DNA of 64,000 nt from Oxalobacteraceae bacterium (lineage in GTDB: Bacteria > Pseudomonadota > Gammaproteobacteria > Burkholderiales > Burkholderiaceae_D). Position 1 is the first letter of the stretch; each line of letters starts with the position of its first letter. The notes under the pieces are model-generated. The model did not search any database and was not told the DNA's origin. It saw nothing but the letters and a program-made list of their open reading frames with translations. The position numbers and the translations under genes are program-made. The stretch is taken from NCBI GenBank assembly GCA_021768485.1, contig JAIZVZ010000007.1, positions 1 through 64,000 on the forward strand, given 5' to 3'. Shown piece by piece: positions 1 to 64,000 of this stretch.

Positions 1-1049
1 AAGTCGCAGCGGCGCAGGCGGAAATCGATATTCTCGCTGCCGAGGCCGCGCACGACTTTTTGCAGCAGCGCCAGCTCTTCGAGCGTCGCATGCGGCGTGG
101 CCAGCGCGGCGATCGCGTCGGCGCCGAATTCGCTCTTGATATCGCTGAGGCTGCGCGCGACATAGTCGAGCGCGCTTTGCCAGTCGGTTTCGATCCACTG
201 GCCGCCCTGCTTGACCATCGGCCGCGTCAGACGCTCGTCGCTGTTCAGCGCTTCGTACGAAAAGCGGTCCTTGTCGGACAGCCAGCATTCGTTGATCTCT
301 TCGTTTTCCAGCGGCAGTACGCGCAATACCTGGTTATTCTTGACCTGAACGATCAAGTTGGCGCCGAGGCCGTCGTGCGGACTGACCGACTTGCGGCGCG
401 ACAGTTCCCAGGTGCGGGCGCTGTAGCGGAACGGTTTCGAGGTCAGGGCGCCGACCGGACAGAGGTCGATCATATTGCCCGACAATTCGGAATCGACCGT
501 CTTGCCGACGAAGGAAGTGATTTCGGCGTGTTCGCCGCGGCCCAGCATGCCGAATTCCATGACACCGGCAATTTCCTGGCCAAAGCGCACGCAGCGCGTA
601 CAGTGGATGCAGCGCGCCATTTCCTGCATCGAGATCAGAGGGCCGACTTCCTTGTGGAACACCACCCGTTTTTCTTCGGCATAGCGCGAATTCGATGCGC
701 CATAGCCGACCGCCAGATCCTGCAACTGGCATTCGCCGCCCTGGTCGCAGATCGGGCAATCGAGCGGGTGATTAATCAGCAAAAATTCCATCACGCTTTT
801 TTGCGCATTGACCGCCTTGCTGCTGGCCGAATGCACAATCATGCCGTTGGCGACCGGCGTCGCGCAGGCCGGCAAGGGCTTCGGCGCCTTCTCGACGTCG
901 ACCAGGCACATGCGGCAGCTGGCGGCAATCGACAATTTTTTGTGATAGCAAAAATGCGGGATGTAAGTGCCCAGTTTATTGGCGGCGTCCATCACCATGG
1001 AGCCTGCCGGCACTTCGACTTTTTTACCGTCTATTTCGAGTTCAACCAT
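1..1049 (-). CDS. nuoG: NADH-quinone oxidoreductase subunit G, N-terminal part (truncated by window edge)
   Basis: Iron-sulfur subunit of respiratory complex I, in the peripheral arm; it passes electrons from NuoF/NuoE towards NuoB. Translation from the ATG at 1049 gives MVELEIDGKKVEVPAGSMVM, then a [2Fe-2S] ferredoxin-like segment with CYHKKLSIAASCRMC, the HPLDCPICDQGGECQLQD His/Cys cluster region, and CIHCTRCVRF with a later CPVGAL for further [4Fe-4S] clusters. A molybdopterin-oxidoreductase-like domain begins before the window ends. About 350 residues are visible and the C-terminal part lies outside. It starts 20 nt after nuoF in the same operon. The identification is secure. Confidence 0.95.
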   Translation of the reverse strand, partial: MVELEIDGKKVEVPAGSMVMDAANKLGTYIPHFCYHKKLSIAASCRMCLVDVEKAPKPLPACATPVANGMIVHSASSKAVNAQKSVMEFLLINHPLDCPICDQGGECQLQDLAVGYGASNSRYAEEKRVVFHKEVGPLISMQEMARCIHCTRCVRFGQEIAGVMEFGMLGRGEHAEITSFVGKTVDSELSGNMIDLCPVGALTSKPFRYSARTWELSRRKSVSPHDGLGANLIVQVKNNQVLRVLPLENEEINECWLSDKDRFSYEALNSDERLTRPMVKQGGQWIETDWQSALDYVARSLSDIKSEFGADAIAALATPHATLEELALLQKVVRGLGSENIDFRLRRCD

Positions 1050-1069
1050 GATCTGCTTTTTTCTGACGC

Positions 1070-2365
1070 TTAAAGGTAGGCCGGCACCAAGCAATGCTTA
1101 TGCTCGATGTGGTATTCGAATTCTTCGCGAAACGCCTTGATCATGCCGCGCACAGGCATCGCCGCCGCGTCGCCGAGCGCGCAGATGGTGCGGCCCTGGA
1201 TATTGTCGGCAATCGAATTGAGCAGGTCGAGATCGTCGGCCCGGCCCTGGCCGTTTTCGATCCGCTGCACCATGCGGTACATCCAGCCTGTGCCTTCGCG
1301 GCACGGCGTGCACTGACCGCACGACTCTTCGAAATAAAAATACGACAGGCGCAGCAGCGACTTGACCATGCAGCGCGTTTCGTCCATCACGATCACGGCG
1401 CCCGAGCCGAGCATCGAACCGGCCTTGGCAATCGAATCGTAGTCGAGGCTGGTGTCCATCATGACTTCGCCGCGGATCACCGGCGCGGAAGAGCCGCCGG
1501 GGATGACGGCCTTGATCTTTTTACCGTTGCGCATGCCGCCTGCCAGTTCCAGCAGGGTCGCAAACGGCGTCCCCAGCGGAATTTCATAATTGCCCGGCAT
1601 GGCGACGTCGCCCGAGATCGAAAAAATCTTGGTGCCGCCGTTATTCGGCTTGCCGAGCGCCGCATACTTTTCGCCGCCCATATTGAGCAGGAAAGGCACG
1701 GCCGCAAAGGTCTCGGTGTTGTTAATCGTGGTCGGTTTGCCATACAGGCCAAAGCTGGCCGGGAATGGCGGCTTGAAGCGCGGCTGGCCTTTTTTGCCCT
1801 CGAGCGATTCGAGCAATGCCGTTTCTTCGCCGCAGATATAGGCGCCGAAACCATGAAACGCATGCAACTGGAAGGAGAATTCGCTGCCGAGAATTTTCTC
1901 GCCGAGGAAACCGGCGGCGCGCGCCTCATCGAGCGCCTCTTCAAAGCGCTGATATTCGGCCCAGATCTCGCCATGGATATAGTTGTAGCCGACCGTGATG
2001 CCCATCGTATAGGCGCCGATGGCCATGCCTTCGATCACCGCATGCGGGTTGTAGCGCAGCAGGTCGCGGTCCTTGAAAGTGCCCGGTTCGCCTTCATCGG
2101 TATTACAGATCAGGTATTTTTGCCCCGCATGCTGGCGCGGCATGAAAGACCATTTCAGTCCGGTCGGAAAACCGGCGCCGCCGCGGCCGCGCAGCGAACC
2201 GGTTTTCAGCTCGGCGATGATTTGTTCGGGCGCGATTTTTTCGTTGAGGATGCGCGTCAGGGCGCTATAGCCGCCGCGCTTGACGTAATCGGCCAGACGC
2301 CAGTTCTGGCCGTCGAGACCGGCCAGAATCACGGGATTGATATGCCGTGTGTGCAAGGAAGTCAT
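1070..2365 (-). CDS. nuoF: NADH-quinone oxidoreductase subunit F (NADH/FMN-binding)
   Basis: Entry point of electrons into complex I: binds NADH and FMN and carries a [4Fe-4S] cluster. The 431-residue protein has the glycine-rich [10 protein letters not shown] motif of the NADH/FMN site at about residue 60 and the cluster motif [13 protein letters not shown] near residue 350. I place the start at ATG 2365 ([12 protein letters not shown]) because it overlaps the nuoE stop codon as ATGA, the usual sign of translational coupling. The reading frame extends 22 residues further upstream into nuoE, but that stretch has no family similarity. Lies between nuoE and nuoG. Confidence 0.96.
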
Positions 2366-2853
2366 TGTCCGCCCTCCGCCCGCAATTGCGCCAGCATGGC
2401 GTCGATTTTTTCGGCCGACATATGGCTGCACATGCGCTTGTTATTGACCAGCACCACCGGCGCATCGCCGCAGGCGCCCATGCATTCGCCTTCGACCAGC
2501 GTAAACAGGCCGTCAGCCGTGGTTTCGTGAAAACCGATGCCGAGCTTGCCCTTGACGTACTCGGCCGTCGTTTCACCGCCCGACAAGGCGCACGGCAAAT
2601 TGGTGCACACGGTCAGCTTGTATTTGCCGACCGGCTGCGTGTGAAACATATTGTAGAAAGTGGCGACCTCTTGCACGGCGATCGGCGCCATGCCCAGATA
2701 GGCGGCCACTTCCTGCATGACTTCCGGCGACAACCAATTGGTTTCATCCTGCGCGATAGCGAGCGCCGCCATGACCGCGGATTGCTTTTGGTCAGCTGGA
2801 AATTTCGCGATTTCGCGATCTATCTTTTTGTATGCGAGCTCTGATAACAACAT
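2362..2853 (-). CDS. nuoE: NADH-quinone oxidoreductase subunit E (24 kDa, [2Fe-2S])
   Basis: Thioredoxin-fold [2Fe-2S] subunit of the NADH-dehydrogenase module of complex I. The 163-residue protein shows the two cysteine pairs that ligate the cluster, CTNLPC and CMGAC, in the expected order. The start is taken at ATG 2853 ([15 protein letters not shown]); an in-frame extension of 15 residues upstream is less likely. The stop overlaps the nuoF start by 4 nt. It lies 57 nt downstream of nuoD in the same operon. Confidence 0.95.
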
Positions 2854-2910
2854 TATGTGCCTCAAATAACCGCAGGTGCTAACCTGGGGGACGATCAATC
2901 TAGCGATCTT

Positions 2911-4164
2911 CTAGCGATCTATTTCACCAAATACGATATCTTGCGTGCCGATGATGGTCACGGCGTCGGCAATCATATGCCCTTTCGCCATCTCGTCGAG
3001 GCTTTGCAGATGCGCGAAACCGGGCGCCCGGATCTTCATGCGATACGGCTTGTTGGCGCCGTCCGACAACAGATAAATGCCGAACTCGCCCTTCGGATGC
3101 TCGACCGCGCTATATGCCTCACCGGGCGGCACATGCATGCCTTCCGTGAACAGCTTGAAATGATGGATCAGGTTTTCCATGTTCGACTTCATGCCGACCC
3201 GCGACGGCGGCGCGATCTTGTGGTTGTCGATCATGACCGGGCCCGGATTGGCGTGCAGCCAGGCTGCGCACTGCTTGATGATGCGATTGGACTGGCGCAT
3301 TTCCTCGACCCGCACCAGATAGCGATCGTAAGAGTCGCCGTTGGTGCCGACCGGGATATCGAAATCGAGCAGATGATAGACCTCGTACGGCTGCTTTTTG
3401 CGCAAATCCCACTCAACGCCCGAGCCGCGCAGCATGGCGCCGGTAAAGCCCATCGCCATCGCCGCTTCGGGCGAGACCACGCCGACCCCGACCAGGCGCT
3501 GTTTCCAGATCCGGTTGTCGGTCAGCAGCGTTTCGTATTCGTCGACATAGGTCGGGAAACGGCTGGTGAAGTCGTCGATAAAGTCGAGCAACGAACCCTG
3601 GCGGTTTTCGTTGAGGCGGTCGATCGCCTTGCTGTTGCGGATGATCGAAGCCTTATGCTTGGGCATGGCGTCCGGCAGGTCGCGGTACACGCCGCCCGGA
3701 CGATAGTAAGCCGCGTGCATGCGCGCGCCGGACACCGCTTCGTAACAGTCCATGATGTCTTCGCGGTCGCGGAAGGCATACAGGAAAGGCCCCATGGCGC
3801 CGACGTCGAGCGCATGCGTGCCGAGCCACAGCAAGTGGTTCAACAGGCGCGTCATTTCATCGAACATCACACGGATGTACTGGGCGCGGATCGGCACTTC
3901 GATGCCGAGCAGTTTTTCAATCGCCATCACGTAGGCGTGCTCGTTGCACATCATCGAGACGTAATCGAGGCGGTCCATGTAAGGCACCGACTGCAGATAG
4001 GTTTTTTGCTCGGCCAGCTTTTCGGTCGCGCGGTGCAAAAGGCCGATATGCGGATCGGCGCGCTGGATCACTTCGCCGTCGAGCTCGAGCACCAGGCGCA
4101 GCACGCCGTGCGCGGCCGGATGTTGCGGACCGAAATTGAGAGTGTAGTTTTTGATGTCAGCCAT
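2911..4164 (-). CDS. nuoD: NADH-quinone oxidoreductase subunit D (49 kDa)
   Basis: Quinone-site subunit of complex I, related to the large subunit of NiFe hydrogenases but without its metal ligands. The 417-residue protein begins [20 protein letters not shown], the typical N-terminus with the HP(A)AHG quinone-site loop, and ends VFGEIDR as in most family members. It is separate from nuoC, unlike the fused NuoCD of E. coli; separation is usual in alpha- and betaproteobacteria. Only 2 nt lie between the nuoC stop and this start. Confidence 0.97.
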
Positions 4165-4166
4165 GA

Positions 4167-4793
4167 TTAACCCTTTGCGCCGGCACCGGTTTCGTGCCCG
4201 GCCAGACCGTATGTGTCTTCGCGGATTACGCGCGGCACCACTTCGCGCGGCTCGATCGTGACCGGCTGATAAATGACGCGCCGCTGCTCGGGATCGTAAC
4301 GCATCTCGACATAGCCGGAGACCGGGAAATCCTTGCGGAACGGATGGCCGATGAAGCCGTAGTCGGTCAGAATGCGGCGCAAATCGTTATGGCCGACAAA
4401 CAGGATGCCGAACAGATCGAAGGCTTCGCGTTCGTACCAGTTGACCGAGCGCCAGATGGCGGTCAGCGAAGCGACCTGCGGCATCTGGTCGTCGGGGGCG
4501 AAAACGCGCACCCGCAGACGCCAGTTATGCTCGATCGAGGTCAGATGCGAGACAACGGCAAAGCGCCGGCCCTGCCAGGCGCCGTCGCCATAAGTCGAAT
4601 AATCGACGCCGCACAGATCGATCAGTTGTTCGAAGCGCAGATCGGCATGGTCGCGCAGAACGCGCATGGCCGACAGGTAATGCGCGGCATCGACGGTCAA
4701 GGTCACTTCGTCCAGGGCGGTGCTCAGGTCCTGCACTTGACTGCCCAGCGCATTACGCAGGGCGGCATCAAGAATTTCGAGTTTTGTGCTCAT
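4167..4793 (-). CDS. nuoC: NADH-quinone oxidoreductase subunit C (30 kDa)
   Basis: Peripheral-arm structural subunit of complex I that packs between NuoD and NuoB. The 208-residue protein contains the family signature region ERE(A)FDLFGI with [24 protein letters not shown], followed by the VEMRYD and REVVPR segments near the C-terminus. It lies 21 nt downstream of nuoB and 2 nt upstream of nuoD, in the standard nuoABCDEFG order. Confidence 0.96.
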
Positions 4794-4814
4794 ATTTTTA
4801 TAAAGGCTGCCCGG

Positions 4815-5291
4815 TTAGCGCGCGATCGTATTGGTGCGCTTGATCTTGTTATGCAGCTGCAAAATACCATACAACAAAGCTTCAGCAGTCGGCGGACAAC
4901 CGGGCACATAGACGTCGACCGGCACGATGCGGTCGCAACCGCGCACAACCGAATATGCATAATGGTAATAGCCGCCGCCATTGGCGCACGAGCCCATGGA
5001 AATGACCCAGCGCGGCTCGGCCATCTGGTCGTAGACTTTGCGCAAAGCCGGCGCCATCTTGTTGCACAGCGTTCCGGCGACGATCATCACGTCCGATTGA
5101 CGCGGCGACGGGCGGAACAGAAAACCGAAGCGCTCGAGATCGTAGCGTGCGGCACCTGCGTGCATCATTTCCACAGCGCAACAGGCAAGGCCGAAGGTCA
5201 TCGGATACATCGACCCGGTACGCGCCCAGTTGATCAGTTTATCGGCTGTGGTGGTGATAAAACCTTCGTTTAATATGCCTTCAATTGACAT
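4815..5291 (-). CDS. nuoB: NADH-quinone oxidoreductase subunit B (cluster N2)
   Basis: Carries the last iron-sulfur cluster (N2), which hands electrons to quinone in complex I. The 158-residue protein shows the tandem cysteines in LACCAVEMM, then GSCANGGG and [10 protein letters not shown], which supply the N2 ligands. It starts 3 nt downstream of the nuoA stop. Length and motifs are typical. Confidence 0.97.
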
Positions 5292-5294
5292 GGT

Positions 5295-5654
5295 TCACTC
5301 CCAATCAAGGGCACCTTTCTTCCAGATATACCAGAATCCGACCACGAATTCGGCAATGAACACCAGCATGGTCACGTAGCCAGCCAGACCGAGGTCGCGC
5401 ATGGCTACGCCCCACGGAAAGAAAAACGCGGTTTCGAGATCAAACAGGATAAACAGGATGGCAATCAGATAGTAGCGCACGTCGAACTTCATGCGCGCGT
5501 CTTCGAAGGCGCCGAAGCCGCATTCGTACGGCGAATTCTTGGCGGCGTCCGGCCGGCCAGGGCCGAGGATGCGACCCAAAAATGGAAACACGACACCGAC
5601 GGCCAGGCCGATCAAGACAAATAACAATACGGGGAAATAATTTTCAAGAATCAC
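5295..5654 (-). CDS. nuoA: NADH-quinone oxidoreductase subunit A (GTG start)
   Basis: Small membrane subunit of complex I with three predicted transmembrane helices (about residues 7-27, 63-83 and 90-112) and the conserved loop [20 protein letters not shown] between the first two. It is 119 residues long and first in the nuo operon. The start codon is GTG; the nearest upstream ATG (5670) is in another frame, and no strong ribosome-binding site precedes the GTG, which may limit initiation. The operon promoter should lie between here and the tRNA-Leu gene at 5881, but I could not identify a convincing -35/-10 pair. Confidence 0.95.
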
Positions 5655-5849
5655 GATAGTTCGCTGGCATGTTAGTTGAAGTTAAACGGCAACCCCAGCG
5701 ATTTGCGTAATGCGACAAGCGCACTCACCAAGCAATGGGTCCGGCGACTGAAAGTCGATACCACCGTGAGAAAACATACGGCGTAAAACTCTGCAACAAC
5801 GGCGGTAAAGCTTCCGCCAAACAAACGCAAAACTTGTTATTAGAAAGCA

Positions 5850-5868
5850 AGCCCGGCATGCGCGGGCT
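5850..5868 (-). terminator. possible terminator after tRNA-Leu
   Basis: Inverted repeat AGCCCG...CGGGCT with a 7-nt loop, 13 nt after the tRNA 3' end, followed on the minus strand by TGCTTTCTAATAAC. The stem is short and the U-run interrupted, so it is a modest candidate for separating the tRNA transcript from nuoA. Confidence 0.4.
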
Positions 5869-5880
5869 GACTTTTATTTA

Positions 5881-5965
5881 TGGTGCCGACGGCGAGACTC
5901 GAACTCGCACAGCTTTCGCCACTACCCCCTCAAGATAGCGTGTCTACCAATTTCACCACGTCGGC
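5881..5965 (-). tRNA. tRNA-Leu (anticodon GAG)
   Basis: 85-nt cloverleaf with encoded CCA. The acceptor stem pairs GCCGACG with CGTCGGC; the D-arm region reads TGGTGAAATTGGTAGACAC; the anticodon stem CTATC/GGTAG holds loop TTGAGGG with anticodon GAG; a class II variable arm follows, then a T-arm with GTTCGAGTC. It closely resembles E. coli leuU (GAG). It sits between secG and nuoA, a conserved betaproteobacterial order. Confidence 0.96.
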
Positions 5966-6071
5966 TGAAGACGATCATTCTACTCTGTTTCACCTCTTTT
6001 GTTCAATGGACAATTGTGCCAAAACAATGCAAAAACGTAAAAATTATGCGAGGGAAAGCAGATTTTTTCAA

Positions 6072-6557
6072 TTATTTCGGAATCTGGCCCGATTGACCAC
6101 CCACAGGGTGGCTGGCGGCCGCACTTGCAGCCGCACTCGCAGCCACATTTGCCGCCGACCCCGCCTTGGCTGCCGCCGCTGGCGCAACGCCATTTGGCAC
6201 GGCAGCAGACGCCGCAAGCGAAGCGGCGGGCGCCGAAGCGGCCGGCGCTGGCGCAGCACTGACAGGTACCGTGCTGACCGGCGCATTATCCATCACGCTG
6301 CCGGTATTGACGACATTGCGCTTGCTGACCATGTAAGAAAGCGCCAGCGTCGCAGCAAAAAAGACTGCGGCAGCAACACCGGTCGACTTCGACAGGAAAT
6401 TCGACGAACCGCTGGCGCCAAACAGGCTGCCCGAAGCACCCGAACCGAAAGCGGCACCCATATCGGCGCCTTTACCGTGCTGCAATAGCACCAGGCCGAT
6501 AATGACCAGAGCAGTCAATACTTGTATAACAACAACAACGGTAAACAATGCATTCAT
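6072..6557 (-). CDS. secG: Preprotein translocase subunit SecG with alanine-rich tail
   Basis: Accessory subunit of the SecYEG protein-translocation channel in the inner membrane. The first 75 residues hold two transmembrane helices (about 4-24 and 56-78) around the conserved loop LLQHGKGADMGAAFGSGASG. After about residue 85 the protein continues with a roughly 75-residue Ala/Pro/Ser-rich low-complexity tail, making it 161 residues against about 110 for E. coli SecG. Lies between tpiA and tRNA-Leu, all on the minus strand. Confidence 0.94.
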   Translation of the reverse strand: MNALFTVVVVIQVLTALVIIGLVLLQHGKGADMGAAFGSGASGSLFGASGSSNFLSKSTGVAAAVFFAATLALSYMVSKRNVVNTGSVMDNAPVSTVPVSAAPAPAASAPAASLAASAAVPNGVAPAAAAKAGSAANVAASAAASAAASHPVGGQSGQIPK

Positions 6558-6752
6558 TGCGTAATTCCATTCTAAGTGAGATCTGCTTGAGATTTGCTAA
6601 TGTAATAAATACGTTTTTTGTAAAATTCAAACTGCTTTGCCGGCTTGCGCCCGCCTATGCCGGCCCATGCCATATTTATGCGGCCGCACCGCCATCATCG
6701 CGATACTGCCACCACAATGTTGTATTCGCACCACGAGGCGCTCGGCACCACG

Positions 6753-6794
6753 CACCTCGCCGGCCGCACCTCGCCGGCCGCACCTAGCCGGCCG
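6753..6794. repeat. 14-bp tandem repeat (x3) spanning the tpiA stop codon
   Basis: Three consecutive copies of CACCTCGCCGGCCG (third copy CACCTAGCCGGCCG) at 6753, 6767 and 6781. The T-to-A difference in the third copy creates the TAG stop of tpiA on the minus strand, so tpiA ends inside the array and the other two copies lie in its 3' untranslated region. Confidence 0.9.
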
Positions 6795-7557
6795 CACCGA
6801 CAATCGCCATGAAATCAGCGGCCTTCAAAGCGGCACCGCCGACCAGGGCGCCGTCGATATCGGGCATCGCAAACAACTCGCGGGCATTATCGGGCTTGAC
6901 GCTGCCGCCATATAAAATCTGCACCTTGTCCGCCGCCAGCGTATCGCGCTCGGCAAGCTTGCCGCGCAAAAAAGCATGGACATCCTGCGCAATCTGCGGC
7001 GTGGCCGTCTTGCCGGTGCCGATGGCCCATACAGGCTCGTAGGCAAGCACCAGGGCGGCCAGACCGCCAAGGCGGCGCCCGGCTTCCAGCGCAGCCTGCA
7101 GCACGACTTCAAGCTGCGCCCCGATCACGGCCTGCGCCTGCCCGGCCTCGAATTGCGCCAGAGTCTCTCCCACGCACACAATCGGGGTCAGACCGGCACC
7201 CAAGGCATGCTGCACCTTTTGCGCAACCAATTCATTGCTTTCACCATGATAGGCGCGCCGCTCCGAATGCCCGACGATGACATAGCGACAAGCAAAATCG
7301 CTGAGCATCGCCGCCGACACCTCGCCAGTATAAGCACCGCTGGCATGCGCAGACACATCTTGCGCGCCCCATGCCACGGGACTGGCCGCCAACAGCTGCT
7401 GACACTGCGCCAGATAGGGCGCCGGCGCGCATACGGCAATATCGGCCGGCAACGCCGTCACCGCCTCACATGCACGCAGCACCTCCGACAACAAAGAGGC
7501 ATTTTCGGTTCGCGTGCCATTCATTTTCCAGTTACCGACGACGAGTTTGCGGCGCAT
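6784..7557 (-). CDS. tpiA: Triosephosphate isomerase
   Basis: Interconverts dihydroxyacetone phosphate and glyceraldehyde 3-phosphate in glycolysis and gluconeogenesis. The 257-residue TIM barrel begins [14 protein letters not shown] (active-site Asn/Lys), has VGHSERR (catalytic His), [14 protein letters not shown] (catalytic Glu plus flexible loop 6) and YGGSVKPDN (phosphate binding). It ends within a short tandem repeat. A candidate promoter lies 28 nt upstream. Adjacent to secG as in many betaproteobacteria. Confidence 0.97.
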
Positions 7558-7584
7558 AGTAGCCCAAAAAATAATTAACCCGTA

Positions 7585-7614
7585 ATTCTATCGTGTAGCG
7601 CCACTCACGGTCAA
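7585..7614 (-). promoter_or_regulatory. candidate sigma-70 promoter of tpiA
   Basis: On the minus strand TTGACC (7614-7609), 18-nt spacer, TAGAAT (7590-7585), 28 nt before the tpiA start codon. The match to consensus is good in both boxes; transcription start has not been shown. Confidence 0.6.
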
Positions 7615-7656
7615 ACAAGTGATCGCCAAAGAGCGGCAAAACACAAAGAATAAAAA

Positions 7657-7697
7657 GCAAAAAGCCCTCAACCACCAAGGGCGTGAGGGCTTTTTGC
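7657..7697. terminator. bidirectional terminator-like hairpin, 14-bp perfect stem
   Basis: GCAAAAAGCCCTCA (7657-7670) pairs perfectly with TGAGGGCTTTTTGC (7684-7697) around a 13-nt loop. The A/T ends of the stem give a U-run on either strand. No protein-coding gene ends just before it on either strand: pnp already has its own terminator at 8058-8094. Confidence 0.8.
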
Positions 7698-8057
7698 CAA
7701 GTAAAACCAAGCACTGCAAGGAATTCCGGGCCTGTTTCGTAAGGCATACGGTGCAATCCAGAAAATTATGCACACCTCGCTATGGAGAAATAATCCCGCA
7801 TTAGCCTCTGAATCGTATCAATCGAAAAGTTCATCAACACCAATACAAGAGTAGATTCCCGAATGACCCATGCTTATCTGCGTGGTGCCATCGGTAACAA
7901 CGAATCATCTCTTGTATTGATGCTGAAATTGATTCTGAAATTGATTCTGAAACCAATACTAACCACAGACATCGTTTTACGCAAGCTTTATTTTCCGGTG
8001 CCGACACCTCCGCCTTTACGACCAGCAAAAAGCCATGCCTCGCCCATTTTCAGGCAA
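7698..8057. other. 360-nt gap between two terminators; no credible protein gene
   Basis: Relatively AT-rich, with only short, unconvincing reading frames. It contains a direct repeat of TGAAATTGATTC (7924-7935, 7936-7947) and, on the minus strand, a possible promoter TTGCGT - 17 nt - TAGTAT (7984-7956). With the hairpin at 7657-7697 this could delimit an untranslated RNA of about 300 nt; see findings. Confidence 0.4.
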
Positions 8058-8094
8058 AAAAAAGCCGTGCGGGCAAAGCCCGGCACGGCTTTTC
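8058..8094 (-). terminator. Rho-independent terminator of pnp
   Basis: On the minus strand AAAAGCCGTGCCGGGC, loop, GCCCGCACGGC followed by eight T. The stem has one bulged C. It lies just after the pnp stop codon at 8110. Confidence 0.85.
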
Positions 8095-8109
8095 GACACC
8101 ATTTAAAAA

Positions 8110-10236
8110 TTACTGTGGCGCAGCTTCAGTCGCCTCTTCAGACGCTGCAGCCTTCATCGACAGCTTCAGGCGGCCGCGATCATCGGTTTCCAATACCTTG
8201 ACGCGCACTTGCTGACCTTCTTTCAAGAAGTCGGCAACGGCATTCACGCGCTCATTGGCGATCTGGCTGATGTGCAGCAAACCATCCTTGCCTGGCATGA
8301 CTTGTACGATCGCACCGAAGTCGAGCAACTTCAAGACCGTGCCCTCGTAAATCTTGCCAACCTCGACCGAGGCCGTCAATTCTTCGATGCGGCGCTTGGC
8401 TTCCTGGCCGGCGGCAGCATCGACCGACGCGATGGTAACCACGCCTTCGTCGGAAATATCGATCTGGGTACCGGTTTCTTCGGTCAGCGCACGGATGACG
8501 GCGCCGCCCTTGCCGATCACATCGCGAATTTTTTCAGGATTGATCTTGATCGTGATCAGACGCGGAGCGAAGTCAGACAATTCCGTCTTAACTTGCGGCA
8601 TCGCGGTTTGCATTTTTTCAAGGATATGCAGACGGCCTTCCTTGGCTTGCGCCAGCGCCACTTGCATGATTTCCTTGGTAATACCCATGATCTTGATATC
8701 CATTTGCAAGGCAGTAATCCCGGCGGCAGTGCCGGCAACCTTGAAATCCATATCGCCGAGGTGATCTTCATCGCCGAGAATATCGGAGAGGACGGCGAAC
8801 TTGCCGCCTTCCTTGATCAAGCCCATGGCGATACCGGCGACGTGCGCCTTCATCGGCACACCGGCATCCATCAAGGCCAGACAACCGCCGCAGACCGACG
8901 CCATCGACGACGAGCCATTCGACTCGGTAATTTCAGAGACCAGACGCACCGAATAGCTGAAATCCTCCGAGTCGGGCAAGGCAGCCAGCAAGGCGCGCTT
9001 GGCCAGGCGGCCGTGACCGATTTCGCGGCGCTTAGGCGTGCCGACGCGACCGGTTTCGCCCGTTGCAAACGGTGGCATGTTGTAGTGCAGCATGAAGCTA
9101 TCGGTAAACTCACCCATCAGCGCATCGATTTTTTGACTGTCGCGGGCGGTACCGAGCGTGGCCACGACCAGCGCTTGCGTTTCGCCGCGGGTAAACAATG
9201 CCGAACCGTGAGTGCGCGGCAAGACACTGGTGCGGATCGCGATCGGCCGCACGGTCTTGGTGTCGCGGCCATCGATGCGCGGCTCGCCGTCGAGAATTTG
9301 CGAACGGACGATCTTGGCTTCGATGTCGAACAAAATATTGTTGACGTCGGCCGCGTCAGGCGCCGGCAGGCCGGCAGCTTGCGCTTCCTGCGCCAGATCA
9401 GCCATCACTTCGGAGGTGGCGGCCTTCAGTTTGGCGGTCCGCGCCTGCTTGTCCTTGGTTTGATACGCATCGCGGATCTTGGCATCGGCAAAATGCACGA
9501 CACGCGCGATCAGTGCGTCATTCTTTGGTGCTGGCGCCCATTCGACTTCGGGCTTGCCGCCGTCGCGCACCAATTCATGGATCGCATCGATAACGGCCTT
9601 CATTTGCTCGTGGCCGAACATGACGGCGCCGAGCATGACCGCTTCCGACAGTTGCTGCGCTTCCGATTCGACCATCAGGACCGCTGTCTCCGTACCGGCC
9701 ACAACCAGGTCCATTTGCGAGGTCTTCAACTGGGTCGGGCTTGGATTCAAGATGTATTGGCCGTCGAGATAGCCGACGCGCGCGGCACCGACGGGGCCGT
9801 TGAACGGCACACCGGAAACGCACAAAGCGGCCGAGGCACCAATCATGGCCGCAATATCAGGGTCGATTTCAGGGTTGACCGACAACACGTGAATGATTAC
9901 TTGCACTTCATTCAAATAACCTTCTGGAAACAGAGGGCGGATCGGACGGTCGATCAAACGCGAAGTCAATGTTTCCTTTTCCGAAGGACGACCTTCGCGC
10001 TTGAAAAAGCCGCCTGGAATTTTACCGGCAGCATACGTCTTTTCAATATAGTCCACTGTCAGAGGGAAGAAATCCTGACCTGGCTTGGCATCCTTACGGG
10101 CAACCACGGTAGCCAAAACAACGGTGTCATCGATCGACACCATGACGGCGCCCGAGGCTTGACGGCCGATTTCGCCGGTTTCAAGCGTCACCTGGTGAGC
10201 GCCGTACTGGAAGGTCTTGCTAACTTTATTAAACAT
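8110..10236 (-). CDS. pnp: Polyribonucleotide nucleotidyltransferase (PNPase)
   Basis: Phosphorolytic 3'-5' exoribonuclease of mRNA turnover and a component of the degradosome. At 708 residues it has full family length: two RNase PH domains (about 10-230 and 310-540) joined by an alpha-helical linker, a KH domain (about 550-610, with [20 protein letters not shown]) and an S1 domain (about 620-690, [18 protein letters not shown]), then a short acidic tail. The conserved [23 protein letters not shown] and RPIRPLFP segments are intact. It follows rpsO, as in most proteobacteria. Confidence 0.97.
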
Positions 10237-10386
10237 TGGGGGTACCCTTTCTATTTTGCCAACAGATTTTCAGGCGCTGTCGTTCACCTCACCACAGGCA
10301 GCCCATCGCAACGGATGTATTACCTTTTATCGATTACTTTTTACAACAAATTCTATAGTGCAGCTTATGCCCAAGCGAATGACAAA

Positions 10387-10416
10387 ATGCCCACGTCAGC
10401 GAACTGGCGTGGGCAT
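10387..10416 (-). terminator. terminator downstream of rpsO with UUCG tetraloop
   Basis: On the minus strand ATGCCCACGCCAG, loop TTCG, CTGACGTGGGCAT, followed by TTTTGTC. The stem is 13 bp with one mismatch. The tetraloop is very stable, but the U-run is short, so some read-through into pnp is likely, as is known for rpsO-pnp in E. coli. Confidence 0.65.
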
Positions 10417-10448
10417 CATCACAATAATGAAACCGGGCGTCGCAAAAA

Positions 10449-10718
10449 TTACTTACGCAGGCCGAGCTTGGCAATCAGGTCACGGTAACGCACTGCATCT
10501 TTACCCTTGAGGTAAGACAGCAGGCTTTTACGACGGTTAACCATCATGATCAAACCACGACGCGAGTGATGATCTTTCGCGTGAGCTTTAAAGTGACCGT
10601 TCAAGTCATTGATGCGTGCAGTAAGCAACGCAACTTGGACTTCCGGGGAGCCGGTGTCGTTCTGACCACGGGCATTGTCCGCAATAATGGCGGCTTTGCT
10701 GGATTTTTCTACTGTCAT
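10449..10718 (-). CDS. rpsO: 30S ribosomal protein S15
   Basis: Primary 16S rRNA-binding protein of the small-subunit platform. The 89-residue sequence starts [20 protein letters not shown] and contains the family motif [15 protein letters not shown] with [21 protein letters not shown] and the C-terminal [12 protein letters not shown]. The start is ATG 10718; the longer in-frame extension would run into the promoter region. The 5' untranslated leader of about 80 nt could hold the autoregulatory S15-binding structure known from other bacteria. Confidence 0.97.
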
Positions 10719-10803
10719 GATAAACCTTTCACATGCGGTGGCCGGAGTACGAACCCCAAACACCGTGCTAACAATTAATAACTGATCAAATGACCAGTCC
10801 GGC

Positions 10804-10832
10804 AGTATAGCCGATCTGCCTGACGCGCACAA
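10804..10832 (-). promoter_or_regulatory. candidate sigma-70 promoter of rpsO-pnp
   Basis: On the minus strand TTGTGC (10832-10827), 17-nt spacer, TATACT (10809-10804), predicting a start near 10797 and an 80-nt leader before rpsO. The -35 box lies within an inverted repeat, GCGCAC (10825-10830) and GTGCGC (10841-10846) around an AT-rich 10-nt centre. Confidence 0.7.
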
Positions 10833-10964
10833 ATATTTTAGTGCGCGATTTTAGCGCCGGCTTCCCGTGTCCGGCACGGCAGCCGGTTTCGGCGCCCATA
10901 CATGGCTATTTCCACATGGGAAATATGCCGGTACGGCTTGGTGCCCCCTCGTTAGCGCCCCTCG

Positions 10965-11858
10965 TTAGTGCCCTTCCTCCCGGTGCTCGGCCTTGGTCTG
11001 GATCAGGTTGACCGGCGTGCCTTTGTACAAACGCCAGAAATAGACGATGTAACCGGACAGGCCATAGACGGTAAATACGGCAAACAAGGTCTTCGACGGG
11101 TCAAACGAGACCGTGACATATATCAAGACAATCAAGAAAACGGCAATAAAAGGCACGGGCTTGCGGAAATTGATCTCTTTAAAGCTATAAAACGGCACAT
11201 TGCTGACCATGGTCAGGCCCGCATACAGGGTAATGGCCCAGGCAATCCATTGCAAATCGCCGCCCTGAAAATGCAAATCATCCATCACCCAGATGAAACC
11301 GGCCACCATGGCCGCCGCGGCAGGGCTGGGCAAACCCTGGAAAAAGCGCTTGTCGACCACTTCGATATTGGTATTGAAACGCGCCAGGCGCAAGGCGCCG
11401 CCGGCGCAATAGACAAAAGCCGCCAGCCAGCCCATCTTGCCGAGGCCATGCAGGGCCCACTCGTAGACTACCAGCGCCGGGGCGGCGCCGAAGGACACCA
11501 TGTCGGACAAACTATCGTACTGGGCTCCGAATTCGCTTTGGGTATGGGTCAGGCGCGCCACCCGGCCATCGAGTCCATCGAGCACCATTGCAATAAAGAT
11601 GGCAATCGCCGCCAGATCGAATTTGAGGTTCATCGCCATCACGATTGCATAAAACCCGCAAAAAAGGGCAGCGGTCGTGAAAGCATTCGGCAATAAATAA
11701 ATGCCGCGCCGGCGCAGGCTGGGACGCGCTGGCGGCGCATCGGCTGGCGGCACCTGACGGCCCCGCGCATGCCCTGCCCTGATTTTCAAACCCTTGAATT
11801 TCAATTTCGATTGCGACGTCGCGCCGCCTTTTGCTTTACGGCGATGAAAGATTGCCAT
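10965..11858 (-). CDS. pssA: CDP-diacylglycerol-serine O-phosphatidyltransferase
   Basis: Makes phosphatidylserine, precursor of phosphatidylethanolamine, from CDP-diacylglycerol and serine in the inner membrane. About 297 residues with the CDP-alcohol phosphatidyltransferase signature DGLDGRVARLTHTQSEFGAQ followed by YDSLSDMVSFG, and about eight hydrophobic segments from residue 55 on. The first 50 residues are basic and Pro/Ala-rich. The start is ATG 11858, preceded by AGGA; ATG 11864 is also in frame. The stop codon lies in a duplicated 14-bp segment (GGGC[A/G]CTAACGAGG). Belongs to the membrane-integral subclass, not the E. coli PssA type. Confidence 0.93.
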   Translation of the reverse strand: MAIFHRRKAKGGATSQSKLKFKGLKIRAGHARGRQVPPADAPPARPSLRRRGIYLLPNAFTTAALFCGFYAIVMAMNLKFDLAAIAIFIAMVLDGLDGRVARLTHTQSEFGAQYDSLSDMVSFGAAPALVVYEWALHGLGKMGWLAAFVYCAGGALRLARFNTNIEVVDKRFFQGLPSPAAAAMVAGFIWVMDDLHFQGGDLQWIAWAITLYAGLTMVSNVPFYSFKEINFRKPVPFIAVFLIVLIYVTVSFDPSKTLFAVFTVYGLSGYIVYFWRLYKGTPVNLIQTKAEHREEGH

Positions 11859-12021
11859 GACCATCCTATTATTCTGTCTTGCCTTGCAAAAAACCGGCGA
11901 CCGGCTTGCCCATCAGGCAATATGCAAGAAACAAGTTCCCCATTTTAGACGAGCGCCGCGCAAATGTAACCCCCGATGCGATATTTGCAGCAATGAGTGC
12001 CCAGCGCCCGCCTTGCCACTT

Positions 12022-12780
12022 CTATTTGAAACGGACTTTTCCGACCAGCTGCATTTGCAGCGTCGTCTCACCGGGCTCGAAACTGTTTTCCTCGACTTCG
12101 GCGCTTTTCATCTCGCGCGCCATGGCCATCGAGGCCACCCTGACGACCGGAGCATTGTAAGTGCCGTCAAAGTCGATGCTTTCGAGATGCGCGTCGGCAG
12201 GATGGCGCCCCATGGCGCGCGCGATCGCGGCAATGCGCTCGGTCAGGTTTTGATAAGTCGCCGCGATGCGCTGCTCATCGAGCTTGCGGACGGCGGCCTC
12301 GGTCAGCGAAAATTGCACACCAGTCAGCGCCAGCACTTTTTGCGCCGCCGCCGCCATCGCGGCCAGATCGCGCACGTTGACAGTCGTCACTTCCAGCGTC
12401 TGGCCGACACGCCAGGCCGTCGCCACCCGCGGCTTGGACGGCATGCCGGCCGGCAGCACGCGCTCCTCGGGGTAGACCGGATACGTATGATAGCCGCGCG
12501 TGCGCAGCACCGCTTGCGGATCGGCGCGGCGAATCAAGGCGATCCCCTCTTTCATCTTGCGGTTGACCAGCGAGGCCGCCGCCGATTTATCCTTGTCTTG
12601 TTCTTCCACCGAAAAAAACACGGTGGCCTGATCGTTGACTTGCTTGACGCTGCCAAAAGCCGGAACCGTCACCAGCGTGCCGGCAGGACTGATCAGCGGC
12701 GCCGCCGCTTCGGCGAACACAAGGGGACTGGCGCCAAGTGCGCAAAGCAGGATGGCGCATAAAACAGGTGAACGTGGCAT
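12022..12780 (-). CDS. SIMPL (DUF541) domain periplasmic protein
   Basis: 252-residue protein beginning with a Sec signal peptide (MPRSPVLCAILLCALGASPL, cleavage probably near VFAEA), so periplasmic or outer-membrane associated. The rest matches the SIMPL/DUF541 fold: an early VTVPAFGSVKQVNDQATVFFSV strand region, a central VGQTLEVTTVNVRDLAAM segment, and a C-terminal MAMAREMKSAEVEENSFEPG stretch. Family members bind diverse partners and the molecular function is not settled. The start is set by a strong GGAGGAG six bases upstream of ATG 12780. It lies downstream of the phosphorelay genes on the same strand, 72 nt after the kinase. Confidence 0.8.
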   Translation of the reverse strand: MPRSPVLCAILLCALGASPLVFAEAAAPLISPAGTLVTVPAFGSVKQVNDQATVFFSVEEQDKDKSAAASLVNRKMKEGIALIRRADPQAVLRTRGYHTYPVYPEERVLPAGMPSKPRVATAWRVGQTLEVTTVNVRDLAAMAAAAQKVLALTGVQFSLTEAAVRKLDEQRIAATYQNLTERIAAIARAMGRHPADAHLESIDFDGTYNAPVVRVASMAMAREMKSAEVEENSFEPGETTLQMQLVGKVRFK

Positions 12781-12852
12781 CGGTATCTCCTCCAAATGGA
12801 TGATGGCAATCAGTGCCGCCGGCAGAGAGCGGCGGCGCGCCGGGCAAAGGTA

Positions 12853-15117
12853 CTACAGCGGAATCCAGCGTCCGACCGCCGCACTCAGTTCCTGCGCCGT
12901 AAACGGCTTGGTCAGATAATCGTCCATGCCGACCGCCAGACAGCGTTCGCGTTCGCCATCGATGGCGCTGGCGGTCAACGCAATAATGGGCACCCGGACC
13001 GCACCGCTGTTCGCCTCATTGGCACGCAACAGCCGGCTGGCATCGTAGCCATCCATAATTGGCATCATGCAGTCCATCAATACCAAATCGTAGTGCTGCT
13101 GGCTGGCGGCCTCGACTGCCAACTGGCCGTTTTCCACCACATCGACAATACAGCCTTTTTTGCCGAGCAGGATGCGCACCAGTTGGCCATTCATTTCCGT
13201 GTCTTCGGCAACCAGGATGCGCCAGGCGCGCGCGGGCGGCAGCAGCAAGGGCAACTGCGCGGGCACGGCGGCGCTATCGACGGCCGCCGGCGCCTCGGCT
13301 GTCAGGCAAGGAATCTCGATGGTAAAACTGGAGCCGAGGCCCAGCGTGCTGCTACAGCTGATTTTTCCATGCATTAAATCCACCAGCCGCTTGCAAATCG
13401 CCAGGCCAAGCCCGGTTCCGCCATATTTGCGGCTGATCGAATTATCGGCCTGGCGGAACGGCTCGAACAAATTGCCCTGATCGGCAGGACTGATGCCGAT
13501 GCCACTGTCGCTGACGGTATAGCTGAGAAGTATGGCCCTGGGATCGGCGATTTCGCTGCGGACGCTGACGCTGACGACGATCTGGCCGCGGGAGCTGAAC
13601 TTGATGGCATTATTCAGCAGATTGCCAAGCACCTGGCGGATTTTTGCCTGGTCGGCGCTGACCCACGGCGGCATCGCCGCCATATCGTTCAATTCAATCG
13701 GCAAGGATTTTTTTTGCGCCGTGACCTGATGCAAATCGATGACGTCGCGCGCCAGCTGCAATGGATTGAAGGACGTCGTTTCAACTTCCATATGGCCTGC
13801 TTCGACCTTGGAAAAATCGAGGATTTCATTAATGATATGCATCAAGTCCATCGCGCCCGTATGCACATTGCTCGCATAAACCTTTTGCACCGGATCGAGT
13901 CCGGCTTCCAGCATCAATTCGGACATGCCGATAATGCCATTCATCGGCGTGCGTATTTCATGACTCATCATCGCCAGAAAGCGCGATTTCGCCTCATTGG
14001 CCAAATCGGCCTGCGCCTTGAGCGCCAGGGCTGTCTCGGCATCCTGTTCGCGCCGCTTCAAAATGACGGCGATCAGCATGAAGGCGCCGATCAGGGCAAA
14101 TACACTGCCGATGGCAATCGCCGCCAGCAATTTGGTGGTGCGACGCCAGCCGGCCAGCAAAAAGTCTTCGGTGACCGTGACATTGACGACCATCGGATAG
14201 CCCTTGACCAACTGCACCGCGCCCATCCGGTAGACATCCCTGCCGCCGTCGGCCTGGCGCGGCCCGCCGAACAGCATGACGCCGTGATCTTTGCCTTGCG
14301 CCAGTATTTTTTGCGTGACGCCGGTCAGGTTGCGGCTACCGATCAGTTGTTCGGCGGTCGGCCAACGCGCCAGCAGCGTATTGTCATTGCGATACAGCGA
14401 AATCGAGGCATTCTCGCCAAGATTGACGCGCCTGAAAAATTCGGAAAAAAAGTCACATGAAATACCAACCAGAACAATGCCAAGAAAATGGCCGTTGGCG
14501 CTGTTGAGGCGGCGGCTCAGATAAAAAGTCCATTTGCCGTCGCCCTTGTTGCGCACAGGCTGACTGATGAAGATGGCCGGATCGACGCTGCGGCGGTGGT
14601 GCTGGAAATAGTCGCGGTCAGCCAGATTGATCGATGGCGCTGGATAGGCGCGCGTAAACGTCACCACATCGCCATTGGCGGCGACAATCGTGGCCACCCC
14701 GACCTGCGGCAAGCCGCTGATCTTGTCGCGCATCATTTGATAGGTCGGCTGTTGGCGCAGAGCCTTCACCATGCTGTCGCGATCATTGACGGCGGCGTTG
14801 TGCACATCGTCGGCAATACTGTCGAGCACCAAAAAAGCCGAAGCCATTGTTTGCGACGTATTTTCCGCCAGGACCAGCGACAGATTGGCCAGCTGCGTGC
14901 GCCAGTCCTCAATCGCCCTGTCGTACAGAATCGAACTGAATACAATGGTGGTTACCGCCAGCACGACGATGGTCACGCTGCCGATCAAGGCCGTGGCCTG
15001 CCTGGCGCTCAGGCCGGCCCACGCCATCAAATCCCAGCGGCGCGGCGCGGCGTCCGATACCGGCGCCGGCGCTGGACGAAGGACCGCGCTGTTCGCAGGG
15101 GCGGCGGCGGTATCCAT
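12853..15117 (-). CDS. Hybrid sensor histidine kinase with periplasmic Cache-type sensor
   Basis: Membrane sensor kinase that should autophosphorylate and pass phosphate through its receiver domain to a separate Hpt protein. Architecture over 754 residues: TM1 about 45-65; extracytoplasmic double-Cache-like region about 70-325, with [10 protein letters not shown] and [22 protein letters not shown] typical of dCache_1; TM2 about 332-354; HisKA with [12 protein letters not shown] (His near 386); HATPase with [15 protein letters not shown] and [10 protein letters not shown]-terminal REC (about 633-754) with [11 protein letters not shown] (Asp near 682) and TKPF. No own Hpt domain; the next upstream gene supplies one, 12 nt away. 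Start ATG 15117; a GTG lies one codon earlier. Confidence 0.9.
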
Positions 15118-15129
15118 CACCGATTCCGC

Positions 15130-15519
15130 TTACGCAGTAGTGCCCGCAGGCAAGAAATTATTTTGACTTTCAAAAATACTTTGCAGCACTTCCTGCATGA
15201 CCGATTCCATCAATTGCGGCAAGCCGGCGCGCTCGGCCGGCGCACCATTGGCGGTGCCGGCCAGCGCCGCGCTTTCAATTGCCTGCAAGGCGGCGGTAAG
15301 CCTGGTCGCGCCGATCAGGGAAGTCGAACCTCGCAAAGCATGGCAGGCTTGAGCAATTTCCTTGTCGTCGCCGGCAACCATGGCGTGCTGCAAGCGCTCG
15401 AACATGGGAGGCGTAATCTTTAGAAATGTCTGCGACAACATGCGAAATGTATCGAGATCGTCGCCAGCGGCATTCAGCAACACCTGTGGAGCAATATATT
15501 GATATTGCGGAAAAGACAT
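15130..15519 (-). CDS. Free-standing Hpt phosphotransfer protein
   Basis: 129-residue single-domain histidine phosphotransferase. The phosphoacceptor motif is ACHALRGSTSLIGATRL, His near residue 60, in a helical bundle context. It should carry phosphate from the REC domain of the adjacent hybrid kinase to the HTH-REC regulator encoded just upstream. Start ATG 15519 is preceded by GAGAGGGTAGGT; longer in-frame starts would run into the upstream gene. It lies between the regulator (61 nt) and the kinase (12 nt). Confidence 0.85.
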   Translation of the reverse strand: MSFPQYQYIAPQVLLNAAGDDLDTFRMLSQTFLKITPPMFERLQHAMVAGDDKEIAQACHALRGSTSLIGATRLTAALQAIESAALAGTANGAPAERAGLPQLMESVMQEVLQSIFESQNNFLPAGTTA

Positions 15520-15580
15520 ACCTACCCTCTCGGTATTAGAAATACCTGTTTTCATTCGTTTATATGGATTGCGCTTGCAA

Positions 15581-16192
15581 TCAGGCCACAAATCGCCGCT
15601 GCCGTTCTTTTTGAGCGCAGCAAGCACGCAAATACCCGCGCAACTCATCATAATTCATGGGCTTGGCGAAAAAAATCACGCCTGGCGGCAAACCACCGCG
15701 CGCCTCGAGTTCAGGCAAGCTCACACTCGACAAAATAGCGATATTCATATCAGCCAGATCCGGATAGGCCTGGATCGTACTGATCACTTCATAACCGTCA
15801 ATCCCATCCATGACAATATCTGCCAATAATATATCTGGTTGATGGCTGGCAATCTCAATCAAAGCTTGATAACCATTTTCGCAAAATGTCACATTGGCTG
15901 GCAAGTCCCAGGACGCAATTTGCTTGGCATAAATCTGCCGCTGCATTTCATTGTCCTCAATAATCAAGATCGCCACTTTCTTGTCCGCAGCAGGAATTGC
16001 CACTTCACTGGACGAGACCGTCGCTGGCGAGGCCTTGTAAGCATGAACCGCAGCCAGGGGGATGCGGCGATGACCACCTTTGGTCTTCCATGCTTCGATA
16101 ATGCCGGCTTCCACCAACTGTTGCACAGATGTGACAGAAATGCCTAATATCTCAGCGGCTCGCTGGGTCGTACATACGTCAGGAGAAGGCAT
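15581..16192 (-). CDS. Response regulator with N-terminal excisionase/MerR-like HTH and C-terminal receiver
   Basis: Residues about 8-52 (TTQRAAEILGISVTSVQQLV then KTKGGHRRIP) form a winged-helix DNA-binding domain of the excisionase/HTH_17 class, in which the GGHRR turn is typical. A linker of about 20 residues leads to a receiver domain with acidic IIEDNE, phosphoacceptor in LLADIVMDG, ILSSVS and AKPM. The order DNA-binding then receiver is the reverse of most response regulators. Start ATG 16192 has AAGAGA upstream; ATG 16222 would add ten residues without a good ribosome-binding site. First gene of the phosphorelay and divergent from the chemoreceptor. Targets are unknown. Confidence 0.85.
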   Translation of the reverse strand: MPSPDVCTTQRAAEILGISVTSVQQLVEAGIIEAWKTKGGHRRIPLAAVHAYKASPATVSSSEVAIPAADKKVAILIIEDNEMQRQIYAKQIASWDLPANVTFCENGYQALIEIASHQPDILLADIVMDGIDGYEVISTIQAYPDLADMNIAILSSVSLPELEARGGLPPGVIFFAKPMNYDELRGYLRACCAQKERQRRFVA

Positions 16193-16438
16193 GGCTTGTC
16201 TCTTTTGGTTCGAATGATTCATTTTAACAAATTTACCGATTTTATCAAATATTCGTTATAATTAAATAGCTGAAATGGCTATTTACAAGTAATGCACCAC
16301 ATTAATGTTGCATCCGACATGACAAAGCGCATTATGACGATAATTTGCCATGAAAGGTGTATCTCAAAAAAATACTAAAAGTTACTGCACCAGCAATTAT
16401 CACTGCAATCAGCGCCAAATGGAGAAGGTGGACACTGT

Positions 16439-18094
16439 ATGAATATCGCTAAGATCAAGGTTGGCACCCGTCTGACGACCGGCTTCACATTTTTGTTGCT
16501 CCTGCTTATTTTGATCGCTGGAATCGGCTCTTGGCGTCTGCAACAGGCGCGCACAGCCATTGCATCGATGGTGACAGAAGTCATGCAAAAAGAACGCATG
16601 TTCGCCGAATGGGCCGCTTATACGAATCTGAACGGTGCCCGCGCCATTGCTGTGGCGGAATCAAATGATCCTGCGCGGCAAAAACAAGTCCAAGCCAAGA
16701 TCAAGGAAACCACAGATAAAATCAGCGCTATTCAAAAATCGCTGGAAGCATTTAAAAAGGATTCGGCGGAAACCACCCTGTTCAGCCAAGTCGGTGAAAA
16801 ACGCAAGACCTATATTGCGGCGCGTGATGCTGTTTTCAAGGAAAAACTTAGCAATGAAGGCAATGCGCGCGCGATGATTGCCTCCACCCTGGAACCGGCA
16901 CTCGAAGCCTATGTCGCCAGCATCAAAAAACTCGGTGCCTACCAGAACGACTTGCTTGCAAGCACATCAGAAAGCGTCATGTCGCAAGCCCGTATTTCCG
17001 AATGGCTATTAATTGCCATGGGCGCCTGCGGGGCCCTGTTTGCCATCATTGTCGCCACAGTCATCACCCGCAGCATCATGAGGCAATTGGGCGGGGAACC
17101 GTCTGAAGCCGTCGATATCGCCAACCGGATTGCCGCCGGCGACCTGACCATGACGATCGATACGCAAGCCGGCGACCGCGCCAGCATGTTGTATGCCATC
17201 AAATTAATGCGCGACAGCATTGCCGCAATTGTTGGCGAAGTACGCCTGGGCGCCGATTCGATTGCCACCGCCTCCAGTGAAATTGCGGCCGGCAACCTCG
17301 ATTTGTCATCGCGCACCGAACAGCAGGCCGGTTCGCTCGAAGAAACCGCTTCCACCATGGAAGAGTTGAACAGCACCGTCAAAACCAATGCAGACAATGC
17401 ACGTCAAGCCAATCAGTTGGCCGGTTCGGCCTCCGAAATTGCCGTCAAAGGCGGCGCCATCGTCTCGCAAGTCGTCGGCACGATGAGCAATATAAATCAA
17501 TCGTCGAAAAAAATCGTCGATATTATCGCGGTAATCGAGGGCATCGCCTTTCAAACCAATATCCTGGCCTTGAATGCTGCGGTGGAAGCGGCGCGGGCAG
17601 GCGAACACGGGCGCGGCTTCGCGGTCGTGGCCACCGAAGTGCGCGGCCTGGCGCAGCGCAGCGCCGGCGCCGCCAAGGAAATTACGGCGCTGATCGCCGA
17701 CTCGGTCGACAAGGTATCGGCCGGCACCAAGCTGGTCGACCAGGCCGGCATGACGATGACCGAAATCGTCGAAAGCGTGCGGCGGGTCACCGACATCATG
17801 GAAGAAATGACGGAGTCGAGCCGGGAACAGGCAACAGGCATCGGCCAGGTCAATGAGGCAATCGCGCAAATGGACCAGGTTACACAACAAAATGCGGCCT
17901 TGGTCGAACAGGCCGCGGCCGCCTCGGAATCGCTGCAAGACCGCGCCGCAGGCCTGGCCAGGGCTGTCAGCGTATTCAAGCTCGCCGCCGGCGAAGCGAA
18001 TGCGCACGGCACGGGCCGCGGCGACGCCGGCAATTCGCGCCAGCAAGGCAAACCGCTGGCCCTGAGCGGAAAAGGCATCGGCCTGGCGTTTTAA
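16439..18094 (+). CDS. Methyl-accepting chemotaxis protein
   Basis: Transmembrane chemoreceptor controlling CheA. 551 residues: TM1 about 13-33, a periplasmic four-helix-bundle sensor (4HB_MCP type, about 35-188), TM2 about 190-211, HAMP about 212-265 and a long signalling coiled coil whose hairpin tip contains [20 protein letters not shown]. There is no NWETF-type C-terminal CheR-binding pentapeptide; the tail ends [18 protein letters not shown] lies 10 nt upstream of the ATG. Divergent from the phosphorelay, so possibly functionally linked, but the ligand cannot be read from sequence. Confidence 0.93.
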
Positions 18095-18176
18095 ACGGCG
18101 ACGACAGGCCCGGCACGGACAAAAAAAGCTGTGCCTGCAGGCACTTGCCGTGATGATGCCAACCCTTAGGCTGGAA

Positions 18177-18223
18177 TCAGTTCTTCGATTGATCGACCAA
18201 TTTATTTTTGGCGATCCAAGGCA
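18177..18223 (-). pseudogene. remnant of a second ilvC 3' end
   Basis: Encodes [14 protein letters not shown] and a TGA stop, identical in protein to the last 14 residues of the intact ilvC 149 bp away, but with synonymous differences (AAA AAT AAA TTG against AAG AAC AAG CTC). Upstream of the Pro codon the homology ends abruptly. Similarity continues beyond the stop through the terminator region, so the whole repeat covers about 18133-18223 against 18282-18372. It has no start and cannot make a functional enzyme. Confidence 0.8.
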
Positions 18224-18236
18224 CGCGACGACGAAA

Positions 18237-18263
18237 AAAAAGCTGTGCCTTCGCACAGCTTTT
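18237..18263. terminator. terminator of ilvBHC (possibly bidirectional)
   Basis: AAAAGCTGTGC, loop CTTC, GCACAGCTTTT. On the minus strand the stem is followed by eight T, a strong terminator for ilvC; on the plus strand TTTT follows and could also stop the chemoreceptor transcript. A decayed copy (GCTGTGCCTGCAGGCAC) remains at 18128-18144 beside the ilvC remnant. Confidence 0.85.
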
Positions 18264-18325
18264 CGTCCAAGCGCGGCGAGCGCCTGCAGGCGCTTGCCGT
18301 GATGATGCCAACCCTTAGGCTGGAA

Positions 18326-19357
<1,032 letters not shown>

Positions 19358-19396
19358 TCAAATTATATTAAGTAGAGATAAGGGCCGGCACGGCCA

Positions 19397-19888
19397 TTAC
19401 ACTTTGAGGATGCGTTCGCCGCGGCCAATGCCCGAACCGCCGGTACGCACGGTTTCGAGAATGGCGGCATGGTCGATCGAATCGATAAACGCATCGAGCT
19501 TGGGCTTGTTGCCTGTCAGTTCAATCGTATAAGTTTTTTCGGTGACGTCGATGATGCGGCCGCGGAAAATATCGGCAGTGCGCTTCATTTCTTCACGCTC
19601 CTTGCCGATGGCTCTTACCTTGATCAACATCAGCTCGCGTTCGATATGCGCGCCTTCGGTCAGATCGACCACCTTGACCACTTCGATCAGGCGGTTCAGG
19701 TGCTTGGTGATCTGCTCGATGATGTCATCGGAACCGGAAGTGACGATGGTCATCCGCGACAAGGTCGCGTCTTCGGTCGGCGCCACGGTCAGCGTTTCGA
19801 TATTGTAGCCACGGGCCGAAAACAGGCCGACGACACGCGACAGGGCACCCGCTTCATTTTCCAGCAAAATAGAAATGATATGTCGCAT
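19397..19888 (-). CDS. ilvH: Acetolactate synthase small (regulatory) subunit
   Basis: Activates the large subunit and confers valine feedback inhibition. The 163-residue protein has the N-terminal ACT domain (MRHIISILLENEAGALSRVVGLFSARG region) and the family C-terminal domain (ELTGNKPKLDAFIDSI). Its ATG overlaps the ilvB stop in TAATG, which couples translation and keeps the subunits balanced. Confidence 0.97.
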   Translation of the reverse strand: MRHIISILLENEAGALSRVVGLFSARGYNIETLTVAPTEDATLSRMTIVTSGSDDIIEQITKHLNRLIEVVKVVDLTEGAHIERELMLIKVRAIGKEREEMKRTADIFRGRIIDVTEKTYTIELTGNKPKLDAFIDSIDHAAILETVRTGGSGIGRGERILKV

Positions 19889-21615
19889 TACAGATCCTCC
19901 GCACCCAAAAGCATTTCAGTCAACCCTTTGCCTGCCTTCACCATAGGCCAGACATTTTCGGATTGGTCGGTAATGAAATTCATGAACACCAGCTTGTCTT
20001 TCATGCCGAAGGCGTCTTTCAAGGCGCCATCGACATCGGCCGGGTTTTCGATTTTCATGCCGACATGGCCATAGGCTTCGGCCAGGCGCGAGAAATCGGG
20101 CAAGGAATCCATATACGATTCGGCATAACGGCCGCCGTAATCGATTTCCTGCCACTGCCGTACCATGCCGAGGAAGCGGTTGTTGAGCAAAATGATTTTC
20201 GGCGTCAGATTGTATTGCTTGCAGGTTGCCAGCTCCTGGATGCACATCTGGATCGAGCCTTCGCCGGTAATGCAGGCCACCGTGGCGCCCGGGTTGGCCA
20301 TCTGCACCCCCATCGCATACGGCAAGCCGACCCCCATGGTGCCGAGGCCGCCGGAATTGAGCCAGCGCCGCGGTTTGTCGAAGCGATAATATTGGGCCGC
20401 CCACATCTGATGCTGGCCGACGTCGGACGTGATGAAGGCATCGCCCTTGGTCAGCTCCCATACTTTTTCAACCACCGATTGCGGCTTGATGACCAGACTC
20501 GAGCTTGGGTATTTCAGGCATTCGCGTTCGCGCCAGGTGTTGACCTGACGCCACCAGTCGGCCAGCGGCCTGGCGTTGACCTTGGCCTCGGCTGCATCGA
20601 GCTGCGCCAGAAATTCGATCAGTACATCCTTGACGTTGCCGACAATCGGAATATCGACCTTGACCCGTTTGGAAATGGACGAGGGATCGATATCGACATG
20701 GATGATCTTGCGCGGATGCGCCGAAAAATGGCGCGGGTTGCCAATGACGCGGTCGTCGAAGCGGGCGCCGATGGCGATCAGGACGTCGCAGTGCTGCATC
20801 GCCATATTTGCTTCATATGTGCCATGCATGCCGGGCATGCCGACATAATGCTCGCTCGAAGCGCGATAGCCGCCCAGGCCCATCAGCGTGGTGGTGCACG
20901 GAAAGCCGAGCTTGTCGACGAAACGGTTCAATTCCGGCGCGGCATTGGCCAGGATCACACCGCCGCCGGCATAAATCATCGGCCGTTCGGCTTGCAGCAG
21001 CAATTGCACGGCCTTGCGGATTTGTCCCGAATGGCCTTTGTCGACCGGCTTGTAGGAACGCATCTCGATTTCCTTCGGATAATCATAGACGCATTTGTGC
21101 ATGCTGATATCTTTGGGAATATCGACCAGCACCGGCCCGGGACGACCGGTCTTGGCAATGTAAAACGCCTTCTTGATCGTCAAGGCCAGGTCGCGCACAT
21201 CCTTGACCAGGAAATTGTGCTTGACGCAAGGGCGCGTGATGCCGACCGTATCGCATTCCTGGAAGGCATCCTGGCCGATCACATTGCTCGACACCTGGCC
21301 TGAAATGACCACCATCGGAATCGAATCCATATAGGCGGTCGAGAGGCCGGTAACGGCATTGGTGACGCCGGGGCCGGAAGTGACCAGCGCCACGCCAATC
21401 TTGTGCGAGCTGCGCGAATAGGCGTCGGCCGCATGCACGGCGGCTTGCTCATGGCGTACCAATATATGCTGGAATTTGTCTTGCTTGAAGATGGCGTCAT
21501 AGACATACAGCAACGCCCCACCTGGATAGCCGAAGACATGCTCAACGCCTTCTTCAGCCAGGGCGCGGACGAGGATTTCCGCACCATTGATTTGATTCTT
21601 TGCTTCTTGATTCAT
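19888..21615 (-). CDS. ilvB: Acetolactate synthase large (catalytic) subunit
   Basis: ThDP- and FAD-dependent enzyme that condenses two pyruvates to acetolactate (or pyruvate with 2-ketobutyrate). 575 residues: N-terminal ThDP domain with the catalytic Glu region VFGYPGGALLYVYDAI and HEQAAVHAADAYSR; central FAD-binding domain; C-terminal ThDP domain with TGEGSIQMCIQELATCKQYN and LNNRFLGMVRQWQ. The metal-binding Asp of the usual GDG is Glu here (GEG), a conservative change. First gene of the operon, with AAGGAA upstream of ATG 21615 and a long untranslated leader. Confidence 0.97.
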   Translation of the reverse strand: MNQEAKNQINGAEILVRALAEEGVEHVFGYPGGALLYVYDAIFKQDKFQHILVRHEQAAVHAADAYSRSSHKIGVALVTSGPGVTNAVTGLSTAYMDSIPMVVISGQVSSNVIGQDAFQECDTVGITRPCVKHNFLVKDVRDLALTIKKAFYIAKTGRPGPVLVDIPKDISMHKCVYDYPKEIEMRSYKPVDKGHSGQIRKAVQLLLQAERPMIYAGGGVILANAAPELNRFVDKLGFPCTTTLMGLGGYRASSEHYVGMPGMHGTYEANMAMQHCDVLIAIGARFDDRVIGNPRHFSAHPRKIIHVDIDPSSISKRVKVDIPIVGNVKDVLIEFLAQLDAAEAKVNARPLADWWRQVNTWRERECLKYPSSSLVIKPQSVVEKVWELTKGDAFITSDVGQHQMWAAQYYRFDKPRRWLNSGGLGTMGVGLPYAMGVQMANPGATVACITGEGSIQMCIQELATCKQYNLTPKIILLNNRFLGMVRQWQEIDYGGRYAESYMDSLPDFSRLAEAYGHVGMKIENPADVDGALKDAFGMKDKLVFMNFITDQSENVWPMVKAGKGLTEMLLGAEDL

Positions 21616-22049
21616 ACAACATTCCTTTCAAAGCCCATGGGGTGATTGATCGGATGCTCTTTCCTGGCGATCTCGGCTGATCCAATAGGGCGCTCGCTGC
21701 GCCCTGTTACGCGCAAGCCAGACTTTCTATGGGATGGGGTCGATGTCTCGCGCTTATGGCGCGGGTCAGAGCAAACTGCTTAAATGATAAAGCGCGTCTT
21801 ATTACGTTGTTGCATGATAGGCAACTTGCAGTAAGACCATATGGACCGCAAGGTGATGCGTCCACTTACACGGTAATGCGTTGCACCAATTAATGTCAAG
21901 TCAAATTCGTCAGAAGCGAAGAAAATTGACCTAATTCATGTAAACCCGTGCAGAAGCCTGTGCTTTTTGCTAGCATGCGCTAGTTTGTATCATTTTGTAA
22001 AATCCGGCAATGTCCACCGCTACCTTAGGCACCATAGACGCTGTATCGA
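21616..22049. promoter_or_regulatory. 434-nt divergent control region with possible ilv leader peptide
   Basis: Separates ilvB (minus) from the sigma factor gene (plus). On the minus strand a perfect -35 box TTGACA lies at 21899-21894, with only a poor -10 17 nt later (TTACCG). A 12-codon frame follows at 21840-21802 reading MVLLQVAYHATT, with four branched-chain residues. Hairpins follow at 21763-21749 (CGCGC/GCGCG) and 21705-21687 (AGGGCGC/GCGCCCT). Neither has a U-run, and the leader peptide has no clear ribosome-binding site, so attenuation is only suggested. Confidence 0.4.
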
Positions 22050-22616
22050 ATGGCAACTGACAAAGAACTTTCAGATTTTCTCGAGACCGCCGAGCGCCGC
22101 GCCTTTAAACAAGCTGTGTACGCCGTACGCAAGGACGAATCCGCACTCGACATTGTCCAGGATGCGATGGTCAAGCTTGCCGAAAAATATGGCGACAAGC
22201 CGGCAGCCGAATTGCCGATGCTGTTCCAACGAATTTTGCAAAATACAATACTCGACTATTTTCGCCGAGAAAAGGTTCGAAATACCTGGGTCAGTCTGTT
22301 TTCCGGCATGCACCAGCAGGACGAGGAAGAAGACTTTGATCCATTAGACACTCTGGAAGCGGAAGACGGCAGCGAAGCGTCGGAATCGAGCTATGATAAA
22401 GTGGAACGCATGCAAGTGCTGTCCTTGATCGATGAAGAAGTAAAAAAATTACCCGCTCGTCAACGAGAAGCCTTCCTTATGCGTTACTGGGAAGATATGG
22501 ATGTGGCTGAAACGGCCGCGGCAATGGGATGCTCGGAAGGCAGTGTGAAAACACATTGCTCTCGTGCAACACAGGCCCTTGCCCAATCGCTAAAAGCCAA
22601 AGGGATAACGCTATGA
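22050..22616 (+). CDS. RNA polymerase sigma factor, RpoE/ECF-like
   Basis: 188-residue sigma-70 family protein with region 2 (about residues 15-85; ALDIVQDAMVKLAEKYGDKP, then LQNTILDYFRREK) and region 4 (about 130-185; LPARQREAFLMRYWEDMDVAE with the HTH AAAMGCSEGSVKTHCSRA). Between them is a long acidic linker, DEEEDFDPLDTLEAEDGSE. Its stop overlaps the next start (ATGA), tying it to a DUF3619 membrane protein that could act as an anti-sigma factor. Divergent from ilvB. Confidence 0.9.
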   Translation: MATDKELSDFLETAERRAFKQAVYAVRKDESALDIVQDAMVKLAEKYGDKPAAELPMLFQRILQNTILDYFRREKVRNTWVSLFSGMHQQDEEEDFDPLDTLEAEDGSEASESSYDKVERMQVLSLIDEEVKKLPARQREAFLMRYWEDMDVAETAAAMGCSEGSVKTHCSRATQALAQSLKAKGITL

Positions 22617-23023
22617 CGATCAATGAACTCAATTATGCTTACAAGGTGCGGCAGGCGCTGACCGAAAACCTCGACAATATACCGGCGTCGACGACCGACC
22701 GCCTGGCTCTGGCACGCAAGCAGGCAATCGCACGCAAAAAGAAACACGCGCCGCTGCGCGTACGCGCCCATGGCCGCGCCTTGGCCGGTGCCGGTGTTGC
22801 CGGCTCTTATTTCAAGCTGCCATTCCCCTGGCTCGGCCGGATGGGCGTAGTATTGCCCTTGCTGCTTGTCGCCGCCGGTCTGGTCGGCATTTATCAATTC
22901 GAACAGCAACAGCGGGTTCGCGAAATGGCCGAAATCGATGCCATGGTATTGTCCGACGAATTGCCATTGAATGCTTACCTCGATCACGGCTTTAATGCCT
23001 ATCTGGCTAAACGCGGGCAATAA
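22613..23023 (+). CDS. DUF3619 single-pass membrane protein
   Basis: 136 residues: a cytoplasmic, basic N-terminal half (about 1-75), one transmembrane helix about 77-96 (MGVVLPLLLVAAGLVGIY) and a short periplasmic tail with conserved-looking DAMVLSDELPLNAYLDHGF. It matches the betaproteobacterial DUF3619 family, which has no assigned function. Translationally coupled to the sigma factor upstream by ATGA and followed directly (TAAGTG) by the DUF3106 gene. Size, topology and coupling resemble membrane-bound anti-sigma factors, but no ZAS zinc motif is visible; that role is inference. Confidence 0.8.
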   Translation: MTINELNYAYKVRQALTENLDNIPASTTDRLALARKQAIARKKKHAPLRVRAHGRALAGAGVAGSYFKLPFPWLGRMGVVLPLLLVAAGLVGIYQFEQQQRVREMAEIDAMVLSDELPLNAYLDHGFNAYLAKRGQ

Positions 23024-23842
23024 GTGAGCCGCAGCGAGGTGTCTGCGTCCATCAAGCACTACGCCCTGATCGGCGCGGCATGCATTGTCGCACTCGCAGC
23101 GTTCGCCATCTATTTCTACTCCACCCATACCGCCGACAATGCCGCGGCATTGACCTCCCAGGCGAACGCGCTGACGGCGGCCTCTTCCGGCAAGAGCGCC
23201 AGCCTGGCGGCCAGCAGCAGCAACGGCAAGCGGGTCTACGAAAAGCCATTGTGGAGCGACCTGACGCAACTGCAGCAGCGCGCGCTCGGCCCTCTTGTAC
23301 AAGAATGGAATTCGCTCGACGGCGCGCATAAAGCCAAATGGCTGCAACTGAGCGAAAAATTCGCCATGATGACTCCCGCCCAGCAAGAGCGCTTCCACGA
23401 GCGCATGCGCGACTGGGTGACTTTGACACCGGAACAACGGCGCCAGGTCCGCGAAAATTTCTGGCGCGCCAAAGCCCTGGCGCCAGATCAGAAATCGGCG
23501 CAATGGGAGCAATATCAGCAGTTGCCGGAAGACCAAAAAAAGAAACTGGCCGCCGATAACGCATCCAAGAAACAGGTGGCAACCTTGCCCAGCGCCTTGC
23601 CCAGCAGTGCCGCCAAAAGCAAATCGGCGCCCGTCATCGTCAAGCCGAAAACAGGCATGGCGGCGACCAAACCGCATATCATCCCGCTAAGCCCGCTGCC
23701 GGCAGCGACCGGCCTGGTACCGGTCGTGGTGCCGTCGATGGCGCCGGCGGCGAACAGTGCGCCGGCGCCGGCCGCCAATGCCACGCCAGCGCCGGCACCT
23801 GCGGCCGGCAGTGCGCCGCCGGCCGCGCCGACCGTCAAGTAA
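23024..23842 (+). CDS. DUF3106 periplasmic/membrane-anchored protein
   Basis: 272 residues from a GTG start that immediately follows the previous stop. Residues about 13-32 form a signal anchor (LIGAACIVALAAFAIYF). The DUF3106 core (about 70-185) contains several W-x-x-L/F repeats: LWSDLTQLQQRALGPLVQEW, KAKWLQLSEKFAMMTPAQQ, RMRDWVTLTPEQRRQVRENF. The C-terminal third is Pro/Ala-rich low complexity. The repeated LTPEQR-type helices recall Spy/CpxP-like periplasmic proteins, an analogy only. Part of the sigma factor operon. Confidence 0.8.
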   Translation: MSRSEVSASIKHYALIGAACIVALAAFAIYFYSTHTADNAAALTSQANALTAASSGKSASLAASSSNGKRVYEKPLWSDLTQLQQRALGPLVQEWNSLDGAHKAKWLQLSEKFAMMTPAQQERFHERMRDWVTLTPEQRRQVRENFWRAKALAPDQKSAQWEQYQQLPEDQKKKLAADNASKKQVATLPSALPSSAAKSKSAPVIVKPKTGMAATKPHIIPLSPLPAATGLVPVVVPSMAPAANSAPAPAANATPAPAPAAGSAPPAAPTVK

Positions 23843-23958
23843 GGCGGCCGCTGCGGCAAGCCCGGCTGCATCCCACATCGCCGGCATTGATGAACACGCA
23901 AGACCCAAGCCGGTGGCTGCGGCCACCTCGACCGATTTAGCCGCGATACAATGCCATC

Positions 23959-24501
23959 ATGCCCACCACTGCGCCTCTTTCCGCCCTGCCGCCAGCCCCG
24001 CTGAGCCGTCGCCTGCTCTGCATGCTTTACGAAGCGCTGCTGCTGCTGGCGGTGGCATTTGCGGCCGACTGGCTGTTCGAGCTGTTGCTGGGCGGCCGCC
24101 CCGTCCTGCTGCTGCGCCTGCTGCGGCAAGTCTGGCTATTTACAGTCTTTGGCGCCTATTTCATCTGGTTTTGGCGGCATGGCGGCCAGACGCTGGCAAT
24201 GAAAACCTGGCGCATCAGGCTCGTACGCCGCGACGGCGGTGTTCTTGGCCGGGGCCAGGCATTGACTCGCTATCTGCTGGCCTATCTGTGGTTTTTGCCG
24301 GCCTGTTTCGGCATCTATTGGTTCGGCCTGAAAGGTTGGCCCAGCATCGCGGCGCTGGCCGCCGGCATCTTGCTATGGGCGGCACTTGCCTATCTTGATA
24401 AAAACCGCCAATTCCTGCACGACCGCTGGGCCGGCACCCAATTGCTGCTGCTGCCGCCCAAAAGCCGTAAACAGCAGACCGGGGCCGCGCCGCCGCAATA
24501 G
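23959..24501 (+). CDS. RDD family membrane protein
   Basis: 180 residues with four hydrophobic segments (about 28-48, 50-72, 102-120 and 123-145). The family Arg is in APLSRRLLCMLYEALLL, and the acidic pair is represented by LDKNRQFLHDRWAGTQL near the C-terminus; HGGQTLAMKTWRIRLV between segments is also typical. Molecular function is not established, though some relatives are involved in ion transport. 116 nt downstream of the DUF3106 gene, probably the end of the sigma factor cluster. Confidence 0.85.
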   Translation: MPTTAPLSALPPAPLSRRLLCMLYEALLLLAVAFAADWLFELLLGGRPVLLLRLLRQVWLFTVFGAYFIWFWRHGGQTLAMKTWRIRLVRRDGGVLGRGQALTRYLLAYLWFLPACFGIYWFGLKGWPSIAALAAGILLWAALAYLDKNRQFLHDRWAGTQLLLLPPKSRKQQTGAAPPQ

Positions 24502-24537
24502 TCACATGCCTGCCTTGGCCCGCGCCCTCCCGCAGCC

Positions 24538-25287
24538 TTAAAAGCGCTCGTAGCCGAGCAAAAAGCGCCACTGCCCCGGCGCCAGGCCGGCCAAGGGCAA
24601 GCGGCCGAGACGGATCCTTTTCATCGAGCGCACCTGCAAACCGGACTGCCCGCACATATGCGCGATCTGCCCGTTTTGCGGGCCTTTGACCGCAAAGCGC
24701 AAGCGGCCTTCGTTTTGCCAGCTGACCTTGGCCGCCGGCTGCGGCTTGCCGTCAAAGGTCTGCGCGGCATTCAGGCGCTCCATCCCGCCCGGCAGCAGCG
24801 TCCCGTCGACGTCGACGATGATCTCTTGCTCAACGCCGCCGCCATCGGTCAGCAGTTTGCGCGCCACATGCCAATCCTGCGTCAATACCAGCAAACCGCT
24901 GAGCCCGCTTTCGAGCGGCGTACACAAAGTCAGGCCCCGCAGGTGCCGCTTGAGCAAGGCAATGCCGGAACGATCGCCGGGCGCGCGCGCCGCCTCCGTG
25001 ATCAAGGGCTGCAAAGACAGCAATTCCCCATCGGCAGAGGCTGCGGCCGGCATGTTTGCCAGCAGGCCGGGCTCCAGGTGCAGCATGATGGTCAGCGCCG
25101 CCGATTCCAGCAAACTGGCGCCAGGCAAGCGTTCGACCTGCTGCCCGGGCAAGACCCGCGCACCGGCTTCGTCGACCATCTGGCCGTCGACCCGGATCCA
25201 GCCGCCTTCGATATACAGCGTGGCCTCGCGGCGTGAGCATTGAAATTGTTCTGCGACCCGTTTGGCCAGGCGGTGCGACTCTGTCAT
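24538..25287 (-). CDS. RsuA/RluF-like pseudouridine synthase, catalytic Asp apparently replaced
   Basis: 249 residues with an S4 RNA-binding domain at about 5-60 (RLAKRVAEQFQCSRREATLYIEG, WIRVDG) and an RsuA-type catalytic fold after it (AAKVSWQNEGRLRFAVKGPQNGQIAHMC, then RSMKRIRLGRLPLAGLAPGQWR). At the position of the family motif GRLDxxTxGLLLLTND it reads CTPLESGLSGLLVLTQDW, so the nucleophilic Asp is Glu and the preceding Gly-Arg is absent. It may be inactive or only an RNA-binding protein. Convergent with the RDD gene. Confidence 0.8.
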   Translation of the reverse strand: MTESHRLAKRVAEQFQCSRREATLYIEGGWIRVDGQMVDEAGARVLPGQQVERLPGASLLESAALTIMLHLEPGLLANMPAAASADGELLSLQPLITEAARAPGDRSGIALLKRHLRGLTLCTPLESGLSGLLVLTQDWHVARKLLTDGGGVEQEIIVDVDGTLLPGGMERLNAAQTFDGKPQPAAKVSWQNEGRLRFAVKGPQNGQIAHMCGQSGLQVRSMKRIRLGRLPLAGLAPGQWRFLLGYERF

Positions 25288-25459
25288 GAGGTGGCTGGGG
25301 CCCGAGACCCCGAATAAATATGGGAAGCCATTGTAACCGCAAGCGCGGCGACCTTCGATAAATGGCAGGACAAAGCCGCAAATGCGTTATAATCGGCATG
25401 TTGCGCCGCACCATTTTCACTGCTTTGTTGACAATGCTCTTACCCACCGAGGAGAAGCC

Positions 25460-26020
25460 ATGTTCACTACTTCCAGTTCAGAACAATTTTCAAATGCCGC
25501 CAAAGGATTTCTCGAAGCACAATTCGGCATTTTCTCAGACCTTGGCAGCAAGACCCTGGCCAGCGCCGAACAATTGATTGCACTCAATCTTGCCGCCGCC
25601 CGTGCCTGTACCGAAGAATCGCTCGCACAGTTGCAGCAACTGAGCGCAGTCCGCAACGGCCAGAGCCTGCTGGCCCAGACCAGCAGTCAAGCCGGCGCCG
25701 GCGCCGAAAAAGCTGTCTCTTACGGCCGCCATGTCGCTGGCATTGCGTCGGATTTGCAAGCCCATTATCTGGAAGCGGCGCAGGAGCAATTCAAGGCAAG
25801 CCAGGCCAGGATCACCGCCATGATAGAAGAAACGGCCAGGCATGCGCCGCTCGGCGGCGATCAGGTGGCATCGCTGCTCAAGACGGTGATCGCCAAAGGC
25901 AATGCCGGCGCCGAACAGCTGGTGCGCGCCTCCAAGGACGGCGCCAAGGCGCTCGAAGACCACGTGACAGCCGTCAGCAATCAATTGAGCGGCGCCACAA
26001 ACAAGAGCCGCGCCGAATGA
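25460..26020 (+). CDS. phaP: Phasin family protein (PHA granule-associated)
   Basis: Coats polyhydroxyalkanoate granules in the cytoplasm. 186 residues, almost entirely helical and without membrane segments; the N-terminal MFTTSSSEQFSNAAKGFLEA, LTLASAEQLIALNL-type helix and TEESLAQLQQLSAVRNGQSLL match the PhaP (TIGR01841) class. GAGGAG precedes ATG 25460. A PhaF/PhaI-like protein and a TetR regulator nearby support a role in PHA storage; the synthase genes are not in the window. Confidence 0.88.
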   Translation: MFTTSSSEQFSNAAKGFLEAQFGIFSDLGSKTLASAEQLIALNLAAARACTEESLAQLQQLSAVRNGQSLLAQTSSQAGAGAEKAVSYGRHVAGIASDLQAHYLEAAQEQFKASQARITAMIEETARHAPLGGDQVASLLKTVIAKGNAGAEQLVRASKDGAKALEDHVTAVSNQLSGATNKSRAE

Positions 26021-26107
26021 GGCGGCATGGCAAAGCGCGGCGCCGCCAGTGCAAACCGTAAGCAGGCAGGGGCCGCCACGCGGCCCGTTTTGATTTAGAA
26101 TCGGGCC

Positions 26108-26695
26108 ATGACAATCGCCACCCAAGAACTCGCGTCACAAGAACTCAAATACCTGGGCGCCTATGGCGAAGACACGCTGCGCCAGGTGCGCCAGCTGATG
26201 CGGGAAGATCGCCTGGGGAGCTTGCTGGCCGGGCGCTATGGCCAGGCACACGAAATCCGCAACGACAAGGCGCTGTACCAGTATGTGCAGGAATTGAAAA
26301 ATGAATTCCTGCGCAATGCCGAACCGATTAACAAGGTCTTTTTCGACAACAAGATCCATGTGATTTCGCAGGCGCTCGGCATGCACACGGCTTTCTCCCG
26401 GGTTCAGGGCGGCAAGCTCAAGGCCAAGCATGAAATCAAGGTCGCCACACTATTCAAGAACGTGCCGCTCGAATTTCTCAAGATGATTGCAGTGCATGAA
26501 CTGGCGCATATCAAGGAAAAGCAGCACGACAAGCCGTTCTACAAACTGTGCACCTATATGGAGCCGCATTACCATCAGTATGAATTCGACGTGCGGCTCT
26601 ACCTGACGCACATCGAAGCCGGCGGCAACCGTTTATGGGATGGCCCCGATCAGGACTTGGCGGCGCCCCAGCGGCCGGCGACCGGCGGCCGGTAA
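26108..26695 (+). CDS. YgjP-like zinc metallopeptidase domain protein
   Basis: 195 residues. The motif HELAHIKEKQHDKPFY near residues 130-145 is the HExxH zinc site plus the downstream conserved His of the YgjP/DUF45 (WLM-related) family. Upstream, NKVFFDNKIHVISQ and LEFLKMIAVHELAH give the strand and helix pattern around the active site. Substrate unknown; cytoplasmic, with no signal peptide. Its last 46 bp overlap the convergent LOG gene. Confidence 0.85.
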   Translation: MTIATQELASQELKYLGAYGEDTLRQVRQLMREDRLGSLLAGRYGQAHEIRNDKALYQYVQELKNEFLRNAEPINKVFFDNKIHVISQALGMHTAFSRVQGGKLKAKHEIKVATLFKNVPLEFLKMIAVHELAHIKEKQHDKPFYKLCTYMEPHYHQYEFDVRLYLTHIEAGGNRLWDGPDQDLAAPQRPATGGR

Positions 26696-27231
26696 GCGCG
26701 CAGCTGCGCCAGCAAGGCGTTGCCATCGCCGGCCGCCATCAGCATCGCGGCAAATTCCGGCTTGATGAAACCCTGTCCGACCGCATGCCCGATAAACGCC
26801 AGCAGACCGTCGTAAAAGCCGCCGACATTGACCAGCCCGACCGGTTTGCCATGGATGCCCAACTGCGACCAGGTCAGCATCTCAAACAATTCCTCGAGCG
26901 TACCGAGACCGCCCGGCAGCGCAATAAAGCCATCGGACAGCGAGGCCATCATGGCCTTGCGTTCGTGCATATCCTTGACCACGTGAAGCGCAGTCAGGCC
27001 GCGGTGGCCGACTTCCTTTTCCAGCAATGCCTGCGGGATGACGCCGGTGACCTGCCCGCCAAGACGCAGCACTTCATCGGCGATCACGCCCATCAGGCCG
27101 ACATTGCCGCCGCCATACACGAGGGCGATATCGGCCTCGACCAGCGTCTTCGCCAATTGCCTGGCGGCGGCCGCGTACAGTGGCGAGCTGCCGCTGGCGG
27201 CACCGCAATACACACACAAAGCCTTGATCAT
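26650..27231 (-). CDS. LOG family nucleotide 5'-monophosphate phosphoribohydrolase
   Basis: 193 residues of the short LOG (TIGR00730) type: CVYCGAASG at the start, GGGNVGLMGVIADEVL, the HERKAMM segment and the diagnostic PGGLGTLEELFE. Family members cleave the N-glycosidic bond of nucleoside 5'-monophosphates (cytokinin activation in plants, nucleotide salvage in bacteria). Overlaps tail-to-tail with the YgjP-like gene. A second, long LOG-type enzyme (PpnN) is encoded at 59.7-61.1 kb. Confidence 0.92.
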   Translation of the reverse strand: MIKALCVYCGAASGSSPLYAAAARQLAKTLVEADIALVYGGGNVGLMGVIADEVLRLGGQVTGVIPQALLEKEVGHRGLTALHVVKDMHERKAMMASLSDGFIALPGGLGTLEELFEMLTWSQLGIHGKPVGLVNVGGFYDGLLAFIGHAVGQGFIKPEFAAMLMAAGDGNALLAQLRAYRPPVAGRWGAAKS

Positions 27232-27249
27232 CGTGCACTTCCATTCATT

Positions 27250-27915
27250 TCAAGATAATTTTTCAAGATATTCTTCACTGAGTTTTTCAAACAACAGCCG
27301 CGTATCGTTGCGCAGATACGGCCCGATCAGGGACAAGACCTGGTAACAGCCGCGCGCCAGCGCATCGGACATCGATTGTTGTTCGGTATATTTGCGCGGG
27401 TTGCGCACATATTCATAAGACAGCCAGTAACTGGCAACGACCACCATATTGGTCGCCATCGCATCGATCTGGGCATCGGACGCTTCGAGCGCCTGCTCGC
27501 GCCGCAAGTCCAGACACAGCTGCCGGGCAACCTTGATCTTGTGGCCGAGGATTAGCTTGAATTGCAGTTCGAGCTTGCGGTTGCGCGACAATAAATCGTT
27601 GAGGTCTCGATAAAAAAAACGGTAGCGCCAGATCAGTTCGAACATCAGATGCAGATACAGCCAGACATCTTCGATATTCGAGCGGCGGCCATCGGGAACG
27701 GCCAGCATCCGCTCGATCTCGCTCTCGAACTGGGAAAAGATCGAGTTGACGATATCATCCTTGTTACGGAAATGGTAATACAGATTGCCGGGCGAAATAC
27801 TCAATTCATCGGCAATCACGGTGGTCGTGATATTCGGTTCGCCGAAATCGTTAAACAGGCGTAGCGACAGATCCAGTATTTTTTCGCGGGTACGGCGTGG
27901 TGCTTTCTGTAGCAT
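27250..27915 (-). CDS. TetR/AcrR family transcriptional regulator
   Basis: 221 residues. The N-terminal HTH domain (about 8-55) contains REKILDLSLRLFNDFGEPN and the recognition helix in LSISPGNLYYHFRNKDDIV; the C-terminal 160 residues are the helical ligand/dimer domain. Start ATG 27915 (MLQKAPRRTREK). It lies between a LOG gene and a granule-protein gene, all on the minus strand; regulation of PHA or fatty-acid functions is plausible but unproven. Confidence 0.9.
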   Translation of the reverse strand: MLQKAPRRTREKILDLSLRLFNDFGEPNITTTVIADELSISPGNLYYHFRNKDDIVNSIFSQFESEIERMLAVPDGRRSNIEDVWLYLHLMFELIWRYRFFYRDLNDLLSRNRKLELQFKLILGHKIKVARQLCLDLRREQALEASDAQIDAMATNMVVVASYWLSYEYVRNPRKYTEQQSMSDALARGCYQVLSLIGPYLRNDTRLLFEKLSEEYLEKLS

Positions 27916-28116
27916 GGCGACGGTCTCGTTTTTTCGCCAGCATACCATCAAAAGAGCTGCGCTTCCGCATGAGGCGCCGTATCGGCGCCAGGCATGCCGC
28001 ACTGCCCACGCATGGTTTTGCAGGCGTTGCGGACAATATGAAAATGGGCCGCCGCAGTGCCGCGGCCCATGACGGGCAAGCTCACCGAAAAAGCCCGGCC
28101 GCCGGCCGTCGGTCCG

Positions 28117-28884
28117 CTATGCGGGCGCCCGCTTGGCCGATACCCGCCCCGCGCTCGTCCCTTTAGCTGTCGTCCCTTTAGCTGTCGTCCCTTTAGCTGT
28201 CGTCCCTTTAGCTGTCGTCCCTTTAGCGGATGTCCCTTTGGCGGATGTCCCTTTGGCAGTCGCCCGCGTGGCGGGCGCGGCCTTGGCCGTTGACGGCTTT
28301 GCCGGCGCCGCGCCAAGCGCCGCCGGCTTGCGCGCAATTTTGCCGGCCGGCTTGCTGAGCGGCCTGACTTTGGCGGCGGCCTTGAGCACAGTCCTGGCGG
28401 CAGGCTTGCCTGCCTGCCGCGCCGCTTCGGGCGACGACGCTTTGCGTTTGGATGCGGCGCCGGTCTTGCCGATGCCGGAACCGGACATGGCGGCCAGTGC
28501 CTTGTTCAATAATTCGATGCGCGCACTCAGCAGGTCGATTTCCTTTTGCCGCGGCACGCCGATACGCGTCAGCGCACGTCCGACCCGGTCTTCAAAAACC
28601 TGTTCGAGCTTGTCCCACGAGCCGGCCGCCTGCTTGCTGACGCCATCGCTCATTTTCAGGAAACTGTCGCCGATATCGGCCGCCTTCTCGCCGGCGATCT
28701 TGCGGGTCCGCTTTTGCAATTCGCCGCCCTCCTTGACCAGTTTGGCAAAAACCTTGCCGCCCTCTTCCTGGGCCTTGGCAAAGGCGCCGAGACCGGCTTG
28801 CCAGATTTGCTGCGCCGACGCGCGCACAGCCTCGGCCAACTGCTTGTCCTCGGCCCTGGTTTGCATTTTCACTTTTTTCACCAT
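28117..28884 (-). CDS. PhaF/PhaI-like polyhydroxyalkanoate granule protein with repeat tail
   Basis: 255 residues. The first 130 are phasin-like: AVRASAQQIWQAGLGAFAKA, a heptad stretch, and WDKLEQVFEDRVGRALTRIG before a short zipper. The C-terminal half is Ala/Lys/Pro/Thr-rich like histone H1 and includes seven units of AKGT(S/T). In PhaF proteins such tails bind DNA and help partition granules. GGGAG precedes ATG 28884. Tail length is set by a 15-bp tandem repeat, so it may vary between strains. Confidence 0.85.
   Translation of the reverse strand: MVKKVKMQTRAEDKQLAEAVRASAQQIWQAGLGAFAKAQEEGGKVFAKLVKEGGELQKRTRKIAGEKAADIGDSFLKMSDGVSKQAAGSWDKLEQVFEDRVGRALTRIGVPRQKEIDLLSARIELLNKALAAMSGSGIGKTGAASKRKASSPEAARQAGKPAARTVLKAAAKVRPLSKPAGKIARKPAALGAAPAKPSTAKAAPATRATAKGTSAKGTSAKGTTAKGTTAKGTTAKGTTAKGTSAGRVSAKRAPA
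28157..28261. repeat. 15-bp tandem repeat (x7) inside the granule-protein gene
   Basis: Seven 15-bp units beginning at 28157, 28172, 28187, 28202, 28217, 28232 and 28247, core GTCCCTTTAGCTGTC. The first four intervals are near identical and the last two diverge (GCGGAT, GGCAGT). On the minus strand they encode AKGT(S/T) in frame, so changes in copy number keep the frame. Confidence 0.9.
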
Positions 28885-29008
28885 GCTTGGCTCCCGTTTT
28901 TCAAAGGTCCGACCGGCCGACCCGAATTTTCATTGTAAATAACAAAAATAGAGATCGGCCACTAATCGGCGCGGCAATCCGCCGCCCGCCCGGCCACTGA
29001 AATCGCTC

Positions 29009-29947
29009 TTATCGCTTGCGCGCCGAAGCCGCCATGATCTGCGCAATCACCTGCCGCTGCACCGATGCATCGAAGGCCAGCGCCACATGGCCGACGCCTT
29101 CGAAGGCGATATTTTCGGCGCCGGACAGGCAGGCCGAGGCGGCCGGCGATACGATATTGTCGTGCAAGGAATAAATCGAGGTCAGCAAAGACCTCACCGC
29201 CGGCGTCTCCGCGCTATCGAGCGCCTTGAGCCAGGCGCTGGGGCGCCAGGCGCCATTGACATAATGGCCGCGCATCTGGCGGCAATTCTGGCCCACGCCG
29301 CGATTGGCCAGGCCGGTGCCGTGGTGCGGCGTGCCGAGCGTGATGGCGCGGGCGACCGCGGCCGTGCCGGCCTGGCGCAGATAGGCCCGGATCGCTAGCC
29401 CGCCCATGCTATGGCCCAGCAAGATGACTGGCTGGCCGCCATGCGCGGCCGCCAGCGCCGCCACGGCGGCATCGATGGCCGGCACATAATCGTCGATCGC
29501 GGCCAACACCGGTTCCAGATCGATGGCGCGGTGATTGATGCGGGCCGCGCTCAGGGCGGCGCTCATCGCTTGCCAGTAGCCGCCATTGCAGCCATAGCCG
29601 TGAATTAGCAAGACCGGCAAGGCCGGGCTGTCGGCAAAGTGGCGGTCGATGCGGCGATGGCGCACCATGGTCCAGCTGGAACTGAGCATCGTGGTGTAAA
29701 ACTCGCGCGCAAACAGCCGCAGGCGGTGCGGCCAACCGAGCCGGGCGGCTCCGGCTCCGGCAAAGCGCCGCGCCATGATGAAATTATGCAGCGTAAAGCA
29801 AAGCCTGAGCAGCAATACCAGCGCGAGCACTGCCGCCGCGGCCGCACCGGCACGGCCGGCGCCCCAGTGCGAGACCGCCAGCACCCACAGCGCTCCCGCC
29901 GCCAAGAGCTGCGCCAGCAGCAGCATCTTGAGCATGCGCGCCATCAT
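29009..29947 (-). CDS. Alpha/beta hydrolase, lipase-like, membrane-anchored
   Basis: 312 residues. The N-terminus has two hydrophobic segments (about 5-25 and 33-52). The hydrolase domain follows: oxyanion region LLIHGYGCNGGYW, nucleophile elbow GHSMGG, Asp candidate in YSLHDNIVSP and His in VGHVAL. The LGTPHHGTG motif is common in triacylglycerol lipases and PHA-related hydrolases. The start overlaps the trmJ stop (ATGATG). Substrate not determined. Confidence 0.85.
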   Translation of the reverse strand: MMARMLKMLLLAQLLAAGALWVLAVSHWGAGRAGAAAAAVLALVLLLRLCFTLHNFIMARRFAGAGAARLGWPHRLRLFAREFYTTMLSSSWTMVRHRRIDRHFADSPALPVLLIHGYGCNGGYWQAMSAALSAARINHRAIDLEPVLAAIDDYVPAIDAAVAALAAAHGGQPVILLGHSMGGLAIRAYLRQAGTAAVARAITLGTPHHGTGLANRGVGQNCRQMRGHYVNGAWRPSAWLKALDSAETPAVRSLLTSIYSLHDNIVSPAASACLSGAENIAFEGVGHVALAFDASVQRQVIAQIMAASARKR

Positions 29948-30714
29948 TTTTTGCCCGTCTCGCGATACTGCAGGATGTGGCGCGCAATGCCGCGCACGAT
30001 ATTGACTTCTTCGGTTTCAAGCTGGGTGCGGGCAAACAGGCGTTTCAGGCGCGCCATCAGCTTTTTCGGTTGCAGCGGATCGAGAAAATCGATGGCCACC
30101 AGCGCTTGCTGCAAATGCTCGTACATGCCCTCGATCTGGGCCAGATCGGCTGCCTGCCCCTGAAAACCGACCGCCGAGGCTAGCGGCCCCTGGCCGTCCA
30201 GGGCGGCAATCCGGCATTCGTAAGCCACCACCTGCGCCGCCTGCGCCAGATTGAGCGAGGAATAGTCGGGATTGGCCGGAATATTGATCAAGACATTGCA
30301 TTGCTCGACGATGTCGTTGGGCAGGCCGAAGCGCTCATTGCCCAGGACCACGGCTGCGCGCAGGCCGCCAGTCGCCGCCAGATGCGCCGCCACCTCGCGC
30401 GGCGCAGCCACCGGCGGCGAAAATTCGCGCAGCCGGGCCGATACGGCAGCGGCGTAATTGCAGCCTTCGAGGGCCTCGTCGATGCTGGCGACGATGCGGG
30501 CGCCGGCCAGCACATCGTGGGCGCCGCTGGCAAACGCAACGGCCTCTTCATGCTGCAGGGCGTCCGGAAAGCGCGGATTGACCAGCACCAGATCACTAAA
30601 ACCCATGGTTTTCATGGCCCGCGCGACGGCCCCGATATTGCCCGGGCGGCTGGACTGGACCAGCACGAAGCGCAGTCTTTGGAAAAGAGGAGTGTCGATT
30701 TTTTCCTGCATCAT
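29944..30714 (-). CDS. trmJ: tRNA (cytidine/uridine-2'-O-)-methyltransferase TrmJ
   Basis: SPOUT-class enzyme that 2'-O-methylates position 32 of certain tRNAs using S-adenosylmethionine. 256 residues with the N-terminal RNA-contact motif LVQSSRPGNIGAVARAMKTM and the trefoil-knot SAM site in VVLGNERFGLPND and IPANPDYSSLNLAQAAQVVA. The C-terminal helical extension is typical. Divergent from suhB. Confidence 0.95.
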   Translation of the reverse strand: MMQEKIDTPLFQRLRFVLVQSSRPGNIGAVARAMKTMGFSDLVLVNPRFPDALQHEEAVAFASGAHDVLAGARIVASIDEALEGCNYAAAVSARLREFSPPVAAPREVAAHLAATGGLRAAVVLGNERFGLPNDIVEQCNVLINIPANPDYSSLNLAQAAQVVAYECRIAALDGQGPLASAVGFQGQAADLAQIEGMYEHLQQALVAIDFLDPLQPKKLMARLKRLFARTQLETEEVNIVRGIARHILQYRETGKK

Positions 30715-30899
30715 TTAGAATAGCGCCATTGCGCGGTAAATACATCGAAAATTACAGATGGGGACAAGTTGGCAAAACGCCATGCCTTTTTATCAAATAA
30801 GCGCAGCGCTCTTTAATTTTTTTTATCTGGTGCCTGAGACTGACATTGTGCTGCGCGCAATGCATGGGGTCAATGGCGCCGCAATTTAACGGAAGTTCT

Positions 30900-31691
30900 A
30901 TGCACCCAATGCTCAACACGGCGGTGAAAGCCGCCCGCCGCGGCGCCGCCATCATCAGCCGCGCGTCGTTCGATGTCGACCTCTTGAAGGTCACCGAAAA
31001 ACAGCACAACGATTTTGCCACCGAAGTCGATCAAGCCGCCGAACAGGCCATCATCGAGGTGCTGACCAAGGCCTACCCCGATCACGCGGTGCTGGCCGAA
31101 GAATCGGGTGCTTCCGCTAATTTGCATGACGAAAACGAAAACGTCTGGATCATCGATCCGCTCGACGGTACCACCAACTTCATTCACGGCTTTCCGCAAT
31201 ATTGCGTCTCGATCGCGCTGTCGCAGCGCGGCGTGATCACGCAAGCGGTCGTCTACGACCCTGTGCGCAACGATTTGTTCACGGCCACCAAGGGCAGCGG
31301 CGCCTACCTCAACGACAAGCGCATCCGCGTCGGCAAGCTCGACCGCCTGGCCAATGGCCTGATCGGCATGGGCATGCCGGCACGCGATACCCGCGCCATG
31401 GACCAGGCGCTGCAAATGGCGCGCGTCATGACCGAAAAATGCCACGGCTTGCGCATGCAGGGCGCGGCCGCGCTCGACCTGGCCAACCTGGCTTGCGGGC
31501 GCCTGGACGGCTTTTACGAAAAAGGCTTGAAGCCGTGGGATATCGCCGCCGGCGCGCTGCTGGTGACCGAAGCCGGCGGCATCGTTGCCAATTTCAGCGG
31601 CGAAGCCGATTACCTGTACAAGGGCGATATCATCGCCGGCAGCCCGAAGGTATTCGCCCAGATGCTGGCGGCGCTGACGCCGTTCGCATAA
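30900..31691 (+). CDS. suhB: Inositol monophosphatase family protein (SuhB)
   Basis: Mg2+-dependent phosphatase; in E. coli the protein also acts in rRNA transcription antitermination. 263 residues: EESG near residue 67, [12 protein letters not shown] (metal-binding signature) and [15 protein letters not shown] (second signature). ACGGAAG precedes ATG 30900; an in-frame extension to 30846 is not needed. Divergent from trmJ, a common proteobacterial arrangement. Confidence 0.94.
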
Positions 31692-31896
31692 AAACCGGCT
31701 GCCCGATCTGCAAAGCAGCACACTTGGCAAGCGCCGCCGGCCCGTGCATGCGAGCCGGCGGCAATTGTAGTGTATACTTTGTGCATGCGGCACTTTGACC
31801 AGTCCCCTTGCCGCTGTCTTTCGACCCCTAATCCGATCCCTTGCCTGCGACTGGCGTCTTATGTTGACGACAGGCTGATCTTTTTCAAAAGCTAAC

Positions 31897-33270
31897 ATGT
31901 CCTTTTCTAAACTCGGCTTGTCCGATGCTATCGTTCGCGCCGTTACCGAATTTGGTTATACCGTTCCGACCCCGATCCAGTTACAGGCGATTCCAGCCGT
32001 GCTGGGCGGTGGCGATTTGCTGGCCGGCGCACAGACCGGCACCGGCAAGACTGCCGGCTTCACCTTGCCCATCCTGCACCGCCTGTCGACCGACGCCAAT
32101 GGCGCGGCACTGCTCAACAACACTGCTGCGCGCCCGATTCGCGCCCTGATCCTGACCCCGACGCGCGAACTGGCGGCGCAGGTCGAAGAAAGCGTGCGCA
32201 TCTACGGCAAGTATCTCAAGCTCAACTCGGCCGTGATTTTCGGCGGCGTCGGCATCAATCCGCAAATCAAACAGCTCAAGCAAGGCGTCGATATCCTGGT
32301 CGCCACGCCGGGCCGCTTGCTCGACCATATGCAGCAAGGCACGGTCAATCTGTCGAAGGTGGAAATCCTGATCCTCGACGAAGCCGACCGCATGCTCGAC
32401 ATGGGTTTCATCCGCGACATCCGCAAAATCCTGGCCGTGTTGCCAAAGAAACGGCAAAATCTGCTGTTCTCGGCCACTTTTTCCGAAGAAATCAAGACCC
32501 TGGCCGATGGCTTGCTCAATGCGCCGGCCATGATCGAAGTGGCGCGCCGCAATTCCACAGTCGAAGTCATTGCCCAGAAAATTCATCCGGTCGACCGCGA
32601 TAAAAAGCATCCGATGCTGACCCACCTGATCAAGACCAATGACTGGTCGCAAGTGCTGGTATTTACGCGTACCAAGCATGGCGCCAATAAATTGGTCGAA
32701 CAGCTTGGCGGCGACGGCATCGGCGCGCTGGCGATTCACGGCAACAAGAGCCAATCGGCCCGCACGCGTGCGCTGGCCGAATTCAAGGATGGTTCGCTGC
32801 AAGTGCTGGTCGCCACCGACATCGCTGCCCGCGGCATCGACATCGACCAATTGCCGCACGTCGTCAATTACGATCTGCCCAACATTCCCGAAGATTATGT
32901 GCATCGCATCGGCCGTACCGGCCGTGCCGGCGCCACCGGCGAAGCCGTGTCGCTGGTCTGTGTCGACGAACATGAGATGCTGCGCGATATTGAAAAACTG
33001 ATCAAGCAATCGCTGCCGAAACAGGTCATCGCCGGCTTCGAGCCCGATCCAAGCGCCCGCGCACAACCGGTTCAGCTGCGCAGCGGTAACGGCGGCGGCA
33101 ATCGCAATCATTCGCGCGGCGGCGGTACCGTAGTAAAGGTCAAGACGGCGCAAACGGCCAAACCGCGCAGCGGCGGCTCGGCACCATCCGGTGGCGGTTT
33201 CGGCGGCTCACGGCCGGCAACGACAGCCCGCCGTCTCGGTGCACCGAAGCGGCAGGCTTTTTTTATCTGA
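31897..33270 (+). CDS. rhlE: DEAD-box ATP-dependent RNA helicase, RhlE type
   Basis: 457 residues with all helicase motifs: Q-motif region [18 protein letters not shown] (I), PTRELA (Ia), TPGR (Ib), DEAD (II), SAT (III), ARGIDIDQL (V) and HRIGRTGR (VI). The C-terminal 70 residues are Gly/Arg/Ser-rich and basic, as in RhlE proteins for RNA binding. The 205-nt upstream gap contains TATACT at 31773 without a clear -35. Last housekeeping gene before the polysaccharide locus. Confidence 0.94.
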
Positions 33271-33559
33271 TCGCTCGTTGCAGATTTCCCAATCTAACGG
33301 CTTTTGCCTGAGCGCTCCAATCTGATTGAGCGCCCTCAAAAATACAAAAAAAACAACTTTTTTAATAAATTCAGCGTCTATTCTTATATAAAAAATACTG
33401 TTATTTTTTTGACAATTGGAAACATCCTAAGAATGGAAAATTTCACAAATTAATTATTGCGGAATTAAGCACTTCGGCAGCAAGAGCACCGCGTCGCTTT
33501 GGAAAACCAGACAAATTAACCGCTCGACCTTCGCAGAACAACAATGAAAGGTCATCGCA
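33271..33559. other. AT-rich gap preceding the exopolysaccharide locus
   Basis: 289 nt, strongly AT-rich compared with its surroundings (several A and T runs between 33340 and 33450). A perfect -35 hexamer TTGACA is at 33409-33414, but no good -10 lies 16-18 nt downstream. It probably holds the promoter of the plus arm of the locus. No gene or clear rhlE terminator seen. Confidence 0.5.
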
Positions 33560-34966
33560 ATGAATGATTTGATCAGTGAAAATTCTTCAAAACTGCAATT
33601 GACGATGCGCCTGGTCGATGCCGGCGGCTTGTTCATCACCGGCTACCTCACCGGTCTGCTGCATTTTCGCAAGCAACTCGACGAAGTCGCCCCGATCCAC
33701 CTGGTCTTGCTATATGTCTGCACCACGCTGGCGTTTTTTCTCTTTTCGCAACTAGACCTGTATTCATCGCTGCGCGGGCGCTCGGTCGCGGCCAACTGTC
33801 GCCGCCTGGCCATCTCGTGGGCCGCGGTCTTGCTCGCCGGCTTGTTTTTCAGTTTCCTGATCAATCACATCGGCAGCATCTCGCGCTTGTGGTTAAGTTA
33901 CTGGTATTTGAGCGGGCTGCTATTTCTGATTTTATTCCGCTGGACCGTGCTCTCGTCGCTGCATTTTTTGCGCAAGCGCGGCCTCAATACCAAGCGCGTC
34001 GTCATCATCGGCTACGGCCGCACGGGGCAGGAAATGCATCGGCGCGCACTGCGGCACGACTGGGCCGGCTATGAAGTCAAGGCCATTCACAGCGCTTGCC
34101 CCCTGCCTGCTGACATGCAATTGCCGAAGGTCGAACACATTGCCGCACTCGAAGAAGTTCACGATTATGTACTCGCACACGATATTCATGAAATCTGGAT
34201 CGCCTTGCCGATCAGCGCATCGACACAACTGGAACGTCTGCAATATCTGTTACGTAACGCACTGGTCGATATCCGCTGGGTACCCGATCTGCAAGGCATG
34301 CATATGCTAAGCCACAAAATCGGCGATTTTCTCGGTTTTCCGGCGGTCGATCTCAATCGTCCGATCTCAAGCGGACCGCACGGTATGGTCAAGGATGTGT
34401 TCGACAGACTGTTTGCGGCGCTGGCCTTGCTCTTGCTGTCGCCCTTGCTGCTATTGATTGCCGCCGGCATCAAATATTCGTCGCCTGGGCCTGTGCTGTT
34501 CAAGCAACCGCGGCATGGCTTGAATGGAAAAAAATTCGATGTCTACAAATTCCGCAGCATGCGCCTCCATGAAGAACACGGACAAGTATTACAGGCAACG
34601 CAAAGCGATCCCCGCATTACGCGCTTCGGCCAGTTCCTGCGCCGTACCAGTCTCGACGAATTGCCCCAGTTTATCAATGTATTAATGGGCGATATGTCAG
34701 TGGTCGGGCCGCGCCCGCATGCCTTGCAGCATAACGATATGTATAAGCAGGTACTCGACAGCTATATGCTGCGCCACCGCGTCAAGCCTGGCATTACCGG
34801 TTGGGCGCAGATTCATGGTTATCGCGGCGAAACCGATACGCTCGACAAGATGGCCAAGCGCGTGCAATTCGACTTGTATTACATTCAGCACTGGTCGTTC
34901 TGGATGGATTTCCGCATCATCGTCTGGACCACATGCAAGGGCTGGACTGGAAAAAATGCCTACTAA
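33560..34966 (+). CDS. Undecaprenyl-phosphate hexose-1-phosphate transferase (EpsB/WcaJ-like)
   Basis: Starts polymer repeat-unit synthesis by moving a sugar 1-phosphate (usually glucose) from UDP-sugar to undecaprenyl phosphate at the inner membrane. 468 residues: four N-terminal transmembrane helices (about 20-140), a Rossmann-like domain with RVVIIGYGRTGQEMHRRAL (about 148-260), a further membrane segment (about 285-308), and the C-terminal transferase domain with KFRSM, DELPQFINVLMGDMSVVGPRP and RHRVKPGITGWAQIHGYRGE. Full family length. AAAGG precedes the ATG. First gene of the locus. Confidence 0.94.
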   Translation: MNDLISENSSKLQLTMRLVDAGGLFITGYLTGLLHFRKQLDEVAPIHLVLLYVCTTLAFFLFSQLDLYSSLRGRSVAANCRRLAISWAAVLLAGLFFSFLINHIGSISRLWLSYWYLSGLLFLILFRWTVLSSLHFLRKRGLNTKRVVIIGYGRTGQEMHRRALRHDWAGYEVKAIHSACPLPADMQLPKVEHIAALEEVHDYVLAHDIHEIWIALPISASTQLERLQYLLRNALVDIRWVPDLQGMHMLSHKIGDFLGFPAVDLNRPISSGPHGMVKDVFDRLFAALALLLLSPLLLLIAAGIKYSSPGPVLFKQPRHGLNGKKFDVYKFRSMRLHEEHGQVLQATQSDPRITRFGQFLRRTSLDELPQFINVLMGDMSVVGPRPHALQHNDMYKQVLDSYMLRHRVKPGITGWAQIHGYRGETDTLDKMAKRVQFDLYYIQHWSFWMDFRIIVWTTCKGWTGKNAY

Positions 34967-35033
34967 AGAAAAATGCCTGTTAAATAAAACACGTATGCGC
35001 ACGGCATGCATCGGCATATGCGAGAGCAGTATC

Positions 35034-35066
35034 CAATAAGAATATTCAATAAGAATATTCAATAAG
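35034..35066. repeat. 13-bp tandem repeat between epsB-like and acyltransferase genes
   Basis: CAATAAGAATATT at 35034-35046 and 35047-35059, with a partial third copy (CAATAAG) from 35060. It lies in the 211-nt gap before the acyltransferase start. Confidence 0.85.
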
Positions 35067-35177
35067 CACTATGCAATGGCGACATCGGCGATGCCGCACT
35101 CACAGGCGGCAAAATTTGCATCAAGATCAAATGGGCACACCGCAACATGCAGTGGGATGAAACAGCGAGGCCGGCAA

Positions 35178-36227
35178 ATGGAAAAGCAGCGTATCGACTG
35201 GGTCGATTTTGCAAAAGGCATTTGCATTATCGCCGTTGTCACTTTCTATGCAACCAGTCATGTCGAGGGCAGCATGCATGCACGCGGCTGGATGCATGCC
35301 CTCGTCTCATTTGCGCAGCCATTCCGGATGCCTGATTTTTTCCTGCTATCGGGCCTGTTCGTCTCGCATGTCATCAATCGCCCGATACGCGCCTATCTCG
35401 ATAGCAAGGTCATACATTTCCTGTATTTTTACGTCTTATGGGTTACGCTGCGCATGCTGTTGCAGGACGGCGCGACCCTGTTCGGCCCGCACCCGATGAA
35501 AGCGCTGGGCCCCTACCTCGAACTGTACATCCAGCCGCACGGCCAATTATGGTTCATCTATTTCTTACCCTTGTTTTTTATTGCGGTACGCCTGTTACAC
35601 AGCATTCCGGCAGGCTTTGTATTAATGCTGGCAATAGCGTTGAAACTGGCTGACCTCAACACAGGCTGGAAAATAATAGACCGCTTCTCGACCTACTTCC
35701 TGTTTTTTTATTCTGGCTATGCATTATCTCCCTATGTTTTCCGAATGATCGACTGGACCCGCCATAACGTCAAGGCGGCACTGGCAATTTTGGGCATCTG
35801 GTTTTTCGTCAACCTGAGCCTGGTCTTATTACATTGGACATATTTGCCCGGCATGCAAATGCTGACCGGCTACGCCGGCGCGGCAGCCGTCATGATGCTG
35901 TCCGGCTTGCTGAGCGCCCTGCCATGGATGCAATGGCTGCGTTATCTTGGCCGCCACTCAATCGTCATCTACCTCGCCTTTGTGGTTCCGCTGGCAGCGA
36001 TGCGCAAGATATTACTCGAGCGCCAGCTGATCTCCGATGTCGGCACGGCGACTCTGCTGGTTATCGTGGCATCGGTTGGCGGGGCGATCATGCTGTTCTG
36101 GGGGGTACGAAATACGCCGATGCGCTTTCTATTTGCGCGACCGGCCTGGATATCGTTACATCGAAAATCGGACACGCCCAGCGAACCGCCATCCGACGCA
36201 CCGCGCACCGTCAACAGCCCCGGCTAA
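35178..36227 (+). CDS. Acyltransferase family 3 membrane protein
   Basis: About 349 residues with around ten transmembrane helices. The opening RIDWVDFAKGICIIAVVTFY followed by FRMPDFFLLSGLFVS is the acyltransferase_3 signature, and GQLWFIYFLPLFFI is typical of the central part. Such proteins transfer O-acetyl or O-succinyl groups to surface polysaccharides. Start ATG 35178 has GAGG upstream; ATG 35076 is in frame but would add a non-conserved leader. Convergent with the DUF4832 gene. Confidence 0.88.
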   Translation: MEKQRIDWVDFAKGICIIAVVTFYATSHVEGSMHARGWMHALVSFAQPFRMPDFFLLSGLFVSHVINRPIRAYLDSKVIHFLYFYVLWVTLRMLLQDGATLFGPHPMKALGPYLELYIQPHGQLWFIYFLPLFFIAVRLLHSIPAGFVLMLAIALKLADLNTGWKIIDRFSTYFLFFYSGYALSPYVFRMIDWTRHNVKAALAILGIWFFVNLSLVLLHWTYLPGMQMLTGYAGAAAVMMLSGLLSALPWMQWLRYLGRHSIVIYLAFVVPLAAMRKILLERQLISDVGTATLLVIVASVGGAIMLFWGVRNTPMRFLFARPAWISLHRKSDTPSEPPSDAPRTVNSPG

Positions 36228-36303
36228 GTCATTGAGCACGCGCGGCAAATCGCCGTGGCAAGCCCTGTTCTTGCGCCAGCAAGCGCAAGAACAGGCAGGT
36301 CAG

Positions 36304-37794
36304 TCACTCGCCGACAGAAACAAAATAATTGAGCGAATTCAAGCCTGTTGCGGGCTCCCATAATTTGTCGTTGGCCAGCGCAATCGCATACTCGGGGCGC
36401 GCGGCAAGACTGGCAGCGGCATCGGGCAAGCCGAGCAACAATGCATAACGGCCGGATGGCATCGTCGCCGGCAGCGTGATGCTCTGGCTTAGCACGCTCA
36501 CCTGCGCCGGCTGCCATGACCGCGGGTCGGCATCGAGCCGGAAGCGATATACACGGCCGTCCTGAACATTGCGTAAAACCAAATTGACATCGCGGGCATT
36601 AACCGGTGCCGCCCAGCCAACATTTTTGATGTCGATACGGATATCAAACCGGCCGCCGGCCCTTGCCCTGCTTGAATAATGCCCTGTCTGCAAAACAAGA
36701 CGATAACCAAGCTTTTGTTTAATTTGATTGAAACATGATTGCGCACGCCATCTGTCGAGTACCGCCGGATCGTATTTCAAATTCAAATACGTCCAGTGAA
36801 ATTTTTTCAATTCAGACAGGGCCGTCGGACAATCGGTACGGGGAGGAGATAATCCGCAGGTTTCGCCACCCATAGGCACATATTTTGTCTCGGCCGCCAA
36901 ATAAGGATATTCGGTGGCCACGTTGTTATATGTCCCGGTATCGAAATCGCCTTTCAAGAAGCAATCGTTGTGCTGGCCGACACGCGCCCGCGCCGAACCG
37001 CTGAAGGCTTCCGACGGCTGCAAAGGCGTGCCTCCCAGCAGAGATATCTTCTTTGACGGTGTCCGCAGCTGGACCGTGCGATTGGCCGGCACCACCGCCA
37101 GTGTCTTTTCCAACACGGCCTTGCGGTCGGCGATATTTTGGGCGTTCAATTTTTCGCCGCGGCCAAAATGAATGCTGTATGCCCCCTCGCCCCACGCGCC
37201 AATAAAGCCTTGTTGAAAAAAAGCGATTACATCATCGTTCTTGGCCAGATAGGGGGCCAACTGATCGAGATGTTGCAAAACATGTTTTAAGTCGGTATCG
37301 TCACCGACTTCATTTTCGGTATACGCAAAGCGCAGTATGACTTTCAAGCCGGCGGCCCGCACTACATCCATTTGACGTTGAAAAAAATCGAGGGCCGCGG
37401 CACTGATCGGCGAGGTCTTGAAATTACTTAAATAAAACACGCAAATGAGCAAGGTGTTGGCATCATTGACACGATAGCCGGTCAAGGTCGCCAGATTGAA
37501 TGCATCGCTGTCGCAATGCCGAACGCCATTATAAAAACCGCGCTCCGGGTTGGGGAACATCTCGGCGCTTTCGGTATAGCTTACCGGCGACATGCCATCG
37601 GCCGTCACCTTAGCCCCGGAAGCGGCGCCCAGCCCCGCATTTGAGGTCGGCAATGCCGGCACTATCGCCGCTGATGAAGCGGCAATGTCCGCGCCGCCGC
37701 CACCGCACGAGACCAGAAATGCAAATAGCATTGTACAAAGCATCGTGTGTCGGACCGTCAAAATTAAAATCAAATTAGACACCATCTCCCCCAT
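36304..37794 (-). CDS. DUF4874/DUF4832 domain lipoprotein
   Basis: About 496 residues with a lipobox (LFAFLVSCGGGG), so probably lipidated and exported. After a low-complexity Ala/Ser spacer comes a TIM-barrel-like region matching DUF4874 (NPERGFYNGVRH, VILRFAYTEN, QGFIGAWGEG) and then DUF4832, with VGQHNDCFLKGDFDTGTY and a C-terminal beta-sandwich (IDIKNVGWAAPVNARDV). These domains are common near polysaccharide genes but not biochemically defined; the barrel and sandwich layout suggests a glycoside-binding or glycosidase-like role. Antisense within the plus arm. The start could be 37794, 37785 or a later Met. Confidence 0.75.
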   Translation of the reverse strand: MGEMVSNLILILTVRHTMLCTMLFAFLVSCGGGGADIAASSAAIVPALPTSNAGLGAASGAKVTADGMSPVSYTESAEMFPNPERGFYNGVRHCDSDAFNLATLTGYRVNDANTLLICVFYLSNFKTSPISAAALDFFQRQMDVVRAAGLKVILRFAYTENEVGDDTDLKHVLQHLDQLAPYLAKNDDVIAFFQQGFIGAWGEGAYSIHFGRGEKLNAQNIADRKAVLEKTLAVVPANRTVQLRTPSKKISLLGGTPLQPSEAFSGSARARVGQHNDCFLKGDFDTGTYNNVATEYPYLAAETKYVPMGGETCGLSPPRTDCPTALSELKKFHWTYLNLKYDPAVLDRWRAQSCFNQIKQKLGYRLVLQTGHYSSRARAGGRFDIRIDIKNVGWAAPVNARDVNLVLRNVQDGRVYRFRLDADPRSWQPAQVSVLSQSITLPATMPSGRYALLLGLPDAAASLAARPEYAIALANDKLWEPATGLNSLNYFVSVGE

Positions 37795-38034
37795 ATTTTT
37801 CCAGGCAAAAATTACAGGTTTGAGACAGATCAATATCGACGGTTCCATAAATTTCTCAAAGAAACAACTTAGCGCTATCAGAAAATAAATCGTTTTTTAT
37901 AATGTCCAAGAAGGTGAAATCGCTGAAAAAACGCAGCTATCAATTGATCGCACTCAACGCTATAACTCAGCCAAAAGGTACGCTCTTCATGCGTCCATGG
38001 TGTGCAAGGTAAATCACATCTACCGGAGAGGAAA

Positions 38035-39486
38035 ATGGCCTTTGAAGACATGTTGCACCCATGGTTAGGAATGTATACCGCCTCGCCGCAATGGTTCAAA
38101 AATTCGCTCGGCCGCGCCTACTCGGCGCTGCCGCTCGGCTTGCGCAAGGGGCGCCATTATCAACAGTTTTCGCACGAAGCCAATCTCGACAACGAGTGCG
38201 AGATCGCGCAATTGGCAAACCAGAAGCTGGCCACGACCTTGTCGTGGGCCATTCGCAGCGTACCCGCCTACAAGCAATTCAAGAATTTGCTGCGCCACAT
38301 CGATCTTGCCGATCCAAAGGCGCAGCGCCAAATCCTGCGTGAATTCCCGCTGGTTTCAAAAGAAGACATCCGCCGCGATTTGAATAATTATCTTGAAAAG
38401 TCGGCCGCGCGCCGCTTCGGCCTGAAGACCTATAGCGGTGGCTCGACAGCGACGCCGATGATGTCGTATCTGCATAAAGGCATATCACGAACCAAGGAAT
38501 ATGCCTTCATGAACAACTTCTACCGGCGGGTCGGGGTCGGCGAACAAGACATCATCCTGGCCTTGCGCGGACGGACCGTACCGACCGCAAAACAGGCCGG
38601 CGGCAAGCTCTGGATGTATGAACCGATCAATCGCCAGCTGATGCTCAGTTCAGACCATCTCGAACGCCGTTATATGGATGACTACATACGGACCATCCGC
38701 GCATGGAAGCCAAGCTTCATCCATGCCTATCCTTCGGCCATCTATCCACTGGCGCGCTGGATCAAGGAAAATTCCATTCCCGACATTGCCGGCCGCATCA
38801 AAGGCGTCATGCTGTTTTCAGAAAACGTCCTCGACCATCACATGAGCTTGCTGAAAGACGTCTTTCAGTGTCCGATATTTAAGCAATATGGCCATACCGA
38901 AAAAGTCTTGATGGCCGCCTCGCTGGCTGATGATGAACGCTATTTTTTTTGGCCGCAATATGGTCATACTGAACTTGTCGATGCAATGGGCAATGCCGTC
39001 ACCCGCCCCGGCGAACTGGGCGAACTGGTCGGCACCGGGTTCGATAATCATGTGATGTCCTTCATTCGCTATCGCACCGGCGACATGGCCATCCTCGACG
39101 ATACTGCCAGCACAAAATTGCCAGGCTATCCCGTGATGACACGGATCGAGGGCCGGCGTCAGGAATTCATCGTCTGCCGCGATCATCGCCTGATCGGCGT
39201 CTGCGGCATGGGAGCGGCCCATTCTCGCGACTTGATGGAAGTCGATTCCATGCAATACGAACAAAAGACACCTGGCCACCTGATTTTGAAAGTCGTCACG
39301 CCGCGCCCCTTGTCCCTGGAAACCAAGCAACGCATTATCGGCGCGATGGAAGCGAAAACGCAGGGGGGATGCACGGCGGAAGTCATTGAAGTCGAGACGA
39401 TCGCGCGTACCCTGCGCGGAAAACATCAACTACTGGTACAACATATCGATATCAGTCCTTATCTTGGGGCGACGGTTGCGCAATGA
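38035..39486 (+). CDS. PaaK/CapK-like adenylate-forming enzyme
   Basis: 483 residues related to phenylacetate-CoA ligase and capsule protein CapK. The nucleotide-binding loop is TYSGGSTATPMM (about residue 135); YGHTEKVLMA (about 290) and FIRYRTGDMAIL with EGRRQEFI (about 345-375) fit the ANL-superfamily A5-A8 region. In polysaccharide loci such enzymes are thought to activate acyl or amino-acid substituents, unproven here. GGAGAGG precedes ATG 38035. The stop overlaps the next gene by 4 nt (ATGA). Confidence 0.82.
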   Translation: MAFEDMLHPWLGMYTASPQWFKNSLGRAYSALPLGLRKGRHYQQFSHEANLDNECEIAQLANQKLATTLSWAIRSVPAYKQFKNLLRHIDLADPKAQRQILREFPLVSKEDIRRDLNNYLEKSAARRFGLKTYSGGSTATPMMSYLHKGISRTKEYAFMNNFYRRVGVGEQDIILALRGRTVPTAKQAGGKLWMYEPINRQLMLSSDHLERRYMDDYIRTIRAWKPSFIHAYPSAIYPLARWIKENSIPDIAGRIKGVMLFSENVLDHHMSLLKDVFQCPIFKQYGHTEKVLMAASLADDERYFFWPQYGHTELVDAMGNAVTRPGELGELVGTGFDNHVMSFIRYRTGDMAILDDTASTKLPGYPVMTRIEGRRQEFIVCRDHRLIGVCGMGAAHSRDLMEVDSMQYEQKTPGHLILKVVTPRPLSLETKQRIIGAMEAKTQGGCTAEVIEVETIARTLRGKHQLLVQHIDISPYLGATVAQ

Positions 39487-40553
39487 GCGCAAAAAAAATG
39501 ATTGTAATGCTCGGTACCAGCTTCGACAGCATGGGAGGCGTATCGACAGTCATCAACGGTTACCGCGAAGCCGGCCTGTTTCGCCGCTTCCCGGTCCTTT
39601 ACATTGCCACGCATAGCGATGGCAGCAGAATGAAAAAATTCAGGGTTTTCCTGCTCGCCTGGCTGCGCTTTCTATCGCTATTGTTACGTAATAAAATTTC
39701 CGCGCTCCATGTTCACATGTCGTCGAACGCCAGCTTCTGGCGCAAGACCTTTTTTCTTTTTCCGGCTTTTTTATTGCGGGTCCCCTCCATTTTGCATCTG
39801 CACGGTGGCGCCTTCGACATCTTTTATGAACGCAATAATAACCGCTTCAAAAAATTTTTGATTCGCACGGTCCTCGATCGCGTCGACAGCATTATCGTCT
39901 TGTCTGAAGCGCGCAAAAAATGGATTCAAAGCATTTCCAGCAACGCCAATGTCGACATTATCTACAATGCGGTCGATGTGCCGTCGCCAAGCGACTTCAG
40001 CGGGCGCGAGGCCGGCAATATCCTTTTTCTCGGACAGCTCGGTGCCGCCAAGGGAATTTACGATTTGCTGACGGCCTTGTCGCAACTACTGACGCGCCAT
40101 CCCGACCTCAAATTATTACTTGGCGGCGATGGCGCCCATCAAGCCGTTCAGGATGCCGTCAAAGACATGAATCTGAACGAGCATGTCGAAATTCTCGGAT
40201 GGGTTTCGGGCGATGCCAAGACGGCACTGCTGCAACGCGCCGCCATCTATGCGCTGCCGTCCTATGCCGAAGGCATGCCGATGAGCGTACTGGAAGCGAT
40301 GGCGGCCGGCATGCCGGTAGTGGCGACCAGCGTCGGCGGACTGCCCGAAGCGATCACCGATGGCATCGAAGGTTCACTGGTCGCACCCGGCGACGTCAAT
40401 GCCCTCATCGAAGCCATCGATCGGCTACTGCGCGACGCCGATTTACGACGGCGCATGGGGCTGGCGGCGCGAAAGAAAGTTGAATCAACTTTTTCATATC
40501 AACAAGTCATGCCCCAAATAGAACAATTGTATTTAAAACTGTACCAAAAATGA
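39483..40553 (+). CDS. Glycosyltransferase family 4
   Basis: 356-residue cytoplasmic GT-B enzyme. Start region GTSFDSMGGVSTVINGYREA, acceptor domain with LHLHGGAFDIFYER, donor domain with NILFLGQLGAAKGIYDLL, and the nucleotide-sugar motif YAEGMPMSVLEAMAAGMPVV followed by GGLPEAI. Sugar specificity cannot be read. Coupled to the CapK-like gene by ATGA; 152 nt precede the next gene. Confidence 0.92.
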   Translation: MSAKKMIVMLGTSFDSMGGVSTVINGYREAGLFRRFPVLYIATHSDGSRMKKFRVFLLAWLRFLSLLLRNKISALHVHMSSNASFWRKTFFLFPAFLLRVPSILHLHGGAFDIFYERNNNRFKKFLIRTVLDRVDSIIVLSEARKKWIQSISSNANVDIIYNAVDVPSPSDFSGREAGNILFLGQLGAAKGIYDLLTALSQLLTRHPDLKLLLGGDGAHQAVQDAVKDMNLNEHVEILGWVSGDAKTALLQRAAIYALPSYAEGMPMSVLEAMAAGMPVVATSVGGLPEAITDGIEGSLVAPGDVNALIEAIDRLLRDADLRRRMGLAARKKVESTFSYQQVMPQIEQLYLKLYQK

Positions 40554-40705
40554 CTGGCAATCGATTAACGGTGAATTGACAGCAGCAGTCAGCTCACATT
40601 AATGCAGCGAACATAGGCCGCTCCTCAACAGCCGGCATTCACGGCATGCCAAGACAATGACGGAGCAGGCCCGGCCCGCAGATATCGGACACTGAAAGGA
40701 CTTGC

Positions 40706-42802
40706 ATGGGCAGGCGATTCAAACAACTGCAATGGCTGTTGCGCCGCTTGAGCCGCATCTCGCTGTGCGAGTGGCCATACCGGCTCGCGTCGCTGCTGCG
40801 TGCCATGCTGCAGTATGCCGGCGCGTTTACCGCCGCCGTGGTCGACGCCGCCGACAATAGCCGCCCCGGCGCGCTGAACTGGGTGCGGGTACCGGCGACA
40901 ACGGCACGGCTTGGCACCGCGCACCGGCAATACGTCGAGGACCTCATGCACGGCCGGCTATTGCTCCTGGGGCAAAAGATACAGTTTGATCCCGATCGGC
41001 CGCAATGGCAGCACGACCCGCTGTCGGGCAGCGCGCTGCCGGCCGGCTTCGGCTTGTTCCTCGACTTCCGCCATATGCCTGGCGAAGGCGATATCAAATT
41101 CCTGTGGGAATTTAATCGTCACCTGTGGTGGGTTCCCGTGGCCCAAGCCTATGCCATCACACACGAACAGCCTTATTTGCACCGCTTGCGCACCTGGCTG
41201 CGCGCATGGCTCGATCAATGCCCTTATCCACTGGGGCCGAACTGGTCGTCACCGGTCGAGCATGGCGTCCGCCTGCTCAATTGGAGTCTGGTCTGGCAAC
41301 TCGTCGGTGGCTGGGAAAGCGCGCTGTTTGAAGGCAGCCATGGCGAATGCCTGCGTACCGATTGGCTGCGCAGCATTTATCAGCACCTGCGCTTTGCCAG
41401 CGACAACTACTCACGCCATTCATCGGCCGACAACCATTTGATTGGCGAAGCCGCCGGCGTCTTTGTCGGTGCCCACACCTGGAATTACTGGCCGCAATGC
41501 GAGCACCTGGCGCAAGGCGCGCAAGCGATTCTCGAGCATGAGATCGTTCGCCAATTTTCCGCCGATGGCGTCAACCTCGAGCAATCGCTGAACTATCAAA
41601 AATTTTCTCTGGAGTTCTTGTTAGCGGCAGCTCTTTGCGCGCGCGCCAACGGCGTGCAATTTTCATCCCAGTACTGGCGGCGACTCGATGTCAGCCTGAC
41701 TTTTGTCGCTGCCATGCTACCTGCCAATGGCAGCGTGCCAGCCATCGGCGACAGCGATGACAGCCGCGTTCTCGGCCTGTTCGACCTTGACGACAGCTGC
41801 CCTTACCGCTCCATGCTGAGCCTGGGCGCAGTCATGTTGTCGCGCACCGACCTGCTGGCCAAAGCCCTGCAATGCGATCTGCAAACGCCATGGCTATGCC
41901 AGAACGCTGCCCATATATGGCGGCAAGCCGACCTGTATGCCCCGGTCGCACTGGCACAAGACTTTCGCCAGGGCGGCTACTTCATTTTGGGAGATGCCCT
42001 GCATACTGCGGTCGAAACCCGCATCGTGTTCGATACCGGCGCGCTGGGCCTGAACCGGGTGGCAGGCCACGGCCACGCCGATGCCCTGTCGCTGTGCCTG
42101 TCGCACCATGGCATGCCTTTGCTGATCGATTCGGGAACTTACTGCTATAACACGGCGTCATCCTGGCGCCACTATTTTCGCGGTACCTCGGCACACAATA
42201 CCTTGACCGTCGACGGCCGCGACCAGGCCGACTATGGCGGTTCCTTCCTGTGGCTGACGGATGTCCACAGCCGGGTCGATGCCAGCCTGCTGTCGCCATA
42301 TCTGGACCGCGTCCGCGCCAGCCACGACGGCTATCTGCGCCTGAACGATCCGGTCCGGCACGTGCGCCAACTCTCGTTCGACAAGGGAGCAATGCTATTG
42401 CAGGTGCAAGATAGCCTTGAATGCAGAGCAAGCCATGAAGTGGCCATTTACTGGCACTTCCATCCCGATTGCGCGGTACAGATTTTTTCAGACCAGGTGC
42501 AGGCGCAACATGGCATCGCACGGCTGGTGTTACGCTGGTCGCATCCGGGCTTGACGGTGCAGGAACTGCGCGTCCGCGATGAAAGCCCTGTCGGCTGGGT
42601 GTCGCCGCGCTTCCATGTAAAGACCCGCGCCACGACAATCGTCATGAAGGGCGTGTTGGGAAATGCCGAGAGCATCATCACGTCCATGCAATTGCACCAG
42701 GCGCACCAGCACCGCCAGCGGCCCCCCTATTCGCGGACGACCACGCCCGATCGTTTCGGCGCGCTGCACAGCGCCACCGGCATCAGACAAGGCATCCAAT
42801 GA
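40706..42802 (+). CDS. Heparinase II/III-like protein
   Basis: 698 residues. The N-terminal half (about 60-400) is an alpha/alpha toroid with RHLWWVPVAQAYAIT, NWSSPVEHGVRLLNWSLVWQ and SSADNHLIGEAAG; the C-terminal half is a beta-sandwich with HGHADALSLCLSHHGMPLLI and RGTSAHNTLTVDGRDQ, the Heparinase_II_III family core with its conserved His/Asn. Such proteins cleave or modify uronic-acid polymers. No cleavable signal peptide is evident, unusual for a lyase acting on exported polymer. Coupled to the DUF354 gene by ATGA. Confidence 0.88.
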   Translation: MGRRFKQLQWLLRRLSRISLCEWPYRLASLLRAMLQYAGAFTAAVVDAADNSRPGALNWVRVPATTARLGTAHRQYVEDLMHGRLLLLGQKIQFDPDRPQWQHDPLSGSALPAGFGLFLDFRHMPGEGDIKFLWEFNRHLWWVPVAQAYAITHEQPYLHRLRTWLRAWLDQCPYPLGPNWSSPVEHGVRLLNWSLVWQLVGGWESALFEGSHGECLRTDWLRSIYQHLRFASDNYSRHSSADNHLIGEAAGVFVGAHTWNYWPQCEHLAQGAQAILEHEIVRQFSADGVNLEQSLNYQKFSLEFLLAAALCARANGVQFSSQYWRRLDVSLTFVAAMLPANGSVPAIGDSDDSRVLGLFDLDDSCPYRSMLSLGAVMLSRTDLLAKALQCDLQTPWLCQNAAHIWRQADLYAPVALAQDFRQGGYFILGDALHTAVETRIVFDTGALGLNRVAGHGHADALSLCLSHHGMPLLIDSGTYCYNTASSWRHYFRGTSAHNTLTVDGRDQADYGGSFLWLTDVHSRVDASLLSPYLDRVRASHDGYLRLNDPVRHVRQLSFDKGAMLLQVQDSLECRASHEVAIYWHFHPDCAVQIFSDQVQAQHGIARLVLRWSHPGLTVQELRVRDESPVGWVSPRFHVKTRATTIVMKGVLGNAESIITSMQLHQAHQHRQRPPYSRTTTPDRFGALHSATGIRQGIQ

Positions 42803-43833
42803 AGATCTGGTTCGATTTATCCAACTCGCCCCACATCAATATGTTTGGCCCCATGATCCGTGAGCTTGAACGCGAACACGACATCATCATCACTTGCCGG
42901 CCATTGGCCAACACGATTGCCCTGCTGGACCTGCATCAATTCGACTATACGGTGGTCGGCCACCATTACGGCGCCAGGCTGTCCAATAAAATCATGGGAT
43001 TTGCCGTACGGGTTTGGCAACTGCAGCGCTTTCTGGCTCGGCAAAAAATCGATGTCGCGATCTCTCAAAGTTCTTTCCACTCGCCGGTCGTCTCGCGCTT
43101 GCTCGGAGTACGTTGCATCTATCTCAACGATAATGAACATGCGATGGGAAATATTCCTGCCTTTTTATGCGCCAATCAAATCATGGTGCCAGAATTTTTG
43201 AGCGGACAACGCTTGCGCCGGCAAGGTGCGCGTCCCGGCAAGTTGCACCATTTTCCGGGAATAAAAGAAGGCATTTACCTTTGGCATCTCGGCATACAGT
43301 TGGCAAACGGCCTGGCGACACGGCCATCGAATATACGCGCCAGCATTTACATCCGTCCAGAGCCATGGAGCGCCCAATATTACAAGGGCAGTCGTAACTT
43401 TCTCGATCAGCTGGTGCTGGACTTGAAAAACCATGCCGCGATCACGCTGCTGCCGCGCGGTGACGCCCAGCTGGCGCACTACCGAGATCCGAAATTCGAT
43501 GGCATCCGCATCATCGACAAGGCGCTCGACATCGCCGAGATCGCCCCCGACTGCGATTTGTTCATCGGTGCCGGCGGCACCATGACGCGCGAAATGGCGG
43601 TACTTGGAATTCCCACCATTTCAGTCTACCAGGACGACTTGCTGGCAGTCGACCGCTATTTGCTGTCGCAACAGGCAATGATCCACTGCCCTGCCCTGAG
43701 CGCGCCGCAAGCGCTGGCATATTTGGAACAGACCGCTCGCGGCGCACCGAACGACGAATTGCTGCGCAAAGGTCGGCAAGCCTATCAAATGATCAAAGAC
43801 ACCATCCTGGCGCCACCTCCGGCCATCGATTGA
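42799..43833 (+). CDS. DUF354 family protein (GT-B-like)
   Basis: 344 residues. MKIWFDLSNSPHINMFGPMI and ICTLND-type centre (CIYLNDNEHAMGNIPAF) match DUF354; the C-terminal GAGGTMTREMAVLGIPTIS resembles the UDP-binding loop of UDP-GlcNAc 2-epimerases and MurG-like transferases. The function is unproven; a glycosyltransferase role is most likely from fold and context. Translationally coupled to the heparinase-like gene. Confidence 0.82.
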   Translation: MKIWFDLSNSPHINMFGPMIRELEREHDIIITCRPLANTIALLDLHQFDYTVVGHHYGARLSNKIMGFAVRVWQLQRFLARQKIDVAISQSSFHSPVVSRLLGVRCIYLNDNEHAMGNIPAFLCANQIMVPEFLSGQRLRRQGARPGKLHHFPGIKEGIYLWHLGIQLANGLATRPSNIRASIYIRPEPWSAQYYKGSRNFLDQLVLDLKNHAAITLLPRGDAQLAHYRDPKFDGIRIIDKALDIAEIAPDCDLFIGAGGTMTREMAVLGIPTISVYQDDLLAVDRYLLSQQAMIHCPALSAPQALAYLEQTARGAPNDELLRKGRQAYQMIKDTILAPPPAID

Positions 43834-43904
43834 CGCCTCAATCGCTGCCTGTCGACAAGCTTGTTGCATGCACCACAGATCGAATTGAATGAAGATTTTG
43901 CTCA

Positions 43905-43968
43905 TTGCACATTTGATTCTTTGCATATTTGATTCTTTGCATATTTGATTCTTTGCACATTTGATTCA
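43905..43968. repeat. 16-bp tandem repeat (x4) before the oxidoreductase gene
   Basis: TTGCACATTTGATTCT, two copies of TTGCATATTTGATTCT and TTGCACATTTGATTCA at 43905, 43921, 43937 and 43953, followed by a degenerate fifth start (TTGCATGTT). It ends 23 nt before the start codon at 43992 and is much more AT-rich than the flanking genes. Confidence 0.95.
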
Positions 43969-43991
43969 TTGCATGTTCATTGGAGAGCGCC

Positions 43992-45110
43992 ATGCTACGT
44001 GTTGCGTTAATCGGTCTGGGAAAGATGGGACTGTCGCATTTTGCCATCCTCAGAGCCCATCCCGAGATCGAACTGGTCGCCATATGCGACAGCACTGCCT
44101 ACATGCTAGACATACTTGGCAAATATACTGGCGTGCATTGTTATACTGATTATGGCGATCTTTTGAAACAGGAACGGCCGGACGCTGTCATCATTGCCAC
44201 TCCATCGCGCCTGCACGGCAACATGATCGCCGAGGCGCTCGAACATGACATCAATGTCTTTTGTGAAAAGCCATTCTGCCTCGATCTCGCAGAAGGCGAA
44301 AACCTGGCGCAGCTCGCCCGGCACAAAGACCTGGTCAACCAGGTTGGCTATCACTATCGCTTTGTCGCCACGTTCACCGAGATGAAAAAACTGATCGAGG
44401 CCGGCGCCATAGGCCAGGTCCACCACTTGCGCGCCGAGGCCTACGGCCCGGTCGTTCTCAAGCCGCAAGGGATGAGCTGGCGCGCCAGCAAAAATGAAGG
44501 CGGAGGCTGCCTCTACGACTATGCCTGCCATGCCATCGACCTGATCAACTATCTGGGCGGGCCACCGGCAGCCGTCGGCGGCAGCGTGCTGAACAAGATT
44601 TTTTCGCGCGAAGTGGATGATGAAGTCTATGCAAACCTGTTTTATGCAAATGGAAAAACCGCGCAGATCGCGGCCAACTGGAGCGACGACAGCGTACGCA
44701 AGATGACGACCAAAGTGACGGCATGGGGAAAAAATGGAAAAATTTGCGCAGACCGCCAGGAATTGCAAATCTATCTACGTAACAACGACAATCTTGCGCT
44801 CGGTCTCAGGCAGGGCTGGAATACGCGCTACATCACCGACTTCCCCGATCCGGTCTGGTTTTATTTGCGTGGCGAAGAATACTCCTTGCAAATCGCCCAT
44901 TTCATCGACGCGGTCCGCACCCGGCAGGCCGGTCAGGCCAGCGTTCCGACCCGCAGCACTTTTCAAAGTGCGCTCGAAACCGATCGCGTCCTGGCGATGC
45001 TGCAAGCCGATGCCATCGGCGGCCGCGCAACCGAGGCGGCCGCGCACGCGATCGACGATAAAAGAACGCCACGCTGGTGGCAGATGCTGGCCGGCTTTCC
45101 CGGCCGTTAA
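43992..45110 (+). CDS. Gfo/Idh/MocA family oxidoreductase
   Basis: 372 residues. The NAD(P)-binding Rossmann motif is VALIGLGKMGLSH; the family EKPFCLDLAEG (with catalytic-region Lys) is near residue 95 and DYACHAIDLINYL near residue 180, the latter bearing the conserved His and Asp. Family members include WlbA/WbpB, which oxidise C3 of UDP-GlcNAc uronic acid, but also many unrelated sugar dehydrogenases. GGAGAG precedes ATG 43992. It opens a three-gene module with the TIM-barrel-like protein and the epimerase. Confidence 0.88.
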   Translation: MLRVALIGLGKMGLSHFAILRAHPEIELVAICDSTAYMLDILGKYTGVHCYTDYGDLLKQERPDAVIIATPSRLHGNMIAEALEHDINVFCEKPFCLDLAEGENLAQLARHKDLVNQVGYHYRFVATFTEMKKLIEAGAIGQVHHLRAEAYGPVVLKPQGMSWRASKNEGGGCLYDYACHAIDLINYLGGPPAAVGGSVLNKIFSREVDDEVYANLFYANGKTAQIAANWSDDSVRKMTTKVTAWGKNGKICADRQELQIYLRNNDNLALGLRQGWNTRYITDFPDPVWFYLRGEEYSLQIAHFIDAVRTRQAGQASVPTRSTFQSALETDRVLAMLQADAIGGRATEAAAHAIDDKRTPRWWQMLAGFPGR

Positions 45111-45151
45111 CATCGCGCCAGCCTCTTGTCCTCCACATGAAAGAGCAGACC

Positions 45152-46039
45152 ATGGATAGAATTCTATTTGGCGACAATCAATTTTTCGGAATCAATCACA
45201 TGTCCGAAGAAAAAGCGCGCGCGCAATCGATCAAATTTCAAGATGACGATGCCATCATGGCCGTACTCGACGCCGCCTACGACGAAGGTATCCACACCTT
45301 TATGTGCACCACCCACGAGCGTGTCGCCGCCATCTGCGACCGCGTACGCGCCAGCCCGGAGCACTACCGGCATTTTCAATTCTACCCATGCATGCCCTAT
45401 GCCCATAAATATGCCAATGCCGTGACCGAGCATGGCATGCTCGAGGCGCTGCGCCAGTTTTTGCCGGATAGCGGGCGCGTGAGTGCCATCTTCAAGGGCG
45501 GCATGTCGATCGCAAAAAAAGACGTCGAGGGTCTGGCTCAATTATTGATCGATGCGGAAATGAAAATGTTTCACGAATTGCGCACGCCAGTGATTTTTTT
45601 GCAAAATGTCGTCACCGATTTACTGCTCGGTATGGGCATGCACGATGCGCTGCGCATGTTTGCCGAACATATAAAGGCGCGCTATCACGCCGAGCCTGGC
45701 TTCATCACCATGAACCTGCCGCGCCTGCTCGATGCGCTCGAGCAGCTCGGCATCAACAATCCGATTGTCTGCGCCAATATCAACAAGATCGGCTTCCGCA
45801 TGAGCGGCGGCACCGCCCTTTATGAAGAAGCGATTGCCACGCGACGCTGCCGGCCAGTCGCCATGTCGGTTTTCGCTTCCGGCGCGCTGGCACCGCGGGA
45901 AGCACTGCGCTACGTCTGCGCCCAAAAAAATATCGGCTCCATCGTCTTTGGCGCCTCAAGCCGCCACAATATCGCCGAGACCAAACGGCTGATCGATGAA
46001 TTAAGCGATAGCCGGCTTTTGCCCGAACGTGCTTGCTAA
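45152..46039 (+). CDS. Uncharacterised conserved-looking protein, probably TIM-barrel
   Basis: 295 residues that I cannot assign to a characterised enzyme. Visible features: opening RILFGDNQFFGINHMSEEKA; IMAVLDAAYDEGIHTFMCTT; FYPCMPYAHKYANAVTEHG; LLDALEQLGINNPIVCANIN; a closing SVFASGALAPREALRYVCAQ followed by IGSIVFGASSRHNIAETKRL. Alternating beta/alpha segments with a final IGSIVFGASS strand-loop recall the phosphate-binding end of aldo-keto-reductase-like barrels. No signal peptide. It starts 41 nt after the oxidoreductase stop and ends 15 nt before the epimerase, so an enzymatic step on a nucleotide sugar is the best guess. MKEQTMDR at 45137 is an alternative start. Confidence 0.7.
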   Translation: MDRILFGDNQFFGINHMSEEKARAQSIKFQDDDAIMAVLDAAYDEGIHTFMCTTHERVAAICDRVRASPEHYRHFQFYPCMPYAHKYANAVTEHGMLEALRQFLPDSGRVSAIFKGGMSIAKKDVEGLAQLLIDAEMKMFHELRTPVIFLQNVVTDLLLGMGMHDALRMFAEHIKARYHAEPGFITMNLPRLLDALEQLGINNPIVCANINKIGFRMSGGTALYEEAIATRRCRPVAMSVFASGALAPREALRYVCAQKNIGSIVFGASSRHNIAETKRLIDELSDSRLLPERAC

Positions 46040-46054
46040 ACCCGACCTGACATC

Positions 46055-47197
46055 ATGAAAACCATTTACCTGATCGCCGGTGCACGCCCGAATTTCATGA
46101 AAATTGCGCCCATTGTGCGCGCATTGCAGCGCCAGGCAACGCTCGCATTCAAAATCGTCCATACCGGCCAACATTATGATCGCGACATGAATGAAGTATT
46201 TTTCGAAGAACTGGGCATTCCCAAACCCGACCTCTGCCTGGAGGCCGGCGGTGGCTCCCACGCCAGCCAGACGGCAAAAGTCATGATCGGCTTCGAATCG
46301 CTATGCCTGCAAGAACGCCCCGATTGCGTGTTGGTGGTGGGCGACGTCAATTCGACCATGGCTTGCGCAATTGTCGCAAAAAAACTCAATCTGCCGGTCG
46401 CCCATGTCGAGGCTGGCTTGCGCAGCGGCGATATGAGCATGCCCGAAGAAATCAACAGACTGGTCACCGATGCCATCAGCGACTGGCTTTTTGCCACCGA
46501 GACGGCCGCAGTCGAGCATCTGTTGCGGGAGGGGAAATCATCGACAAAAATCCATTACGTCGGTCACGTCATGGTGGACAATGTTTTATATCAACTTAAA
46601 AAATTGCTCGCCAGCGAGCGCTCGGCCATGGCCTCGACCAAATTGAAAGCGCGCCTGCAGGCCAACGGACCTTACGGCGTCGTCACCCTGCACCGTCCAG
46701 GCAACGTGGATACCCCGCTTGTCTTGCAGTCGCTGGCGCGGGCGCTACGCAATGTGTCCGAACACATTCCACTGGTCTTCCCCGTGCACCCACGCACGCG
46801 CGCCATGTTGATGCAAACCCAAACTACGCTAGGCGCCAATGTGATCCTGACCGGCCCCCTGGCCTATATGGAGTTTCTCGACCTGTGGCGTGAAGCGGCC
46901 ATGGTGCTGACGGATAGTGGTGGCTTACAGGAAGAAACAACCGCGCTGGGCATTCCATGCCTGACCTTGCGCAACAATACCGAACGGCCGATCACCATCG
47001 ATGCCGGCAGCAATATACTGGTCGGCACCGATCCAATCCGGATCAAGGAAGAAGCCCTGCACATCCTTCACGGGAAAGGTAAAAAAGGCCGCTGTCCCCC
47101 AATGTGGGACGGCCACGCCGCCGAACGCATCATCGATATCCTGTCGCGGGAATTGGCCCCGAATTCACCGCCGGTGCAGCGGGCCACGGCAGCCTGA
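46055..47197 (+). CDS. wecB: UDP-N-acetylglucosamine 2-epimerase (non-hydrolysing)
   Basis: 380 residues. IAGARPNFMKIAPIVRAL, HTGQHYDRDMNEVFFEELGI, GDVNSTMACAIVA, HVEAGLRSGDMSMPEEINR and LTDSGGLQEETTALGIPCLT are the family signatures, with the catalytic acid/base residues in the EAGLR and EE segments. It makes UDP-ManNAc from UDP-GlcNAc; the IPKPD and MPEEINR forms also resemble WbpI-type enzymes acting on UDP-sugar uronates, so wecB is used loosely. Last gene of the plus arm. Confidence 0.9.
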   Translation: MKTIYLIAGARPNFMKIAPIVRALQRQATLAFKIVHTGQHYDRDMNEVFFEELGIPKPDLCLEAGGGSHASQTAKVMIGFESLCLQERPDCVLVVGDVNSTMACAIVAKKLNLPVAHVEAGLRSGDMSMPEEINRLVTDAISDWLFATETAAVEHLLREGKSSTKIHYVGHVMVDNVLYQLKKLLASERSAMASTKLKARLQANGPYGVVTLHRPGNVDTPLVLQSLARALRNVSEHIPLVFPVHPRTRAMLMQTQTTLGANVILTGPLAYMEFLDLWREAAMVLTDSGGLQEETTALGIPCLTLRNNTERPITIDAGSNILVGTDPIRIKEEALHILHGKGKKGRCPPMWDGHAAERIIDILSRELAPNSPPVQRATAA

Positions 47198-47238
47198 GCC
47201 TTTCGCCGCTTTATCCTCTGCCGCTTCCGCTGATGTTT

Positions 47239-47286
47239 GCGTTGAGGTCGGCGTTGAGGTCGGCGCTGAGGTCGGCGCTGAGCTTA
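47239..47286. repeat. 12-bp tandem repeat (x4) at the junction of the two arms
   Basis: GCGTTGAGGTCG, GCGTTGAGGTCG, GCGCTGAGGTCG and GCGCTGAGCTTA at 47239, 47251, 47263 and 47275, in the 184-nt gap where the plus and minus arms converge. No hairpin terminator was found in this gap. Confidence 0.9.
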
Positions 47287-47381
47287 CTGCCGATGTTGCC
47301 GTCGATATTAGCGTTACCATTTTCCATAGCTGCGGCGATGTGGGTGTGCAACAAGTCTTGCCGGACGCCGTTCCGCCACGC

Positions 47382-49007
47382 TCACGGTACGGCATTTTTA
47401 GCTAATGTATCGTCATCGCTGGCGCTTGGCGTTTCCGCGGCGCCGTGCGTTGCCGTAATTGCACTGTGCTGCGCAGCCGATGGTGAACGGCATGCAGACC
47501 CCGGTTCCACAGTAAATTCCGGACCATGTACGGGCTCGGCTTTTGGCTCTGACACCAAAACCTGTTGCTTCATGAATGGCAGCAGCAAACCAATCGCCAT
47601 CCACAGCACCGTCAACTCGGCCGTGGGAATGTAATCGCCATTTGACCAGCCGGCAATCAAAAGACCAAGCAGAGCCGCCCGCGTGCCGTTGGCCAGGCCG
47701 ACAAAATACACGGGCGTCGTCGGCATCCTGGCGATGCGTTTGAAATTGCGCAGCAAATAGGTGACAAAACACGCCAGCAAAAACAGCCCGATCAAACCCA
47801 TGTCGAGTACGATACGCAAATATAAATTGTGGGGATGGACATGGCTGACCTCGCCGCGCAATACCGCCTGGGCCCAGGCCGTCGCGCCGACGCCAGTCCC
47901 GACAAAAGGATGCCTCCAGACATCGGGCAATAGCAAATTCCACATCCAGACCCGACCGGCAGTCAAGCCATCGTTGCTGGTGCCTATCAGTCCGCGAACC
48001 GGAACATGATTAATCCCGTTTGAAATACGCAACCACAAGGCATCGGGCGCAATGGCCACCGTTGCACATAGCAATAAGGCGATCAAGAAAATATAATTCA
48101 TTTGCCGGTAAATCATTGCAAAATACAAAATTGCGACGACGGCCACCACATAGCCGCCGCGCGAAAACGTCAGTAACAAGGCCAGCAAGACAACAGCCAT
48201 GCCGGCCAAATTCAAGAACCGCCACAGATAACTGCGTATCGTCGGCATCATGAAAAGCATCAAGGCAAAACTGGTGCTGAGCAAGAGACCGAATTCATTG
48301 GCATGCAGACCGAGCTTGCCCAAAACTTCGCGCGAGCGTTCATCGGCCAGCAATTTCAGATTGAAGCCATTGATCGATACAAAAATGAAAATGGCGAACG
48401 CGGGCAAGATGGGGGTCGCCAGCAAAGCGCCGATAAGGCGTTCCGGCTTTTTGCATTGCAATGCGGCGCAGCCATACATCCACGCCCCCAAAACCATCAG
48501 CATCGGCTTGATGACCATGCCGATCAGATAGTATCGGGGACTTGAATAATAAATGCTTTGAAGCTCGATCAAGACCCGCGGCACTTGATGAAGATGACCG
48601 AGGCCATTGAGCGTGGCGAAGCCGATCGGCAAAAAATAAGCCCATAAAAAAATCGGTGGAAATGGCGCCAGCGGAAGCCGCCGGAAATAATATCCCGTGA
48701 GCAAAGACAACAGGCTGGCCAGCATCAGGTAATTCACCAGATTAAATCCTGTAAACTGCGGCAGGAATGGCGTATGCTGAAATGGCAATAGAAATATCAG
48801 CAGCAGCGCCCCGACACGCATGTCGCGCAAGACAAACATTACGGGCAATACGGGAAGAAATAATATCAGAGCCAATTCCCCGCCGAAAAAAGCGGACACG
48901 CTGCCGAGCGCAGCGGCCAGCAATAAGGCAATCACCGGCAAATAAGCCGATTGCCTGGCGCCGAGTTCGCCCGCGATTTTATACGGTCTGTCTGCGTAGT
49001 GCATCAT
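47382..49007 (-). CDS. O-antigen ligase/polymerase family protein (Wzy-like)
   Basis: 541 residues with about twelve transmembrane helices. The large periplasmic loop contains GTSNDGLTAGRVWMWNLLLP followed by PFVGTGVGATAWAQ and HPHNLYLRIVLDMGLIGL, the O-antigen ligase (Wzy_C/WaaL) motif with conserved Arg and His. In this Wzx/Wzy locus it is the likely polymerase joining repeat units in the periplasm. The last 60 residues are an unrelated acidic, Ala/Ser-rich cytoplasmic tail. Its start lies 29 nt inside the flippase gene. Confidence 0.87.
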   Translation of the reverse strand: MMHYADRPYKIAGELGARQSAYLPVIALLLAAALGSVSAFFGGELALILFLPVLPVMFVLRDMRVGALLLIFLLPFQHTPFLPQFTGFNLVNYLMLASLLSLLTGYYFRRLPLAPFPPIFLWAYFLPIGFATLNGLGHLHQVPRVLIELQSIYYSSPRYYLIGMVIKPMLMVLGAWMYGCAALQCKKPERLIGALLATPILPAFAIFIFVSINGFNLKLLADERSREVLGKLGLHANEFGLLLSTSFALMLFMMPTIRSYLWRFLNLAGMAVVLLALLLTFSRGGYVVAVVAILYFAMIYRQMNYIFLIALLLCATVAIAPDALWLRISNGINHVPVRGLIGTSNDGLTAGRVWMWNLLLPDVWRHPFVGTGVGATAWAQAVLRGEVSHVHPHNLYLRIVLDMGLIGLFLLACFVTYLLRNFKRIARMPTTPVYFVGLANGTRAALLGLLIAGWSNGDYIPTAELTVLWMAIGLLLPFMKQQVLVSEPKAEPVHGPEFTVEPGSACRSPSAAQHSAITATHGAAETPSASDDDTLAKNAVP

Positions 49008-50262
49008 GCCAATATCCCCTGAATAGATAAATCAGCGCCAGCAAGGCAAGCATATACGCGCTCGCATAGGCAATCGGTGCCGCCTGCACGCCCATCGCGG
49101 GCAGGCACAGATAGGTCAGGCTGACCTGCAGGCAAGTGAGAACGATATCGATCGCCATATAGGCATAGGAGCGCAATTTGACGACCAGTGCCATTTGCAA
49201 AGGCCAGCACGCAAGCTTGCAGACATCGCCGACAATCTGAAACGGCAGCAGATCGCGCACCGGATGAAATTGCGGCGTAAAGATGATGGCAATGACCACG
49301 TCGCGCAACAGCCATAGCAACAGGCCAGCCAGCGCCGTCAGCGCTGCCACCGTCAATACGGTATTGGACAGTTCGCGGCCAAACCCGCTCTCGTCGCCGA
49401 TCCTCGACAGGCGCGGCATCAAATACATCGACAAAGCGGCCGTCAGCAGCAAGGTATAGGTGTCGGACAGACGCACCGTGGCCTGCCAAAAGCCGGCCGC
49501 CGCCAGGCCCGCACCGGCCGTGAGGGCGCCGCGCATCAATAGCGGGGCCAGCGGTTCGGCAATCACATGCACGAGCAACATCGGATAAAAGGCGATCAGA
49601 CTGCGCGCCAGCGGCCGGTCCCAGCGCCCCCAAAAATCGCCGATTTTTACCGGCATATCGGCTTTCCCACGACGGCGGTAAATCACCAGCAGGCCAAAAA
49701 ACAGGCTTGCGCAATATGCGAGCGCGGTCCCGACCAGACCGCCCCCGATGCCAAAAAAGTAGCTGAGCGGGATCACCATGACAGCCCCGCTGACGGCCGC
49801 CGCAATGCCGATCGCACCGAGCATGCCAACGCGCTGGATGCCATTGACGACGCCGATGACAATTGTTCCGGCGGCAACCAATGGCAGGGCCAGCGCAGCC
49901 AGCACAACAATGGGCCAATAATGGACATCTTTGAATAACCACCCGGCGATAGGCCAGGCCAAGCAGGCAATCGGCAAGGCAGCGGCCAGACCGAGGCCCA
50001 CCGTCATCTTCATGGCGGTTCCCCACAAAGCCAGCAAGCGCTCGCGATCGCCGCTCGATTGCGCGGTGATCTTGACAACGCCGGTCTGAATCGCATTGCT
50101 GATCACGCCCTGAATCAGGGACATGAAATTTCCGAGTTGCCCGACCAGCGCCAGGCCGGCCGGTCCAAGATACACGGCCGTCACTTTAATGCTGATAAAA
50201 CTGCATGCCATGCGCACCGCGGTTTGGGCGATCGACCAGCGCAGCGCATCCTTCAGTGCCAT
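48979..50262 (-). CDS. Polysaccharide flippase, Wzx-like
   Basis: 427 residues, twelve to fourteen transmembrane helices, of the polysaccharide-transport MATE/MVF group; the start ALKDALRWSIAQTAVRMACS with FISIKVTAVYLGPAGLALVG matches O-antigen translocases such as WzxE. Moves the lipid-linked repeat unit across the inner membrane. Start ATG 50262 (MALKDA) is preferred; the frame stays open to 50313. Overlaps the polymerase by 29 nt. Confidence 0.88.
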   Translation of the reverse strand: MALKDALRWSIAQTAVRMACSFISIKVTAVYLGPAGLALVGQLGNFMSLIQGVISNAIQTGVVKITAQSSGDRERLLALWGTAMKMTVGLGLAAALPIACLAWPIAGWLFKDVHYWPIVVLAALALPLVAAGTIVIGVVNGIQRVGMLGAIGIAAAVSGAVMVIPLSYFFGIGGGLVGTALAYCASLFFGLLVIYRRRGKADMPVKIGDFWGRWDRPLARSLIAFYPMLLVHVIAEPLAPLLMRGALTAGAGLAAAGFWQATVRLSDTYTLLLTAALSMYLMPRLSRIGDESGFGRELSNTVLTVAALTALAGLLLWLLRDVVIAIIFTPQFHPVRDLLPFQIVGDVCKLACWPLQMALVVKLRSYAYMAIDIVLTCLQVSLTYLCLPAMGVQAAPIAYASAYMLALLALIYLFRGYWHDALRRQTV

Positions 50263-50359
50263 GGCCTGCATTCCAGAGGCGGACAGGCAGGCGGCCTGCA
50301 TGGATGAGGCCACGCATCAGGAAATAGGCTGCCCTCTTCCATGCGCTGCGGCCTCGCGT

Positions 50360-51523
50360 TCATGCCAGTCCCGTATGCAGCGGCGCCACATCGGCAAGCT
50401 TCTCGCCAATGCCATGGCTGCTAAAGCACGCTTCATAAGCGAGTAGGGCGGCCTCGGGCGTATAGCGGGCACGGTAGCAGGCGCGGCTGCGGTCGCCGCA
50501 CCAGCGCCATAGCACTTCGTCGCACATCAGTGCCGCCACCTGCTCCGTCATCGATTCGATATCGGATGCAATCTGCAGCACAGGATGAGCATCGAAGCGA
50601 TCGCCGGTATCAAAGAAGCTGACCACCGGTATGCCGCATGCCCATGCCTGCATAAAAGTCACTGGAAAACCTTCAAATTCGGAAGTATTGACCAGCACCC
50701 GCGCGCCATTGAATTGTTCGTGCATTTCAGAAAATGGCACATAACCGCAAAATTCAATATTGGGCAATGTAGCCGCCAGCTTGGCCATCTCTTGGTACAG
50801 TTCGCGGTCGCTGGGGCCGCCCACCATTCGAAATTTGAGATATGGCAAACGCCTGGCAATCTCGATAAATAGTTCAGGGCGCTTCAGGCGGCGCATATTG
50901 GCAACCCACAATACATAACCCTTGGGGTCGCGCCTCGAACCGGGCAGGCATTCATGGCAGCTCGGGACAATTGTGCCCGAGCGCGCAAAAAGTGCCTGGC
51001 AGTCTTTCATTTGAGCCTCATTTTGCAAAATCAAGATATCGGCCATGCGGATGCCGCGCCGGTACAGCCACTGATCGCGCCGGTACCGGACCAGCGGCAA
51101 ATCTCGATAAAAGTCGGCATCCGACGCCGCGACAAAGACAAAATGCCGACGATTGCTACGGCAGAACTGTCCCACCAGACCGGTCAGCATTCCGCTGCAA
51201 GATTGATAATATATATCGGCATCGGCCCGTTGCATGGCCTTCCACAAGCGTGTCGCGCGCGGATAGAAAAAGCGCAGGCCGGGAATGCCGCCTTTCTCCG
51301 AATGCGCGCGATAAATTCTGACGCCATCGATCTCGATACCGTCCGGTTGCCCGAAATCGCGCGTGACAATCGAAACCCGATAACCGGCGCGGGCAAATGT
51401 GCGCGCCAATACGCTTTGCTGTACTTCAGCGCCGCCGACAAGCTCGATAGAGCGGTCGCCTGAAAATACCGGAAAAATCGCCGGCGCCACAAAGCAGATG
51501 TGCGGTTTTTGCATTTTCATCAC
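50360..51523 (-). CDS. Glycosyltransferase family 4
   Basis: 387 residues. N-terminal ICFVAPAIFPVFSGDRSIEL with GGAEVQQSVLARTFARAGY (GT4 acceptor domain); YVLWVANMRRLKRPELFIEI begins the donor domain; NTSEFEGFPVTFMQAWACGI is the nucleotide-sugar motif, with Glu-rich EFEG in place of the common EGFG. Sugar unknown. First of three close genes (then flippase and polymerase) on the minus arm; 374 nt separate it from the previous glycosyltransferase. Confidence 0.9.
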   Translation of the reverse strand: MMKMQKPHICFVAPAIFPVFSGDRSIELVGGAEVQQSVLARTFARAGYRVSIVTRDFGQPDGIEIDGVRIYRAHSEKGGIPGLRFFYPRATRLWKAMQRADADIYYQSCSGMLTGLVGQFCRSNRRHFVFVAASDADFYRDLPLVRYRRDQWLYRRGIRMADILILQNEAQMKDCQALFARSGTIVPSCHECLPGSRRDPKGYVLWVANMRRLKRPELFIEIARRLPYLKFRMVGGPSDRELYQEMAKLAATLPNIEFCGYVPFSEMHEQFNGARVLVNTSEFEGFPVTFMQAWACGIPVVSFFDTGDRFDAHPVLQIASDIESMTEQVAALMCDEVLWRWCGDRSRACYRARYTPEAALLAYEACFSSHGIGEKLADVAPLHTGLA

Positions 51524-51897
51524 AATCGGATCCCCAGATAAACACTATTTCCCATCTATCCATTTTTATCCGCGCCTACCCGTTTTTATCTGTCTTTATC
51601 CATTACACTTTTATGCAAGATATTGGCTGACTTATGCCGCTGCGCTTATGCCGCCCTTCATGCAAGCAATAGCGTCGCCGTCTCGCACTCGTTCTTCAAG
51701 ATGCCTTACCGGCGGTGGCCTTCCAGGAAATGCTGTAAGCGCCGCATCGGCCATAGCGGCCTCAAGCATTGCTCGACAGCATTGCTCGACAGCATTGCCC
51801 GATAACATTACCCTACAAACATTAGCCAAAACGCTGACCTTAAAAAGCACGTCATCATTCCAACACGCAATTTGCCTCGCCCATCGATTCGCCGCCG
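51524..51897. other. 374-nt gap inside the minus arm with short repeats
   Basis: No credible gene on either strand. It contains a 13-bp tandem repeat, CATTGCTCGACAG at 51767 and 51780 with CATTGCCCGATAA at 51793 and weaker copies to about 51830, and near 51550-51600 several T-rich TTTTTATC repeats. It could hold an internal promoter for the last three genes of the arm, but no clear boxes were found. Confidence 0.6.
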
Positions 51898-53214
51898 CTA
51901 ATCGGGCTCTTTCCCGGCCACCTTGTTATTCAAATCACTGAATAAGGACTGATAAGCCGTCGCCATTTGCAAATGCGAAAAATTTTCGCTGACTTTGCGC
52001 CGCGCGGCCAGGCCCATCTGCTTCGCCATTCCCGACCTCACCAGATCGGCAATACAGCGCGTCATCTGCTTGATATTTCCGCGCTCAACCAGATAGCCGT
52101 GGACGCCATGTTCGATTTGTTCCGATGCGCCGCCGACCTCGCTCATGATGACGGGCTTGCCGAGCGCCATCGCCTCGAGCGCGGCCAGCGAAAATGTCTC
52201 GGCATGCGACACCAGCGCCATCACATCGCAAGCCGACACCGCAAGCCGCACATCGGCCAGATAACCGGTGATGCCTACCCTGTGCGCCAGGCCCAGCGCG
52301 ATGATGGCTTTTTCGATTTTTTGCCGTTCGGGGCCGTCGCCGATGAACAGGCAACGCACATGCAGCAAGGATGGCGGCAGGCCGGCCAGCGCGGCCAGCA
52401 AATCGGCATGGGCTTTTTCGGGACGCATGACGGCGCACACGCCGATGACAAAATCGTCACCTGACCAACCGTAGCTTTGGCGCAGCCGTATTTTTTCGGT
52501 ATCGCTGGCCTTATCTGTAAACCGGCTCAATTCGATGCCGTTATAAATGACGGCATCATCCCTGGCTTTCAACGACCTGTTACGCCAATACCGGCGCTGA
52601 TTTTCACAGACATACACGAGCATGTCGCAACGGGCAAACAAGGGGCGGTAACACCACATTTGCAGGCGTGCTTTCAGGCTACGCATATGAAATGGCGAAG
52701 AGTGAAACAAGTCGACCAGTTTGGGCGCCGCAGCCGACAGCTTGCATGCCAGAACCGCATACAATAATGCATAGCCATTGATTGCAATCACACTATCGAT
52801 TTGCTCATCTTCAATGATTTTGGCTAATTTTTTGGCGACCGAAAAATCGAGCTTGCGCTTCACGTCGCAGCAATAAATGCGTCCATCGAGCTGCGTCTGC
52901 TTTAATTGCGGCAACAAACTGCCATCATTTTTCAGATAGGCCAGCGACATTCGAAATCGCGTGGTATCGAGATGATTGAGCAAGCTCACCACATGTTTTT
53001 CCGCGCCGCCAAAAGTCAGAGAATTTACAATAAACAAAAGATGAATGGCTTGCTTGCCATGTTTTCCGGCACCCTGCTCTTCGGCCCCCCGCTCTTCGAT
53101 CCCATTCATGGCTGGCTGCCGACAGGAAGGCAACACGACATCAGCCGCCGCAGCGCTGCTCATAGCACTGTTCATATTCGCGGTCGCTGTCTCAACGATG
53201 CGGTGCAAGCTCAT
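51898..53214 (-). CDS. Glycosyltransferase family 4
   Basis: 438 residues with an unusual 55-residue Ser/Ala/Gly-rich N-terminal extension before the fold starts at LLFIVNSLTFGGAEKHVVSL. Donor domain: VIGVCAVMRPEKAHADLLAA; nucleotide-sugar motif SHAETFSLAALEAMALGKPV with GGASEQI. Start ATG 53214 is supported by GGGAGGAG upstream, so the extension is probably translated. It lies 148 nt after the UDP-sugar dehydrogenase gene. Confidence 0.9.
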   Translation of the reverse strand: MSLHRIVETATANMNSAMSSAAAADVVLPSCRQPAMNGIEERGAEEQGAGKHGKQAIHLLFIVNSLTFGGAEKHVVSLLNHLDTTRFRMSLAYLKNDGSLLPQLKQTQLDGRIYCCDVKRKLDFSVAKKLAKIIEDEQIDSVIAINGYALLYAVLACKLSAAAPKLVDLFHSSPFHMRSLKARLQMWCYRPLFARCDMLVYVCENQRRYWRNRSLKARDDAVIYNGIELSRFTDKASDTEKIRLRQSYGWSGDDFVIGVCAVMRPEKAHADLLAALAGLPPSLLHVRCLFIGDGPERQKIEKAIIALGLAHRVGITGYLADVRLAVSACDVMALVSHAETFSLAALEAMALGKPVIMSEVGGASEQIEHGVHGYLVERGNIKQMTRCIADLVRSGMAKQMGLAARRKVSENFSHLQMATAYQSLFSDLNNKVAGKEPD

Positions 53215-53362
53215 ACACTCCTCCCAGCGGCGCATCGCCAATCACTCAAGAAGCCAATTTGACAGGTAGTCATCAGTAATTTTTGCTCACCAAAACTAAG
53301 GCTATACACTCCCTGCGCGCTGCATACCGCCAGCCCACAGCTCCACCGCTGGCGCACCGGTC

Positions 53363-54646
53363 TCAGAGACGCCACAAGCGAATGCCGGCAGCCTCGAACA
53401 ACTGAGGATCGCACACACCCTTGACGTCGACGACAACAGGCCGGTCCGACAACAAGCGAATGAAATCGGCCGGCTTCCACGAACCGAAGCCATCGTGCGC
53501 CACGGCCAGCAAGACTGCGTGTGCCGGCTGCAAGTCGGGCAAGTCGATCAGGCCGACCCCATATTCACAAGCTGCCTCATGCTGATCGGCGCAAGGATCG
53601 TGGACTTGCACAGAAACCCCGAACGATTGCAATTCGTGGATCACATCGATCACCTTCGAGTTGCGCAAATCGGGACAGTTTTCCTTAAAGGTCAGACCGA
53701 GCACGGTGACGATACAGTCGCGTACGTCGTGGCCGCCCTTGATCAGCTGGCGAATTGTCTGGCGTGCGATATGCGCCCCCATGCCATCATTGATACGCCG
53801 GCCGGCAAGAATGACTTCACAGTGATAACCGAGGGTTTCGGCCTTATGCGTCAAATAATAAGGATCGACGCCAATGCAATGGCCGCCGACCAGGCCCGGT
53901 TTGAATTTCAAAAAATTCCATTTCGTACCCGCCGCCTCGAGCACACTGTGGGTGTCAATGCCCATTCGTTCGAAGATCAGCGCCAGCTCATTCATTAAAG
54001 CGATATTCAAGTCGCGCTGCGTATTTTCAATCACCTTGGCGGCTTCGGCGACACGAATCGTTGTTGCCTTGAAAATTCCTGCCGTCACGACCGAACCATA
54101 GACATCGGCGACGATATCGAGCGTCGCCGTATCCTGGCCAGAGACGACTTTGGTGATTTTGGTAAAAGTATGTTCGTGGTCGCCCGGATTGATACGCTCG
54201 GGGCTGTAGCCGACGGTAAAATCAATACCGCACTTCAAACCCGACATCGCCTCGAGAATGGGCGCGCAAACCTCTTCGGTCGCTCCGGGGTAGACGGTCG
54301 ATTCGTAGACCACGATATCGCCAGTTTTGAGAACCATGCCGACAGTCTCGGACGCGCGCTTGACCGCTGTCAGATCGGGTTGATGCGCGCTATCAACTGG
54401 CGTCGGCACCGCCACGATATGAAAATCGGCTTGCGCCAGAACCCGCACATCGCTGGTGAAAATGATTTCCGCATCCATCAAACGATTGACATCGATTTCA
54501 TTGGTGCGGTCATATCCCTTGCGTAATTCAGCCAGACGCGATTCATTGATGTCGAAACCAATGGTTTTTCCATGCATGCCGAAAGCGACGGCCACCGGCA
54601 AGCCGACATAGCCAAGGCCTACTACAGAAATTTTTCTAGCGTGCAT
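53363..54646 (-). CDS. UDP-N-acetylhexosamine 6-dehydrogenase (TviB/WbpO/WecC type)
   Basis: Four-electron oxidation of a UDP-N-acetylhexosamine to its uronic acid using NAD+. 427 residues: Rossmann motif VVGLGYVGLPVAVAFG, VAVPTPVD, YESTVYPGATEEVCAPILE, GYSPERINPGD, central ENTQRDLNIALMNE, and GGHCIGVDPYYL with the catalytic Cys. These fit the TviB/WbpO and WecC group rather than UDP-glucose dehydrogenase. The substrate could be UDP-GlcNAc, UDP-GalNAc or UDP-ManNAc. With the 2-epimerase in the plus arm it points to an N-acetyl-hexosaminuronic acid in the polymer. Confidence 0.9.
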   Translation of the reverse strand: MHARKISVVGLGYVGLPVAVAFGMHGKTIGFDINESRLAELRKGYDRTNEIDVNRLMDAEIIFTSDVRVLAQADFHIVAVPTPVDSAHQPDLTAVKRASETVGMVLKTGDIVVYESTVYPGATEEVCAPILEAMSGLKCGIDFTVGYSPERINPGDHEHTFTKITKVVSGQDTATLDIVADVYGSVVTAGIFKATTIRVAEAAKVIENTQRDLNIALMNELALIFERMGIDTHSVLEAAGTKWNFLKFKPGLVGGHCIGVDPYYLTHKAETLGYHCEVILAGRRINDGMGAHIARQTIRQLIKGGHDVRDCIVTVLGLTFKENCPDLRNSKVIDVIHELQSFGVSVQVHDPCADQHEAACEYGVGLIDLPDLQPAHAVLLAVAHDGFGSWKPADFIRLLSDRPVVVDVKGVCDPQLFEAAGIRLWRL

Positions 54647-54703
54647 AATATGGTCCCATGATTGAGCTCCTGATTGAGCGCCTGAACACGGTCGATGACG
54701 TGC

Positions 54704-55579
54704 TTAAAAATCGAACAGCACCGAACCGACGACTTCGCTGCCGGCGCTGCCAAGCAAGGCCGAAACGGCATTCAGGTCGGCGATGCACGTCGCCCCCTTG
54801 CGCACGACCAGCAACACGCCGCCGACGCGCGCTGCAATGGCCAGGGCATCGGCCGCCGTGGAAAACGCACAGACATCGATCAGCACGACGTCATATTTGC
54901 TGGCCAGGCTGTCGTTGAAGGCGCCGAACGAAGTCCGGCTCAGTAACTCTTGCGGATTGGGCGGCGGGGTGCCGGCCGGCAGTACCGACAAGTCGACAAA
55001 TGATTCAATCCTGGCAATCGCTTCGCTGCCGGCGCGGTCGGCCAGAATGTCGGACAGGCCGAGCCGGCCGCTGAGGTTGAAAATCTGATGCTGGCGCGGA
55101 TGGCGCAAATTGGCATCGATCAGCAAAGTGCGTTCACCCAGCTGGGAAAAGACGACCGCCAGATTGGCCGCCCCGAGGCTGACGCCTTCTCCGGCATTGA
55201 TGCTTGCGATCATCAAGGCGCGATTTCCCTTGGCAAACCAGCGCAGCATCAACTGGCTGCGGACGGCGCGCAGTGTCTCGACCTCGGCGCTGAACGGTTG
55301 ATAGGCGGCCACCAGTTCGCGCGGATATGCGGCCTGTCCCGGCAATAAATATGGATACTCGAACTGGCGCGCCAGCACCTGTTCGATATCGGCATCGCTA
55401 ATTAATCCTAGCAATTTTGCCGCTTCGCCAAAGCGGATGCCTTCATCTTTTTGCAGGCGCAAGATGCGCTCGGCATCTTCCGGCGTAATCTTCCCCTGCT
55501 CCAGCAACATGCCGCCAATATTCGCCTCGGCACCGCTTGCAGCCAGCGCCGGCGGCGTCTGTAGCTTCGAAGTCTTCAT
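54704..55579 (-). CDS. epsG: EpsG-type chain-length tyrosine kinase homologue with degenerate nucleotide site
   Basis: 291 residues. N-terminal domain (about 20-85) resembles the EpsG/T2SSE N-domain: GGMLLEQGKITPEDAERILR. The ATPase domain follows, but Walker A reads INAGEGVSLGAANLA with Val in place of the essential Lys (near residue 133), Walker A' reads IDANLRHP (second Asp is Asn), and the Walker B region reads VVLIDVCAF. The C-terminus (GSVLFDF) has no tyrosine cluster. In homologues this ATPase controls polymer length with EpsF. AAAGGA precedes ATG 55579. Confidence 0.85.
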   Translation of the reverse strand: MKTSKLQTPPALAASGAEANIGGMLLEQGKITPEDAERILRLQKDEGIRFGEAAKLLGLISDADIEQVLARQFEYPYLLPGQAAYPRELVAAYQPFSAEVETLRAVRSQLMLRWFAKGNRALMIASINAGEGVSLGAANLAVVFSQLGERTLLIDANLRHPRQHQIFNLSGRLGLSDILADRAGSEAIARIESFVDLSVLPAGTPPPNPQELLSRTSFGAFNDSLASKYDVVLIDVCAFSTAADALAIAARVGGVLLVVRKGATCIADLNAVSALLGSAGSEVVGSVLFDF

Positions 55580-55657
55580 GGACAGTCCTTTTTCAGTCGG
55601 CACCGCACTTTCATGGACGCATTTTGTGGCCGCTTTGTATGGCCGCTTTTTATGACT

Positions 55658-57073
55658 TTATGGCGTCTGAAGCGCCAGGCGCTGCGGCGCCATCAGCCGC
55701 CCCAGCAGGCGGCGACGACGGGTCGGCAATTGCCACTCGATCACGCCAAGCACCGGCACCCGCAATGCATTGACCAAGTCGCCTGCCGAGCGCACACGGC
55801 GATCTATCATCTCGGCCAGCACGGCAAAGCCAATGCCCAGCAAACTGCCGACCAGGACCGAAAACAGGGTATTGCGCACGATCTTGGGACTGGCCGCCAT
55901 CATCGGCGCTACGGCTGGCGTGAGAACGGCAATATCGGATTGATTCGACTGCCCTTCGAGATTGAGTTGCGTAAAACGCTGGGCCGTGGTCTCGTAGGCG
56001 CGCTGGGCGTTCTGCAATTCGCGCTCGAGCACCGCCATTTCGCCGCGGGCATAGTTAAGATCGAGTATCCGCGCCTTTTGCTGCTCCAGCGCGCTCTGCA
56101 ATTGCGCCTCGCGCTGATTAAGCACAGCAACATTATTCTGCAAGCCGGTGGCAATCGAACTCTTGCTCGCTTCGAGATTGGCGCGCAAGCGGTCCACTTC
56201 CGCCTTGGCACTGCGATAAGCCGGATGCGCGCTCCCGAAACGGGCCGCGATCTCGGCAAAGTGCCCCTCGGCGGCAGCCAGCGCCGTCGACAGGCTGTGG
56301 ATCAGGGGACTGGCGATGATCTCTTGCGTGGAGTCGGCCCCGCTTTCCTGCATTTTTTGCAGACGCAACGAAGCGTCTCTGAGCTGACCGCCGACTTGCC
56401 CCAGTTGCGTCGCCAGATCGTTCAGACGCGTGGTTTCGTTGTCGACATGGCTATCGCTGTTGATAATGCCTTTTTCGTGCTGATATTTCGACAGGCGCGC
56501 CTGCGCCGTCTCAAAGTTTTCTTTAAGTACCTTGATTTGATCATTGAAATACGACGAGGCCTGGCGCAGCGGCTCGACCTTCAACTGCACACTCGTCTGC
56601 TGGTAAGCCTTGACAAAGGAATTGGCGAGGTCGGCGGCCAGCTTGGCATCGGAATCGACTACCGATACTTCAACCACGCTGCTTTCGTGAGAAGGCACGA
56701 CATCGACTTGCTTGGATAAGATATTGCCCAACCAAACCCGCAGCGTGCCCTGGCCCTGCCCCGCGTTCGCAAAATCTTCCTTAATTTTCGGATTATCGGC
56801 CAGCTTCAATTCGTCCGCGACGCGTTGCGCCACGCTCTGGCTTTTGATGATGTCGACTTGCGTGGCCATATAGCCCGGCATCAATTGCGCCGGTAGCGTA
56901 AAACCCGTCACCGGGTCCGTACCCTTGTAATTTAAAACCAGCGTCGCGGTCGCCTTATAGCTTTTCGGTAGCAGGATACTGATCAGTAAAGTGCTCAGGA
57001 CGGTCGCGATCAAGGTCGTCAAAATGATTTTGTAATGCACTCTCAACAAATCCAGAATTTGCGGGAAATTCAT
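55658..57073 (-). CDS. epsF: Chain-length determinant protein EpsF (Wzz-like polysaccharide co-polymerase)
   Basis: Inner-membrane co-polymerase that sets chain length and links Wzy to export. 471 residues: TM1 about 17-36, Wzz domain starting SYKATATLVLNYKGTDPVTG, a long periplasmic coiled coil (about 165-390), the Pro-rich segment LTPAVAPMMAASPKIVRN, TM2 about 405-428 and a short cytoplasmic tail. It lacks a fused kinase; EpsG is encoded next. GAGGGG precedes the start. Confidence 0.92.
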   Translation of the reverse strand: MNFPQILDLLRVHYKIILTTLIATVLSTLLISILLPKSYKATATLVLNYKGTDPVTGFTLPAQLMPGYMATQVDIIKSQSVAQRVADELKLADNPKIKEDFANAGQGQGTLRVWLGNILSKQVDVVPSHESSVVEVSVVDSDAKLAADLANSFVKAYQQTSVQLKVEPLRQASSYFNDQIKVLKENFETAQARLSKYQHEKGIINSDSHVDNETTRLNDLATQLGQVGGQLRDASLRLQKMQESGADSTQEIIASPLIHSLSTALAAAEGHFAEIAARFGSAHPAYRSAKAEVDRLRANLEASKSSIATGLQNNVAVLNQREAQLQSALEQQKARILDLNYARGEMAVLERELQNAQRAYETTAQRFTQLNLEGQSNQSDIAVLTPAVAPMMAASPKIVRNTLFSVLVGSLLGIGFAVLAEMIDRRVRSAGDLVNALRVPVLGVIEWQLPTRRRRLLGRLMAPQRLALQTP

Positions 57074-57115
57074 TTTTCACCCCTCGATAGATACCGGGCA
57101 TGTCGCGCCGCCGTC

Positions 57116-57964
57116 TTAAAACAGACTTTCCTTCACATAAACCACATCATCCATCTGCACCAGATCGTCGAGCTTGGCCGGCAGCATCCGCAGGCTGCCG
57201 TCCTGCATCCGGCGTCGGATGGCCAGGCCGCGCACGGTGCCGCGCGGACTGAGGCCGCCGCCTGCCGACAAGGCCTGCAATACCGTCATATTGCGTTCAA
57301 GGCGATAGATGCCGGGGTGCTGGACTTCGCCGAAAACATAAAGCCGCGGGGCCTTCTCGACAAAGACGATGTCATTGTTTTTCAGGACCGGATTCTGGAC
57401 GCCGTCGCCGGCCCGCACCATGTCGAGCAGGTTGACGGTATACGATGTCGTCTTGCCATTTTCGGTGCGCGTCAAGGTCACGCTCTCGGCACCGTCCGCG
57501 GTCGGCCCGCCGGCAGTGGCGATCATGTCGGTCAGCGTTTGCATTGCCCCCAGCGGATAGCGGCCCGGGCGACTGACCTGGCCCAGCACCGACACTTGCT
57601 GGCTTTGTAAGACCTGAACCATGATATTGACTTGCGGATTGCGGACAAAGCCACCGCTATCGAGCAGGTGCGCAATTTTCTTCTCGGCCTCGGCACTGGC
57701 CAGACCGGCCACCTCGACTTCGCCGAGCAGCGGGAAATTGATCGTACCGGCATTGGTCACCTTGACCTCGACATTCAGGTCGGGACTGCCGAAGACCGAT
57801 ACCTTGATGACATCGCCGGCGCCGAGCACGGTGTCGGCGGCCTGCGACATGGCTGGCGCCAGCGACAACATCAACGTCAGGCAGAGCGCACGGCCGAGCG
57901 TTCTGGTCGGCATTCTGGCGAAAGTCAGGCACATCTGCGACACGCTTGCGATAGCACTTTTCAT
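57116..57964 (-). CDS. epsE: Polysaccharide export protein EpsE (OPX/Wza-like)
   Basis: 282 residues with an N-terminal signal peptide (cleavage near MSQAADTVLG). The Poly_export domain follows, with GAGDVIKVSVFGSPDLNVEV, then two SLBB segments (VSVLGQVSRPGRYPLGAM; YVFGEVQHPGIYRLERNM). It forms the periplasmic or outer-membrane export channel. No lipobox Cys is present at the mature start, so this is a non-lipidated type. The start is ATG 57964, with AAGG upstream; 57970 is in frame. Confidence 0.92.
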   Translation of the reverse strand: MKSAIASVSQMCLTFARMPTRTLGRALCLTLMLSLAPAMSQAADTVLGAGDVIKVSVFGSPDLNVEVKVTNAGTINFPLLGEVEVAGLASAEAEKKIAHLLDSGGFVRNPQVNIMVQVLQSQQVSVLGQVSRPGRYPLGAMQTLTDMIATAGGPTADGAESVTLTRTENGKTTSYTVNLLDMVRAGDGVQNPVLKNNDIVFVEKAPRLYVFGEVQHPGIYRLERNMTVLQALSAGGGLSPRGTVRGLAIRRRMQDGSLRMLPAKLDDLVQMDDVVYVKESLF

Positions 57965-57987
57965 GGCCATACCTTTTGCGAGGCAAA

Positions 57988-59217
57988 CTAAAATTGATAA
58001 CGCGCATTCAACAGCAAACCATTCGACTGATACGGCACCTGGGCCAGATTGGAATGACGGCGGTCGCGATACAGTGCCAGGCTCAGCGCCAGTCCCGTGC
58101 GTTCGGCATAAGACAGCGTCAGCTTCGCGTTTTGCAAACGGTCGCGGCGCTGCTCGACGGTCGTCACGCTGATCGATTGCGGACTGCCTGAATAAGCGAG
58201 GGTTTCATTCATCAGCGTCGCCTCGAGTTTGAGCTTGCTCGTCATATTCCATACAGGATTGAGACTGACGCCGCGATTGACGGTATAGATGGCGCTGACA
58301 TCGCCGGAAGCGGACACTTCGCGCCAGGCGCCGACAGTCAGTTCGGTCTTGCCGCTCGGTTCGGTATGGAAGGCCACGCGGGCCACCGGGCCGTAGAAAG
58401 TGCGTTCGTCGACGCTTTGCAGACGCCGCCGCAGCCAGCCGGCATCGACGAACAGACGGCTGACCGGCGTGGCATGCCAGTCGATTTTTGCCAGCACGGC
58501 ATCCTGGCGATAATCGTTATTGATGGAGAATATGGACAACTGCTGCGCATCGGGATATGCGCCGCGCGTGTGCAGGTATTGCACACCGATATTGCTATAG
58601 TCGGCCGCCTCGTAACTCAATCCGGCCTGCGTGATGGCATCGTTGCGGTTACCGACGACTTGCGTGGCCTGCTCGTAACGCAAGGTATCTTGCGAATAGC
58701 CGAGGCGCGCACTCCAGCTCGGATGAAACCGCCACTGGCCGTCGACAAAGGCATGGCGCGTGGTACGCAGATTGCGCTCCAGACCGTGATAATCGGAGAA
58801 CGGCGTCAGCGTGCGCTCATAGTCGAGTCCGAGATTGCCCGCGAAAAGCGAAGCGACATGCCAATTCCACAGTGCCTGCATAACGCGTCCGTCATAATCG
58901 AGCGTATCGAAACGGTCATAGCGCGTGTGATTGACATCGAGCTTGACGCTGAAGACTTGCTCGCTGAGTTTGCCGGCGATATCGAAACCGCCATCGGCGC
59001 GCCAAAAACTGTCGGACAGCTTGTCGCTGCCGGTGGCGGCGCGGGCGCTGCTTCCATCCGAAAAACGCAGCAGATTGTCGTCATAGCCGTAGCTGGCGCC
59101 GAGGTAGGGATGGATGCCGTAATCGGGCGCCGCCAGCGTCGGCCCGGGCAGGATTGCGTTAGCAAGCAGTATGGACATGCCAAGCAGGGTATTTTTTTTT
59201 TTGAAACGTGCGCTCAT
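57988..59217 (-). CDS. epsL: Outer-membrane beta-barrel protein EpsL
   Basis: 409 residues: MSARFKKKNTLLGMSILLAN signal peptide (cleavage near TLAAPDY), then a barrel of alternating strands, with HPYLGASYGYDDNLLRFSDG at the start and a C-terminal aromatic end (NGLLLNARYQF) typical of Bam substrates. It matches the EpsL (TIGR03014) family of exopolysaccharide loci, probably the outer-membrane pore with EpsE. Codons 6-9 form a run of 11 A, so the gene could switch off by slippage. First gene of the minus arm. Confidence 0.9.
   Translation of the reverse strand: MSARFKKKNTLLGMSILLANAILPGPTLAAPDYGIHPYLGASYGYDDNLLRFSDGSSARAATGSDKLSDSFWRADGGFDIAGKLSEQVFSVKLDVNHTRYDRFDTLDYDGRVMQALWNWHVASLFAGNLGLDYERTLTPFSDYHGLERNLRTTRHAFVDGQWRFHPSWSARLGYSQDTLRYEQATQVVGNRNDAITQAGLSYEAADYSNIGVQYLHTRGAYPDAQQLSIFSINNDYRQDAVLAKIDWHATPVSRLFVDAGWLRRRLQSVDERTFYGPVARVAFHTEPSGKTELTVGAWREVSASGDVSAIYTVNRGVSLNPVWNMTSKLKLEATLMNETLAYSGSPQSISVTTVEQRRDRLQNAKLTLSYAERTGLALSLALYRDRRHSNLAQVPYQSNGLLLNARYQF
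59192..59202 (-). repeat. 11-A homopolymer in the epsL signal peptide
   Basis: On the plus strand a run of 11 T; on the minus strand it is AAA AAA AAA AA(T), encoding Lys-Lys-Lys-Asn right after MSARF. A one-base change would shift the frame after eight or nine codons. Confidence 0.95.
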
Positions 59218-59312
59218 TTTTTGGGATTCAAAGTAAAAGGACAGCCAAAAGAAAGCCGGCACGCCTGCGCCGCATCGTGTGATTCAAGTTGCAAATAAGA
59301 TTTGTCGATCAA

Positions 59313-59372
59313 ACTGCCAAGCGGCTCATCAAGCGGTTCACCAAGCAGCTCGCCAAGCAGCTTGCCAAGCGG
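59313..59372. repeat. 12-bp tandem repeat (x5) upstream of epsL
   Basis: Units ACTGCCAAGCGG, CTCATCAAGCGG, TTCACCAAGCAG, CTCGCCAAGCAG and CTTGCCAAGCGG starting at 59313, 59325, 59337, 59349 and 59361, core (C/T)CAAGC(G/A)G. It lies 96-155 nt upstream of the epsL start codon. Confidence 0.9.
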
Positions 59373-59570
59373 CTTGGCGCTGACGGCGCGATCAACATAT
59401 CTACGTGGCAAGGGGTGCAGGTACGACTATAGAGAAACGCCGAAATGCAGGATTGAGGAGCATCAACCGATGCTTGCATGCCGGTTGGCGAGGCAAGCGA
59501 TGCTTGACGACACAGACAAAGTCCGCGTGATGGAAACGCCGTGCGGCGAGAGAAAATGAAATACAGCGTA

Positions 59571-59616
59571 AAAAGAAAAAGCGCCCTCCTTGCCGCTTGG
59601 CGGCAAAAAAGGCGCT
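59571..59616 (-). terminator. terminator-like structure after ppnN
   Basis: On the minus strand an outer stem AGCGCC/GGCGCT encloses an inner stem GCCGC/GCGGC and is followed by TTTTTCTTTT. The outer stem is only 6 bp, so this is a reasonable but unproven intrinsic terminator, 120 nt after the stop codon. Confidence 0.5.
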
Positions 59617-59738
59617 GCCATTTCATGGGTACTTAATTTCCTGACAAAATTTCCTGACAAATCAGGAAGCCAAGGACGACGGGTTTTCGATGCGCACCGG
59701 CAGGCGCCAGACGCCGCCGGCCGGTGTCGGCCGCCCCC

Positions 59739-61112
59739 TTACTTGACCACGCGATAACATGGCAGATACGCTTTGCCGCCCAATTTCATCCGGCTCTGCT
59801 CGACGAAGGAAGCCAGTAGCGCATCCATCGGCTCCATGATTTCGCGGTCGCCATGAATTTCGAAGTGACCGAATTGCTCGATCGCACGAATCCCTTCATC
59901 CTTCACATTTCCGGCGACCACGGCCGAAAATGCGCGGCGCAAGTCGGCTGCCAGCAAATGGCTGGCCTGATTGCGGTGCAGTTTCAGATTGCGCACATTT
60001 TCATGTGTGGGCGCAAATGGCTTTTGGAATTCCTTATCGATCTTCAACAACCAGTTGAAATAATAGGCGTCGCCGCGCGCCTTGCGGAACTCGCGCACGC
60101 GCTTGATATTTTCCTGCATTTCGCGGGCGACCGCTTCCGGATCTTCGATGATGATCTTATAACGCTGCTGCGCTTTTTCACCGAGCGTCAGACCGATGAA
60201 ATGGTGGATCTGCTCAAAATACTCGTGCGCGCCGCTCGGCCCCGAAAAGATCAATGGGAAGGGAATCTCGGCATTATCGGGATGCAGCAAGATGCCGAGT
60301 ATGTATAAAATCTCTTCGGCCGTACCGGCGCCGCCGGGGAATACGACGATGCCGTGACCGAGGCGGACAAAGGCTTCCAGGCGTTTTTCGATATCGGGCA
60401 GGATCACCAGATCATTGACGATCGGGTTCGGCGATTCGGCGGCGATGATGCCGGGCTCGGAAATGCCGAGATAGCGCCCGCTCGTGATCCGCTGCTTGGT
60501 ATGGCCGATCGCCGCCCCCTTCATCGGCCCTTTCATGGCGCCGGGTCCGCAGCCGGTGCAGATATCGAGGCCGCGCAAGCCCATCTCGTAGCCGACGCTC
60601 TTGGAATAGTCGTATTCTTCGCGGCTGATCGAATGGCCGCCCCAGCAGACCACGATGTTCGGGCTGATCATCGGCCGCAGCACATCGGCATTGCGCAAGA
60701 TATGGAATACCGCTTCGGTCAGTCCGCCCGACGAGCCGAGGTCGAAGCGTGGATTGTTGGTCACCTGTTCATTGACATACAGGATATCGCGCAGCACGGC
60801 GAACAGATGTTCGTGAATCCCCTTGATCATTTTGCCATCGACGAAAGCGATGGCCGGCGCACCGCGAATATCGAGCTTGATGCCGCGCTCGCGCTGGATG
60901 ATGCTGATGTCGAAAGACTTGTAACGCTCGAGCAGCTCCTTGCCATCGTCGATCAGGCTGCCGCAATTGAGCACCGCCAGCGAACAGTTGCGAAACACCT
61001 TGTACAAGCCGCCCTGGCTGGTATCGAGCAATTTGCCGACCTCGGCCTGGGACAACACATCGAGCCTGCCTTCAGGGGAAATCTGGGTATCGACTACATC
61101 GTATTCCATCAT
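59739..61112 (-). CDS. ppnN: Pyrimidine/purine nucleotide 5'-monophosphate nucleosidase
   Basis: Cleaves nucleoside 5'-monophosphates to base and ribose 5-phosphate; the E. coli enzyme (YgdH) is regulated by (p)ppGpp. 457 residues, the long LOG type: N-terminal domain with LYKVFRNCSLAVLNCGSLIDDG, central Rossmann domain with CTGCGPGAMKGPMKGAAIGH and FPGGAGTAEEILYILGILLH, and a C-terminal DUF3412-like domain. AAGGAAAG precedes the ATG. Monocistronic between the Eps locus and the OPT gene. Confidence 0.93.
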   Translation of the reverse strand: MMEYDVVDTQISPEGRLDVLSQAEVGKLLDTSQGGLYKVFRNCSLAVLNCGSLIDDGKELLERYKSFDISIIQRERGIKLDIRGAPAIAFVDGKMIKGIHEHLFAVLRDILYVNEQVTNNPRFDLGSSGGLTEAVFHILRNADVLRPMISPNIVVCWGGHSISREEYDYSKSVGYEMGLRGLDICTGCGPGAMKGPMKGAAIGHTKQRITSGRYLGISEPGIIAAESPNPIVNDLVILPDIEKRLEAFVRLGHGIVVFPGGAGTAEEILYILGILLHPDNAEIPFPLIFSGPSGAHEYFEQIHHFIGLTLGEKAQQRYKIIIEDPEAVAREMQENIKRVREFRKARGDAYYFNWLLKIDKEFQKPFAPTHENVRNLKLHRNQASHLLAADLRRAFSAVVAGNVKDEGIRAIEQFGHFEIHGDREIMEPMDALLASFVEQSRMKLGGKAYLPCYRVVK

Positions 61113-61232
61113 TTTCTTTCCTTGATGCCTGTCTGGCGTTATGTTGAGCGTACACCCGCAGCCGAATAAAAGTCACGCATATTTCGCACGCGGCCGGCGG
61201 CCCACACGGCGCGAACCATATGCACTGCGGAC

Positions 61233-61263
61233 GAAAAAAAAGCCATCCGGGTCGCGGATGGCT
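61233..61263 (-). terminator. Rho-independent terminator of the OPT gene
   Basis: On the minus strand AGCCATCCG, loop CGACC, CGGATGGCT followed by eight T. It begins 28 nt after the stop codon. Confidence 0.9.
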
Positions 61264-61291
61264 GATCGGGCAGATGCCGGCGACGGACGGA

Positions 61292-63544
61292 TTATTTCGC
61301 CGCGCGCTCGCGGCCCATCCAGTATAACAAGATGATCAAAGCGGCGTATGGCAGCATCGACAGCAGGTCCGATTGCGGGCCTTCGAAGAACGGGTTCGAG
61401 GCTTCGGCCCAGGTATTGAGCATGTGATCGAAGTTGGTCAGGACACCGGCCGTGATCGCAATGACAATACCGGCCAGCGCGCCGCCGGCGATATAGCCGG
61501 ATGAGAGCAAGACCCCGGCGCTGCTGTCGCCGGCGACCTGCTTTTCTTCCTCGCTCAGATTCTTGTTATGCGCGAGCTTGTTGTTGCGGCGGTCAACCAG
61601 CCAGCGCACCAGGCCGCCGACGAAAATCGGCGCGGTCGAGGACAGCGGCAGATAGACGCCCACCGAAAACACCAGCGAGGGGATGCCCGACATTTCCAGC
61701 ACCAGCGCAATCATGGCGCCGAACAGCACCAGCGACCATGGCAGCTGGCGATCGAAAATACCCTTGATAATGTAGGACATCAGCACCGCTTTCGGGGCGT
61801 CGAATTTTTTCACCTCGGTGCCGTCGGGACGCTTGGTGTAAGCGCCGTTAATGCCCGGATCGACCAGATAAGCGGCCTTGCCGGCCTTGTCGACCAGGTA
61901 TTTGCCGGCCGGACCATTGACGGTATCGGTTTTCCGGTACACCAGATAGGTGGCGTGGTCCTGCGCCGCCTGCGGCCCCTGCAACTGCATGCTGTCGCTC
62001 AGTTTGCTGGCATCGACCGTCAGGTTCGGCGCCACCTGGGCCGCCGGGACATAGACGGTGGCCGCCTCGTTCAATTGCAGCAGGATAGGGCCGAGAATCA
62101 GGGCCGAGCACAGGGCGCCGGCCAGAATCGCATATTGCTGCAGGCGCGGCGTGGCGCCGACCAGAAAGCCGGTCTTCAAATCCTGCGAGGTGGTGCCGGC
62201 ATTGCTGGCGGCGATACAGACGATGGCGCCGACCGACAGCGCGGTGACGTAGTATTGACCGCCGGTCCAGCCCATGACCAGAAAGATCAGGCAGGTCAAA
62301 AGCAGCGTGGCGACCGTCATGCCGGAAATCGGATTGGAAGTCGAACCGACTTCGCCGGTCAGGCGCGAGGACACCGTCGCAAACAGGAAGCCGAACACCA
62401 GGATCAGCAAGGCGCCCAGGATATTCATGTGCAATGGGGTCGACAGCGTGATGATGGCGATCACGGCCAGCGAACCGATGACGACCCATTTCATCGGAAT
62501 GTCCTGCTCGGTGCGCAGCTTGCCGCCGGTGACTGTCTTGCCGATGCCGGACAAGCCCTTGACCAGGCCGCGCACAATCATCGGCAAGGCCCGCAGCAGG
62601 CTGACGATGCCGCCCGAGGCGACCGCGCCGGCGCCGATGTAGAGCACATAGGCGCTGCGGATATTATTCGGCGTCATTTCGCTGATCAGCTTGGTTCCGG
62701 GCGCCAGCGGCACTTGCAACTGGTCGCCGAAAAATTTGATCATCGGGATCAGCAGCAGATAGGACAGCACACCGCCGGCGGCCATGATGGCGGCGATGCG
62801 CGGGCCGATGATGTAGCCGACACCGAGCAGCTCGGGAGAAATCTCGGCGCCGACCGAGCCGGCCTTGAGCGGCGCGCCGAAGATGACTTCGGGCGTGTCT
62901 TTCCATAGTTTGAGCGAGATATTGGCGATCTTATATAGCAAGCCGATACCGAAACCGCTGAAAATGACGGCCGCGCGGCGGCTGGCATCGCTCTGGCCCT
63001 TGCCGTCGGAGGCGATCACTTCGCCGGCCGCTTCGCGCGAACTGTCGCTGGCCGCCGCCTTCAGCACCTGGGCGCAGGCCGTGCCTTCCGGGTATTTCAG
63101 CTCAAGGTGCTGCTCGACGATCATGGTGCGCCGCATCGGAATCATCAGCAAGATGCCGAGCAGACCGCCGAGCACGCCGACCAGCATCACGCGCGAGGCT
63201 TCGAGGTCGAAGCCGAGGATCAGGATCGCCGGCATCGTCACGCCGAGACCGAAAGCGATCGACTCGCCGGCCGAGCCGGCCGTTTGCGCGATATTATTTT
63301 CGAGGATGGAGGAATCGGTGGCGCCAGCCTTGTGCGCCAGCCGGAACAGGGTAATGGCGATGACCGCGACCGGAATCGAGGCGCTGACGGTAATGCCGAC
63401 TTTTAAGACCAGATACAGCGACGATGCGCCAAATACCATGCCGAGAATGACGCCCATGACGAGCGCGCGGAACGACAGTTCAGGCAAGACGGCAGTGGCC
63501 GGAATATACGGCTGGACGGCTGGAGATTTGGAATCGTGTGGCAT
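61292..63544 (-). CDS. OPT family oligopeptide transporter
   Basis: 750-residue inner-membrane transporter with about fourteen to sixteen helices. Typical features: ELSFRALVMGVILGMVFGAS at the start, LKYPEGTACAQVLKA, GYIIGPRIAAIMAAGGVLSY, SNAGTTSQDLKTGFLVGATP and SGYIAGGALAGIVIAI. A soluble insertion at about 520-610 (residues around VDPGINGAYTKRPDGTEVKK) interrupts the C-terminal half. Substrates of bacterial OPT proteins are peptides or metal chelates; this one is unassigned. GAGGGTG precedes the ATG. Confidence 0.92.
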   Translation of the reverse strand: MPHDSKSPAVQPYIPATAVLPELSFRALVMGVILGMVFGASSLYLVLKVGITVSASIPVAVIAITLFRLAHKAGATDSSILENNIAQTAGSAGESIAFGLGVTMPAILILGFDLEASRVMLVGVLGGLLGILLMIPMRRTMIVEQHLELKYPEGTACAQVLKAAASDSSREAAGEVIASDGKGQSDASRRAAVIFSGFGIGLLYKIANISLKLWKDTPEVIFGAPLKAGSVGAEISPELLGVGYIIGPRIAAIMAAGGVLSYLLLIPMIKFFGDQLQVPLAPGTKLISEMTPNNIRSAYVLYIGAGAVASGGIVSLLRALPMIVRGLVKGLSGIGKTVTGGKLRTEQDIPMKWVVIGSLAVIAIITLSTPLHMNILGALLILVFGFLFATVSSRLTGEVGSTSNPISGMTVATLLLTCLIFLVMGWTGGQYYVTALSVGAIVCIAASNAGTTSQDLKTGFLVGATPRLQQYAILAGALCSALILGPILLQLNEAATVYVPAAQVAPNLTVDASKLSDSMQLQGPQAAQDHATYLVYRKTDTVNGPAGKYLVDKAGKAAYLVDPGINGAYTKRPDGTEVKKFDAPKAVLMSYIIKGIFDRQLPWSLVLFGAMIALVLEMSGIPSLVFSVGVYLPLSSTAPIFVGGLVRWLVDRRNNKLAHNKNLSEEEKQVAGDSSAGVLLSSGYIAGGALAGIVIAITAGVLTNFDHMLNTWAEASNPFFEGPQSDLLSMLPYAALIILLYWMGRERAAK

Positions 63545-63725
63545 TAGTACACCCTCATTAAGCTATTGTTTCAAGCAATGCCTTGCGCCACCTTTTGGGT
63601 AGGCGTCAAGCAGCAGGAGCCCGCAAAGGCGAAACTATTGCACAAAATTGCTATAAATGAAAGACTTTTGGCGGCCGCCCATCGTCACCGGCCAGCATGC
63701 GCGCCGGTGACGACAAGGGTGCGGC

Positions 63726-64000
63726 TTATTCGGTTTCCGCCTGCGCCAGATTCAAATTGAGCTGCGAGCGGCCAGCGTCTTCAAACTGCGGTTTCGGATG
63801 CTGACGCGCGTACTCGATACGGTCGAGATATTCGCGGGTGACGTCGCCGGTCACGTAATTGCCGTCGAAGCATGCGGCATCGAATTTCTGCAGGGCCGGA
63901 TTGACATCCGAGATGGCGCGCTTCAAGGCTTCGATATCTTGATAGACGAGCGCATCGGCCGTGATTTCGCGGCAGATTTCCTCGTCGCTGCGACCGTAGG
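63726..64000 (-). CDS. purF: Amidophosphoribosyltransferase, C-terminal end (truncated by window edge)
   Basis: First committed enzyme of purine synthesis, transferring glutamine amide to PRPP. Only the last 90 residues are in the window: YGRSDEEICREITADALVYQ, then DIEALKRAISDVNP, and FDAACFDGNYVTGDVTREYL, which match the end of the phosphoribosyltransferase domain of PurF, followed by a variable tail ending LAQAETE. The 181 nt to the OPT start hold no gene. Confidence 0.9.
   Translation of the reverse strand, partial: YGRSDEEICREITADALVYQDIEALKRAISDVNPALQKFDAACFDGNYVTGDVTREYLDRIEYARQHPKPQFEDAGRSQLNLNLAQAETE

Follow-up and report, generated by a model that had tools for sequence, protein, structure and literature searches.

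What does a 295-residue protein of no recognized family do in a surface-polysaccharide locus, and with which of its neighbors does it work? The question is raised by the window (the whole stretch of 64,000 nucleotides that was analyzed), where the gene for this protein lies between those of a Gfo/Idh/MocA dehydrogenase and a UDP-GlcNAc 2-epimerase (Table 1). According to the original prediction, the three genes form a sugar-nucleotide module, in which the middle, TIM-barrel-like protein may convert a 3-keto intermediate derived from UDP-GlcNAc uronic acid (UDP-GlcNAcA). The three open reading frames were found as described, all on the forward strand, with the same starts and with gaps of 41 and 15 nt; the first two are nested in longer frames with a TTG start at 43980 and a GTG start at 45077, respectively. 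Domain and family matches agree with a Gfo/Idh oxidoreductase and a 2-epimerase as the first and third products, and the 6-dehydrogenase gene noted in the other arm of the locus indeed encodes a UDP-sugar 6-dehydrogenase, nearest to TviB.

Table 1. Features of the polysaccharide locus, with positions in the window and the library matches on which each reading is based.
Position	Strand	Product and reading	Matches
33560-34966	+	Polyprenyl glycosylphosphotransferase; priming enzyme, would attach the first sugar to the lipid	PF02397 1.2e-69, PF13727
39483-40553	+	GT4 glycosyltransferase	PF00534
40706-42802	+	Heparinase II/III-like protein, upstream of DUF354	PF07940, PF16889
42799-43833	+	DUF354 protein, GT-B fold; directly upstream of the pair, in the putative glycosyltransferase position	PF04007 2.9e-54
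43992-45110	+	Gfo/Idh/MocA dehydrogenase; conserved pair, gene 1	PF01408 2.5e-28, PF22725 4.7e-24
45152-46039	+	295-aa AKR-fold barrel protein (AF2 model); conserved pair, gene 2	No library family
46055-47197	+	Non-hydrolysing UDP-GlcNAc 2-epimerase; optional neighbor	PF02350 1.7e-107; TIGR00236 316 bits (cut-off 210)
47382-49007	-	O-antigen ligase/polymerase family (Wzy-type)	PF04932
48979-50313	-	Wzx-type flippase	NF011679 WzxE 188 bits (below the 325 cut-off); no Pfam family
50360-51523	-	GT4 glycosyltransferase	PF13692
51898-53241	-	GT4 glycosyltransferase	PF00534
53363-54646	-	UDP-sugar 6-dehydrogenase, TviB-like	NF011729 485 bits (below the 592 cut-off)
55658-57073	-	Wzz chain-length protein	PF02706
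57116-57970	-	Wza export protein	PF02563

The dehydrogenase and the barrel protein form a conserved pair

A scan of bacterial and archaeal species genomes found relatives of the barrel protein in at least 429 stretches. The gene neighborhood was examined in 86 loci, the nearest 80 of these relatives and six others (L104 and L105 may repeat species of the other collection), with flanks of at most ~8 kb and often shorter; genes were classed by tblastn, all-against-all BLAST and HMM searches. In 84 of the 86 loci the barrel gene has a Gfo/Idh dehydrogenase gene upstream of it at a distance of at most 1.5 kb, and in the remaining two the contig starts at the barrel gene. The gap between the two genes was at most 100 nt in 82 of the 84, the exceptions being L013 (133 nt) and L009 (965 nt). 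In a collection of 72,556 plasmid records, four were matched by the barrel protein (E≤1e-5), and the same four, with no others, by the dehydrogenase (E≤1e-30). The pairwise distances of the two proteins were correlated (r = 0.90 over 3486 pairs, uncorrected for shared descent). The closeness of the two genes is far from chance, and the conserved unit is the pair of dehydrogenase and barrel protein, which is near-obligate in the loci seen.

Members of the family occur in exopolysaccharide loci of Proteobacteria, Actinobacteria and also Bacteroides, and in Acidobacteria and Verrucomicrobia as well, provided that two short metagenome contigs were binned correctly. The pair travels together between very different bacteria. 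Neither a collection of phages nor a scan of viral contigs, in which 38 patterns were matched, yielded a relative of the barrel protein. Two genomes from the same order gave weak matches (E 3e-4 and 7e-4) that appear fortuitous, as the reading frames at these sites encode a U32 peptidase in one genome, and MreD and penicillin-binding proteins in the other.

Sequence and predicted structure of the barrel protein

The protein had been called unrecognized, and the searches bear this out: neither Pfam nor NCBIfam gave a family at E≤1, the sequence search of the PDB gave nothing at E≤10, and the only two profile matches to PDB sequences (E 1.3 and 2.2) were taken as chance. It is a large family without a name in Pfam and NCBIfam. 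We know of no activity for either protein of the pair, and none of the open-licence PubMed Central papers listed in searches for it describes the pair or its members, judging by titles and opening lines of abstracts.

An AlphaFold (AF2) model was built from 73 sequences, the window protein and those of 72 of the 80 fetched loci (L022, L046, L052, L059, L064, L066, L070 and L084 were left out), with a pLDDT of 82.6 and a pTM of 0.83. The predicted fold is a (beta/alpha)8 barrel with the topology of the aldo-keto reductases (AKRs), as structure comparison of the model showed, so the description as TIM-barrel-like was apt. The best PDB neighbor was 4exa (PA4992; Z 18.1, rmsd 2.9 over 223 residues, 12% identity). 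Many AKRs matched at Z 16–18 over 223–243 residues with 9–16% identity, and the best 50 structural matches listed are AKRs or Kv-beta chains, judged by title or known identity. In a viral structure library giant-virus AKRs were found at E 1e-4 to 1e-3, with other barrels lower. Profile comparison with the five AKRs of the same genome aligned the C-terminal stretch only, at 1.1% probability; this weak match places a C-terminal GASS..N motif on the AKR cofactor-phosphate motif. A fold match at 12% identity carries no functional information.

Six polar residues (H16, H85, K86, Y87, Q151 and N152) are invariant in all 73 aligned sequences and also in the Bacteroides homologue, which is 45% identical; N188 and N211 are further invariant polar residues, and all of them lie in loops after strands. 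On the basis of this conservation, H16, H85, K86, Y87, Q151 and N152 are candidate active-site residues; the site is not firmly modeled, since the mean pLDDT is 55 for the block around H16 and 72 for that of H85–Y87. When the AKR Asp, Tyr, Lys and His were placed by eye from the order of the strands in the 73 sequences, their positions were occupied by M51/C52, D56 or E56, M81 and Q151, respectively; K86 lies five residues past M81. The catalytic tetrad of the AKRs thus appears to be replaced. Its apparent loss, in a protein that is paired and co-varies with the dehydrogenase, would fit a non-catalytic partner, that is, a cofactor holder, stabilizer or channelling subunit next to a dehydrogenase that makes or consumes a keto-sugar by itself. 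We consider this unlikely, as the invariant polar residues in the loops (N188 and N211 included) resemble a working active site.

The dehydrogenase and the UDP-GlcNAcA pathway

The dehydrogenase has PF01408, PF22725 and PF02894 above cut-off, which correspond to a Rossmann and a C-terminal domain. In the dehydrogenase alignment E92-K93-P94 and H180 were kept in 85 of 85 sequences and D176 in 84; we take the EKP lysine, the Asp and the His to be the catalytic residues of Gfo/Idh enzymes. In a search of PDB sequences the match to 3q2k, presumably WlbA, ranked 13 (E 6e-19); entries titled inositol dehydrogenase and DgpA scored higher, the second match being DgpA2. By sequence, the enzyme is no nearer to WlbA than to these entries.

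This bears on the original prediction, in which UDP-GlcNAcA would be oxidized at C3 by the dehydrogenase, as an enzyme of the WbpB/WlbA type, and the resulting 3-keto compound would be converted by the barrel protein ahead of the 2-epimerase step. The locus does encode both a 2-epimerase and a TviB-like 6-dehydrogenase, and genes for both enzymes also lie near the pair in L036, L037, L048 and L076. However, the dehydrogenase has no special likeness to WlbA, and among the 84 loci with the pair a 6-dehydrogenase homologue was found in 12 and the 2-epimerase in 10; the mycobacterial and Bacteroides loci have neither in the stretch covered. In the WbpB-E-D and WlbA-B-C pathways a DegT aminotransferase and an acetyltransferase accompany the dehydrogenase, whereas a DegT homologue (searched with six in-frame queries) was found in one of the 86 loci, L044, and none on the contig of the window. 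A check of the genome for a WbpE/WbpD pair, made at the family level, did return 14 matches to DegT-family genes elsewhere; two of these genes lie on contig 42 together with a second Gfo/Idh gene, in a region that by eye looks like a nonulosonic-acid cluster. The UDP-GlcNAcA branch is therefore not supported as the general function of the pair and we regard it as unlikely, although conversion of a keto-sugar was a sensible guess.

The three-gene module fares similarly. Its tie between barrel protein and dehydrogenase is the one described above, but the downstream neighbor is variable and the 2-epimerase is infrequent, and for these reasons it was rejected as a conserved unit. Neighbors could be called in 74 (upstream) and 72 (downstream) of the 84 loci, some of them probably being shadow frames; the 2-epimerase family accounted for 6 of the 72 downstream and DUF354 for 17 of the 74 upstream.

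The glycosyltransferase beside the pair

A gene of one of four glycosyltransferase classes was found within 1.5 kb of the pair in 72 of the 84 loci: GT28/PssDE (26), WecG (18), DUF354 (18) or DUF1972 (10). Duganella radicis (L048), for instance, has the DUF354 type and Azohydromonas lata (L058) the GT28 type. Two of the classes never occurred together within this distance in the 84 loci, and of the 12 loci without any of them L018, L049 and L061 are on cut or short contigs. By a hand count, 56 of the 72 have the transferase gene upstream and on the strand of the pair, and nine, all mycobacterial, have it upstream but in opposite orientation; in the other seven it lies downstream of the pair or, in the case of L009, separates its two members. 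The association was counted in pair-bearing loci only. Within these loci, genes of the four classes lay immediately upstream of the pair in 55 of 79 occurrences, and other GT4-type genes in 3 of 65; the loci, being the nearest 80 plus six, are not independent, so a Fisher p for this difference overstates the evidence. The GT4 set consisted of five BLAST clusters (2, 18, 19, 22 and 37), each with at least one Pfam-checked member; one or more small members of cluster 22 lack a Pfam family.

On a tree of the barrel protein (84 rows, of which 71 are labelled; L066, L104 and L105 are absent) the transferase class changes at least 18 times across the labelled rows, while the strongly supported branches force fewer changes (6, 4, 2 and 1 per class). 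The transferase has been swapped repeatedly while the pair persisted.

In the window this slot would be filled by the DUF354 protein. Its AF2 model (pLDDT 87.2) has the GT-B fold, which is used for sugar transfer and 2-epimerization alike, and compares better with 2-epimerases (Z 26.6) than with MurG (22.7) or PglA (22.3), so that we infer a role as transferase from position and motifs; inspection of the DUF354 consensus by eye showed none of the GDVNST, HVEAGLRS and PEEINR stretches of the neighboring epimerase. The gene had been omitted from the original prediction and is part of the recurring arrangement.

Characterized transferases of three of the families, WecG, DUF1972 (GacB, Cps2T) and PssDE, are described, in parts of PMC11340318, PMC6802508 and PMC7589315, as second-acting enzymes on sugars linked to undecaprenyl-PP (UndPP); in the same parts, the donors differ (GlcA for PssDE, rhamnose for GacB and Cps2T) and the acceptor is of the same kind, UndPP-Glc or UndPP-GlcNAc. 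The neighboring families would thus agree in acceptor and differ in donor, which argues for an alternative in which the pair edits a lipid-linked sugar, oxidizing and re-setting a hydroxyl of the UndPP-monosaccharide just before, or of the UndPP-disaccharide just after, the adjacent transferase has acted. In a portion of PMC6802508 DUF1972 is proposed as an acceptor-binding domain. The pair would then be a counterpart, in two components, of the UndPP-GlcNAc 4-epimerase Gnu or of DprE1/DprE2, a couple of two proteins reported to epimerize a polyprenyl-linked sugar by redox chemistry. Gnu with its neighboring transferase is a precedent for the arrangement, and in Y. pseudotuberculosis the two epimerase genes lie on either side of the gene whose product transfers the following sugar (PMC3682973). 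Donor specificity can, however, shift inside one transferase family. The biosynthetic Gfo/Idh enzymes, to our knowledge, all act on nucleotide sugars, which also speaks against a lipid-linked substrate. We see this alternative as a serious but lesser possibility.

Proposed function of the pair

The pair probably carries out an undescribed sugar conversion at an early step in the building of a surface polysaccharide. The reading that we prefer, with a little more belief than doubt, is that of a dedicated two-enzyme unit for keto-sugar editing, in the service of the second-sugar step when Wzx/Wzy-type repeat units are assembled. The dehydrogenase would oxidize one ring hydroxyl to a ketone, probably with NAD+; C3 is the usual site of oxidation in the Gfo/Idh superfamily. 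The AKR-fold partner may then act on the ketone through the invariant polar residues named above as candidates, to give an epimer, an isomer or an elimination product, and the hydride would perhaps be returned by the dehydrogenase or by a third enzyme. The product would be the sugar needed by the adjacent glycosyltransferase, the DUF354 protein in the window. The substrate may be the donor nucleotide sugar, which is slightly favored on priors, or the lipid-linked acceptor.

Such a working assignment would provide a label for a recurrent 'hypothetical protein' of exopolysaccharide loci. The family is sizeable and, in most of the loci examined, has both the dehydrogenase and a transferase of a defined step at its side; the association predicts a substrate at the second-sugar step of surface-polysaccharide assembly. 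With the assignment, the second sugar of the repeat unit would gain a marker, and a non-redox chemistry would perhaps be added to the AKR fold.

Comparison with known systems

The product of the second pair gene resembles the AKR superfamily (PF00248) in its predicted barrel fold, but differs in the apparent loss of the tetrad and has no match to PF00248, which picks up five other genes of the same genome. The dehydrogenase shares the fold family and the EKP lysine, Asp and His with the UDP-GlcNAcA 3-dehydrogenases WlbA and WbpB and other Gfo/Idh enzymes, but forms a subfamily of its own that is tied to the barrel protein. Teaming of a Gfo/Idh dehydrogenase with a TIM-barrel enzyme is also a feature of the DgpA-type couples in the breakdown of 3-keto-glycosides; these serve catabolism, with barrel partners of the xylose-isomerase/IolE kind as opposed to the AKR kind here. 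With Gnu and DprE1/DprE2 the likeness would lie in epimerization of a polyprenyl-linked sugar and, for DprE1/DprE2, in the use of two proteins. Gnu is a single GalE-related protein and DprE1/DprE2 a flavoprotein with a reductase; neither system is known to contain a protein of the Gfo/Idh or AKR fold. A Gfo/Idh enzyme with a tetrad-less AKR-fold partner could tentatively, and with rather more doubt than belief, be seen as a new two-component UndPP-sugar epimerase or isomerase, coupled to the committed transfer of the second sugar by four exchangeable transferase families in several phyla.

Organization of the locus

The three reading frames proposed in the original prediction, and the gaps between them, were borne out when the sequence was re-checked. 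Family profile searches identified the first product as a Gfo/Idh/MocA oxidoreductase and the third as a non-hydrolysing UDP-GlcNAc 2-epimerase (score above the curated cut-off); the second, the barrel protein, had no match in Pfam or NCBIfam (E≤1) or among PDB sequences (E≤10). The genes are set in a Wzx/Wzy-type exopolysaccharide locus. The product of 38002-39486, loosely grouped with a GT4 cluster, has homologues (49–57% identity) in two other loci (L035 and L037), where it likewise comes ahead of GT4, heparinase II/III, DUF354 and then the dehydrogenase and barrel protein (the pair).

Features of the polysaccharide locus in the window
Feature	Position	Strand or location	Remarks
Priming transferase	33560-34966		PF02397
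DUF4832/DUF4874 protein	36304-37848	opposite strand	within the polysaccharide locus
494-aa product	38002-39486		no Pfam family
GT4 and heparinase II/III genes		upstream of the three genes	
DUF354 gene	42799-43833	upstream of the three genes	
Dehydrogenase	43992-45110	+	gene 1
Barrel protein	45152-46039	+	gene 2, 295 aa
2-Epimerase	46055-47197	+	gene 3
TviB-like 6-dehydrogenase	53363-54646	opposite strand	
Wzy, Wzx, GTs, Wzz, Wza		opposite strand	
Product adjoining Wza	57988-59262		weak beta-barrel porin match only (BBP2_2, E 0.0048, under cut-off)

Distribution and pairing

A scan of species genomes with a six-sequence alignment matched at least 595 stretches, of which at least 429 encode a relative of the barrel protein. 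The 86 loci studied include the best 80 of these relatives (all ≥64% identity), most of them from Proteobacteria or Actinobacteria (the latter including mycobacteria and Microbacteriaceae, among others); two are on short metagenome contigs, one assigned to Acidobacteria (L011) and one to Prosthecobacter (L049). Occurrence is scattered: within the window's order a match was found in 4 of 300 genomes (of these, two seem to be chance hits and another is the window), and in a phylum sample in 2 of 299, the window counted.

In 84 of the 86 loci the dehydrogenase gene precedes the barrel gene by no more than 1.5 kb; the remaining two (L066, L067) start at the barrel gene. The intergenic gap is at most 100 nt in 82 of the 84, the exceptions being L013 (133 nt) and L009 (965 nt, with two transferase halves lying between). 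In a plasmid collection, tblastn found the barrel protein on four records (Rhodovulum, Palleronia and Novosphingobium, 60–64% identity; Bacteroides, 44%), and a separate search with the dehydrogenase matched the identical four and none besides (limits of 1e-5 and 1e-30, respectively, the latter stricter so as to exclude other Gfo/Idh enzymes). Distances between loci measured on one protein correlate with those measured on the other (r = 0.90, shared descent included). In the dehydrogenase, the catalytic Lys, Asp and His are conserved; Asp33, which follows the second strand and is nearly invariant, suggests that NAD+ is the cofactor. The enzyme seems to form a separate subfamily, its best other match in 30 related genomes being 32% identical.

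The UDP-GlcNAcA route

The original prediction tentatively related the three genes to Wbp/Wlb-type UDP-GlcNAcA pathways. As general chemistry of the pair this did not hold, because the other enzymes are rare within flanks of up to ~8 kb: a 6-dehydrogenase homologue was seen in 12 and a 2-epimerase in 10 of the 84 pair loci, and a DegT aminotransferase in 1 of all 86. Five loci (the window, L036, L037, L048 and L076) carry both 6-dehydrogenase and 2-epimerase; here the uronic-acid route may feed a different residue of the same polymer. On contig 42 of the same genome, L101 holds frames resembling, by eye, a PseB-type dehydratase, a CMP-sugar transferase and a NeuB/PseI synthase, together with a second Gfo/Idh gene and two DegT genes, and is probably a separate nonulosonic-acid pathway.

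Transferases beside the pair

Upstream neighbours (Pfam, called in 74 loci) were DUF354 (17), WecG/TagA/CpsF (15), GT28 C-domain (12) and DUF1972 (10), with GT4 domains too; downstream neighbours (72 loci) were diverse, with 2-epimerase and GMC oxidoreductase at 6 each and other listed families at ≤5. Using HMMs built from the neighbour genes' classes, a single transferase class, never two together, was located within 1.5 kb of the pair in 72 of 84 loci (GT28 26, WecG 18, DUF354 18, DUF1972 10). It lay upstream on the same strand in 56, upstream on the opposite strand in 9 (mycobacterial), and downstream or between in 7. An internal control compared where transferase genes end within these loci: 55 of 79 genes of the four classes stop ≤150 nt before the dehydrogenase and on its strand, versus 3 of 65 other GT4-type genes, a difference whose significance is inflated by kinship between loci.

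On a barrel-protein tree (quick method without bootstrap, 71 labelled rows) the transferase class changes at least 18 times, each class being nonetheless clustered relative to 500 shuffles; if strongly supported branches only are counted, the forced changes number 6 for GT28, 4 for DUF354, 2 for WecG and 1 for DUF1972. The class differs between two Bradyrhizobium loci whose barrel proteins are almost identical, L016 having DUF354 downstream and L022 having GT28 upstream. It also differs among Nitrosospira loci (L062 WecG; L054, L075 and L089 DUF354). The pair was retained while the transferase was exchanged.

A GMC flavin oxidoreductase is also encoded in the mycobacterial pair loci L080, L070, L052, L057, L063, L064, L084, L085 and L068. 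Over all 84 pair loci, 21 have a GMC gene, Burkholderiales included, and the oxidoreductase may be part of a wider pathway. The Pfam-scanned L080 also carries an ordinary PF00248 AKR, a PF02397 priming transferase and a Wzy-type protein. Two Rhodobacterales plasmids (L007, L008) have exosortase genes (xrtE, xrtD) near the pair and its WecG transferase.

An Alg14 match lies near the pair in 12 of the 26 GT28 loci; PssD and PssE correspond to the Alg14 and GT28 halves. The DUF354 model of the window has a GT-B fold, nearest to 2-epimerases (Z 26.6), then MurG (22.7) and PglA (22.3); MurG and PglA are enzymes that attach a second sugar onto a lipid-linked sugar. No paper linking DUF354 with polysaccharide and glycosyltransferase was found in the open-licence literature. 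Passages of the sources consulted state that WecG-family enzymes are thought to attach the second sugar onto an undecaprenyl-PP-linked monosaccharide (PMC11340318), that GacB adds rhamnose onto GlcNAc-PP-Und, with GlcNAc-PP binding proposed for its DUF1972 domain, and WchF/Cps2T rhamnose as second sugar onto Glc-PP-Und (PMC6802508), and that PssDE adds GlcA onto lipid-linked glucose (PMC7589315). Known donors of these families vary and the acceptor type is common to them; action of the pair on a lipid-linked sugar is therefore kept as a serious rival.

Fold of the barrel protein and proposed role of the pair

The AlphaFold2 model of the barrel protein (73 sequences) had a pLDDT of 82.6 and a pTM of 0.83, and was less sure at residues 11-30, 81-130, 211-220 and the C-terminus (block means 51–73). 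Foldseek against the PDB gave 4exb, a "putative aldo-keto reductase", as best match (E 3.6e-6, TM 0.56), with mostly AKRs in lower rows. VIA-align superposed the model on 4exa (PA4992) with Z 18.1 and an rmsd of 2.9 over 223 residues; going by entry title or known identity, the 50 matches listed are AKRs or Kv-beta chains.

Overall, the pair is nearly obligate, co-varying and widely spread, and joins an active-looking dehydrogenase to an AKR-fold partner with an altered predicted active site, near a second-sugar transferase. We infer that it carries out a keto-sugar editing reaction; the substrate and product of that reaction are inferred as well. No paper on the pair was found in the open-licence literature, and one may be in print elsewhere.

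Tetrad positions were assigned by eye from strand order against AKRs of the same genome. With this placing, M51/C52 takes the position of the AKR Asp (after strand 2), D or E56 that of the Tyr (beyond it), M81 that of the Lys (after strand 3) and Q151 that of the His (after strand 4). None of these is canonical, and a placing shifted by one would not change this. All 73 sequences, and the Bacteroides relative as well, share D8, N9, Q10, H16, Y83, H85, K86, Y87, Q151, N152, N188 and N211 without variation. The predicted active site looks re-purposed rather than decayed.
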